Source: an uncultured bacterium (GTDB lineage: Bacteria; Verrucomicrobiota; Kiritimatiellia; PWTM01). From it: 44,184 nucleotides of DNA. Numbering within the stretch: position 1 is the first letter of the stretch; every line of letters begins with the position of its first letter. Where the stretch lies: positions 1 to 44,184 of the forward strand of contig CAACVY010000012.1 of the NCBI GenBank assembly GCA_900661335.1, given 5' to 3'. The notes below the pieces were generated by a model. It had not been told where the DNA came from. It saw nothing but the letters and a program-made list of their open reading frames with translations, and did no database searches. The position numbers and the translations under genes are program-made. Positions 1 to 44,184 of the stretch are shown here, one piece after another.

Positions 1-10
1 ACTCGAACTG

Positions 11-307
11 ATGCGCGCGGTGGTCCAGCGCGTACGCGCCGCGAAGGTGGAAGTGGCTGGGCAGACCGTGGCCCACATTGACCGTGGGTTGCTTGTGCTG
101 CTTGGCGTGGCGGCCACCGACACCTCGGAGGACGCCGCCTGGCTGGCCGGCAAAGTGGGCCGGTTGCGGATTTTCGACGACGACGAGGGAAAGATGAACC
201 TGGACGTGCGCACGGTCGGCGGCGAAATCTTGGTCGTTAGCCAGTTCACGTTGCTGGCCGACTGTCGGAAAGGCAACCGACCCTCGTATACAGATGCTGC
301 TGCGCCT
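11..307 (+). pseudogene. dtd: D-aminoacyl-tRNA deacylase, 3'-truncated
   Basis: The first 99 residues match Dtd, which hydrolyses D-amino acids from mischarged tRNA. Visible landmarks are MRAVVQRV at the start, the active-site segment SQFTLLAD (about residues 77-84) and [12 protein letters not shown] (88-99). Dtd is normally about 145 residues and ends with a second conserved segment carrying NxGPVT, which supplies the Gly-cisPro of the proofreading site. Here the frame stays open to 718, but after TDAAAP the protein is unrelated, low-complexity and rich in Arg and Ser. I could not find the NGPVT segment in any frame of 300-530. The gene therefore looks broken near 307, by a rearrangement or an assembly join, and the product is probably inactive. 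The start lies ten bases from the window edge, so its ribosome binding site cannot be judged. Confidence 0.75.
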
Positions 308-530
308 GTAAGGAAAGCCGGCGAAGATAGTGGTTCGGTCCGAGTGAAGGCGAATGTGTTGGCGTTACTTCCGTTACCTACCCGGCGGGGAAGTTTCCGT
401 GTCCACAGTTTTGGGCGCTGCCGATCGCGATTTCAAAACCAGTTGGAGTGCTTCAACTTTTGTAGCGCCTACTCGTCTATGGCCTCGTTGTTAGGCCGTT
501 TGAATTGTATAAACGCGCGACAGAATTGTC
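308..530. other. Non-coding stretch after truncated dtd
   Basis: This stretch holds only the meaningless continuation of the dtd frame. A small hairpin (GGCCT and AGGCC with a seven-base loop) lies near 480-497. No Dtd C-terminus, terminator with a T-run, or RNA gene was recognised. The sequence is less GC-rich than the coding regions, as expected of intergenic DNA in front of the ROK gene promoter. Confidence 0.5.
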
Positions 531-558
531 TTGCATCTTCGCCTGGATCTGCTACGAT
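531..558 (+). promoter_or_regulatory. Probable sigma70-type promoter of the ROK gene
   Basis: TTGCAT at 531-536 and TACGAT at 553-558 are separated by 16 bases. The predicted transcription start is near 565, about 40 bases before the ATG at 606. The elements overlap the TTG codon that the ORF track used as a start, which argues against that longer start. Confidence 0.5.
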
Positions 559-566
559 GCGCTCAG

Positions 567-590
567 TTCGCAAATTGTCAAATATGCGAA
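567..590. promoter_or_regulatory. Palindromic operator candidate in front of the ROK gene
   Basis: The arms TTCGCAAATT (567-576) and AATATGCGAA (581-590) are inverted repeats with one mismatch and a four-base spacer. The site begins about nine bases after the -10 element and ends 15 bases before the start codon, where a bound repressor would block transcription. AT-rich palindromes are typical targets of NagC/Mlc-type ROK repressors, so autoregulation is the simplest reading. This is inference from position and symmetry. Confidence 0.55.
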
Positions 591-605
591 CGAGAGGAGA
601 AGGAC

Positions 606-1736
606 ATGGAACTGCAACAACGAAAACTGACTCTGGAGATTACGGGGGAACACAACCGGCGGCTGGTATTTCAACTGATGCGCCGCTTGCGCACGAGCTC
701 GAGGCAACAAATCTCTGACATGACCTCGCTGCATCGTTCGACGCTCTCCAAAATCATGAGCGAGTTTCTCGAACGAAAGCTCGTCCGCGAGATCGGTACG
801 GAAATACCCGCAGTGAAGCGGGTGGGCAAGCGTCGAGTTAAGTTGGAAATCTGCGGTGAAATCGGCTGGACCATCGGCATCGGAATCAACTTAGGCTGGG
901 CCCGTATGGTTTGGGTGGACGCCGCAGGGAAGGTGCTGCGCGAACATCGCTTCGACATCCCCAAGGACATCAACAAAGTCCCAGAAGCCCTCAAACAGGC
1001 GCTGGACGGTCAAATGGCTGAGACCCCGTTGCCGCCGGGCCGTCTGTACGGCGCAGGGGTGGCCACACCGGGAATCACCAACTCGGACACCGGCGTGCTG
1101 ATTTACTCGGAATACTTCAAGGTCCGCAACTTCCCGCTCGCGGACGCCATCCGCCGCCAGCTCAACATGCCGGTGGTGGTGGATAACGACGCCCAGCTGG
1201 AGGCGTTGGCTCACCTCAACCAGCCCGATACCAGCAGCGGAGACGATTTTGTCTTCCTCTACGGAAATTACGAGGAGAGGGACGGCGCTTGTGTCTTCAC
1301 CGAGTTCGGCTCGGCAATCGTGATCGGCGCACAGTTGTATCGGGGGGCGCACCGAGGTGCGGGCGAATTATCCGGGCGGTTGCGGTTCCCACCCTCCCCG
1401 CCGCTTCAGCCGGATGACTTGCAGCTACTGGAAACCCCCGACGGGCCCATGAACGACCGTTTGGAGGCGCTCGCAGAACACTTGGCTCCGTACGCCGCCA
1501 CTCTGGCCGGATACATTGACCCGGTTTCGATCGTGCTCGGCGGGGCGGTGGATTGGTACAACCGAGCATTTCGACAACATCTTCAAGCGCGAGTGAACGA
1601 ACAAGTTCAGCCGTGGTTCGCGGGCCGCGAAATTCGCGTCGAGGCCGCTCAAGTGCCCGCCGCGGGGTCCGCCTACGGCGCCGCGTTGCTAGCGTTGGAC
1701 CAAGTGCCAGTGACCGAGCTGACCGGAGAACGCTAA
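606..1736 (+). CDS. ROK-family transcriptional regulator
   Basis: This 376-residue protein has an N-terminal winged helix-turn-helix (about residues 15-75, with [20 protein letters not shown]) and a ROK sugar-kinase-like domain after it. ROK landmarks are [12 protein letters not shown] (the usual xxENDAN region) and [20 protein letters not shown]. The Cys-rich zinc motif (CxCGxxGC) of ROK kinases and of NagC/Mlc is missing: the corresponding stretch reads [13 protein letters not shown]. It is therefore probably a sugar-responsive repressor without the structural zinc, and kinase activity is doubtful. ATG 606 was chosen over TTG 531 because GAGGAGAAGG sits just upstream and the promoter overlaps the longer start. 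It stands alone, so its target genes other than itself are not shown by the context. Confidence 0.85.
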
Positions 1737-1913
1737 CTCCCGACCAGTCGGCTTCGCTAGGCTCCGCATGGGCTTCGGGGTGCGCGGCGCAAGTTTTCGG
1801 ACGCGCTGATCGCGCTCAGCCGCTTGGAATTTGACGACACATTCATTCCGCTGCGTGCCGTCCCACGGGAGTGCTTTTCTCGCAGGTCAGGTGATTCCAA
1901 GGACGGCTTTGGT

Positions 1914-2201
1914 TCAGCCGCGGATGTAAAAGTCTCGAAACTCTCCCGTGGGTTCGGCCCATTCCACCTGGACCTCCTCCACACGCGCCAGCGGCGGGCC
2001 TTGGCGCAACCAGGCGCGGAGGGCCTCGAGCGCCGCACGGGGACCTTCGGCCACCACGCGTACCGTGCCATCGGCCTGGTTCGCCACCCACCCGGTCAAG
2101 TGTAACTGCCGCGCAACTTCCCGCGTATGCGCGCGGAAAAACACACCTTGAACATGGCCGCGCACGACCGCAATCATCCGCTGGAAAGCTGGCTCGCTCA
2201 T
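1914..2201 (-). CDS. acyP: Acylphosphatase
   Basis: This small enzyme (95 residues, the family's normal size) hydrolyses acyl phosphates such as carbamoyl phosphate and 1,3-bisphosphoglycerate. The phosphate-binding loop GHVQGVFFR (residues 15-23) carries the catalytic Arg at 23. GWVANQADGTV carries the catalytic Asn at 41, followed by VRVVAEG. The start MSEPAFQRM was chosen because it gives the usual length; GGTGGA lies ten bases upstream. The ORF track start at 2237 adds an Arg/Gly-rich tail not seen in the family. It is convergent with the ROK gene, and no terminator with a T-run was seen between them. Confidence 0.9.
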   Translation of the reverse strand: MSEPAFQRMIAVVRGHVQGVFFRAHTREVARQLHLTGWVANQADGTVRVVAEGPRAALEALRAWLRQGPPLARVEEVQVEWAEPTGEFRDFYIRG

Positions 2202-2291
2202 GCGAATCATTCCACCACGGCATCGCCGGCCTCGCAATCATAACTCCCTCGTGCAAACCGCGCGGATTGCCGAACAGATCCGCAGCACTGA

Positions 2292-2375
2292 GCGCCGGGC
2301 ACTTTCCGCTGTAGTCCAGTGAGAGGCTGGACGCTCCCCTTGGTTCGGGCAATCCTTCCGAAGTGCCCACGGCGC
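2292..2375. other. Candidate structured RNA element in intergenic DNA
   Basis: The 371-base gap between acyP and the DeoR gene has no credible ORF but contains nested complementarity. GCGCC plus GGGCACTT (2292-2304) can pair with AAGTGCCC plus GGCGC (2361-2375), with only a two-base bulge, giving 13 base pairs. Inside it GTCCAG (2314-2319) and CTGGAC (2327-2332) form a perfect hairpin. On the minus strand GGGAG beside the hairpin could pair with CUCUC in its loop. It matches no RNA family I know, and the strand is undetermined. Confidence 0.35.
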
Positions 2376-2530
2376 CCGCCCTAGAGCCCAGGCCGCGCGA
2401 CTGTCCCGCAGTGCCGCACTACACCGCAAACTGGACAAAGCCCCCTCGTACCCCTGCACGTCCCCGGAAGCCCGGGACGCACGTTCCGCCCACGGCGGAG
2501 GCGCGTCGGTACATGGATGCGCATTTATGA

Positions 2531-2558
2531 TTGACTTCGATCGGATGTGTGCTAGAAT
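2531..2558 (+). promoter_or_regulatory. Strong promoter of the DeoR/PDH region
   Basis: TTGACT (2531-2536) and TAGAAT (2553-2558) have a 16-base spacer. The start point would fall near 2565, leaving only about eight untranslated bases before ATG 2573. The hexamers overlap the TTG that the ORF track used as its start. Confidence 0.65.
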
Positions 2559-2572
2559 GTTCACAAATCGTC

Positions 2573-3349
2573 ATGGGCTCGAGCTCCAAGACTTTGCCGG
2601 TAGAACGCTGGAACCGAATCCGGGAGGCGCTGAAAACCGAACGGGTCGTCCGCGTGGTGGATTTGTGCCGCCGGCTGGGCGTGTCCTCGGCAACCCTGCG
2701 GCGAGACTTGGAGGAATTGGAGGCACGAGGGGAGCTGCACCGTGTCCACGGGGGCGCGGTAGCGGTGGATAGTCGGCTAGACGAGCCGGTGTTTGAAGAC
2801 AAAGCCGAGATGGCCGCACGGGAGAAACACCGGATCGCGGAAGCTGCGCTGCGGCGGATTGCCTCGGGCTGGACCGTGTACCTGGATGGTGGCAGCACGG
2901 TGTTGAACTTGGCCCGAGAGCTTCGTACCCGGAAGGACGTCGTTGTGGTGACCAACTCTCTGCGCGCCGCGATGGAGCTGGCGGGGGAAGGTCCGCGCAC
3001 CATTTTGGTGGGTGGGGAACTGCGGCGCCTTAGCCAGACCCTCGTGGGTCCGCTGACACGGTACGTGCTGGACGCCCTCCAGTTCGACATCGCTTTCATG
3101 GGCACGATGGGCATTTCTCCCGACGGCACCATTACCACCACCGAGCCGGCGGAGGCGTTCACGAAGGAATGGGTACTCGGCCGAGCTCATCAGGTCGTTT
3201 TGCTGGCGGACCGCAGCAAGTACGGGAAAGTCGCCTTTGCGCGTGCAGGCCATATGAAAGATGTGGATGTGGTGATCACCGACCGAGGGTTGTCGGCGGA
3301 GTGGCGGCGACGCCTCCGCACTTGGTCGGTGCAATTGGTGGAGGTCTAG
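2573..3349 (+). CDS. DeoR-family transcriptional regulator
   Basis: This 258-residue protein has the normal DeoR architecture. An N-terminal HTH (about residues 8-60) carries RVVDLCRRLGVSSATLRRDLEELE and then LHRVHGGA, the family signature. A C-terminal sugar-phosphate sensor domain carries YLDGGSTVLNLAREL, VVTNSL, LVGGELRR and the ending LLADRSKYGK. Such proteins usually repress sugar-utilisation operons and respond to a sugar phosphate. The ATG at 2573 has no visible Shine-Dalgarno sequence and would be almost leaderless from the promoter above. It lies 46 bases before the pyruvate dehydrogenase E1 gene on the same strand, so it probably shares its transcript and may regulate it. This link is inferred from position only. 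Confidence 0.88.
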   Translation: MGSSSKTLPVERWNRIREALKTERVVRVVDLCRRLGVSSATLRRDLEELEARGELHRVHGGAVAVDSRLDEPVFEDKAEMAAREKHRIAEAALRRIASGWTVYLDGGSTVLNLARELRTRKDVVVVTNSLRAAMELAGEGPRTILVGGELRRLSQTLVGPLTRYVLDALQFDIAFMGTMGISPDGTITTTEPAEAFTKEWVLGRAHQVVLLADRSKYGKVAFARAGHMKDVDVVITDRGLSAEWRRRLRTWSVQLVEV

Positions 3350-3357
3350 GACTGACG

Positions 3358-3379
3358 GAATTGACTCGCACAGCAATTC
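3358..3379. promoter_or_regulatory. Inverted repeat between deoR-type gene and PDH E1
   Basis: GAATTG (3358-3363) and CAATTC (3374-3379) form a perfect six-base inverted repeat with a ten-base spacer. It sits directly before the AAGGAG ribosome binding site of the E1 gene. It could be a binding site for the DeoR protein or a small RNA hairpin. There is no T-run, so it is not a terminator. Confidence 0.35.
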
Positions 3380-3395
3380 AGAAAGGAGCCTCGAG

Positions 3396-5696
3396 ATGTC
3401 ATCACCGATCTACCTAAGCAATGTTCGACCCGATTTCACGCCCTTCCGTGAGGACTTGGGCGTGTTGCCGGGGTACACCTACTCCGGCACACTCGCCCAA
3501 GAACTGGAACGCGGGCGCCTCACGCCGCAACAGGCCCTGAACCTGTTCGAGGACATGCTCATCATCCGCGAAGTGGAGGACATGATCGTCCGACTTCGAT
3601 CCGGCGCCTACGATCCCCTGCCGGGGTACAATTACCGAGGGCCCACGCACGTTTCGATCGGCCAAGAAGGGACCGCCGTCGGCGCGTGCAGTGTGTTGCG
3701 CGTGACCGATCGGATCACCAGCACTCACCGCGGGCATGGCGACAGCCTCGCCAAGGGCTGTTCTGCCATCCGCCAGATGTCCGAGGAGCAGTTGCGTGCT
3801 CGCGTGCCGGGCAGCACCAAGTCGGGAACTGAGTTGCTGGAGGAAGTGCTCGAGGATCACGTGTTCCGCACGATCGCGGAGCTGTTCGGCAAGGACGATG
3901 GCTACTGCCGCGGGCGCGGCGGCGGGATGCACATCGCCGACTTCCGCGTGGGCCATCTGGGGGCAAATGCCATCGTGGGCGGCGGCGTGCCTATCGCCAC
4001 TGGCGCGGCCATGGCACTGCGGTACTTACGATCGTCCGATATCGTGTGCTGCTTCGCAGGCGATGGCGCGTATGCCAACGGAGTGGTGCTCGAATCGCTG
4101 AACTTCGCCTGCCAAGCCCAATGGACCAACCACCTTGCCGGCGATCATCGCTACGGTTTGCCGATCATTTTTCTGATTCAAAACAACCTCTACGGCATGA
4201 CGTGCCGAGCGGTGGAGGAAGTGTTCGGCGTCCGCCACCTCGGGCGCCGCGGGGCCGGCTTCGCGGACAACAACATGCACGCAGAAGTCGTCAACGGCAT
4301 GGACTGTCTGGCGGTGCGGGACGCGGTGCTCCGAGCCGCCGAGCTGTGTCGCCGTGGCGACGGTCCGGTGCTTCTGGATGTGGTCACCTACCGTTACTAC
4401 GGGCATTCGCTGGGAGATCCCCGGGTGGAGTACCGGGCGCGCGAAGAGGAAGCAGCGTGGCGTGCACAAGATCCGATCGAACGGCTGAAGCGTCAAATTC
4501 TCGACACCGGCATCGCCACGCCCGACGAGCTGGCGGCCATCGAACAGCGCGTGCGCGATCGCAACACGCGCGCGGCATTGCGCGCCGCGGACGCCCCTGA
4601 CCCGCGACCGGAAGACGTGCTGAAGTTCCTGTACACCACCAGTCGGTGCGATGAGGTGCCCGAACCGTACCGGAATGTGCAAGTCCTCGATCGCGAGGCC
4701 TCTCGCGTGAAGCGCGACGCGCAGGGGCGAATTACCTACCGCGACGCGATCAAAGAAGGCATGGTCGAAGAAATGCTCCGCGACCGTCGCGTGATCTTCT
4801 ACGGCGAAGACGTGGCGGAGTATGGAAATGCGTTCAAGTTGAGCAAGGGCATGCTGGAAACGTTCGGGCGCGAGCGGGTGTTCAACACGCCCATTTCCGA
4901 AGCTTGCATTTGTGGCACCGCGGTTGGAGCGGCGATGGTGGGGCTGCGGCCGATCGTGGAGTTGATGTACATGGATTTCGCGCTCATGGCCTCCGACCAA
5001 ATCGCCAACCAGGCGGGCAAATGGCAGTACATGAGCGGCGGCCAGACGAAGATGCCCCTGGTTATCCGCGCCTCCGTGGGCGGCGGGAAAGGCTACGGCG
5101 GCCAACACTCGCAGACGCTCGAGAGCGTGTTCGCCCATATCCCTGGACTCTACGTCGTCTATCCTTCAACCCCGTACGACGCCAAGGGATTGATCAAGGC
5201 AGCCGTGCGCGACGACAACCCCGTGCTGTTCGTCGAATCCCAACTGCTTTACAGTGAAAAGGGCGTCGTGCCGGAAGAGGACTACCTGGTCCCGATCGGG
5301 CAGGCCGATGTAAAACGCACGGGCACGGACTTGACGTTCGTCGGCTGGGGACCGGCCATCCTGGACGCATTACGTGCCGCGGACGCGCTTGCGCAAGAGG
5401 GCATCCAGGCCGAGGTCGTGGATATTCGGTCGCTCGTACCGCTGGATGAAGAGACGATACTCCGTTCTGTAGCCAAGACAGGACGCTGCGTGGTGGTCAG
5501 CCAAGCGGTACAAATCGGAAGTTTCACGGCGGAAATCGCGGCCCGGATCATTGAGCACGCCTTCGATGAATTGGATGCGCCCGTGGTACGCGTGGGCGCC
5601 AAGGACGGCATTGCACCGCAATCCCATGTACTTGAAGCCGCGTTTTTACCGAACGTCCAGGACATGATCGCGGCCGCCCGGAAGGTACTGGCGTGA
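3396..5696 (+). CDS. Pyruvate dehydrogenase E1, alpha-beta fusion
   Basis: This 766-residue thiamine diphosphate enzyme decarboxylates pyruvate (or a related 2-oxo acid) and acetylates the lipoyl group of E2. The alpha part (about 40-430) shows HRGHGD (111-116), GRGGGMHI (173-180), the TPP motif GDG...NN (222-264) and YYGHSLGDP (334-342). The beta part (445-766) shows GEDVAEYG (470-477) and GGQHSQT, followed by the transketolase C-terminal domain. Usually E1 alpha and beta are separate chains; here they are one. The alpha half also carries about 35 extra residues after HRGHGDSLAKG and a shorter extra segment in the TPP motif (TNHLAGDHRYG). AAGGAG lies eight bases before the ATG. Genes for E2 and E3 follow, which favours pyruvate over branched-chain acids, though the substrate is not proven. 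Confidence 0.92.
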   Translation: MSSPIYLSNVRPDFTPFREDLGVLPGYTYSGTLAQELERGRLTPQQALNLFEDMLIIREVEDMIVRLRSGAYDPLPGYNYRGPTHVSIGQEGTAVGACSVLRVTDRITSTHRGHGDSLAKGCSAIRQMSEEQLRARVPGSTKSGTELLEEVLEDHVFRTIAELFGKDDGYCRGRGGGMHIADFRVGHLGANAIVGGGVPIATGAAMALRYLRSSDIVCCFAGDGAYANGVVLESLNFACQAQWTNHLAGDHRYGLPIIFLIQNNLYGMTCRAVEEVFGVRHLGRRGAGFADNNMHAEVVNGMDCLAVRDAVLRAAELCRRGDGPVLLDVVTYRYYGHSLGDPRVEYRAREEEAAWRAQDPIERLKRQILDTGIATPDELAAIEQRVRDRNTRAALRAADAPDPRPEDVLKFLYTTSRCDEVPEPYRNVQVLDREASRVKRDAQGRITYRDAIKEGMVEEMLRDRRVIFYGEDVAEYGNAFKLSKGMLETFGRERVFNTPISEACICGTAVGAAMVGLRPIVELMYMDFALMASDQIANQAGKWQYMSGGQTKMPLVIRASVGGGKGYGGQHSQTLESVFAHIPGLYVVYPSTPYDAKGLIKAAVRDDNPVLFVESQLLYSEKGVVPEEDYLVPIGQADVKRTGTDLTFVGWGPAILDALRAADALAQEGIQAEVVDIRSLVPLDEETILRSVAKTGRCVVVSQAVQIGSFTAEIAARIIEHAFDELDAPVVRVGAKDGIAPQSHVLEAAFLPNVQDMIAAARKVLA

Positions 5697-5737
5697 TCAC
5701 ACCGGCCCCCAAGTTCATGTTCGTGGAGGGTTGAGCC

Positions 5738-7150
5738 ATGCCCCATGCAATTGCCATGCCCAAACCCGGCCAGTTCACCGAAGAGTGCACAATTCTTCGC
5801 TGGCGAAAAAAAGAAGGTGATCCCGTCGCGAAAGGGGACATCTTGTTCGAAATCGAAACCGACAAGGCCAACATGGAGGTGGAGAGCTTCTACGAGGGAG
5901 TGTTGTTGAAGATTTTGGTCCCCGAGGGCGGAACCGTGCCCGTTCAAACGATCGTGGCCTATGTGGGACAGCCTGGGGAGCCCATCCCCGAAGCTCCATC
6001 CCCACCCCAGCCCGAGGGCCCCGCGTCCCAGCGTGCCGCACCACCGGCGAGCAACGCAGCCACAGCGCAGGCCACGCCCTCCGCTACGGCCGCGCTAGAG
6101 GGATCGGTGACTGCACCGCGACCTGTCGCAGTACCCACCGGCACGTCAGTGCCGCCCCCGCCCGCGGCCACAGCGGTCGCAGCGGCCATATCCACTCCCG
6201 AGACGCCTTCCAAATGGCGCATCAGCCCTCGCGCACGGCGCCTTGCCCGAGACGCGGCCATCGATCCTTCCAAGATCCCGGGCACGGGGCCGGGTGGTCG
6301 CATTGTCGAGCGAGATGTGCGGGCCTACTTAGACGCCCATGGCTACCACCGCCTCCGCATCAGCCCGGCCGCCAAAGAGCTGGCCCGGCGCGAAGGCGTG
6401 GACATCCTGACCGTGCGCGGAACCGGCGAAGGTGGCCGAATCCTGGTGGAGGACATCCGCCGGGCGATCGCAGAGCGGCCGCAACTGATGAGCCGCATGC
6501 GACAAGTGATCGCCCAACGGCTGACCCATAGCTTCACGACCACCCCGCACTTCTTCGTCACCCTCGGCGTGGACATGACCGACCTGTTGAGGTTCCGGCA
6601 AGAGCTCAAAGACCGCGGCGCGCCCTATACCGTGACGGACTTCATCGTGGCCGCCGTGGTCCGCAGCCTCATGGAGTTTCCCGAGTTCAATAGCCGCACC
6701 GATGGCCGCTACGTCTGGCGCTCGACCAAAGTGCATCTGGGGCTCGCCGTGGCTCTGGAGCATGGACTCGTCGTGCCCGTGATCCGCGACGCGGACGACC
6801 TCTCGCTGGCCGAACTTCACGATCGTGCGGCCGCGCTCGTGCAAAAGGCGCGGGATGGCAAGCTGACGCCGGATGACATGACCGGCGGCACGTTCACGAT
6901 CTCCAACATGGGCATGATGAACGTGGATCACTTCACGGCCATTATCAACCCTGGAGAGGCGGCGATCTTGGCGGTGGCCAGCACCCGCGAGGTCCCGGTG
7001 GTACGTAACGGCCAGGTGGTGGTGCGATCGATCATGAACATCACCTTGTCGGCGGACCATCGGCTCGTGGATGGGGCCGCGGCCGCCAAGTTCATCAACG
7101 CGATTCGTTCGAAACTCGAAGACATCGCTCGATGGCGATCCGAGGTGTGA
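5738..7150 (+). CDS. PDH E2, dihydrolipoamide acetyltransferase
   Basis: This 470-residue core subunit passes the acetyl group from E1 to CoA. It has one lipoyl domain (1-80) with the lipoylated lysine K43 in ETDKA, then a flexible Ala/Pro-rich linker (about 82-155). Two peripheral-subunit-binding domains follow: RISPRARRLARDAAIDPSKI..GTGPGGRI (about 160-200) and RISPAAKELARREGVDI..GTGEGGRI (about 207-245). The catalytic acyltransferase domain (250-470) contains SNMGMM and the active-site motif DHRLVDGA. Most E2 proteins have one binding domain, so the tandem pair is unusual. GGAGGG lies upstream of the start and E3 follows after 13 bases, so the operon is E1-E2-E3. Confidence 0.93.
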   Translation: MPHAIAMPKPGQFTEECTILRWRKKEGDPVAKGDILFEIETDKANMEVESFYEGVLLKILVPEGGTVPVQTIVAYVGQPGEPIPEAPSPPQPEGPASQRAAPPASNAATAQATPSATAALEGSVTAPRPVAVPTGTSVPPPPAATAVAAAISTPETPSKWRISPRARRLARDAAIDPSKIPGTGPGGRIVERDVRAYLDAHGYHRLRISPAAKELARREGVDILTVRGTGEGGRILVEDIRRAIAERPQLMSRMRQVIAQRLTHSFTTTPHFFVTLGVDMTDLLRFRQELKDRGAPYTVTDFIVAAVVRSLMEFPEFNSRTDGRYVWRSTKVHLGLAVALEHGLVVPVIRDADDLSLAELHDRAAALVQKARDGKLTPDDMTGGTFTISNMGMMNVDHFTAIINPGEAAILAVASTREVPVVRNGQVVVRSIMNITLSADHRLVDGAAAAKFINAIRSKLEDIARWRSEV

Positions 7151-7163
7151 AGGAGAACCTAAG

Positions 7164-8579
7164 ATGTCGTGGGCCGAGTCTGGTTCGTATGACTTCGACG
7201 TAGTCGTGATTGGCGCTGGCCCGGGCGGGTACCCGGCCGCCATTCGCGCGGCGCAGTTGGGGGCCCGCACGGCCATTGTGGAGCGCGAAGCGTGGGGGGG
7301 AACCTGTCTGAACTGGGGCTGCATCCCCACCAAGGCCATGATCGCCAGCGCAGAGTTGGCGTGGCAGGCGCGGCACGGAGAGTCGTTGGGCATCGTCGCG
7401 CCCGGCCTCTCGGTGAACTACCGAACCTTGTTGGAACACAAACAGGCCACCGTCCGCAAACTATCGCAAGGCATCCAATCGCTGTTGAGGGCCAATGGCG
7501 TGGATATGATCGAAGGGCAGGCCTCCTTCATCAGTGCGGATCGACTCCACGTGCGCGGTCCCTCGGGCGATCGCTGGCTCCGGGTGCGGCGCGTGATCAT
7601 CGCCACGGGCTCCACCTCGTCCTTCCCTCCCGGTGTTCCCACACATGCCCGCATCGTCGAAAGTCGAGTGTTTCTAGACCTGCCCGAACTCCCCGCGCGG
7701 CTCCTGGTGTTGGGTGGTGGGTATATCGGTTGCGAACTGGCGGCCATGGCGGCGATGTTGGGCAGCCAGGTTACGATCGTGGAACTGCTGGATGATATCC
7801 TGTTGCTTCTGGACGACGACGCCCGCGCGGTCGTCCGAAGATCGCTCGAACGCACGCTCGGCGTGCGTATCTTGTCCGGGCGACCCGCCGAGTCCATCGA
7901 GGCGGGCGACAGCGGAGTCCGACTGCGCGTGGGCGATGAAACCCTCGAAGGAGACGTGCTGCTCGTGGCCACGGGCCGGCGGCCGATGACCGAGGGTTTG
8001 TGTCCCGAGCGAGCCGGCTTGCCCCTGGACCCCAAAGGCTATATCCGCGCAGACGCCCGGAACCGCACCTCCGTGCCGGGCATCTATGCCATCGGCGATG
8101 TCAACGGCGGGCCTCAACTCGCGCACGCGGCGACGTCACAAGGATTGATCGCCGCGGAAGACGCCTGTGGCCGGTCCCCACGGCCCAATGAACACCTGGT
8201 TCCAGGCGTGATCTTCACGCATCCAGAAGTCGCCATGGTCGGTCTCACTGAACGAGAAGCTGCGCAACGCGGTGTGGCGGTGAACGTGGGGCGCTTCCCC
8301 TACGCTGCGCTGGGCCGGGCGCTGGCCGCCGGTGAACGCGAGGGGTTTGTGAAGTGGATTGCCGAAGCCGATACCGGTCGGCTCGTCGGAGCCTGTGCAG
8401 TGGGTGCCCGTGCAACCGACCTCATTTCCGAAGCGGCGGTGGCCATTCGCGCCGAGCTCACGGCGCACGAAGTAGGCCGAACCATCCATCCCCATCCGAC
8501 CTTTGGTGAACTTTGGATGGAAGCGGCCCACGTGTTGGAAGGTGCCCCGGTGCACATCCCTCCGTCGCGCAAGACGTAG
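7164..8579 (+). CDS. lpdA: Dihydrolipoyl dehydrogenase (E3)
   Basis: This flavoprotein of 471 residues reoxidises dihydrolipoamide and reduces NAD. It shows the FAD motif GAGPGGYPAA (18-27), the redox disulfide GGTCLNWGC (C48 and C53), the NAD motif GGGYIGCELA, a second FAD motif YAIGDV, and the C-terminal catalytic HPHPTFGE. The ATG at 7164 has AAGGAG eight bases upstream; the ORF track start at 7071 lies inside E2 and is rejected. It is the last gene of the PDH operon and probably serves this complex and any other lipoyl enzymes in the cell. No terminator with a T-run was found in the 200 bases that follow, only a short GAGCC/GGCTC hairpin. Confidence 0.95.
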   Translation: MSWAESGSYDFDVVVIGAGPGGYPAAIRAAQLGARTAIVEREAWGGTCLNWGCIPTKAMIASAELAWQARHGESLGIVAPGLSVNYRTLLEHKQATVRKLSQGIQSLLRANGVDMIEGQASFISADRLHVRGPSGDRWLRVRRVIIATGSTSSFPPGVPTHARIVESRVFLDLPELPARLLVLGGGYIGCELAAMAAMLGSQVTIVELLDDILLLLDDDARAVVRRSLERTLGVRILSGRPAESIEAGDSGVRLRVGDETLEGDVLLVATGRRPMTEGLCPERAGLPLDPKGYIRADARNRTSVPGIYAIGDVNGGPQLAHAATSQGLIAAEDACGRSPRPNEHLVPGVIFTHPEVAMVGLTEREAAQRGVAVNVGRFPYAALGRALAAGEREGFVKWIAEADTGRLVGACAVGARATDLISEAAVAIRAELTAHEVGRTIHPHPTFGELWMEAAHVLEGAPVHIPPSRKT

Positions 8580-8781
8580 CGCGTGGCCTTGGCGGACCGT
8601 CCCGAGCCCAAGGCTCGCCAGCGCGCTCGGTGCGACACCACCTTCAGTGTAAGAACCGCGCCATTCACCACGCGAAGCATGCGCCGCGCGGATCCCGTGC
8701 TTCGGACCCGTCCTCGTGGCCCGTGGCACGACTCCCCGCGACGCCGGACCGTGCGCGCTATGGCGGCTTCACTCCATCCCG

Positions 8782-9417
8782 TCACGTCACGGGGGGCGGC
8801 GGCATCTCAGCCAACGCCGAAGCAGAAGTTGCCGCGCTCATCTGGCGGTATGCGACGGCCAGCCCCAGCGGGAAGAACGGCGCCGTGACCACCGCACCAA
8901 TCCCGCATGCCAACGCGCCGAGGCCGGACAGGATCTGCAGCACCAAGACGTACACCGCCAGCATGAGAAACACCGGCTTCGCCATCGCAAAACTCGTTCG
9001 AAGAGCGCCGATTCCATCCATGTGCTGTTCCCAGATCAGGAACGGCGCAAAGGCCCACGCAGTGCCGACCACCGCCGGCACCAGCGCCGATAACCGCGAC
9101 AATACCCACGTGAATTGGAGAAGGAGTACGAGCAGGAACGTCAGTCCCACCCAGGCGATCGCGTATATCAAACCGGGAACGAAGTACTTCAAGCCTTGGA
9201 ACACATCCCCCACTTGGGCCGGTTGGCCATCCATCCGCTTGAGGATCACTCCGCACACGCCGACCGTCAACGGCCCCAGAAGAATACCTAGAGTCAGGAT
9301 CCCCAACAGCCCGGCAATCAGGTTGATCACGATCCATAGGGCCAGGTTCGATTTGAACAACTCCCATGTTCGATTCAGCCACCCACCGATATCCACTTGT
9401 GCGTTTGTTGCACTCAC
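8782..9417 (-). CDS. Small integral membrane protein, unknown function
   Basis: This 211-residue protein has about four to six hydrophobic segments, for example LALWIVINLIAGLLGILTLG, VGLTFLLVLLLQF, VFLMLAVYVLVLQILSGL and AVVTAPFFPLGLAVAY. The N-terminus (ATNAQVDIGGWLNRTWELFKSN) and the broad fold resemble proteins annotated as DUF4013/DUF975-like or 'glycerophosphoryl diester phosphodiesterase membrane domain' proteins, but I cannot assign one. The start is GTG 9417, chosen because GGAGG lies six bases upstream; the ORF track start at 9501 has none. It lies downstream of the GH5-ThuA gene on the same strand, 216 bases away. No function is claimed. Confidence 0.7.
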   Translation of the reverse strand: MSATNAQVDIGGWLNRTWELFKSNLALWIVINLIAGLLGILTLGILLGPLTVGVCGVILKRMDGQPAQVGDVFQGLKYFVPGLIYAIAWVGLTFLLVLLLQFTWVLSRLSALVPAVVGTAWAFAPFLIWEQHMDGIGALRTSFAMAKPVFLMLAVYVLVLQILSGLGALACGIGAVVTAPFFPLGLAVAYRQMSAATSASALAEMPPPPVT

Positions 9418-9633
9418 CCGGTACCTCCGTTCCACAGCGCTACTGTACACCTTCCCCGGCGTAGCGCAATGGTCCGCAGTCCAGTCGGACATCCAACGCA
9501 ACCGCGCGGGCCGTGGCCTCGGGCGTGATGGTCACGCCGCAGAGCGGAAGAACGTACGGCTCAACGAAGACGGCGGAACGCGTTGTGCGGAGGCGGGGCA
9601 GTTCGCATTGAAACTAGGCTTTGGAAAAGTCCT

Positions 9634-11262
9634 TCACAGGCGGCCGGCGGCCCAGCGGATCGAACGCTGCAGAATTTCGCGGAACATGGGATGTTCCCAT
9701 GCCTTCGCATCATGGCCGTGCTGGAGAAATACCACCCGCGCCCGCTCGTACGAAGTGGTCCAGGCCAATGCGGGCATGCTCCGCGGGTGATCGGTGGTTA
9801 ATAGCACGTGGACCGACGGAGCGATATAACAGCCGCCGTAGATCTCATCGTGAATCGTGTAGTCCTTCAGCCCCCGCGTGATCGGATGCTCCCGATCGGC
9901 AATGGTCACCCGAACATCCTGGTCATGGGCGTACCAAGAGGCGGGCAACTCCGTTCCCCGAATCGTGCGCGGTTTCAGGATGTAGGCGCCCCCGAGGATG
10001 TTCACGTACTCCTCCCACGTCGGGTGCGCCGCAAAGTTATGGTGCAACGACACCAAGCCAACGCCTGCACGCAACTGCGCGATCAGCGCCTCGCGGTGCT
10101 CCGGCGAAAGATCCGCCACCATGTCGTAGCGCACGATCACATCCCACCGCGGCTCCGGACCCGGCCGAAGGAGGTCCGCGTCGCGCGGCAGCTCGCACCG
10201 CGTATAGTGCACATCTGCAAAACTGTCCCACATGGCCCAGAACTCCTTCTGCTGGAACCCATGGCCGCCGTACGTCACCAACACCCGAATCGGCGGAGGG
10301 ATCAGTGCACGCAACACCGGTTCCACCCACTGGTTCCGCGCCATGTCCCACACGACAAAATCCCCATCGAATTGCCAATAGGCCCAGCTCCACCCTCGCC
10401 GCTCCGCGGCCCGCGCCACCGCGGCCAGATAGCGTACGCGGGACTCCATAGGCGCAGCATCGTAGACACCGAACTCGCCCAGGTAGACCGAGCACCCGCG
10501 CGCGGAGGCCCATGCCGCGACGCGGTCGAAGTCATGCTCGATACGCCCGACTTCTTCCGGAGTGCCGTTCCACACCACGCCCACCCTGTCTTTTCTCCCC
10601 GCCCACGATGCACCTTGGTGTGTGAAATCCATCGGCTCGTAGTAGTGAACGGTCAGCACGATGTGCCGATCGTTCTCCGGGAGCCGCAACGCGTCGAGTG
10701 CCTGCACGGAGTTCCACTGCGCCGGGCCGAGGACCACCGTACGGCTCGGCTGCTGGGCGCGCACGATGTTCAATGCCTCCATGAGCAATTCATTCCACCG
10801 CGCGGGCGTCAATTGGCCGTGCGGCTCGTTCAGTAACTCGAACGCCACTGAGTCCGGCGCGTCCCGCAGCCGCTCGGCCATCTGCCGCCAAAACGCCAAA
10901 AACCGGGCACGGTTTCCTTCGAGGTCGCGGCCCATGGCTTGGAACTCGTGGCAGTCGAGCACGACCGCCAGACCGTTCGACGTCGCCACACCTACAACCC
11001 AGTCCAACGTGTTCCACCATTGGGCGGACAACGTGAGGTCCGGTCCCATGTGGCGGAACGGATGAAGGTTGACTCGGACGTGCTGGAATCCGGCCTCGCG
11101 AATCGCGCGCATGTGTTCAGCCCGAAACCGCGCCTGCTCGAGCGATTTCCAGATGGGATCGTAGCCCAAGATGTTCACACCGCGCCCGAACGGCGACGCC
11201 CAAGCGCTCACGCCGCACACCGCCGCGATCCCCAGCGTGCCCAGCCAACGCACGTGCTTCAT
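9634..11262 (-). CDS. GH5 glycosidase fused to a ThuA-like domain
   Basis: This 542-residue exported protein has a short signal peptide (MKHVRWLGTLGIAAVCGVSAWA). A cellulase-type GH5 TIM barrel (about 25-318) has the acid/base E146 in FELLNEPHG and the nucleophile E263 in YLGEFGVYD. A ThuA-like (trehalose utilisation, PF06283-type) domain follows (about 324-540), beginning RVLVTYGGHGFQQKEF and containing SLHHNFAAHPTWEEYVNILGG and a late FLQHGHDAKAW. GH5 enzymes cut beta-glucans or mannans; ThuA-like domains have a glutamine-amidotransferase-like fold and occur near sugar oxidoreductases, with unclear chemistry. Their fusion is uncommon. AAGGAGGTC lies seven bases before the ATG, a strong ribosome binding site. 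The substrate cannot be read from the sequence. Confidence 0.85.
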   Translation of the reverse strand: MKHVRWLGTLGIAAVCGVSAWASPFGRGVNILGYDPIWKSLEQARFRAEHMRAIREAGFQHVRVNLHPFRHMGPDLTLSAQWWNTLDWVVGVATSNGLAVVLDCHEFQAMGRDLEGNRARFLAFWRQMAERLRDAPDSVAFELLNEPHGQLTPARWNELLMEALNIVRAQQPSRTVVLGPAQWNSVQALDALRLPENDRHIVLTVHYYEPMDFTHQGASWAGRKDRVGVVWNGTPEEVGRIEHDFDRVAAWASARGCSVYLGEFGVYDAAPMESRVRYLAAVARAAERRGWSWAYWQFDGDFVVWDMARNQWVEPVLRALIPPPIRVLVTYGGHGFQQKEFWAMWDSFADVHYTRCELPRDADLLRPGPEPRWDVIVRYDMVADLSPEHREALIAQLRAGVGLVSLHHNFAAHPTWEEYVNILGGAYILKPRTIRGTELPASWYAHDQDVRVTIADREHPITRGLKDYTIHDEIYGGCYIAPSVHVLLTTDHPRSMPALAWTTSYERARVVFLQHGHDAKAWEHPMFREILQRSIRWAAGRL

Positions 11263-11544
11263 TCACCGACCTCCTTGCCGCGCAACTCCACGCAGATCTC
11301 TGACCCCGCGGGCGCGACGCGACCATGCTAGCAACTCATCCACGCGCGCGAAAGCCCACACGTCTGCGGCCGCGGACTCCGGGCATGGGGGTACGGAAAG
11401 CCCGCAGAGTCGCCGCGCGGTTTGGGACAACGCCTGCGGCGAACCGACTAATGAACCGGCCCGTGGATCCAAGTTCGAGCGTACGCTCGGGACCGCCCGA
11501 TTCGGCCTCCGCGACGCCAGCCGCAGGCAGATGGAGCCGGCCGC

Positions 11545-13062
11545 TCAGCGGTCGGGCAGGTACTCCTGGAGCAGGTGGAGCATCTTCCGGTCGAGTTTGT
11601 GGCCGCGCCAGTCTTCGTACTGCACGTCTTCCCGCCCGCTATCGAGCACGCCGAAGGACCCGCGAAAGTTCCACAGTGCCCAGCCGAAGCCGGCTTGTTT
11701 CCACAGCTCGAGCCAACTGCGCATCCAGGCCAGAGCGACGTCGTGGGGCGTTTTGTTGTAGCAGCCAAACTCACCGACAAACACTTCCTCGCCTTGCGCG
11801 GCGATGTCGATCCATGGCCGCAAGTATTCCTTCAAAGGCTGGTCAGGCTCCGTTCTGGGCGGCGGTAAAATCCGGCCATCTTGGCTGACCTGCCACACGC
11901 CCTGGGTGAGCCCCCATTCGGCGATAGCGCCGAAGCTTCGCTGGGGCGCACCGGGCCATTGAAGTCGAACCTCACGGATAAGAACCCAGTCGCCGGAGAC
12001 CGCATCCAGAGAGACTCTGCGAGCCACCGAGGGTAGAGTGACCGACCAGACCACGCCGGTGCGCGAGCGGTAGATGGCCCAACGCTTCTCACCCGGATCT
12101 CGTTCCCATTCCATGGGTTCCGCCGCCCCATCAAGGCGCCGCCGCCCAATCTCTCGATCGTCGGCTTGCGCCCGAAGCTCCACCGGCCCACTCAGACCAG
12201 TGAAGACCCACGAGACCCTCGCCTGTGCTGGGAAACGCCCCTCCAACACCATGGGCGACCGAAACTCCGGCTTGACTGGCCCGTAGAGGTAACCGGGCAG
12301 CCGCAACAGTGGCCAGGTCGGTGTGGGCCACGTGTCAGAACCTTTAACCCAACTGGCCCGATAGTGTGAAATTTGGCCGGGATGGTAGCCGCGCGTGGCC
12401 TGCACCACATTGGAATAGGCCAAGAACTCCACACACGGATGCCGCCCAGCTTCGAACCCGTCCACGATCACCAACCGCGCCGGATCAATGCGATGGATGG
12501 CCTCGATTGCGCGCCGGTGGACCGCCAGATAGTTCTCGCGGCTGGTGCGGGTGGGTTCGTTGAGCAAGTTGAAGCTCAGCTCGGCGGAGGGGAGGCCTTT
12601 GTATCGGCGGGCGAACATCTCCCAGTGCGCGATGAACACGCGCTGCGCCTCGGGGTCGGTCCAAAGATCTGCGGGCTCCGGTGGGGGGTTGATGCAAAAG
12701 CCGGGCGCGCGGTGAAGATTGATGCAGACGTGCACGCCATACTTCCGCCCGTACTCCACGGCCTGGTCAATCTCGGCCAGCACATCTTCCCGAAACTCGA
12801 GCGAGCGCCAGTCCGGAGTGTAGCAGCGGTAATCCAGCGGCAGCCGTACGAAGTTGAAACCCAGTTCCCGAATCCACCGGAAGTCGTCTTCCTCAAACGG
12901 CCGCTGGTTCCGCGCCGTGAATTTCTCGAGGAGGTTAAAGCCTCGCCAACGCGAGACGTCCACCCGGCCAGTCGTCGCGGGCCCGGCGTGGAGAGATGCG
13001 AAGGCCAACGCACATGCGGCAAGAGCACACTTTAGAAACTTCCGTCCGTTTAGGCGTTGCAT
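11545..13062 (-). CDS. Secreted GH5 cellulase-like glycosidase with insertion
   Basis: This 505-residue protein starts with a clear signal peptide (KFLKCALAACALAFASLHA). The GH5 barrel shows RGFNLLEKF, LDYRCYTP, CINLHRAPG, the acid/base E169 in FNLLNEPT and the nucleophile E431 in VFVGEFGCYN. About 262 residues separate the two catalytic glutamates, against about 120 in the neighbouring GH5. The excess is a beta-rich insert (about 265-405) with segments such as RVSWVFTGLSGPVELRAQ and RVSLDAVSGDWVLIREVRLQW, which looks like a carbohydrate-binding or jelly-roll module set into the barrel. ATG 13062 was chosen because AAGGAG lies upstream and the signal peptide starts there. It sits 282 bases before the GH5-ThuA gene on the same strand. 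Confidence 0.85.
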   Translation of the reverse strand: MQRLNGRKFLKCALAACALAFASLHAGPATTGRVDVSRWRGFNLLEKFTARNQRPFEEDDFRWIRELGFNFVRLPLDYRCYTPDWRSLEFREDVLAEIDQAVEYGRKYGVHVCINLHRAPGFCINPPPEPADLWTDPEAQRVFIAHWEMFARRYKGLPSAELSFNLLNEPTRTSRENYLAVHRRAIEAIHRIDPARLVIVDGFEAGRHPCVEFLAYSNVVQATRGYHPGQISHYRASWVKGSDTWPTPTWPLLRLPGYLYGPVKPEFRSPMVLEGRFPAQARVSWVFTGLSGPVELRAQADDREIGRRRLDGAAEPMEWERDPGEKRWAIYRSRTGVVWSVTLPSVARRVSLDAVSGDWVLIREVRLQWPGAPQRSFGAIAEWGLTQGVWQVSQDGRILPPPRTEPDQPLKEYLRPWIDIAAQGEEVFVGEFGCYNKTPHDVALAWMRSWLELWKQAGFGWALWNFRGSFGVLDSGREDVQYEDWRGHKLDRKMLHLLQEYLPDR

Positions 13063-13458
13063 CGGTTCACTCCTTGCCGGACATAGTCGCCGAACCCGCC
13101 ACTGCATTCAACACCGACTAGTCGCGGGGTAGCCCGATCAAAACCTGTGCACTTCGATGACGGACGACGTCGCGCTGAACTTCCATGAACCATGCAATGA
13201 AGTTCCGTCCTTTCCTTGCCGAACCGTCGGTGCAGGATGGGTCACGGCCCCGCCCCTGCCCACGTGGTTCGCGCGTTCAGAGGGTCGGCAGGTGACCCCA
13301 ACGCACGGATGGCCCCGGACCACGCGGCCGTCCCACGTACTGCCGCCGCTCTGCTGTGCCGTCCGGCGCAACAAAGATCCGCTGGCTCCAGCGCAGCTAC
13401 ACTGCCCGCCCGTAGAGCGATGAAGGAAAGCCGAGTGGCTCCGAGCTCATTTGAAGCG
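13063..13458. other. Divergent intergenic region between GH5 gene and nadE
   Basis: No credible gene lies here. A perfect seven-base inverted repeat, GAACTTC (13177-13183) and GAAGTTC (13199-13205), sits about 120-140 bases upstream of the GH5 start and could be an operator or hairpin. I saw no strong promoter for the GH5 gene. Confidence 0.4.
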
Positions 13459-13486
13459 TTGCGACCGGCTTATCGGACCTTACGTT
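13459..13486 (+). promoter_or_regulatory. Possible nadE promoter
   Basis: TTGCGA (13459-13464) and TACGTT (13481-13486) have a 16-base spacer and would start transcription near 13493, about 20 bases before ATG 13512. The hexamers are imperfect, so this is tentative. Confidence 0.35.
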
Positions 13487-13511
13487 GTCAGCTGTCGGAG
13501 CTCGTGCCAAG

Positions 13512-15218
13512 ATGGACAACATGAAGAGACTCACCGTCGCGATAGCCCAAATCAATTCGGTTGTCGGCGCGCTAGTTCCAAACGCGGATAAGATTCTCCG
13601 GTTTGCACTCCAAGCGCGGGCCGCCGGAGCGAACGTGGCGGTGTTTCCTGCGATGAGCCTCACAGGACACCCGCTGGAGGATCTCGTGCTGAAACCTCAT
13701 TTCCTCGAAGACTGCGGAGGAGAGATCGCGCGGTTGGCCGTGCGGTTGCCGCCGGAGATGATGGTCGTACTAGGTGCGCCCCAGCGCCCGACGGATCCGG
13801 GGGCTCGTCCGTGGCATGCCGCCTTCGTGTTCCAAGGCGGATTCGTGCGAGGGGTTGCGCGGAAGATCCGATTGTCCCGAGTGGGCTGTGACGAGGCTCG
13901 CGTTTTTGCCCCCGGAAGCCATCCCACCGTGGTCCGCGTGAGCGGAAGCGCCATTGGCATTCATCTCGGCGAGGACTCGTGGGCCGTTCAGGAGCTCCCC
14001 TGCAAAGCACTCGGAGGCGGACGCTTGGATTTGCTACTCAATTTGTCTGCCTCGCCCTACCATCGCGGGCAAGTCACCCAACGGCGCGCGGCGATTGCCG
14101 CCATTGCACGCGCAGTGGATGCGCCGGTCGTGTTTTGCAACTTGGTCGGCGGGCAGGACGAGCTGGTGTTCGATGGCGGCAGCTTTGCGATGGCTCCTGG
14201 AGGCGAGTGGTTGGCCCGAGCCAAACGCTTCGAAGAGGACCTATGTATTGTGGACCTCCCGGTTCGCTACCGTGCCGAAGACGTACAGTTCGCCGAGGCC
14301 GACGTGATCGAGTTACCGGAGCTCGTGGACGGCACGCCGTTCCCCCAGCGATCGTGGGCGGAATGGCCGGACGGGCCGGAGGAAGTCTACCGTGCGCTCG
14401 TGCTAGGGTTGCAGGACTACGTCAACAAGAATGGGTTTCGCAAAGTCGTCATCGGCCTGAGTGGCGGCATCGACTCGGCCCTGGTGGCCGTGTTGGCCTG
14501 CGACGCCCTCGGGCCGGAACGAGTCGTCGGAGTCTCCATGCCCACACGGTTCAGTTCGGCGGAAACTCGCGCGGATGCCGCCGCATTGGCGCGAAATTTG
14601 GGAATCGAATTCCGCGAAATCTCGATTGACCGGCTCTTCCAAGCAGCTTTGGACGAACTGGGGCCCCAATGGCCGGGCCGGGAGCCCGACACCACCGAAG
14701 AGAACCTGCAGGCTCGCATCCGCGGAGTGGTGCTGATGGCCTTGTCGAATAAGTTCGGATGGTTGGTGCTCGCCACGGGTAACAAAAGTGAAGTGGCCAC
14801 AGGGTATTGCACGCTGTACGGCGATACCGTGGGAGGTTTCGCTGTGTTGAAGGACGTGCCGAAGACGCTCGTCTACGAACTAACCCGTTGGCGTAACGCG
14901 CGGCAAGCTGTGATACCTCAAGGTTGCTTGGAACGCGCACCCAGCGCAGAGCTCCGCCCGGGGCAGAAGGACACGGACTCGCTGCCCCCCTACGAGGTGC
15001 TGGACCCAATTCTCGAACGCTACGTCGAGCAGGACCAATCGTTTGATCAAATCGTTCGCGCCGGGTTCGATCCGATGGTTGTTCGCCGGGTCATTCGAAT
15101 GGTGGACGGCAGCGAGTACAAGCGCCGCCAGGGCGCGCCGGGCGTGAAAATCACGCCGCGTGCGTTCGGCCAAGACCGGCGCATGCCGATCACCAACCTC
15201 TACCAAGAACGGCTTTGA
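13512..15218 (+). CDS. nadE: NAD synthetase with a degenerate glutaminase domain
   Basis: This 568-residue two-domain protein has a nitrilase-like N-terminal domain (1-270) and an ATP-dependent NAD synthetase domain (about 285-568). The synthetase half looks intact: GLSGGIDSALVA (316-326), VSMPTRFSSAET, EENLQARIRG, LATGNKSE and GDTVGGFAVLKDVPKT. The glutaminase half has lost two of its Glu-Lys-Cys triad. The Glu of the usual FPEL is Ala (FPAM, A47), Lys remains (RKIRLS, K118), and the catalytic Cys of the usual CED is Gly (HLGEDSW, G153). The enzyme should therefore use free ammonia, or glutamine nitrogen supplied by another protein. ATG 13512 was chosen (GGAG 11 bases upstream); ATG 13521 is possible. 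A hairpin terminator follows. Confidence 0.92.
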   Translation: MDNMKRLTVAIAQINSVVGALVPNADKILRFALQARAAGANVAVFPAMSLTGHPLEDLVLKPHFLEDCGGEIARLAVRLPPEMMVVLGAPQRPTDPGARPWHAAFVFQGGFVRGVARKIRLSRVGCDEARVFAPGSHPTVVRVSGSAIGIHLGEDSWAVQELPCKALGGGRLDLLLNLSASPYHRGQVTQRRAAIAAIARAVDAPVVFCNLVGGQDELVFDGGSFAMAPGGEWLARAKRFEEDLCIVDLPVRYRAEDVQFAEADVIELPELVDGTPFPQRSWAEWPDGPEEVYRALVLGLQDYVNKNGFRKVVIGLSGGIDSALVAVLACDALGPERVVGVSMPTRFSSAETRADAAALARNLGIEFREISIDRLFQAALDELGPQWPGREPDTTEENLQARIRGVVLMALSNKFGWLVLATGNKSEVATGYCTLYGDTVGGFAVLKDVPKTLVYELTRWRNARQAVIPQGCLERAPSAELRPGQKDTDSLPPYEVLDPILERYVEQDQSFDQIVRAGFDPMVVRRVIRMVDGSEYKRRQGAPGVKITPRAFGQDRRMPITNLYQERL

Positions 15219-15408
15219 AATTCTCGGAAGACCTTGCTCCAACACGCAGCCGCCCTTGCATGGGGAGAACCCGCCTCCGCGGCCCGAGTGGCGGGATTCG
15301 TACAGGGAGGACGTGCTCTTACTCAAGGCGAGTCGTCCTCAACTATCCGCTCCAGGACGAACGCGTACCCGCGCGTACCTCGCGCAAATCTCCCATACCG
15401 ATCCACGC

Positions 15409-15450
15409 AGAAGCCCGAGCCGAGTGGATGCTGCGGCTCGGGCTTCTTTG
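15409..15450 (+). terminator. Hairpin terminator after nadE
   Basis: AGAAGCCCGAGCC (15409-15421) pairs perfectly with GGCTCGGGCTTCT (15435-15447), giving 13 base pairs and a 13-base loop, followed by TTTG on the plus strand. It lies 190 bases after nadE and 25 bases past the stop of the convergent hppA. It may end both transcripts, although only the plus side has a short T-run. Confidence 0.7.
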
Positions 15451-15474
15451 AAGTCCGTCCAGCTTGTGCGCGGC

Positions 15475-17616
15475 TTATCGGAACAAGGGGGGGACGTTCT
15501 TTAGCACGGGAGCAATGACCAGGGACACCACGCTCATCAGTTTCATCAAGATGTTAAGCGACGGGCCCGCGGTGTCCTTGAAAGGATCTCCGACGGTATC
15601 CCCGACCACGGCCGCCTTGTGGGGATCGGATCCCTTCCCGCCGTGTGCACCTGCCTCGATATGCTTCTTGGCATTGTCCCAGGCGCCGCCGGCGTTGGCC
15701 ATGAACAAGGCCATGACGACGCCGCTGGCTGTCACGCCTGCCAACATGCCGCCCAGCATTTCCTTCCCGAATACAAAACCAATCACCACCGGCGTGAGCA
15801 CGCCCAGCAACGCGGGCACGGTCATCTTTTTGATCGCAGCGGCCGTCGCGATGTCTACGCACTCCGCATAGTCGGCGCGCACGCCCGGTCGTCCTTCCAA
15901 AAGTCCTGCAATTTCGCGGAACTGACGGCGCACCTCTTCCACCATGGAATAGGCAGCTTGTCCCACAGCTTGCATCGCGAATGCGGAGAAGAGGAACGGC
16001 ATCATAGCTCCAATCAACAGCCCGCTCATCACCTTGGCGTCGGTCACATCAATCACCGGCAACCCAACCGTTTCCCGGAAAGCCGCGAACAGTGCCAGTG
16101 CCGTCAACGCGGCGGATCCGATGGCAAAGCCCTTCCCGATCGCCGCCGTCGTGTTACCGCACGCGTCCAGCTTATCCGTCCGTTGCCGGACCTCCTTCTC
16201 CAGGTGCGACATCTCCGCGATGCCACCTGCGTTGTCCGCGATGGGTCCGTACGCGTCCACGGCCAACTGGATGCCCGTGGTCACCAGCATGCCGAGACCG
16301 CCAATCGCAATACCGTACAAGCCCGCAAACCGATACGTGAGAATCACGGCCGCCGACAGCACCAACACCGGCAGGGCTGTGGAAATCATTCCCACGGCGA
16401 GGCCAGCAATAATGTTCGTGGCCGCACCCGTGACGGCCGAGTCCGCAATCTTGTTCGAGGGCGGCTTACCTTCCGCCGTGTAGTATTCGGCTAGCAGGCC
16501 AATCAATACCCCGGCCAACAAACCAACGATGGCCGCTTTGAAAATTCCCATCGCCGAGTAAGTTTCCTGGATCGTCTGAATGCTCCCATCCCGGAAGGTG
16601 GTCGAGATCAGCTCGAACTGAGCCGGAGCGACCGCCTTGACGATGGGCCATGTCAACACCGCCATGACCACCGCGGCGGTAATTGTGCCCATATTCAACG
16701 CGGTCTGCGGATTCCCACCCTCCGAGCTGCGTACAAAGAAGGTTCCAAGGATGGACACCACGATTCCCACCGCAGCTAGAACCAACGGGAGCAGCACGAG
16801 GTTGAGCGCGTTGACACCATCCTGGAGCGACTTCGCCGTGGCACCCAGCACCATCGCCGAAACGATGGCGCCGACGTAAGACTCGAACAAGTCCGCGCCC
16901 ATGCCGGCGACGTCGCCGACATTATCGCCGACGTTGTCCGCGATCACGCCCGGGTTGCGAGGGTCATCCTCGGGAATCCCGGCCTCGATCTTCCCAACCA
17001 GGTCGGCGCCCACGTCCGCCGCCTTGGTGTAGATGCCGCCACCCACACGAGCAAACAGTGCAATTGAGCTAGCGCCGAGGGAGAATCCCGTCAGGATGGG
17101 CAGCACGGTTTCACGAAGAAGTCCCATGTCTGGCGTCGCCGTAACGCCGAAGGCCTTGAAGTAAACGAGCGTGAGCACGGACAATCCCAAGACTCCCAGC
17201 CCCACCACGCACATGCCCATCACCGAACCCCCGGCAAATGCCACCGCCAGGGCTTGAGGTAGTCCGCGACGCGCTGCATTGGTGGTGCGCAGGTTCGACG
17301 CGGTTGCGACTCGCATCCCGAAGTAACCGGCCAACGCCGAACAGATCGCCCCGACGACGAACGAGACGGCGACCAGGCGAACGGGTCCGCGGTTGATGAT
17401 CGCCAGAATGGCCGCCACGATGACCACGAAGACCGAGAGTACCCTGTATTCGCGGTTCAGGAACGCCATGGCTCCCTCACGGATTGCCTGGCCGATTTCC
17501 TGCATTCGTTCGGTGCCTGGATCTTGGCGCAAGATCCAGTTTGTCTTCCAATATGCATACAACAACCCTAGAATTCCCGCACCCAATCCTGCGTACAGAA
17601 TCGTATCCGGATTCAT
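15475..17616 (-). CDS. hppA: Membrane-bound ion-pumping pyrophosphatase, K+-dependent type
   Basis: This 713-residue polytopic protein (about 16 transmembrane helices) hydrolyses pyrophosphate and pumps Na+ or H+ across the membrane. Visible motifs are the substrate-site segments [44 protein letters not shown] and, near the C-terminus, [17 protein letters not shown]. The segment [10 protein letters not shown] (about 484-493) has Ala and Gly at the two positions where potassium-independent enzymes carry Lys and Thr, so this belongs to the K+-dependent group. Most of that group pump Na+ or both ions; which ion is used here is not settled. GAAGGAG lies upstream of the ATG, and a well-formed promoter precedes it. 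It stands alone on its transcript. Confidence 0.95.
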
Positions 17617-17687
17617 GCTCGATTCTCCTTCCCAGTTTCAGTTTCGGGCCCAGCACGTAGCCGACCAGGTCCAAAAAAGGTCGCACT

Positions 17688-17716
17688 ATGCTACCCAATT
17701 CCCCGCCCGGCGTCAA
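17688..17716 (-). promoter_or_regulatory. Promoter of hppA
   Basis: Read on the minus strand, TTGACG (17716-17711) and TAGCAT (17693-17688) have the ideal 17-base spacer. Transcription would start near 17681 and leave a leader of about 65 bases before the hppA ATG. Confidence 0.65.
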
Positions 17717-17889
17717 ACTTTGAGGTGCCCGTCCCGCGCGAGGCCGTCCGACGGACATTCTCAGAGATCCACCACTCTCTTTTCCAAGCCCCGTTCCTCG
17801 CCCCGCCGCCGCTGCATCCCACCCTTCCAATGTGCCGGCCGACGGTAGCTTCCCAATTCCTACACGCCGCCCCGCAAGAAATGAAGCGA

Positions 17890-18408
17890 TCAGGCCACGC
17901 GTTCGAGCACATGGAGAATTTCGCCGATCAGCAAGTAGTGGACATCATCTCGCGGATAAAATTCCGCTTGAATCGCCGCCGGAATGTCGTCAGCCTGCAG
18001 TGGACTGAAGTAGAGCCGTCGACATTCCAGCACACGTTCGGCCTCCCGAAATGCGACCCCGCCGTGAGGGGTTTCCCACGGAGTCAATCCGCATGCCTGG
18101 GCTTTGTCCACATCTCGCCCCGAGTGCGTGCCACAGAACTGGAGCATGGAGCGATGCGAGTCGGGGAAGAAGGATAGCGTGAATACGTCATGGGACTGAA
18201 GGAGTTCGAACGTGTAGCGACTTGGTCGCACGAAACAGAACGCCGCCGGGCGTTCCCACAACACTCCCAGTGCGCCCCAGCTAGCCGTCATCGGGTTGAA
18301 CCGTGCGCGGTTGCCGCCCGTGATCAGCATCCATCGCTGGCCGATTTCGGCCATCGGGCGCACCCACAACGAGAAAGGATCCGTGGCATGAAACTCGGTT
18401 GCGTTCAT
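17890..18408 (-). CDS. Flavin reductase-like FMN-binding protein
   Basis: This 172-residue protein of the flavin reductase-like split-barrel family binds FMN. The family pattern is visible in PMAEIGQRWMLITGGNRARFNPMTASWG (the N-terminal flavin-binding part), RPSRYTFELLQSHDVFTLSFF and MLQFCGTHSGRDVDK. The ATG at 18408 overlaps the stop of the upstream glycosidase gene as ATGA, so the two are probably translationally coupled; the ORF track start at 18792 lies within that gene and is rejected. No partner oxygenase is nearby, and why a flavoprotein should be coupled to a secreted glycosidase is not clear. It could act as a reductase or simply as a flavin-binding protein of unknown role. Confidence 0.8.
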   Translation of the reverse strand: MNATEFHATDPFSLWVRPMAEIGQRWMLITGGNRARFNPMTASWGALGVLWERPAAFCFVRPSRYTFELLQSHDVFTLSFFPDSHRSMLQFCGTHSGRDVDKAQACGLTPWETPHGGVAFREAERVLECRRLYFSPLQADDIPAAIQAEFYPRDDVHYLLIGEILHVLERVA

Positions 18409-20081
18409 GGTGGCAGCCCCTGGACACCCGCCGAGGACTCGCACTCGATCAGCACTAAAGCATCCTCGTCGGCCCCAGGCCGGAGCTCCAGCTCTGCGCC
18501 AACCTGCAGTGGGTGACGTTGTCCAGTCCGGGGGTCGGTCCAGTCCGCCCGGACAATCCGGTTCACGCGGGTTCGTTGGAGGCGAATCGGCTGCGCGATT
18601 GGAGTATAGAGTACGATGCGGTCGCCGGAGGGCGTGCTGGCCGCAGCGACCCAACGGCGAACGTCCTTTTCTCCAGGTTGCTCCACTAGCAGGTTTGGGG
18701 CGGGTCGGAGCGTCCAGAAAGGCAAAGACTCGAAGAACGCCCGGATGTGACGCACTTGTTCGGCTCCGGGCATGCGCAGGGCTTGCGGCCATGGAAGCGG
18801 TGTGCCGGAGTTGGGATGGTCCACGGGCGGTCCGGAGCCGTCATCCCACCCCCAAACACCATGGCCACCGTAGGTGAATCCTGCTGGCGGGTGGGTGAGA
18901 AGACCCCACAAGATCGCGCGCCGCGTCATCCACGGTGTGATCGGCGTGCGAGACTGGTAGGCCAGGTGGTGTTCGTAGGCGGGCTCGAGATCCACGATCG
19001 GGCGAGCCGGACCGCGGGACCACTCCGAAGCAGGCGGTCCGCGCACAATCCACTCGAGCGTGGAGGCACTGTCACCGTGCCCGCTTTGATAGCCGACGAA
19101 CGAGTACCAAGCTTCCCCACCAAACTCGCTCGCGACCCAAGACTGCCCACAAGGGTGTAAGCTGACCGGCCCCGACCGACCATCGCCGAAGACGGCCCGG
19201 CCGATCGTTCGCCAGCGCGGCGCGTTGGTTCCACCGTAGTGGCCATCCCCGCCGAGCAGCCAAGCCACAGGCCAGCCTTGCCAACGCGCCCTCATGTAAC
19301 GAGCCAGCCGAATGGCATCTTCCAACGGCAAGTAGCGGCCCGGATCCGTAGGTTTCAATGCCCAAAGCATGACCGGCACATTCAGGAGGCCCGCCTCGGC
19401 CACCGCTCGAGCTCGTCGGTCGAGCCGTTGGAAGAACTCCGGTTGGACCATGATGCGGCCAGTTTCGGATGTGGTGAATGCAAGGCGTCCTTCCCGATCT
19501 CCCGTGGGCGCAGCGCGCCAATGCGTCGCCACCCATTGCACGGCATTGAACCCTTGCTCCGCGCGGGTCCGAAGGTACAGGTCCCATTCTTCGTCCGAGG
19601 ATTTCAAGGCACCGTTCCAGGCCGTATCAGCGAGCCAGAAAAACGGCGTACCATCGGCGTGAACGAAGTGCCATCCGGTACCCGCAACGCGAATCGCGCC
19701 ATGCCGATCCCAGATGGTTCGATTCACCGGTCGGCCACAGACGAATTGGCCGCGAAGCCCATGCAACCCCGCGTCGCTTGCATCCGAGCATTCAGTCTCG
19801 AACGCCCAGATGCCCGGACGGTCAGGCATCCAACGAACCCGCCAAACCGCTCCGCCGTCCCAAAACGCTTCGGTAAGGATCTGCTGACCATCGGGTCCCG
19901 TCAGACGAACGCGAACCGTCACATCTCGCCAAGGATCGGCAGTCAGGGGTTTTTGGCTTCGAAACTCCTGTTCCCACATCTGCCAACAGGGCACGGTGGG
20001 CAGACTTGGTGCTGCCTCCGTTCGCTCAAGCGCAAGAACCACCACCCAAGCACTCCAAATTACCGACCCGGTGCGGTTCAC
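18405..20081 (-). CDS. Secreted DUF4038/apiosidase-like glycoside hydrolase
   Basis: This 558-residue protein has an N-terminal signal peptide (SVIWSAWVVVLALERTEA). A DUF5060-like beta domain follows (about 30-100, with WEQEFRSQ and MPDRPGIWAFETEC). Then comes a DUF4038-type TIM barrel (about 125-450) with DGTPFFWLADTAWNG, EQGFNAVQWVATHW, PVAWLLGGDGHYGG, PIVDLEPAYE and FTYGGHGVWGW. The C-terminal part (about 455-550) resembles the putative collagen-binding domain that usually follows DUF4038. Characterised relatives (GH140) remove apiose from pectic rhamnogalacturonan II, but the family is broad. The start is GTG 20081 with GGAAGGAGAG upstream. It is followed by the flavin reductase gene with an ATGA overlap. 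Confidence 0.82.
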   Translation of the reverse strand: MNRTGSVIWSAWVVVLALERTEAAPSLPTVPCWQMWEQEFRSQKPLTADPWRDVTVRVRLTGPDGQQILTEAFWDGGAVWRVRWMPDRPGIWAFETECSDASDAGLHGLRGQFVCGRPVNRTIWDRHGAIRVAGTGWHFVHADGTPFFWLADTAWNGALKSSDEEWDLYLRTRAEQGFNAVQWVATHWRAAPTGDREGRLAFTTSETGRIMVQPEFFQRLDRRARAVAEAGLLNVPVMLWALKPTDPGRYLPLEDAIRLARYMRARWQGWPVAWLLGGDGHYGGTNAPRWRTIGRAVFGDGRSGPVSLHPCGQSWVASEFGGEAWYSFVGYQSGHGDSASTLEWIVRGPPASEWSRGPARPIVDLEPAYEHHLAYQSRTPITPWMTRRAILWGLLTHPPAGFTYGGHGVWGWDDGSGPPVDHPNSGTPLPWPQALRMPGAEQVRHIRAFFESLPFWTLRPAPNLLVEQPGEKDVRRWVAAASTPSGDRIVLYTPIAQPIRLQRTRVNRIVRADWTDPRTGQRHPLQVGAELELRPGADEDALVLIECESSAGVQGLPP

Positions 20082-21048
20082 TTATCCACTCTCCTTCCTT
20101 ACGAGACGCGCAATGGCACTAGGACGAACTGAATTATATTGCGGTTCTCGCCCGGTCACGACCCTCTCGAGCCTTCGGCATGTGAGATGCTGCGGGGGCA
20201 AATGTTCGGCGAGTGAAGGCCAAGACGGCCGGCTTCCGATTTCGCCGATCGTCTGCGGGACTCCGCCCCGATGTGCTGAAAAAGGACGAAACTGAACCCG
20301 ATGGACCACCGAAGCCCAAGGCCCGTTCCCCACTCCGCCCACTATTCCATTTGGTGTGCTGCGCCCCGGGAAAACTACCGTCTCGGTGTAGTCCAGGCCA
20401 AACGGTGACCACGAATGAACCCAACGCACCGCCATCACCCCTGCGGTCAGATTCACGGAGATACCATCCTGGAACGTTCGGCATCAGGGCTGTCTTCGCG
20501 TGATCGCTTGTTTCCAGGAGCACGGCGCGCCTTGAATTTCACTCCGCATTTACTCCTCATAGCCCATGCCAATTCACGGTCCACCACGACCCTAGTACGG
20601 GGAATACGCTTCGATCTGAAGTCCCGTACCCGAAGCAAACTGCTGACGTTCCAGAGAAAGCCGCTCACTGGCGCACTCGCGACGTTCAGACGTTCATCGA
20701 ACCATCCACGCGCCCGAAAGCAGCCGATGGCCGCGGGGGAGTTTTTACCTTGTGCCACCCCACCGACTTTACGGCCGGAATTGTGAGATCCAGTCGCGCA
20801 GGACGTGCTACGAGGAGGGTCACCCCACTCGTGCACCCACGCACCCATCCAGGCGCTAGTTTTCCAAGGTAGTCGGAAGAATCCCTTGCGGCTTCGTTAT
20901 TTGTATGTCGAGAACCCTTGGTCGAGGCGTCCACCAGCTCACCAGGCGAATCCCCCTCCCAGCTGGCATAGCACGCGACAGTCATCTCATGAGCGATCTA
21001 AGTTCACGCATGGAATCCACTCGTACCCTTCAGACCGCGAGTGCTTCA
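20082..21048. other. Stretch without recognisable genes
   Basis: Roughly 1 kb upstream of the glycosidase gene contains only short overlapping ORFs with no family resemblance in any frame. Its base composition is visibly less GC-rich than the flanks. One perfect seven-base hairpin, GTACGGG and CCCGTAC, lies around 20595-20630. Together with the RHS remnant that follows it reads as decayed or non-coding DNA. No tRNA, rRNA or transposase remnant was recognised. Confidence 0.5.
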
Positions 21049-21811
21049 TTATCGATATGACGCGCACAAACTGCACACCTCAGCCCCTAATGAACAGCCC
21101 ACCCACCAAAATCGGCCATCGCACACCCCAATGGCGTTTCCGTGTTTGGTTCCTAGCCAGTACTCGTTCGCGACAAGCGTCCTCGATTCAAGCCAGAATC
21201 GGCCCTGAGGTTCGCGACACCGTTCGTACACGCCGAACCTGCTGGAACGAAAACTCCCCTACAGGTCTTCGGGTGTCCAGCTTCTATCAGCCACGGCGAA
21301 CGCTGCCTCGGCCATGAAACATCCTGCGCACGCCAATTCAAATCCCCACACCTCCGCCACTTCATACAGAAATCCAACATTGCCCATTTCGTCTGCCCGT
21401 AGTTCGTACCCGCACCACCGATCGTAGATGGGTCCGTGTTTTTTGAGGCTGTGTCTCGTGCTCTCGAGAAGAATCGATCGCCGTCACCAATGCCCGAGTG
21501 GGTCCCCAAAACGCCACGGACGATTCCGCGCATAGCGATAGAGAGCACATTCCCAGCTGCGAGTCGGAACGGATTCATCTGCAGGAAGCGGCCGAGAGAA
21601 GGAAAGGAGAGGCGGTGACGGTAGTCGTAGAGCAAGAGAAGACAGCTTCGCAGCTGGTGAAGACCAACCGGATGCCGATGGTGGACTTCGCACCAAGCGC
21701 TCTGTGGTGGCCGAAGAAGTACGGCTGGACAAAGACGTCGTAGCGGTATTTATCGACCGCGGTGCCGAGTGCGAAAAGGACGGGGGCCTCGACCAATGGC
21801 CCGTGGACATG
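21049..21811 (-). pseudogene. Remnant of an RHS-repeat protein (core and tail)
   Basis: Three successive pieces of the RHS-associated core occur in the correct order on the minus strand but in three different frames. Frame one (from 21811) gives HVHGPLVEAPVLF, then VDKYRYDVFVQPYFF and STIGIRLVFT. Frame two (from 21635) gives LYDYRHRLSFPSLGRFLQMNPFRLAAGN. Frame three (about 21549-21484) gives LYRYARNRPWRFGDPLGHW. Intact proteins read YxYDxFGxP..IGNRFLFTGRE..YDYRxRxYSPxLGRFLQxDP..AGxxNLYRYxxNxPxxxxDPxG. After DPLG the third frame continues as a Cys-containing tail to 21049, with an early TGA (near 21484) and an internal TAG (near 21259). At least two frameshifts and two stops show that the gene is dead. 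No YD repeats remain upstream. Confidence 0.8.
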
Positions 21812-22113
21812 GCCGGCCAGTCCAACTCTTCCAATCGGCTCGATCTACTCGATGCGTTACGGTTCTCGCCACGGGGGTACCCAGTGAGCCCATCGCGCCG
21901 CCACCGCGTTCAAATACCACCTGCGGATGGGCTGGTCGAGCGGGGCACGCTCCAACCTGACGAACGGCCCAGGATGTTGTCGACTGCCCATCGAGGCGAT
22001 GGTGTGTGTCAGACCCATAGGACGCGCGGTTTCTCGTGAAGTCCAAACGGGACCGACAGTATGGTCGCGGACACCATGCGGTGGGGGCGTCTAGTATGAA
22101 AGCCTCTTAAGCG

Positions 22114-22195
22114 GTTTGAGAACCGTATGACCAACCGCAGTTCGGAGCTGGATACCGCCATCGAAAGACAGGTCTTGCACTCATACTTCTCAAAC
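22114..22195. repeat. Long inverted repeat upstream of the RHS remnant
   Basis: GTTTGAGAA (22114-22122) plus GTATG (22125-22129) is complementary to CATAC (22182-22186) plus TTCTCAAAC (22187-22195). This gives 14 pairs around a two-base bulge and a 52-base loop. A short palindrome, AACGAC-G-GTCGTT (22193-22205), overlaps the right arm. It lies between the 3' end of the eboC-like gene and the RHS remnant, so it could be a transcript end, a mobile-element relic or a structured RNA. No target duplication or transposase was seen. Confidence 0.4.
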
Positions 22196-22239
22196 GACGG
22201 TCGTTGTCACCAGAGCTCTTGGTCCTTGCGTGGGGCCAA

Positions 22240-22959
22240 TTAAGTGACCGGAATAGCCCTCCGAAAGATGGCGTGGGCGCCGGCGAACAGGGCGAGCACG
22301 CCCCCCACCACTGGGGCGTCCGGGTGAGGCGACGCCCACACAGCCACCGCCTGGAAGATCGGCAACGCGCCGAGCAGGAACCCTACACGGCGCCGAAGTG
22401 AGGGCCGAATCTCCTCGCGCCGCGCCAGGGCCGACAAAGCAAACACCCAGGCGATCCAAACCCCCAACGCCAGGGCCGTGCGCCAACCCCAGCACTCCCA
22501 CGACAGCTGGGTCGTCACCGCCCCCATGCATAGCGCCGTACCGCGACATGCCGCCAAGGTGGCGGGCCCCCACACTACGTGGGTCCGTGTAACACGGTGA
22601 TACCCAGCAATCAAAAGCGACAACACGACTGCCAAGAGAACGCCCACGGCCCCGGCGCCGCACGCGGCCGCCAGACCCACACACCACGCGACGAACCTCG
22701 CGCGCCGCGCCGCGCGCAACGAAATCGTCCCCGTCACCAACGGCCGGTCAGGGCGGCGAACCCGGTCCTCCTCGAGTCCGGTGATGTCGTTGTCCAACAG
22801 TCCAGCCGCATAAAGTCCCATCACCGAGAGCACCGCGAATCCTGGCCATGGAACGACGGTCCCGCAGTCCGCCATCGCCACCGCCGCGCCCGCCAAAGGA
22901 TCGCCCGGTACCGTGAGGAAATTCGGCGCCCGTAACAGGCGCAGCCATGCACCCAGCAT
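22240..22959 (-). CDS. UbiA-family prenyltransferase, EboC-like
   Basis: This 239-residue integral membrane protein belongs to the UbiA superfamily, which transfers prenyl groups to aromatic or other acceptors. The N-terminus LRLLRAPNFLTVPGDPLAGAAV is the usual first helix. LDNDITGLEEDRVRRPDRPLVTGTIS is the metal/diphosphate-binding loop (NDxxDxxxD-type, with Gly in the second Asp position). The second site is reduced to YHRVTRTHVVWGPATLAACRG. The pairing with a TatD-like hydrolase directly upstream is typical of the ebo cluster, hence the EboC-like call. ATG 22959 was chosen because it begins the conserved helix; earlier starts overlap the upstream gene. The altered loop and short length make activity uncertain. 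It is the last gene of the mutS operon. Confidence 0.75.
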   Translation of the reverse strand: MLGAWLRLLRAPNFLTVPGDPLAGAAVAMADCGTVVPWPGFAVLSVMGLYAAGLLDNDITGLEEDRVRRPDRPLVTGTISLRAARRARFVAWCVGLAAACGAGAVGVLLAVVLSLLIAGYHRVTRTHVVWGPATLAACRGTALCMGAVTTQLSWECWGWRTALALGVWIAWVFALSALARREEIRPSLRRRVGFLLGALPIFQAVAVWASPHPDAPVVGGVLALFAGAHAIFRRAIPVT

Positions 22960-22988
22960 GGAATGGGTGCGCCATGACGTCCGTAGGC

Positions 22989-23837
22989 TCAACGTTGGTA
23001 CAAGGACGGATCCTGCCAGGGGAGATCGAGACGCGGGCGAAACTTCTCGCACTGCCCATAGAAGGTCATCGGGTTATGGAACAACAACTGCTCGATTTGG
23101 TCGGCGTGGAACCCGTTGCCCTTCATGTGCTCGGCCACCTTGGCAAGCGAACAAGGATCCGACACGCCCCAGTCGGCGGAGCTGTTGACCAAGGCCCGCT
23201 CGATTCCCCACCGCTTGAGCAGCCCGATCACACGTTCGGGATTGAGTTTGGAGTACGGATATACGGTCATGCCCGCCCACACACCCGTCCGCCGCACCAA
23301 ATCCATCGTATCCTCGGTGTTGTGGTCCACGATGATCCGGGATTCGTCGTAGTTGAGTTCCCGAAGGATCGCCAAGGTTCGTTCGACCCCATCGCGCTTG
23401 CGGACCTGTGGGGTGTCATGGGGGGTATGGATCAAGATCAACATCCCGCGCGCCTTCGCCAGTTCGAGTTGGCGTTGAAAGATTTCTTCCTCATTGCGCG
23501 TGATCCGGTTAAATCCGATCTCGCCGACCGCCACGCACCGTGGGTGATCCAGATATGGTCCAATGCCTTCCAGCACTTCCAGTGCGAGCTCCCTGTGGTC
23601 TGCCTCTTTGGGGTTGACCGCGATGCACGAGTAATGATCAATGCCATACCGTTCGGCGCGGACGGGCTCGAACTCGAGGTTGAGCATGAAGTGGTCCCAG
23701 AACGTTCCGGCATATCGCCGCGGTGCACCCAGCCAAAACGAGGGTTCCACCACGCACCGAATTCCCGCGCGGTACATGGCGGTATAGTCGTCGGTGGTTC
23801 GGGAGATCATATGGATGTGCGGCTCGATGATGATCAT
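22989..23837 (-). CDS. TatD-family metal-dependent hydrolase, EboB-like
   Basis: This 282-residue amidohydrolase-fold protein has all the expected metal ligands: H7 and H9 in EPHIHM, the Glu of VGEIGFN, the His of LIHTPH, the His of IIVDHNTEDT and the Asp of SSADWG. It is closer to the TatD-like proteins of ebo clusters than to the nuclease TatD, judging from the N-terminal IEPHIHMISRTTDDYTAM and the DHFMLNLEFEPVRAERYGI segment, though this comparison is from memory. GGAGG lies eight bases before the ATG. It starts 20 bases after mutS and is followed by the UbiA-type gene, so all are probably co-transcribed. The substrate is unknown for this family; in cyanobacteria ebo genes are linked to export of scytonemin precursors. 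Confidence 0.78.
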   Translation of the reverse strand: MIIIEPHIHMISRTTDDYTAMYRAGIRCVVEPSFWLGAPRRYAGTFWDHFMLNLEFEPVRAERYGIDHYSCIAVNPKEADHRELALEVLEGIGPYLDHPRCVAVGEIGFNRITRNEEEIFQRQLELAKARGMLILIHTPHDTPQVRKRDGVERTLAILRELNYDESRIIVDHNTEDTMDLVRRTGVWAGMTVYPYSKLNPERVIGLLKRWGIERALVNSSADWGVSDPCSLAKVAEHMKGNGFHADQIEQLLFHNPMTFYGQCEKFRPRLDLPWQDPSLYQR

Positions 23838-23857
23838 GTCACTGGCCTCCGATCGCT

Positions 23858-26386
23858 CTAACTCCTCTTCGCGCTAGGGTGCACAACTGGACGGTCGTCG
23901 AACAACGGCAACTGCGGCGTGGCGTCCATCGCGCCGCGGCGGGACCGCCGCGCCCGGGCCAATCGAGGTTGCCCAGGTTCGGCGTACTCACCTTCCTCCA
24001 GATTGGCAAGAATTTCCGTCGCGCGTTCGATGACCGGCTCAGGCAGGCCCGCCAATCGGGCCACGTGAATTCCATAGCTCTTGTCGGCGGCCCCGGGCAC
24101 AATGCGGCGCAAAAACGCAATCCGGTTGCCGTGCTCGCGGACCAGCACGTTGTAGTTCTTCACGCCGGGCAAGGTGAGCGCGAGATCTGTCAATTCGTGG
24201 TAGTGGGTGGCGAACAAGGTCTTGGCCTTCACGGACGGCGTATTGTGCAGGTACTCGGCGACTGCCCACGCAAGGCTAATGCCATCGAAGGTGCTCGTGC
24301 CGCGGCCGATTTCATCCAACACGATCAAGCTGCGTGGTGTGGCGTTGTGGAGAATATTGGCGGTTTCTTGCATTTCGACCATGAATGTGCTGCGGCCGCG
24401 CGCCAAATCATCCCCGGCGCCCACCCGTGTGAAGACACGGTCCACGCAACTAATTTCCGCTTCGTCGGCAGGCACAAAGGACCCCGCATGGGCCAGGATG
24501 ACGATCAAAGCCACCTGTCGGATGTAGGTGGACTTTCCCGCCATGTTGGGACCGGTGATGATGGCGATTTGGTGGTCCCGAGTATCCAACAACGTATCGT
24601 TCGGCACGAACCGCTCGGTGTCGGGCAGCGTTTCGATCACCGGGTGGCGTCCCGCGCGGATGTACAGCCGATCGCCGTCGGTCATGCGCGGACGTACGTA
24701 GCGCAGCGAGAGCGCCCGTTCCGCGAACGTCGCCAGCACATCCACCGTGCCAATGGCACCCGCGGATTGTAGCAGGGATCCCGCATGCTCCAGGACGGCG
24801 GCGCGAAGTTCCTGAAATAGTTCGAGTTCCAGTTGGACCGCTCGCTCCTGCGCTCCCAAAATCTTTTGCTCGATCTCGCGCAGCTCGGGTGTCACGAATC
24901 GTTCCGCGTTCGCCAACGTCTGCTTGCGGATATAGTCCGGCGGCACATTGGCTAAATTGGCCTTGGTCACTTCAATGTAGTAGCCAAACACTTTGTTGTG
25001 GCGGACCTTGAGGGAACGGATCCCGGTACGTTCCTGCTCCCGGGCTTGCAGCTGCGCGATCCAGTTCCGTCCTTCGGTTGCCGCCCGACGCAGTTCGTCC
25101 AATTCAGGATGAAAGCCCGGCCGGATCATGCCCCCTTCGGTTGTGGAGGCGGGTGGATCATCCACGAGTGTGCGCTCGATGCGGTCGAGCAGATCGGGCA
25201 AAGGATGGATTTCATCGGCCAGCCGCCGCAACAGGGGCGAGTCCAGCCCGCGAAGGATTTCTTGAATCTCCGGCCAAGGCTTGGCTGACTCGGCCAGCGC
25301 GCGAATGTCGCGAGCATTGCCACCACCTGTGGACAGTCGTGCCACGATCCGCTCGACATCCCGGACCTCCCCTAGCAAATCGCGCATGCGCCGGAGCGCA
25401 TCCAGGTGTCGAACCCATGAGTCCACGGCGTCGTGGCGCTCCACGATGACTTCCAAGCGTGCGGCGGGGCGCGCCAACCAGTCCCGGAGACGGCGACCGC
25501 CCATCGGCGTGCACGTGGTATCCAGCACTCGCAACAGCGTCGGCCCGCCTGGAGATTTGGGCAAGAGGATCTCCAGATTTGAAAGGGTCGCCTCGTCCAT
25601 CACCAGGTAGTCCCCCGCCATCCGACGGGTGAGCCGCCGTACGTGTTGCGCGGAGCGGCGCAGTTGGACGGTCACGTAGTGGAGAATGGCTCCCGCGGCT
25701 CCCACGGCACGCATGAGTCCTTCGCACCCGAATCCGTCCAACGAGACCACGCCGAAGTGACGGAGCAAGACATCCCGAGCCGTGCCTGGCTCGAAGTGCC
25801 AACTCTCAAGGCGGGTGAACATCGGCCGATCTTGGAAAGTCCCCAAGATCTGTTCCGCTTCCCCCTCATCCGGAATCAGGACTTCCGCAGGCGAATATTT
25901 GCTCAGCAGGTCGCGAAGCGCGGCTGGCGTAAGATCGTCGTCGAGCCAAAACTCGCCGGTCGACAGGTCCAGCATGGCGACGCCCCACGAAGTTCCCTCA
26001 CCATACATGGCGGCCAGGTAATTGGCACGTCGGGATTCGAGGCATTCTTCTTCCACCACCGCCCCCGGGGTCACGATCCGCGTGATATCGCGCCGGACCA
26101 GGCCCCGGGCCTTGCGGGGATCTTCCAGTTGGTCGCACACCGCGACCTTTTTCCCTGCACGGAGCAAACGAGCAATGTAGCTGTCCGCCGCGTGGTGGGG
26201 CACACCACACATTGGAACGGCCTGCCGTCGGGTAAGGGCGATGTCGAGAATGCGAGAGGCCTCGAGGGCATCCTCGTAAAACATTTCATAGAAGTCACCC
26301 AACCGGAAAAATAGGATGGTATCAGGGGGCAGTTCTTTGCGCAGCCGGCGGTACTGCGCCATCATCGGGGTGAGATCGTCACTCAT
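23858..26386 (-). CDS. mutS: DNA mismatch repair protein MutS
   Basis: This 842-residue protein of normal length recognises mismatches and recruits MutL. The mismatch-binding Phe-x-Glu is in GDFYEMFYEDA (F32, E34). The ATPase has the Walker A TGPNMAGKSTY (near residue 615), the Walker B/D-loop DEIGRGTSTFDG and the conserved ATHYHEL. Near the C-terminus QLPLFDD fits a sliding-clamp-binding motif. The ATG overlaps the stop of the upstream zinc-binding gene as ATGA, and the TatD-like gene begins 20 bases after the stop. mutS is thus in the middle of a four-gene operon whose other members have no known repair role. Confidence 0.97.
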   Translation of the reverse strand: MSDDLTPMMAQYRRLRKELPPDTILFFRLGDFYEMFYEDALEASRILDIALTRRQAVPMCGVPHHAADSYIARLLRAGKKVAVCDQLEDPRKARGLVRRDITRIVTPGAVVEEECLESRRANYLAAMYGEGTSWGVAMLDLSTGEFWLDDDLTPAALRDLLSKYSPAEVLIPDEGEAEQILGTFQDRPMFTRLESWHFEPGTARDVLLRHFGVVSLDGFGCEGLMRAVGAAGAILHYVTVQLRRSAQHVRRLTRRMAGDYLVMDEATLSNLEILLPKSPGGPTLLRVLDTTCTPMGGRRLRDWLARPAARLEVIVERHDAVDSWVRHLDALRRMRDLLGEVRDVERIVARLSTGGGNARDIRALAESAKPWPEIQEILRGLDSPLLRRLADEIHPLPDLLDRIERTLVDDPPASTTEGGMIRPGFHPELDELRRAATEGRNWIAQLQAREQERTGIRSLKVRHNKVFGYYIEVTKANLANVPPDYIRKQTLANAERFVTPELREIEQKILGAQERAVQLELELFQELRAAVLEHAGSLLQSAGAIGTVDVLATFAERALSLRYVRPRMTDGDRLYIRAGRHPVIETLPDTERFVPNDTLLDTRDHQIAIITGPNMAGKSTYIRQVALIVILAHAGSFVPADEAEISCVDRVFTRVGAGDDLARGRSTFMVEMQETANILHNATPRSLIVLDEIGRGTSTFDGISLAWAVAEYLHNTPSVKAKTLFATHYHELTDLALTLPGVKNYNVLVREHGNRIAFLRRIVPGAADKSYGIHVARLAGLPEPVIERATEILANLEEGEYAEPGQPRLARARRSRRGAMDATPQLPLFDDRPVVHPSAKRS

Positions 26387-26682
26387 CGAAACTTAAATCG
26401 GTGGTCTTCCTCGCCGAAGTCGTCCTCCGCATCCTCTGGGACATCCTCCTCATCGCCGTCTCGGAGCAGATCTTTCTCACTCCAGAGATCTTCCTCCGCG
26501 AACCACTCCGCGTCCTCGTCCAACCCTCCCTTGGCCGCGCAGGAAGGACAGACCATGCTGTCCGGGAAGCACACAGGACAGAACTCGGCTCCACACAACT
26601 CGCACGGACGGCACTCAGCATCCCCGTGAACTGGACACACGCCTTCGTCGGGCATCCATTCATGAAAGTTTCTGCGGCCCAT
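26383..26682 (-). CDS. Small Cys-rich zinc-binding acidic protein
   Basis: This 99-residue protein of unknown function has an N-terminal zinc-finger-like cluster, CPVHGDAECRPCELCGAEFCPVC followed by CPSC. The pattern C-x2-H...C-x2-C-x2-C...C-x2-C resembles B-box or double zinc-ribbon modules. The C-terminal half is strongly acidic (EDAEWFAEEDLW, then GDEEDVPEDAEDDFGEEDH), suggesting contact with a basic surface. ATG 26682 was chosen because GGAGG lies eight bases upstream; the ORF track start at 26745 has none. It overlaps mutS as ATGA and is first in the operon, directly behind a good promoter. No function can be assigned. Confidence 0.75.
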   Translation of the reverse strand: MGRRNFHEWMPDEGVCPVHGDAECRPCELCGAEFCPVCFPDSMVCPSCAAKGGLDEDAEWFAEEDLWSEKDLLRDGDEEDVPEDAEDDFGEEDHRFKFR

Positions 26683-26743
26683 GTTCTGGTCCTCCCGGGG
26701 CCCGCAATTCCGCCGCGAGCGTCCCGCGAACATCGCCATGATC

Positions 26744-26773
26744 AACCTAGCACGGGGCCAGACCGCCTGTCAA
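26744..26773 (-). promoter_or_regulatory. Promoter of the zinc protein-mutS operon
   Basis: On the minus strand a perfect TTGACA (26773-26768) is followed after 18 bases by TAGGTT (26749-26744). Transcription would start near 26737 and leave about 55 leader bases. The remaining divergent intergenic DNA up to 27006 shows no gene and no equally clear promoter for the DUF1549 operon. Confidence 0.6.
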
Positions 26774-27006
26774 AAACTGCCCGTTCAGGCTCGCAGATGC
26801 GCGCGATCCGGTCGTCGGTTCGATGGTGGGCTTGGTCCCTCGGCGGTTAGGGGGTCACCCGCCACCGCCCAAGATCGCATTCACCGTCGCACTGTGGAGC
26901 AGTCTTCCACCTCCCGGTTCGGACAATCGCATCCCGGACGGGGGCCGCGCAATAAAACCCGCCGATGTGCGTTGTACTTTGTGTGAACAATCCTCCTGGA
27001 ACGACC

Positions 27007-28596
27007 GTGAATCCATGGACGATTTTGAATCGCCCCCAGGTTTGGAGCGCCGTCGGGGTTGCGGCGGTGTTGTTCGTTTCGGCAGTCACGAGGGCGGACG
27101 ACGTGGTGGAGGATGGTCCTGCCCAGCCCAAGAACCGCATCGATCAAATCGTGTTCGCACGGTTACAGCAGCTCGGCATTGCCCCCGCGCGCAACTGTTC
27201 GGACGGGGTATTTGTGCGTCGCGTGTACTTGGACCTGATCGGGACGCTACCCACGGCCAAAGAAGCGTCTCGGTTCCTGAACGATTCCTCGCCCGACAAA
27301 CGCGCACGTCTCATCGAAGAACTTCTGGTGAGGGAAGAATTTGCCGACTACTGGGCCATGAAGTGGTGCGACCTCCTGCGCGTCAAAGCCGAGTTTCCAG
27401 TCAACCTGTGGCCCAACGGTGTCCAGGCCTACCATCGGTGGATTCGCGACGCCATCCATACCAACATGCCCTACGACCGATTCGTGCGCGCGCTCTTGAC
27501 GAGCAACGGAAGCAATTTCCGAGATCCGCCGGTAAACTTTTATCGCGCGGCACGCGACGGCGACCCCATTGCGTGCGCGCAAGCTGTCGCTTTGACGTTC
27601 ATGGCCGTGCGGCCAGAATCGCTCAGCCGGGAGCAACTGGGCGGGATGGCAGCTTTCTTCACGAAGATTGGCATCAAAGGCACCGGCGAGTGGAAAGAGT
27701 CCATCGTCTTCTTCGATCCCAATAAAGTGTGCACGAATCCCGCTGTGGGTCCCCAGCCAGTCTTTCCCGATGGGACGCCTGCGAAGATTCCTCCGGGCAC
27801 CGATCCGCGTGTCGTATTCGCAGACTGGCTCGTGCGACCAGACAATCCATGGTTCACGCGCGCCATCGCCAACCGCGTATGGTACTGGCTGTTCGGGCGC
27901 GGGATCGTGCACGAGCCGGATGACTTCCGGCCGGAGAATCCACCCTCGAACCCCGAATTGTTGGACTATCTGCAACAGGAGCTTGTGAACGGGCGATTCG
28001 ATTTGCGCCATCTATACCGGCTGATTGCGAACTCGCAGACCTACCAGCTCTCCCCGGTCGCGACCACCGACTCGCCTCAAGCCACAGCCAACTTCGCCTA
28101 CTACCCCATGAGGCGGCTGGAGGCCGAGGTGCTGATCGATGCGATCTGCATGATCACTGGAACGACGGAAGAGTACTCCTCGCAAGTTCCCGAGCCATTC
28201 ACCTGGGTGCCGCGGACGGTCCGGTCCATCCAGCTGGCCGATGGCAGCATCAGCAGCCCATTTTTGGAAATGTTCGGGCGGCCCCCACGCGACACGGGCT
28301 TGGAATCCGAACGCAGCAATCGGCTTACTCCGGAACAACGCCTGCATTTGCTCAATTCCTCTCACATCCGGCGAAAGATTGAACAAAGTCCCAAACTGGC
28401 CACGTTGTACTCGTTACGCGATCCGCAGGAAATTGCTGTGCGCGCGTACTTGACTGTGTTGTCGCGGTACCCGTCGGCGGACGAACAACAGCGCGTGCGG
28501 GAGTATCTCCAGAACGGTCCGGCGCGAGGTCGCGACGCGGTGATCGATATCGTGTGGGCATTGTTCAATAGTTCCGAGTTTTTGTATCGACACTGA
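27007..28596 (+). CDS. DUF1549/DUF1553 domain protein (PSD1 type)
   Basis: This 529-residue exported protein has a DUF1549 domain (about 40-230) starting RIDQIVFARLQQLGIAPA and containing FVRRVYLDLIGTLPTAKEASRFL and EFADYWAMKWCDLLRVK. The DUF1553 domain (about 260-525) starts DPRVVFADWLVRPDNPWFTRAIANRVWYWLFGRGIV. The family is abundant in Planctomycetota and Verrucomicrobiota, probably takes part in handling sulfated or complex polysaccharides, and has no proven activity. The cytochrome-c CxxCH domain often found at the N-terminus (PSD1/PSCyt) is absent. GTG 27007 gives a compact signal peptide (QVWSAVGVAAVLFVSAVTRA) with only a weak GGA upstream; ATG 26965 is an alternative. A DUF1501 gene follows after 25 bases. 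Confidence 0.85.
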   Translation: MNPWTILNRPQVWSAVGVAAVLFVSAVTRADDVVEDGPAQPKNRIDQIVFARLQQLGIAPARNCSDGVFVRRVYLDLIGTLPTAKEASRFLNDSSPDKRARLIEELLVREEFADYWAMKWCDLLRVKAEFPVNLWPNGVQAYHRWIRDAIHTNMPYDRFVRALLTSNGSNFRDPPVNFYRAARDGDPIACAQAVALTFMAVRPESLSREQLGGMAAFFTKIGIKGTGEWKESIVFFDPNKVCTNPAVGPQPVFPDGTPAKIPPGTDPRVVFADWLVRPDNPWFTRAIANRVWYWLFGRGIVHEPDDFRPENPPSNPELLDYLQQELVNGRFDLRHLYRLIANSQTYQLSPVATTDSPQATANFAYYPMRRLEAEVLIDAICMITGTTEEYSSQVPEPFTWVPRTVRSIQLADGSISSPFLEMFGRPPRDTGLESERSNRLTPEQRLHLLNSSHIRRKIEQSPKLATLYSLRDPQEIAVRAYLTVLSRYPSADEQQRVREYLQNGPARGRDAVIDIVWALFNSSEFLYRH

Positions 28597-28621
28597 AGAT
28601 ACCGCAGCAGGAGGCACGACG

Positions 28622-29956
28622 ATGAAGACGAATCCAAACACGAACTTGACCCGACGAGAGGTCATGTCCACCACGCTGCTGGCGGTGGGTGGATGGTGGC
28701 TGGTGGGCCCGGAATCCCGTGCGGCCTCGAGCGTGCCGAACGCGGGACGGGCCAAAGCAGTGATTCAAATCTGGATGTGGGGAGGGCCTTGCCACATCGA
28801 CACCTTCGACCCCAAACCGAAGGCCGGGTACGACTACTGCGGCCCGCTCGACAAAGACATCCCCACCAACGTGGACGGCATCCGAATCAATGAGAACCTT
28901 CCCATCCTCGCCAAGAACGCGGACAAGTACGCGATCATCCGTACGATGACGCACGGGATCAATGCGCATGAAACTGCGTCGTATGTGGTCCAGACTGGTC
29001 GCAAACCGGGCGATGGGATTGTTTACCCATGCGTCGGTGCGGTGGTCTCGTACTTCAAGGGCTACCGGGGTGGCTACAAGGGCTTGATCCCGCCCTACGT
29101 CGTTCTCACGCGTCCTCAAGGACGTTTCTCGGAAGCAGGTTTTCTCGGCAACCGCTACAAGCCGTTCGCCACCGGCGGCGACCCATCGAGCCGCACTCGG
29201 TTCGTGGTGGAGGGAATTGTGGCCGAAGGGATCACCGAAGAGCGCCAGAAGGCCCGGCGCGATCTCATGTTGGGGTTGGACCGGCTGCGGGCCGCACGCC
29301 CGTCGGATCCGGCGATCCAGGAACTCGACCAGGCGGACCACCAGGCCTACGAGCTCATCTTGGGCGATGCAGGCAAGGTGTTCGACCTGAACCAAGAAAA
29401 GGACGAACTGCGGGATCGCTATGGGCGCACGAAGTTCGGCCAGGCGTGCCTGGTCGCGCGACGGTTGGTGGAGCGGGGCGTCCCCTACGTGACCATCAAC
29501 TACGAGGGCTGGGATACGCACAAGCAGCATTTCACTGCCATGAAGCGCATGCTGCCCGAACTCGATAAGGGTTTCGGCACACTGCTGGAGGATCTGCACG
29601 AACGTGGCTTGCTGGACACGACGATCGTGTGGTGGAGCGGGGAGTTTGGGCGCACGCCGCGGGTTCAATGGGAGCCGCCATGGAATGGCGGGCGCAATCA
29701 CTTCGGTCGCGTGTTTTGCGCCGTGGTGGCTGGCGGCGGCTTCAAAGGCGGGCGCGTGGTGGGAGAGACCGACGAGAAAGGCGAACAGATCGTGCGTCGG
29801 CCCGCGTACCCGTGGGAGCTGATCCGCACCATGTACGTACTGCTCGGCATCGATCCTTCCGCCACCTTGCCACATCCGCAAGGCCGCACGGTGTACGTGA
29901 GCCCCCAACCGAACGAAGGCTACGAAGGCGGCGAGTTGGTCACTGAACTACTATGA
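28622..29956 (+). CDS. DUF1501 domain protein with Tat-like signal
   Basis: This 444-residue protein belongs to DUF1501, related to sulfatases and alkaline phosphatases. A twin-arginine motif near the N-terminus (LTRREVMSTTLLAVGG) suggests folded export. Family segments are VIQIWMWGGPCHIDTFDPKP, RTMTHGINAHETASYVVQTGR, YVTINYEGWDTHKQHF, WWSGEFGRTPRVQ and GGRNHFGRVFCAVVAGGGFKGGRVVGETD. The metal ligands seem complete, but no substrate is known. It always accompanies DUF1549/DUF1553 genes in such operons and follows one here after 25 bases. The next gene may overlap its stop as ATGA (start 29953) or start at 29971. Confidence 0.9.
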   Translation: MKTNPNTNLTRREVMSTTLLAVGGWWLVGPESRAASSVPNAGRAKAVIQIWMWGGPCHIDTFDPKPKAGYDYCGPLDKDIPTNVDGIRINENLPILAKNADKYAIIRTMTHGINAHETASYVVQTGRKPGDGIVYPCVGAVVSYFKGYRGGYKGLIPPYVVLTRPQGRFSEAGFLGNRYKPFATGGDPSSRTRFVVEGIVAEGITEERQKARRDLMLGLDRLRAARPSDPAIQELDQADHQAYELILGDAGKVFDLNQEKDELRDRYGRTKFGQACLVARRLVERGVPYVTINYEGWDTHKQHFTAMKRMLPELDKGFGTLLEDLHERGLLDTTIVWWSGEFGRTPRVQWEPPWNGGRNHFGRVFCAVVAGGGFKGGRVVGETDEKGEQIVRRPAYPWELIRTMYVLLGIDPSATLPHPQGRTVYVSPQPNEGYEGGELVTELL

Positions 29957-29970
29957 CCCGGAGCCTCCCG

Positions 29971-32223
29971 ATGTCATGGTTCCATAAGTTCGGTGGATGG
30001 TCGGTGGGATGGGGGCTGGCGTTGGCGTCCGCCTGGGGCCAGCAACGCGAACCCCATGCGGCGTACATCTTCCCGGCTGGTGGCATGCGCGGAACCACGT
30101 TCGAAGCGGTTCTCGGCGGCCAGTATCTCGACGGCGCTACAAACCTATTCGTGTCCGGTCGCGGCGTGCGCGGAGTCTGTCTGCGCCACATCCGTTGGCT
30201 CACGCCCCAGCAGTTGAACGGCTTGCGGAACAACTTCGACAAGTATCAGCAACTGCTGGCAATGTCGCGGACAAACGAAACGTACAAAAAAGAAGCCGAG
30301 GATCTCCGGCGGCGACTCGAACAGCAGCTGCGAGAAATCGGCATTGACGAGTTCAGTATGCGGGCACTTCAGGAATATCGCCGCATGGTGAGCGATCCCA
30401 AACGGCAGGTGAATCCGGCCCTCTCGGAGACCGTTCGGCTACGGATTGAAATTGATCCCGACGCGGAAGTGGGTGAACGAGAAGTCCGCCTCCAAGGCGC
30501 CTTGGGAATCACCAACCCGCTCAAGTTCCATGTAGGCGTCCTGCCCGAAAAGCAAGAAAAAGAGCCCAACGACGTGGGCCCCAATGTAGTGACCACCCAG
30601 CCGCCATTGGTGCTCAATGGCCAGATTCTCCCGGGCGACGTGGACCGTTTCCGTATTCGAGCACGAAAGGGCGAACGTCTCGTCGCCTGGGTCCAAGCCC
30701 GAGCGCTCATTCCATACTTAGCGGACGCCGTGCCGGGCTGGTTCCAAGCCGTGCTATCCATCTACGATGCCGACGGCCATGAACTCGCCTATTGCGACGA
30801 CAACCGGTTCGATCCCGACCCAGTCGTTAGCATCGAGGTGCCTGCCGACGGCGAGTATGACATCGAGATCCGGGACTCAATCTTCCGAGGCCGGGAAGAT
30901 TTCGTGTATCGGATCACCGTGGGCACTGTACCCTACATCACCGGCATCTTCCCGCTGGGCGGCCCCGTGGGCACCGAAACGCCGGTTCAGTTGGTCGGCT
31001 GGAACCTTCCGAAGTCCGTCATCCCGTTTCGCCCCACCGCCCCCGGAACGTTCCCAATCGCCGTGCGTGCGGGGGACTTGCTGTCCAACTGGCAGCCGTT
31101 CCGCGCCGATACCTGGCCCGAAGCCATGGAACGAGAACCCAACGATGACCCGACCGCCGCCCAACCGGTCACCGCGCCCTCGATCGTCAATGGTCGGATT
31201 CAAACCCCAGGAGATCGCGATGTGTACCGCTTCGAAGCGTCCGCCGGCGTCGAAGTCGTGGCCGAGGTCTACGCTCGGCGATTGAACTCGCCGGTTGATT
31301 CCATTTTGATTTTGCAAGACTCGAGCGGACGCGAGATCGCGCGCAACGATGATCACACCGACCCGGCCGCAGGCCTGGTGACACATCAAGCGGACTCCCA
31401 ACTGCGAACCCGAATCCCGTCCAACGGCGTCTATTTCCTGGTCATCACGGACACGCAAACCAAGGGAGGGCCCGACTTCGCGTACCGCCTACGTCTCAGC
31501 ACTCCTCGCCCTGATTTCGAACTCCGCGTCGTGCCGGCCTCGGTCAACCTCCGCCCAGGCGCTACGGTCCCCCTCACGGTGTTTGCCGTCCGTCGCGACG
31601 GGTTCCAGGGCCCGATCGACCTGGAACTGGTGAGCCCGACTAACGGGTTCCGCCTCACCGGAAATCGAATCCCCGCCGGGCAAGACAAAGTTCGGATCAC
31701 CTTGACCGGGCCGGCTCAACCCACCGGCCAACTCATTCCCCTCAAGTTGGAGGGCGTGGCCACGATCGGCGACCGTGTCGTGCGGCGGCGAGTTGAACCC
31801 GCCGATGACATGATGCAAGCCTTCTTCTATCGCCATCTCGTGCCCGCGCAGAATTGGTATGCGTTCATCGTGGCCAGCCAGTTCCGCGCCATGCCGCCGA
31901 TCGAACTGGCCGTTCCGGTGCCGGTGCGCCTGGTTCCCGGCAAAACCAGCACCGTACGAGTTCGGAGCTTGATCGGGAATGCCAAGCGACGGTTCGCCCT
32001 TGAGCTCAATGATCCGCCCGAAGGACTGACGCTCGAGAAAGCGAACTGGAGCTCGGACCAGGTGGAACTGCTGCTGAAGGCCGACCGGGAAAAATCCAAA
32101 CCGGGTACCTCCGGTAACCTCATTGTCGAAATCTTCGCGGACGCCGGGCAAGGTGGGCGGAAGTTTCTGATCGGGGTCCTTCCCGCTATCCCCTTCGAAA
32201 TCGTGCCTCCCGAGCCGCCGTAA
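29971..32223 (+). CDS. Secreted PPC-domain protein
   Basis: This 750-residue exported protein starts with a signal peptide (FGGWSVGWGLALASAWG) and an N-terminal beta domain (HAAYIFPAGGMRGTTFEAVLGGQYL). A first PPC-type domain (about 205-320) contains LNGQILPGDVDRFRIRARKG. An IPT-like stretch (ITGIFPLGGPVGTETPVQLVGWNL) follows. A second PPC-type domain (about 405-515) contains VNGRIQTPGDRDVYRFEASAG, and the C-terminus has two immunoglobulin-like parts. PPC domains bind ligands or help secretion; the protein probably acts outside the cytoplasm with its DUF1549/DUF1501 partners. GGAG lies seven bases before ATG 29971; ATG 29953 overlaps the previous stop but has no such site. Confidence 0.8.
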   Translation: MSWFHKFGGWSVGWGLALASAWGQQREPHAAYIFPAGGMRGTTFEAVLGGQYLDGATNLFVSGRGVRGVCLRHIRWLTPQQLNGLRNNFDKYQQLLAMSRTNETYKKEAEDLRRRLEQQLREIGIDEFSMRALQEYRRMVSDPKRQVNPALSETVRLRIEIDPDAEVGEREVRLQGALGITNPLKFHVGVLPEKQEKEPNDVGPNVVTTQPPLVLNGQILPGDVDRFRIRARKGERLVAWVQARALIPYLADAVPGWFQAVLSIYDADGHELAYCDDNRFDPDPVVSIEVPADGEYDIEIRDSIFRGREDFVYRITVGTVPYITGIFPLGGPVGTETPVQLVGWNLPKSVIPFRPTAPGTFPIAVRAGDLLSNWQPFRADTWPEAMEREPNDDPTAAQPVTAPSIVNGRIQTPGDRDVYRFEASAGVEVVAEVYARRLNSPVDSILILQDSSGREIARNDDHTDPAAGLVTHQADSQLRTRIPSNGVYFLVITDTQTKGGPDFAYRLRLSTPRPDFELRVVPASVNLRPGATVPLTVFAVRRDGFQGPIDLELVSPTNGFRLTGNRIPAGQDKVRITLTGPAQPTGQLIPLKLEGVATIGDRVVRRRVEPADDMMQAFFYRHLVPAQNWYAFIVASQFRAMPPIELAVPVPVRLVPGKTSTVRVRSLIGNAKRRFALELNDPPEGLTLEKANWSSDQVELLLKADREKSKPGTSGNLIVEIFADAGQGGRKFLIGVLPAIPFEIVPPEPP

Positions 32224-32406
32224 CCCCTCCAGAGAGTCCCGATGGCGAAACGCTGTGCACGAAAGCGGATGGCCGTCGCCGAAGAGTGTTGCTCGCCCCA
32301 ACGGCGTTCCCTCTCTCTCGCCACGTCGAGAGGATGAGTGCTTTCCCGCACCCGCGAGAGCCTGGAATGCAGCCCCACCGCGCCGCCCCGCGAGTAGCGC
32401 AGCTTG

Positions 32407-32423
32407 CGATTGATACGCAATCG
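32407..32423. promoter_or_regulatory. Small inverted repeat before agl23-like gene
   Basis: CGATTG (32407-32412) and CAATCG (32418-32423) are perfect inverted repeats with a five-base loop, ending 16 bases before ATG 32440. It could be a regulator site or a short RNA hairpin near the ribosome binding site. The rest of the 216-base gap shows nothing else. Confidence 0.25.
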
Positions 32424-32439
32424 TGGCAGGAATGGAGCA

Positions 32440-34047
32440 ATGAACCGTCCGGTGATGTGGCTGCTCTTCATTGCAGTCTTGGCCGTTGGAGTGGCGACGC
32501 GAGCACCACGACTCGGTACTCGTCCCATGCACACCGACGAGGCGGTTCAAGCCGTCAAATTCGGGGAGCTCCTGGAAACTGGCCACTACCGTTACGATCC
32601 CCGCGAATACCACGGCCCGACCTTGTACTACGCCGCAGTGGCTTGGGCCCACCTGCGTCGCGTACGCACATTCGAACGTTGCGACGAAATTCTTCTGCGG
32701 ACTGTGCCCTTGTTGTTCGGGCTAGCGACCCTGCTATGGCTCATCCGCATCTCCCCGCCGCTGCGCACCAGCGGACTCCTTTCCGCCGGCGTCTGGATAG
32801 CGACCCAGCCGTTCCTCGTGTTTTACAACCGGTACTTCATCCAAGAGTCGCTCCTCGTTTTCTTCACGGCTGCATCGGTGGGATCGCTGTGGCGCTATCT
32901 GATTTCGCCAGCCCCCAGCCGTGCAATTGTGACCGGCGCTTGGTTCGGCGCCATGCTGGCCACGAAGGAAACTGCGGTGCTGGCATGGGCGGCGCTCGTA
33001 CCGGCCATACTCGCGGCCTGGGCCTCGGGAGTTCCACCGCCGTGGCGAACGCGCGGGTGGCTCAGCTTCGCCCGTGATAAATTAGCCGGCGCGTTGGCGT
33101 TCCTAACCGTCGTGGTGGTGTTTTACTCCTCGTTCTTCACCCACTGGCAAGGCGTGCCGGACATCGTCCGCGCCTTCGCCTACTTCGCCCAACGCGCCAC
33201 CGGACAGGGACACGAAAAACCCTGGTGGTGGTATCTGCAATTGCTCTTCGCATATCGCGCGGGCCCTCTGGGCATCTGGAGCCAATGGTCCCTCGGCGTG
33301 TTCTCTCTCGTCGCGATCGTGACAAGCATGGCGCCCGTCCGCCGCGCGCGTCCCGATCCCCATGAGCCGATCCAATCCGATCGCCCATGGAAAGTCTTCA
33401 TGGCCGTGTGGGTGCTCACGCTCCTCGCCGTCTACTCGGCCATTCCCTACAAGACGCCCTGGTTGATGATGAGCCCGCTGTGGGGCATGTGCGTATTGGC
33501 CGGCTTCGGACTTCAAAGCGTCTGGAACCTCACACTCGGCCACCGACGCTGGCCCCGGTGGGTGGCGCTCGTAACCTTTCTGTTGGGCCTGGCCGACACG
33601 GCCCGCCAAAACCATTGGATTCAGGGACGCTGGATGGCGGACCCGCGCAATCCCTGTGTCTACTCGCACACCTCCACCGATCTGCTCCACGCCGTGCGCC
33701 TCGTGTACGATGCCACCCAACAAGTCCCCACCGGCCGGGACACTCCCATCTTCGTGGTCGCCGAAGAATATTGGCCTTTGCCCTGGTATCTGCGCGCCTA
33801 CCGTCGTGTGGGCTACTGGTCCCAGTTGCCACCCCAATGGCCTGAACCGCCCGTGATCGTCCTCACCAATCCGTCGCTCATGCCCGCCGTCGAGTCCGCC
33901 TTGGGTCCAGGTTTTACGCCCAGTCTCTTCGGCCTGCGGCCGACCGTCGCAGTGGTGGTCTACGTGCGGAACGACATCTGGGAACGCGTGCTCGCACAGC
34001 GAGCTGCTCGACGCGCCTCTCCGAGTCCCGCGCCGTCGTCGCCATGA
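32440..34047 (+). CDS. Agl23-like membrane glycosyltransferase (TIGR03663 type)
   Basis: This 535-residue polytopic protein is of the GT-C fold, like dolichyl-phosphate-mannose protein mannosyltransferases. MHTDEAVQAVKFGELLETGHYRYDPREYHGPTLYY contains the catalytic Asp-Glu of the first external loop and is characteristic of the TIGR03663 group, annotated as flippase activity-associated protein Agl23. Roughly ten hydrophobic helices follow (for example LLFGLATLLWLI and LAGALAFLTVVVVFYSSFF), ending in a soluble C-terminal domain. It probably uses a lipid-linked sugar on the outer side of the membrane. GGAG lies upstream of ATG 32440. The stop overlaps the apbE start as ATGA. Confidence 0.8.
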   Translation: MNRPVMWLLFIAVLAVGVATRAPRLGTRPMHTDEAVQAVKFGELLETGHYRYDPREYHGPTLYYAAVAWAHLRRVRTFERCDEILLRTVPLLFGLATLLWLIRISPPLRTSGLLSAGVWIATQPFLVFYNRYFIQESLLVFFTAASVGSLWRYLISPAPSRAIVTGAWFGAMLATKETAVLAWAALVPAILAAWASGVPPPWRTRGWLSFARDKLAGALAFLTVVVVFYSSFFTHWQGVPDIVRAFAYFAQRATGQGHEKPWWWYLQLLFAYRAGPLGIWSQWSLGVFSLVAIVTSMAPVRRARPDPHEPIQSDRPWKVFMAVWVLTLLAVYSAIPYKTPWLMMSPLWGMCVLAGFGLQSVWNLTLGHRRWPRWVALVTFLLGLADTARQNHWIQGRWMADPRNPCVYSHTSTDLLHAVRLVYDATQQVPTGRDTPIFVVAEEYWPLPWYLRAYRRVGYWSQLPPQWPEPPVIVLTNPSLMPAVESALGPGFTPSLFGLRPTVAVVVYVRNDIWERVLAQRAARRASPSPAPSSP

Positions 34048-34940
34048 GCTCGGCCACCCCCGAGAATGTCACCCACAACATTCGCGGGCAGGTCTGGCGC
34101 TTCGCGGCCTACGCGATGGCCACCGAATGGCAAGTCTTCTTCGACCGCCGGCGAAGCCCCGCACAGGCGGACGGCGCTGCCACCGCCGCCCTGAACCTGC
34201 TGCCGCGACTGGAACAACTTTGGTCACGGTTCATTCCGCACAGCGATATCAGCCGCTTGAACTTTTCCCAGGGCCGCCCAGTGGTCGTGGCCCCAGAAAC
34301 CTGGGATCTGTTGCGGCTTTGCTTGCGCCTGCGCGCGGATACCCATGGGTGTTTCGACCCGGCCTATGCCACGCCACTCAAAGTGCTGCGCGCACTCAAG
34401 GACGGACCAATCCTTCATTTCGATCCCGCCTCCCACTCCATCCAGCTGGCGCACCCCGAGATTCGTTTGGACCTGGGTGCAATCGGAAAGGGATACGCGC
34501 TCGACCTGATGGGCCGCCTCCTACACGACGACTGGGATCTGGACGACTTCTGCCTCTCTGCCGGTGGCAGTACGGTCCTCGCGGGCCATGCGCCGACATT
34601 TGCCGACGGCTGGCCGGTCACCGTGGCGGGCGCCGAGTCCCATCAAATACTCCACCTCGCCCAGCGAGCCTTGAGTGCCAGCGGTTTTGAGGTACGCGGC
34701 GCTCACATCGTAGATCCACGAACCGGCGAGCATCCGGTCCGGTACCGCGGCGTATGGGTGCTGGCCAAGACCGGGGCGGAAGCCGACGCGCTTTCCACGG
34801 CGTTCGCAGTGATGACGCCCGACGAAGTACGACAATGGTTTCGCGCCCCGCGCATCCGTTGCGCGGCACGGCTGAAATTGCTTCCGTCCGAAGGCGGCGG
34901 CGTAGTGGATCTGGGGGAGTGGCCTTCACTCCAGGGTTGA
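34044..34940 (+). CDS. apbE: FAD:protein FMN transferase (ApbE family)
   Basis: This 298-residue ApbE-family protein attaches FMN from FAD to a threonine of target flavoproteins. Family motifs are LDLGAIGKGYALD (about 145-157), SAGGSTVLAG, HIVDPRTGE (the HxxDPxTG motif, about 227-235) and TGAEADALSTAFAVM, which carries the metal/FAD-binding DALSTA. No lipoprotein signal or N-terminal Cys is seen, so it seems to be cytoplasmic, unlike most ApbE proteins. It starts inside the stop of the Agl23-like gene (ATGA) and is therefore coupled to it. The usual substrates (Nqr/Rnf subunits, FMN-bind proteins) are not in this window, so its client is unknown. Confidence 0.9.
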   Translation: MSSATPENVTHNIRGQVWRFAAYAMATEWQVFFDRRRSPAQADGAATAALNLLPRLEQLWSRFIPHSDISRLNFSQGRPVVVAPETWDLLRLCLRLRADTHGCFDPAYATPLKVLRALKDGPILHFDPASHSIQLAHPEIRLDLGAIGKGYALDLMGRLLHDDWDLDDFCLSAGGSTVLAGHAPTFADGWPVTVAGAESHQILHLAQRALSASGFEVRGAHIVDPRTGEHPVRYRGVWVLAKTGAEADALSTAFAVMTPDEVRQWFRAPRIRCAARLKLLPSEGGGVVDLGEWPSLQG

Positions 34941-35424
34941 TCGGTCCGCGATCGTCGGTGGCTCGTCGCCGGGCCTTCGGGGCCAGGGCCGTCGTTCGGC
35001 GGTTCGGATTGTGCCCGCTCGAGTCCTCACGTCGCCGCAGCGCGTCCACCCAGAGCCGCAGGTTAGGGCTTCTCGCTCCTCCGCAAGCATGACGCTGCAC
35101 CCCTCCCATCGTCACCCGCACTCGAGCGCCGAGAGGATCCACCCGCCTGGTCCCTGCCCGGAGCCCATCCCGGACCCACCCGACCATACCCGTTCGAAGG
35201 CTTGGAAAAAGTTTCCGTGGGGCCGTCCAACCCCTTGACAAGCGACTTCAGCTGTCTTGGAACGGTGGACTCCCTCCAGCGACCGCGGTCCCGCAAGGAA
35301 CGCCGCGCACGCCCGCGCAACGCCGAGCGCGGTCATCAATCCCAAGGATCGCATTCGACCCGACGAAACGACGAACGATTCCACGCCACCCTGGAGAAAT
35401 TTGGACCGTGTTCCTTCTCCGTGG
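34941..35424. other. Convergent intergenic region, no gene recognised
   Basis: This 484-base gap lies between the convergent apbE and GT4 genes. Overlapping short ORFs on both strands show no family resemblance and include Arg/Pro-rich translations typical of random GC-rich frames. No hairpin followed by a T-run was seen for either gene. Nothing else can be supported. Confidence 0.5.
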
Positions 35425-36615
35425 CTATGCCAACGGCCCGCTGTAAGGCTCTAAGATTTTCCGCCACTGCTGACGGATCACATCCCACGAGTAGCGGCTC
35501 GCCACCAATGCACGGCCCGCATTCCCCAAACGGCGAGCCAACTCCGGGTCGTTCGCCACGCGCACGATGGTCTCCGCGAACTCCTGCGGCTCAACAATGA
35601 GCGCGTGGTGGCCCAACTCAACCGCAAGTCCTTCCACTGCCTTGGCCGTCGCGATCACCGGCTTGGCTGCCGCCATGTACTCGAGGACTTTCAAGCGGGT
35701 TCCGGACCCTGTAAAAATCGGCGCCAAGCACACCGTGGCGCGTTCGAGGTAGGGTGCCACATCGGGCACGCGGCCCGCCCAGATGATCGCCGGATGCCAC
35801 CGGCCCGTGGGGATCGGGCCGCCGGTGACCAACAACCGAAACCGTCCCGGCATCTGGCGCTCCAACTCCGGTAGTACCGTGTGCGAAAGAAACTCCAACG
35901 CGACTCGGTTTGGCTGATAATCGAGCTTTCCCATGAAAAACAGGACGGTCGGTACGTCGTGCAATGCAGACGCCACCTCGGGTGACACGGCCGCGTGGGC
36001 ACGAGCGGCATGGTCCAGGTCTGTGCCATTGGGCACCACGTGCACGCGGTCGGCTGGCAAGCCGTACCGAAGGCGAAACACCGCTGCATCGGTTTCGGAA
36101 CACGCGATGATTTCATCAGCCGCGTGCGTGACCCGACGTTCCCACGCCTCGACCATTCGTGTCCATAGGTGGGTGCGTCCAAATCGTTCCGCGATGGCCT
36201 GCGCGAGCACATCGTGCGCATCGAGAATGATGGGCGGGCGAATCTCCATCCGGCGGAAGGGCGCATAGGCCCAAATGGAGGTCAGCACGATCACCGCGGG
36301 CTGTTCTCGCACCACCGCGCGCCGAACCCGATCCGAGACCCATGGCAGAAAAAAGTGAAACAGCCCCCAATTGATGCCGATTTTTCTGCGCCCTAAATTC
36401 GGCCAAAACACCTCCCCGCGCCATCGGGGATGCGGCGGTACGGGTTGAATCAGCCAAGCACGCGAACCCAACAGCTGCAGCAACGCCTCGATCCGCCGGC
36501 CGCCTCCAAACGCGATGTGGTTCAGATTCCAGTAGGAGAGCACCAGAATCGGCGCGCCGGGACGCGCGTCGAGTCCTTCGCGGGATGATCGCGCCTCAGC
36601 CATGGGGCCGATCAT
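35425..36615 (-). CDS. GT4-family glycosyltransferase
   Basis: This 396-residue protein has the GT-B two-domain fold of family 4. The N-terminal acceptor domain contains LSYWNLNHIAFGGGRRIEALL. The C-terminal donor domain contains VHVVPNGTDLD, VLFFMGKLDYQPNR, the family signature APIFTGSGTRLKVLEYMAAAKPVIAT and VASRYSWDVI. It probably transfers a sugar from a nucleotide donor in cell-surface polysaccharide or glycolipid assembly. The start overlaps the end of the GT2 gene by 20 bases (GGGA lies four bases before ATG 36615; ATG 36603 is the alternative). It is the third gene of the minus-strand operon. Confidence 0.88.
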   Translation of the reverse strand: MIGPMAEARSSREGLDARPGAPILVLSYWNLNHIAFGGGRRIEALLQLLGSRAWLIQPVPPHPRWRGEVFWPNLGRRKIGINWGLFHFFLPWVSDRVRRAVVREQPAVIVLTSIWAYAPFRRMEIRPPIILDAHDVLAQAIAERFGRTHLWTRMVEAWERRVTHAADEIIACSETDAAVFRLRYGLPADRVHVVPNGTDLDHAARAHAAVSPEVASALHDVPTVLFFMGKLDYQPNRVALEFLSHTVLPELERQMPGRFRLLVTGGPIPTGRWHPAIIWAGRVPDVAPYLERATVCLAPIFTGSGTRLKVLEYMAAAKPVIATAKAVEGLAVELGHHALIVEPQEFAETIVRVANDPELARRLGNAGRALVASRYSWDVIRQQWRKILEPYSGPLA

Positions 36616-37585
36616 CGTTCCCTTTGCCGAGACCGACTCGTCGCTCGAGCCGCCGGATTCGATACAGGAGCTCGTCCTGCGCCGCGCGGACTCGGTCCAG
36701 CATTTCGGCCATCACACCCACCAAGTAGATGAGGACCGCTACGCCCCCCAATGCGGCGGCGACAAAGCCGGCCCACTTGTGCGGCGAGAACCCACCGCTG
36801 TAGATCCGCCAACCCAGGAGGAACAGCGATAACAGCGCGGCAATTGAACCGGGCACGGCCGACAGCCAGCCGAAAAACCGTAGCGGCTTGTAGTCCCGGT
36901 AGGTCTTCAAAATGATGGCGGCCGTGCGCCACCCATAACGCCACAAGTTGTTCGCCACGCGCGATTCGCCGTGCTCACGGGTGCCCCGCACGCGCACGGG
37001 CACCTCGACCATGCGAAGGCCAGCGAACGCCAACGCTAGAAACGTTTCGTGCGTGTAGGTGAAATCTCCCAACAACACGAGCCGCAAGAACGCCTCCGGA
37101 CCATAGGCGCGAAACCCACAGGAGACGTCGTGAAACGTCCGGCCAGTCAGTCGGCTCACCCAACGTGACATGAACGAGTTGCCCCACCGCTTCACCCGCG
37201 GCATCTCCGGCTCCAATGCGGGGTCGAGAAACCGGGACGCAGTCGCGAAGTCCGCCTCGCCTCGCACCACAGGCCCTGCCACGAGCGGAATGTCGGCCGG
37301 ATCGAACTGGCCATCTGCATCGATGGTGACAATCACATCCGCGCCGAGCTGCATGGACTTCTCCAGGCCGCTGCGGAACGCGGCCCCGACACCACGTCGT
37401 ACCGGATGCTGCACCAAGTGCGCGCCTTCCTCTAAGGCAATCGCCGCCGTCCGATCCGTCGAACCGTCATCCACGACCACGACCTCCACCTGGTCCACGG
37501 AAGGAAGTTTGCGTGGGACCCGGCGGATGACGTCGCGCAACGTGGCTTCTTCGTTCAAAGCGGGAATTTGAACGACCAGTTTCAT
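36596..37585 (-). CDS. GT2-family glycosyltransferase, polyprenyl-phosphate type
   Basis: This 329-residue protein has an N-terminal GT-A domain with VVQIPALNEEATL, VEVVVVDDGSTDRT and the metal-binding TIDADGQFDPADIP, then MPRVKRWGNSFMSRWVSRLTG and DVSCGFRAY. Two C-terminal hydrophobic helices (FFGWLSAVPGSIAALLSLFLLGW and WAGFVAAALGGVAVLIYLVGVM) anchor it to the membrane. The arrangement resembles dolichol-phosphate mannose synthase and bacterial ArnC/GtrB-like enzymes, which load a sugar onto a polyprenyl phosphate. That product could feed GT-C enzymes such as the Agl23-like protein nearby (inference). It starts inside the stop of the zinc-ribbon gene (ATGA) and overlaps the GT4 gene. Confidence 0.88.
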   Translation of the reverse strand: MKLVVQIPALNEEATLRDVIRRVPRKLPSVDQVEVVVVDDGSTDRTAAIALEEGAHLVQHPVRRGVGAAFRSGLEKSMQLGADVIVTIDADGQFDPADIPLVAGPVVRGEADFATASRFLDPALEPEMPRVKRWGNSFMSRWVSRLTGRTFHDVSCGFRAYGPEAFLRLVLLGDFTYTHETFLALAFAGLRMVEVPVRVRGTREHGESRVANNLWRYGWRTAAIILKTYRDYKPLRFFGWLSAVPGSIAALLSLFLLGWRIYSGGFSPHKWAGFVAAALGGVAVLIYLVGVMAEMLDRVRAAQDELLYRIRRLERRVGLGKGNDDRPHG

Positions 37586-38478
37586 AGTCCAAGCTTACGG
37601 CGAACCTCGGCCTCGATCCGAGCGGCTCGATAGCGATCGTCGCACCGCAAGCGTGACGCCTCGTCCAGCTCGGCCCACGCGGGTTCCTCGACGCGTCCGT
37701 CCCGGCTCTCGATCCGGAGGCCGTGGTCTGTGCGGTAGACGCGGCCTCGCAAGACTCGGCCGGTGCGCAAGGCTACCGTCACTTCTTCGCCATCCTCCGC
37801 GCGCGGATAGATCGTCGCGATCTGCTGAGTGACCTCTTGGCGGACCGCGGCGATCTGTTCTTCGGACGGTGGCGGGAGCGTCCCCGTGGGCGGAGCTTCC
37901 TCGGTCGTAGATTCCAGATCGCGTGACAAGGTCGAGCGCCACCAAGCCCACGAAGAGGGACCCGCCGCTCGCCACACCAACCACCCCACCCCGATCAGCA
38001 CGGCCAACACCCACACGCCTCGCACCCACCGCTCCAAGCGCTCCCGACGGCGTGCACGTTCCGCCATGGATTCGCCAGTCGCGGTGTGGTAGCCGCAACG
38101 CGGACACACCACATCCCCCGGCTCCAACTCGAATTGGCACGCCGGACAAACGCGTGCATACCCTGCACCTCGAAGATCTTTCCGCAGCTGGATCGGGTGC
38201 GCGCTGGGAGGTACGTGCTCGCGCCCGTTCTGCGCCCTCTCCGGCCCCTCGGCCGGTACAGCCGTCGCCGTGGCCGCTGACGTTTCCGCGCCGGCCGCCC
38301 CTGAACTCTGGGACGGCGAAGCGGCCACCGCCAACCTGGACCCAGCCGAGCGTGGTCCAACGGACGTGGCAATTCGGGTCATGCAGGACGGACAAAACAC
38401 GACCGGCGAAGCCCCCGACCCGACCTCCACTGCTCGCCCGCAGCGCGGACACACGATCGAATTGGACTCACCCACCAT
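37582..38478 (-). CDS. Zinc-ribbon membrane protein, unknown function
   Basis: This 298-residue protein has two zinc-ribbon modules: IVCPRCGRAVEV with VFCPSCM (about 9-35) and RVCPACQFELEPGDVVCPRCGYH (about 108-130). They are separated by an Ala/Ser-rich linker. One transmembrane helix follows (WVLAVLIGVGWLVWRAA). The C-terminal domain contains VTVALRTGRVLRGRVYRTDHGLRIESRDGRV, which looks like a small SH3-like beta barrel. ATG 38478 was chosen because the first zinc ribbon follows at once; the ORF track start at 38757 lies upstream in non-coding DNA. The stop overlaps the GT2 start as ATGA, so it is first in the glycosyltransferase operon. No function can be assigned. Confidence 0.75.
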   Translation of the reverse strand: MVGESNSIVCPRCGRAVEVGSGASPVVFCPSCMTRIATSVGPRSAGSRLAVAASPSQSSGAAGAETSAATATAVPAEGPERAQNGREHVPPSAHPIQLRKDLRGAGYARVCPACQFELEPGDVVCPRCGYHTATGESMAERARRRERLERWVRGVWVLAVLIGVGWLVWRAAGPSSWAWWRSTLSRDLESTTEEAPPTGTLPPPSEEQIAAVRQEVTQQIATIYPRAEDGEEVTVALRTGRVLRGRVYRTDHGLRIESRDGRVEEPAWAELDEASRLRCDDRYRAARIEAEVRRKLGL

Positions 38479-38729
38479 GCGCCGGCATTCTAGGAGTCCA
38501 CGGCGGCCACCGCAACGCAAGGCGCGCCCTCGCCACAGAATGTTCCCAACCGAACTCTCGCGTCGTATCGCCCCAGCTGCGGGTGCACTCAAGAACACCC
38601 TCCAAGCCGCCGACCACTCGCGGTTCCGCGCGTGCAACACAGGGACTGTTCGACGCTTTACGGAACACCGTACCCTGGGGGACTGGCGCCAGCGAAGCCC
38701 TGGGTTGGATTGATCCGATCGAAGTTCGA

Positions 38730-38752
38730 CGCTAAAGTTAGCGAAGGCTAAC
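38730..38752. promoter_or_regulatory. Overlapping operators of the feo operon
   Basis: Two perfect palindromes overlap: CGCTAA and TTAGCG with two bases between (38730-38743), and GTTAGC and GCTAAC with four bases between (38737-38752). The half-site GTTAG/CTAAC is also the half-site of the DtxR box. The second palindrome covers the AAGG that precedes ATG 38756, so binding could block both transcription and translation. Autoregulation by the DtxR/MntR-type protein encoded right after it is the likely reading. Confidence 0.65.
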
Positions 38753-38755
38753 TCC

Positions 38756-39199
38756 ATGCGTCGGTACTCCAGCGCCAGCGAAGAAGACTATCTCGAGGCG
38801 ATTTTCACCCTCGCGGCTCGTCGCCGGTCCGTCCGCCCGAGCGACGTGGCGACCTTGATGGGCGTGCGCCGCCCGAGTGTGTCCATAGCTCTGCGTCGGC
38901 TCGCCTCGAAAGGTTGGATCCACCATCGCACGTATGGAGACGTTCGCCTCACGGCCGCCGGCTATCACCGCGCCCGTGCCGTGGCGGCCGGTCATCGAAC
39001 GCTGAGAGAATTCTTGATCCTGGTCTTGGGTTGTTCGCCGCGGACGGCCGATCGGATGGCGTGCGCCATGGAACACTCGGTGCCCCCACGCGTGACGGCA
39101 CGCCTCGGCCGCCTGGTGGAGGCACTCCGGGCTCATCCGGCGGTCATCCACCAGATCCGGAACGGAACTGCACCACGAGCTCGGGGGGCTCCTGAATGA
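38756..39199 (+). CDS. DtxR/MntR-family metal-dependent regulator
   Basis: This 147-residue protein has a winged helix (about 8-72, with VRPSDVATLMGVRRPSVSIALRRLASKGW) and a short metal-binding dimerisation domain (73-135). The C-terminal SH3-like domain of DtxR is absent, as in MntR. Likely ligands are D11 and E14 (EEDYLEAI, as in MntR), H80 (GHRTL), C103, E106 and H107 (ACAMEH, as in DtxR). The Glu four residues after H80 is Arg84, and the His of the DtxR ancillary site is Asp, so the ancillary site seems lost. It overlaps feoA as ATGA and sits behind DtxR-like palindromes, so it probably represses Fe(II) uptake when metal is abundant. Confidence 0.85.
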   Translation: MRRYSSASEEDYLEAIFTLAARRRSVRPSDVATLMGVRRPSVSIALRRLASKGWIHHRTYGDVRLTAAGYHRARAVAAGHRTLREFLILVLGCSPRTADRMACAMEHSVPPRVTARLGRLVEALRAHPAVIHQIRNGTAPRARGAPE

Positions 39200-39456
39200 C
39201 GCCCACAACTCCGCCGCTCCATGGGATCCGTCCCCTTACCGACTGCGTGGCAGGCGACCGCGTACGCTGTGCGCGGCTGAACGCCGGCCACCGAGCCCGA
39301 AGCCGGCTGACCGCCATGGGGATCGTCCCCGGCGCAGTGTTGGAAATCCTTCGGCAGAATGGACATGGGCCCTTGTTGGTCGCGTTGGGCGAAAGCCGGC
39401 TCGCGCTCGGACGCGGCATTGCTGAAAAAATCCTGGTGGAGCCGGCCCGCCCATGA
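39196..39456 (+). CDS. feoA: Ferrous iron transport protein FeoA
   Basis: This 86-residue SH3-like protein assists FeoB. LTDCVAGDRVRCARLNAG, RSRLTAMGIVPGAVLEILRQNGHGPLLVALGESRLALGRGIAEKI is the standard FeoA pattern (given here as two short blocks), including the MGI-PG turn. The N-terminus has about ten extra residues. The start overlaps the regulator stop (ATGA) and its own stop overlaps feoB (ATGA), so all three are translated as a coupled unit. Confidence 0.93.
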   Translation: MTPTTPPLHGIRPLTDCVAGDRVRCARLNAGHRARSRLTAMGIVPGAVLEILRQNGHGPLLVALGESRLALGRGIAEKILVEPARP

Positions 39457-41510
39457 GCCGAGCGTTTCGGGTCGCCCTCGTGGGTAATCCTAACGTCGGC
39501 AAAACGACGCTGTTCAACGCGCTCACCGGGCTCCGTCATCGCGCGACGAATTACCCCGGCACGACCGTAGAAACGCGGGAAGGACGTCTGCGCGACGCGG
39601 AGGAGAACATCATCGTCGTTGACTTCCCCGGCGTGTACTCCCTCTCCGCCGGCTCAGATGAAGAACGCATTGCCCGCCAGGAACTCCTGAACAGCCCCTT
39701 CGACCTGGTGGTGCAAGTGGTCGATACGACCAACGCAGAGCGGAATCTGTATTTGACCACGCAACTGTTGGAACTCGGCGTACCACTTCTGCTGGCATTC
39801 AACATGACTGACCGCGCCCGCGCCCTCGGGCTCGAGTACGACCTCGACCGCATTTCGGCGTCCATCGGGGTGGTGATCGTCCCCACGGTTGGACACCGTG
39901 GCGAAGGCATTCAGGAACTCGTCGCGGCCATCCGCCACGCTCTACATTCCCCGCCGCAAGTCCGAAACCCGGTCCGCTACGGAGCCGATATAGACGCGGC
40001 GGTCGCTGCCATCGAAGAAAAGCTCGCTGCGCACGGACTGCGCGGCCCTCGCGCGCGGTGGGTGGCTCTCAAGCTATTGGAGAACGACCCGGAGCTGTGC
40101 GTGGAGTGGGAGCATCAGCCCGATGTAATGGAAGAACTGCGCCGACAACAACAACGCTTGCTGGCGCTGGGTCGCGACACGCCGGATGTCCTGATAGCGG
40201 ATCGCCGATTCGGATTCGTCGCGGGCATCGTGCGGGCCGCGCAGCGTCGGACGGCGGCCGTGCGCCGCACGTGGTCCGATCGCCTCGACGAGGTGCTGGC
40301 CCATCCCCTGCTTGGCGTGCCGGTATTTCTTGCCGTGCTCTACATACTGTTCTGGATCACCTTTCGCCTGGCCGACCCTCCGATGCGCGCGCTCGAATGG
40401 GCCTTCAAACACGCCGCCGGCGTGGTGCGGGACTTCTGGCCCACATCGAGAGCGATCCTGCTTCGCGACCTGATCGCCGACGGCATCCTGGGCGGCGTCG
40501 GCAGCATGGTGTCCTTCTTGCCCAACATCGCCTTGCTCTTCGCTGGCATCTCCATTCTTGAAGACTCCGGCTATCTCACCCGCGCCGTTCTCTTAAGCGA
40601 TCGGCTCATGCAAAAGGTCGGACTTCACGGCCGAAGTTTCATTCCGTTGCTGATCGGCTTTGGCTGCAATATTCCGGCGCTGATGGCCACGCGAGTGTTG
40701 GAAAGTCGGCGCGACCGACTCACCACGATGATGGTGTTGCCACTCATCCCATGCGGAGCGCGGTTCACCGTGTTCTCCTTGTTGATCCCCGCGTTCTTCC
40801 CCGAGCCCTGGCGCGCGCTGATCTTGTGGGGGTTGTACGTCCTGGGCATCCTGCTCGCGATCGGCGGCGCTTGGCTCCTGCGTCACACGTTGTTCCGCGG
40901 CCAGCCCGAGCCGCTGATCGTGGAGTTACCTCCCTACCGAATGCCCACCCTGCGTGGAATCCTGGTGCATATGTGGGACCGGTGCCTGGCCTACCTCCAA
41001 AAGGCCGGCACCATCATCCTGGCTCTCTCGGTGATCTTGTGGTTTTTGACTACGTTCCCCCGCCCAGCCGTGCCCGCGGGGGCCGAGGCGGAATCCGCTG
41101 CCGGTAGCGCTCCCACCATCGAATTCACCTACGCGGGACGTCTCGGTCGCGCGTTGGAACCCGTATTGCGCCCGATGGGCTTCGACGCGAGATTGGGCAC
41201 CGCGATGATCGGCGCGCTGGCCGCCCGCGAGGTCCTCATCGCCCAGTTGGGAATCGTCTTTGCCGTCGAGACGGATGAAGAAAACCCTCGCCCCTTGCGC
41301 GAGCGCCTGCAAGAAGCTTACTCGCCACTCGTCGGGTTCTGTCTGGCGCTGTTCATGCTTATCTCGCCCTCCTGCTTGGCCACCGTGGCGGTCATGCGGA
41401 GGGAGAGCGGCTCGTGGAAGTGGACCGCGGTTCAGTTCGCCGCGCTCTATGCTCTGGCCTGGGGGGTCACCACGGTGGTCTATCAAATCGGAAGGTGGCT
41501 GGGATTCTAA
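39453..41510 (+). CDS. feoB: Ferrous iron transporter FeoB
   Basis: This 685-residue membrane protein imports Fe(II). The N-terminal G domain shows G1 GNPNVGKTTL (11-20), G2 in NYPGTTVE, G3 DFPGVYSL and G4 NMTD, followed by the helical guanine-dissociation-inhibitor region (about 170-270). The membrane part has the two Gate motifs (LLIGFGCNIPALMATR and, near the C-terminus, LFMLISPSCLATVAVMRRE), with the usual Cys residues, and MMVLPLIPCGARFTVF. Length is slightly shorter than the 700-770 residues of the larger FeoB proteins, with no FeoC or FeoA fusion. It is the last gene of the feo operon; no terminator was seen in the 76 bases before the convergent gene. Confidence 0.96.
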   Translation: MSRAFRVALVGNPNVGKTTLFNALTGLRHRATNYPGTTVETREGRLRDAEENIIVVDFPGVYSLSAGSDEERIARQELLNSPFDLVVQVVDTTNAERNLYLTTQLLELGVPLLLAFNMTDRARALGLEYDLDRISASIGVVIVPTVGHRGEGIQELVAAIRHALHSPPQVRNPVRYGADIDAAVAAIEEKLAAHGLRGPRARWVALKLLENDPELCVEWEHQPDVMEELRRQQQRLLALGRDTPDVLIADRRFGFVAGIVRAAQRRTAAVRRTWSDRLDEVLAHPLLGVPVFLAVLYILFWITFRLADPPMRALEWAFKHAAGVVRDFWPTSRAILLRDLIADGILGGVGSMVSFLPNIALLFAGISILEDSGYLTRAVLLSDRLMQKVGLHGRSFIPLLIGFGCNIPALMATRVLESRRDRLTTMMVLPLIPCGARFTVFSLLIPAFFPEPWRALILWGLYVLGILLAIGGAWLLRHTLFRGQPEPLIVELPPYRMPTLRGILVHMWDRCLAYLQKAGTIILALSVILWFLTTFPRPAVPAGAEAESAAGSAPTIEFTYAGRLGRALEPVLRPMGFDARLGTAMIGALAAREVLIAQLGIVFAVETDEENPRPLRERLQEAYSPLVGFCLALFMLISPSCLATVAVMRRESGSWKWTAVQFAALYALAWGVTTVVYQIGRWLGF

Positions 41511-41586
41511 GTTTGTGGTCTGCTCCCATTGCCATTTCGGCACGAGATTCCACCGTGGGGATACGGCCGCGCTGATCAGGATCTTG

Positions 41587-42399
41587 TTATCTTCGCTGAG
41601 GTGCTCGGACGTCCAAGGTCTCGGTCACACCCAGCCGCGTCCCCTTGTACTCCGTGTAGATCACCAGCGTGTACTTCCCGGGCTTGGGGAGCTCGCCTTT
41701 ATATCCCAAATCGCTTTCTGGCTGGAGTTTCTCCAGCGATTCCTTCCCTTCCAGTACCACGTCCCCCTGTTCGTTCGTAATGTAGAACACCCCAGTCCCC
41801 GAGGTCACGCGCTTGCGCTCCACTTCGGCTCCCTTTTTGGGACGCACACGGACCAATTCGCACGTGATCGTGACCGGGATCGGATCGCCTTCTTTCCAGT
41901 CCCGTTCTTTCTCCCCCAAGTGCTTTTTCGGAGACATCCCGCCTACAAATTCGAGCTTTTCGCCACTGGTCGCATCCACCACAAGTTCTTTTTTCAGCGC
42001 CGCCACTTCGTCCTCCGTCAAGTGTGCGCCCCCCTTGCGCTTTTCTTTCGAGCCCGGCCCTTCGGGCGTGAGAACTGGCGGAGTGGTCGAAGGTACTTGC
42101 ACCGGCCGCGCCGCACGGCCCTCTCGCCCGCGGTGTGGACCGGTCGGAGTGGGCGGGGCCGGTGTCTTAGGCGCCAGTTGTTCCCGGACGAACGCTTGAT
42201 CCTCTTCGCTCAACTGCTGAAGAAGGATCATGATTTTTTCGCCTGTAGATTTCCGGAGCACGACGAAGTTGCCCTGCACTCCCTCGTACTCCGCCTCTAC
42301 GGTGGCGCCGCTGGCACTGGTCCATGTTCGAGCCCCCGCCCATGGAGCCCCGGGCCCCAGGGCGACCGCCATCACCACGAACACCCACTTCGTCTTCAT
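41587..42399 (-). CDS. Secreted SHD1-domain protein
   Basis: This 270-residue exported protein has a signal peptide (VFVVMAVALGPGAPWAGA). An SLA1-homology-domain-1-like module (about 25-75) contains RTWTSASGATVEAEYEGVQG and LLQQLSEEDQAFVRE. A Pro-rich linker (77-115) follows, then a C-terminal beta-rich part with LPKPGKYTLVIYTEYKG. SHD1-like modules are frequent in exported proteins of Planctomycetota and Verrucomicrobiota, with unknown ligands. AGGTGA lies about four bases before the ATG, and the panD stop is 11 bases upstream, so it is the last gene of the nth-to-panD operon. No function can be assigned. Confidence 0.8.
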   Translation of the reverse strand: MKTKWVFVVMAVALGPGAPWAGARTWTSASGATVEAEYEGVQGNFVVLRKSTGEKIMILLQQLSEEDQAFVREQLAPKTPAPPTPTGPHRGREGRAARPVQVPSTTPPVLTPEGPGSKEKRKGGAHLTEDEVAALKKELVVDATSGEKLEFVGGMSPKKHLGEKERDWKEGDPIPVTITCELVRVRPKKGAEVERKRVTSGTGVFYITNEQGDVVLEGKESLEKLQPESDLGYKGELPKPGKYTLVIYTEYKGTRLGVTETLDVRAPQRR

Positions 42400-42410
42400 G
42401 ACTCACCTGC

Positions 42411-42767
42411 CTAGGAACGGCGCTGGCGAGCGCGTCGCACGCGGTTGCGTTCGTCCACCATGACGATCCGCGGGCGGAATGAGGCCACCTCGCGGTCGTC
42501 TACCATGGCATACGCAGCCACAATGACCTCGTCACCTGGCATGCCCAAACGGGCTGCCGCGCCGTTCAACATCACGGTTCCCGACCCAGGCGGTGCTGAA
42601 ATCGCATAGGTCACGAATCGCTCGCCGTTCGTCACGTTGTACACATGGATCTGTTCACCGGGAGCGATGTCCGCGGCCTTCATGAGGTCCGCGTCCAAGG
42701 CCAGGCTCCCTTCGTAGTGAAGGTCAGCCCCCGTCACTCGCGCCCGATGTATCTTGGATTTCAGCAT
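42411..42767 (-). CDS. panD: Aspartate 1-decarboxylase PanD
   Basis: This 118-residue proenzyme makes beta-alanine for pantothenate and CoA. Self-cleavage between G20 and S21 (in DLHYEGSLALD) creates the pyruvoyl group. Other landmarks are IHRARVT, IHVYNVTNGERFVTYAI (with the catalytic Thr-Tyr) and LNGAAARLGMPGD. ATG 42767 is the normal PanD start; the ORF track start at 42902 adds an unrelated extension. The start lies 44 bases inside the upstream unknown gene, with only a weak GTGG upstream, so panD translation may depend on reading of that gene. Confidence 0.94.
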   Translation of the reverse strand: MLKSKIHRARVTGADLHYEGSLALDADLMKAADIAPGEQIHVYNVTNGERFVTYAISAPPGSGTVMLNGAAARLGMPGDEVIVAAYAMVDDREVASFRPRIVMVDERNRVRRARQRRS

Positions 42768-43116
42768 CACGCGCCACATCGTCAGAACCCAAGGAAGCAG
42801 TTTCCTCCACCGGACCGGACAAGTCAATCTGATCAGCTCGAGGACAGGCCGAAGGCAACATCGCCAGGGCCTCGTCGCGCCACCGCCGCACGCGCAGAAC
42901 ATCCTCCCACGAAGCGGCCCTTCGGCGGTACCGCGCTTCCACGGTAGCCACCAAGGTCGCCCACTGCTCCGGCGTGGCGGTCATATCGTACCGCCATTGA
43001 GCCTCGTCGGCCCGACGCATCTGCCAGCGCAGACTTCGCGTCCCACGAAAGGTGACCCGGACCGTTACTCGAACCCCATCGGCCGCCCGTTCCACCCACT
43101 CAACCGGCCTGCGCAT
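42724..43116 (-). CDS. Small protein of unknown function between Rieske and panD
   Basis: This 130-residue protein shows no family I recognise. The first 90 residues look folded and basic (EWVERAADGVRVTVRVTFRGTR, RRADEAQWRYDMTATPEQW, YRRRAASWEDVLRVRRWRDEAL); the last 40 are Ser/Asp-rich and probably disordered. ATG 43116 shares one base with the Rieske stop (TGATG), indicating coupling; the ORF track start TTG 43122 is less likely. Its 3' end overlaps the panD start by 44 bases. The overlap on both sides supports a real gene, but its role is unknown. Confidence 0.65.
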   Translation of the reverse strand: MRRPVEWVERAADGVRVTVRVTFRGTRSLRWQMRRADEAQWRYDMTATPEQWATLVATVEARYRRRAASWEDVLRVRRWRDEALAMLPSACPRADQIDLSGPVEETASLGSDDVARDAEIQDTSGASDGG

Positions 43117-43433
43117 CAGCAACGAACCCAGATTCGCCCGTGCTCCACCCGGGTTTCAAACACCGCAACGGGCCCGTTCGCCGGAGGCGCCACGTTGGTA
43201 CCCGTCCGGATGTCGAACCGGGCCCCATGGAGTGGGCACTCGATCTCGTGCCCCTCCAAGAACCCGGCGGTCAACTCCGCGTCCTCGTGCGTACACCGGT
43301 TTTCGATTGCGTGGAGGCCTCCGTCAGTCTGAAGCAAGAGGATCGGGATTTTCCCCACTCGAACGGCGAGCCGACCCGCCGCTTCCAAGTCCTTCACGGA
43401 AGCCACATCGTGCCATTTCTTCCAAAGACCCAT
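43116..43433 (-). CDS. Rieske [2Fe-2S] ferredoxin
   Basis: This 105-residue stand-alone Rieske protein has both cluster boxes: CTHEDAEL (C-x-H) and CPLHGARFD (C-x2-H), separated by the usual spacing with GFLEGHEIE between them. It resembles NirD-like or dioxygenase-ferredoxin components that pass electrons to oxygenases or reductases, but no such partner lies in the window. ATG 43433 was chosen; GTG 43439 has GGA closer (five bases) and is possible. It is followed by the small unknown gene with a TGATG junction, and nth lies 170 bases upstream on the same strand. Confidence 0.88.
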   Translation of the reverse strand: MGLWKKWHDVASVKDLEAAGRLAVRVGKIPILLLQTDGGLHAIENRCTHEDAELTAGFLEGHEIECPLHGARFDIRTGTNVAPPANGPVAVFETRVEHGRIWVRC

Positions 43434-43605
43434 GCGCACAATTTTCCGCAGGTTCCATCGACTGTCAATGAACCCTTTTCCCCGTTCCGGCCCCCCCAGG
43501 TCCGGTCTCCGTCGATTCGAAATTTCGCGCGGCTTCTTGGGGCATCGGATGGATTCAAAATCGGCCGATCCAACGCCGGTTCAAGCGCGACCTAACCTGG
43601 TTCGG

Positions 43606-44184
43606 TCAGCGTGCACGGACCGCGCTGGAGGGACACAAATCAGCGACTGGGCACCGCTCGCATTCTGGCCGCCGGGCTTTGCAACAGCGGCGCCCATGGA
43701 TCACCATCGTGTGTGAGAAGATGCTCCAACGGTCGGGCGGGATCAACTCCCGGAGGTCCATTTCAATCTTCTCGGGGTCCTCTTCTTCGGTCAACCCAAG
43801 CCGACGCGACACGCGCGCACAATGCGTATCCACAATGATCCCCTGCCCCCCGAACGCCGTGGCCACCAGCAAATTCGCCGTCTTGCGCCCGATGCCCGGC
43901 AACGTCACCAGCGTATCGAAGTCCGACGGCAATTCCCCGCCAAAACGCTCCACGACGACCTGGGCAAGTTCGTGGATGCTGCGAGCCTTGTTCCTGAAAA
44001 AGCCCGTGGATCGGATGTCGTTTTCAATTTCTTCTCTCGGCGCACGCGCCCAATCGGCGGGCCTCGGGTATTTACGGAACAGCCCGGGAGCGATTTGGTT
44101 GACCCGTTCGTCCGTGCATTGAGCGGACAATATCGCGGCCACCGCCAACTCGAACGGCGTCGACCAATGACGCAACTCACAGCT
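43606..44184 (-). CDS. nth: Endonuclease III, N-terminus outside window
   Basis: This base-excision repair glycosylase/AP lyase removes oxidised pyrimidines. The visible part shows STPFELAVAAILSAQCTD, the helix-hairpin-helix LPGIGRKTA with the catalytic Lys, VDTHCARVSRRLG with the catalytic Asp, and the 4Fe-4S loop CKARRPECERCPVADLC (C-x6-C-x2-C-x5-C). The reading frame continues through the right window edge as CELRHW, which is the normal sequence before STPFEL, so the ATG in the ORF track (44175) is not the true start. Some 15-25 residues should lie beyond 44184. Confidence 0.95.
   Translation of the reverse strand, partial: SCELRHWSTPFELAVAAILSAQCTDERVNQIAPGLFRKYPRPADWARAPREEIENDIRSTGFFRNKARSIHELAQVVVERFGGELPSDFDTLVTLPGIGRKTANLLVATAFGGQGIIVDTHCARVSRRLGLTEEEDPEKIEMDLRELIPPDRWSIFSHTMVIHGRRCCKARRPECERCPVADLCPSSAVRAR

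Follow-up and report, generated by a model that had tools for sequence, protein, structure and literature searches.

The window, by which we mean the whole 44,184-nucleotide stretch analysed here (contig C44 of a 2.63-Mb genome assembly that is 68% complete), contains within a gene-free interval a segment whose sequence marks it as part of a decayed RHS core, broken to such a degree that it cannot be read as one gene. This feature is probably an orphan tip, the dead and degraded 3' end of a polymorphic toxin gene of the rhs type (Table 1). All landmarks of the RHS-associated core lie on the minus strand (21811-21493), which the initial annotation had left unnamed, and follow one another from high to low coordinates in the order HVHGPLVE, YRYDVF.., YDYRHR..GRFLQ and LYRY..DPLG, distributed over three frames. 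The initial annotation had noticed such landmarks in order across three frames with a stop behind them, and translation, profile searches and frame-aware alignment all bear this out.

The NCBIfam model TIGR03696 (Rhs_assc_core) matched two successive frames of the remnant: its positions 30-56 scored 14.1 bits and, in the following frame, its positions 57-76 scored 13.2 bits. The two matches are exactly consecutive, while neither single-frame match reached the cut-off of 32.5 bits. RHS was not found when Pfam was run on ten separate frame segments. With a hidden Markov model of our own, for which 29 RHS cores were taken from other genomes and which was run with filters off against all six-frame segments of the 44-kb window, the top three matches were the three remnant frames, arranged collinearly on the model (18-47, 56-82, 83-101). 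Frameshift-aware dynamic programming gave the remnant 93 half-bits, as compared with 31.0 +/- 4.2 (maximum 43.0) for 100 dinucleotide-preserving shuffles, a value about 15 SD above these controls; the next best tile of the window attained 43.9 half-bits. A frameshift-aware search and a search with an RHS-core profile were the very checks that the initial annotation had named, and both recovered the RHS core.

A paralogue from elsewhere in the genome (contig C41) provided an independent query. It matched 21766-21635 (E 1.5e-6, 43%) and 21638-21537 (E 6.7e-8, 59%) with consecutive stretches of its own residues (36-79, then 80-113), and at the DNA level the two copies share 75% of their bases across about 187 bp (E 4e-27). 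Block 1 of the remnant is 45-48% identical to the copies on C41 and C124, and block 2, which includes YDYRHRLSFPSLGRFLQ (21629-21579, minus strand, second frame), is 59-65% identical to the C41 copy. Ten of the 11 residues of the HVHGPLVE region (21788-21820) agree with the C41 copy in a tblastx comparison, and HVHGPLVE with upstream repeats scored 52 against a shuffle maximum of 44. Block 3 ends in the DPxG junction that divides the core from the variable tail (DPLG at 21504-21493), so that the remnant, when read across its frames, possesses both the TIGR03696 profile match and the DPxG junction.

Table 1. Positions of the RHS remnant, of the gene-free interval in which it lies and of the flanking genes (window coordinates).
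Feature	Position	Strand	Basis or remark
HVHGPLVE, left over from the final RHS unit ahead of the core	21788..21811	-	tblastx against the C41 copy
RHS core block 1 (DKYRYDVFVQPYFF..IRLVFTS), contains YRYDVF	21647..21766	-	frame shared with HVHGPLVE; own-built model 18-47
RHS core block 2 (LYDYRHRLSFPSLGRFLQMNPFRLAA), second frame	21555..21638	-	TIGR03696 positions 30-56
RHS core block 3 (ALYRYARNRPWRFGDPLG), third frame	21493..21546	-	TIGR03696 positions 57-76; own-built model 83-101
Stop codon two residues past DPLG, frame of block 3	21484..21486	-	translation
Putative remnant of a variable C-terminal tail	21262..21483	-	block 3 frame; inference only
Gene-free interval with RHS remnant, 2.16 kb	20082..22239	.	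coding bias nearly absent except in the remnant
UbiA-type gene, flank of the gap	22240-23052	-	Pfam
Apiosidase-like gene, flank of the gap	18405-20081	-	Pfam

The remnant shows two changes of frame, a stop and a deletion, through which about 60 bp of core found in C41 are absent directly upstream of block 1; upstream of the remnant no open frame is present. Stops occur in every frame of the surrounding stretch, 54 in all when the three minus frames are summed. An open frame with RHS/YD repeats ahead of the core, as expected of a functional Rhs toxin, is not present; most likely no functional protein is made from the remnant today. The differences between the remnant and the C41 copy are spread over the three codon positions as 21/10/24, against 4/2/11 for the less decayed pair C41 and C124; although these counts are small, the weaker third-position bias would be in line with relaxed constraint.

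The remnant resembles the C41 paralogue between about 21820 and 21488. Demonstrable RHS sequence thus amounts to about 0.32 kb of the 2.16-kb gap, or about 0.55 kb if a putative tail with weak coding bias is included, so that the earlier view of the remnant as the explanation for most of the gap does not hold. Likewise, of the interval 21049-21811 that had been assigned to the RHS core, the part from 21811 to 21493 stands, and no RHS homology is detectable in 21049-21487. The 420 bp upstream of the remnant show no similarity to RHS repeats (27 of 60 shuffles score equally high), and an extension of the DNA alignment to C41 beyond 21820 was rejected, its score of 50.5 being matched by 51 of 200 shuffles. 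Below 21488, the DNA alignment to C41 scored 66 (shuffle maximum 62.5), a weak signal without support at the protein level.

The gap as a whole has hardly any coding bias, with the exception of about 21.3-21.85 kb. In the 74-residue frame that continues past the core, weak coding bias is seen at 21272-21415, and this segment may be what is left of a variable tail. It resembles none of the tails on C41, C66 and C56, and the homologues with the same tail that the initial annotation proposed to look for in related genomes did not appear: in 288 genomes of the class nothing but the segment itself fell below E 0.02. No Rfam family matched the gap, no tRNA was found, and the part from 20.1 to 21.2 kb matches nothing. 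When the gap was compared at the DNA level with 193 genomes of the class, only two chance-level matches (26-41 bp) were obtained outside its own genome.

RHS 3'-end pieces are present on at least eight contigs besides that of the window. Core or repeat pieces of the same family lie on C41, C124, C66, C56, C40, C74, C51 and C123; they have a common core, which the remnant shares, and differing tails. C124 carries one piece plus a second, decayed one, and the piece on C56 contains a stop. Two tandem RHS 3' ends, 90% identical in DNA over 294 bp, occupy C41 1-1864 (L006), the first of them interrupted by a stop and a change of frame. A second, likewise decayed type of RHS core was seen at C61 7945-8181 (L008) and C18 5841-6075 (L009), with 72% mutual identity over 239 bp. 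Many of the pieces stop at contig ends, as is expected of a repeated core. The whole assembly yielded no RHS-repeat match above the cut-off and no full-length rhs gene; at 68% completeness, and with several pieces situated at the ends of contigs, full-length genes may simply be unassembled.

Our preference for an orphan tip is based on the collinear three-frame core, which is unique in the window, on the DNA match to C41, on the many 3'-end pieces in the same genome, and on the failure to recognise RHS repeats either in the assembly or upstream of the remnant. What can be traced is an rhs 3' fragment, namely the core end plus HVHGPLVE, without a start or delivery region. Its isolation, with no recognisable immunity gene or second tip beside it, and a tail without relatives count against this reading, as does the possibility of unassembled full-length rhs genes. 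We envisage that a fragment with the end of an RHS core and one variable tail, whose identity we infer, would have been displaced to, or inserted at, a site behind the UbiA gene, with neither a start nor a delivery part of its own, and that, not being maintained, it would then have gained two frame changes, the deletion of about 60 bp and the stops. The initial annotation had spoken of a lost polymorphic-toxin or surface gene; a decayed core of a polymorphic RHS family is indeed present, but only a 3' end, and not a whole gene lost at this site, can be traced.

A full-length rhs gene may instead once have stood in place and lost its 5' part, the degraded end alone remaining, an origin that we regard as possible but doubtful. 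The core and HVHGPLVE are what it would leave behind, members of the class possess open frames of 1300-3300 aa with an RHS core of this type, and divergence could have erased the upstream repeats of a full gene; against this, HVHGPLVE lies only about 430 bp, without RHS repeat similarity, from where the intact UbiA gene stops, and in same-genus genomes other genes follow UbiA. Three such genomes (96-98% complete) gave no match to an RHS core of this type. In all three, the hydrolase gene adjoining UbiA is conserved at 83-86%. By eye from translations, the genes that come after UbiA in two of them (G001, G002) are phosphate transporter genes of the pst type, and the third (G003) has a glycerol-3-phosphate dehydrogenase-like gene there. 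A search by synteny in these three for an ancestral empty site revealed no clean one. The junction downstream of UbiA (window 20082-22240) is variable in the genus: G001 and G002 agree, and G003 and the window genome differ. This suggests a rearrangement-prone site.

It is very improbable that the frame breaks stem from errors of sequencing or assembly in an RHS gene that actually works. The window is a MAG contig, the signal itself consists of frame breaks, and the C41 copy likewise has a stop and a frame change; yet the lesions are several and independent, the upstream region has no open frame, the neighbouring genes are intact, coding bias is lost over 2 kb, and the codon-position spread, small as the counts are, differs from that of C41 and C124. 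Chance resemblance of short motifs, to which the sub-threshold scores of every single-frame match might point, we regard as excluded by the margin over the shuffles and by the C41 DNA match.

Orphan rhs-CT/rhsI modules and C-terminal displacement have been described for Rhs loci, with orphan toxin/immunity modules known from Rhs and CDI loci (PMC3150448) and from Rhs of bee-gut bacteria (PMC8125069). The window remnant resembles these modules in being an rhs 3' fragment with a core that ends at DPxG and without a start or delivery region, and its genome resembles them in having several tips with differing tails, some forming tandem arrays with putative immunity genes. Unlike them, the window copy is frame-broken and isolated, without a recognisable immunity gene or a known tail, and its host is a Kiritimatiellia/Lentisphaerae-type bacterium and not a gammaproteobacterium; the nearest named relatives of the hydrolase gene (22989-23837) are from Lentisphaerae, Kiritimatiellae and other Verrucomicrobia MAGs. 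From TIGR03696 members it differs in that its consecutive match falls into two sub-threshold halves without an open gene.

On C66 (434-4054; L007), a core and tail are followed by proteins of 464 and 485 aa, neither with a Pfam or NCBIfam match; the 485-aa protein was unmatched in the relatives searched, its own genome excepted. On C74 (1-3720; L162), a tail related to that of C66 precedes relatives of both proteins and the start of another RHS tip. By position, the two proteins are putative immunity proteins, and the layout of tip, tail, two putative immunity genes and next tip is that of the orphan toxin/immunity modules (PMC3150448, PMC8125069). Around the window remnant, neither an immunity gene nor a second tip is recognisable, and the gap does not match the putative immunity proteins of C66 and C74. 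Only tentatively, and as rather unlikely, do we entertain the idea that this lineage has a large orphan-tip system, active until recently, to whose eroded margin the remnant belongs; such a system would have scattered RHS tips over many loci and would use tandem pairs from an unrecognised family of immunity proteins (about 470-485 aa).

Taken alone, the remnant is a pseudogene fragment missed by single-frame searches at their cut-offs, and ordinary genomic debris of which the same genome holds many similar pieces. Together with these, it suggests that orphan rhs modules, known from enterobacteria and bee-gut bacteria (PMC3150448, PMC8125069), form and decay also in a Kiritimatiellia/Lentisphaerae-type bacterium.

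Elsewhere in the window, MutS is set apart from the gene at 41587-42399 by about 15 kb (26387-41586) in which genes of DUF1549/DUF1501 type and glycosyltransferase-like ones were noted by eye; in the same-genus genome G001 (L055), the homologues of these two flanking genes are only 0.8 kb apart.
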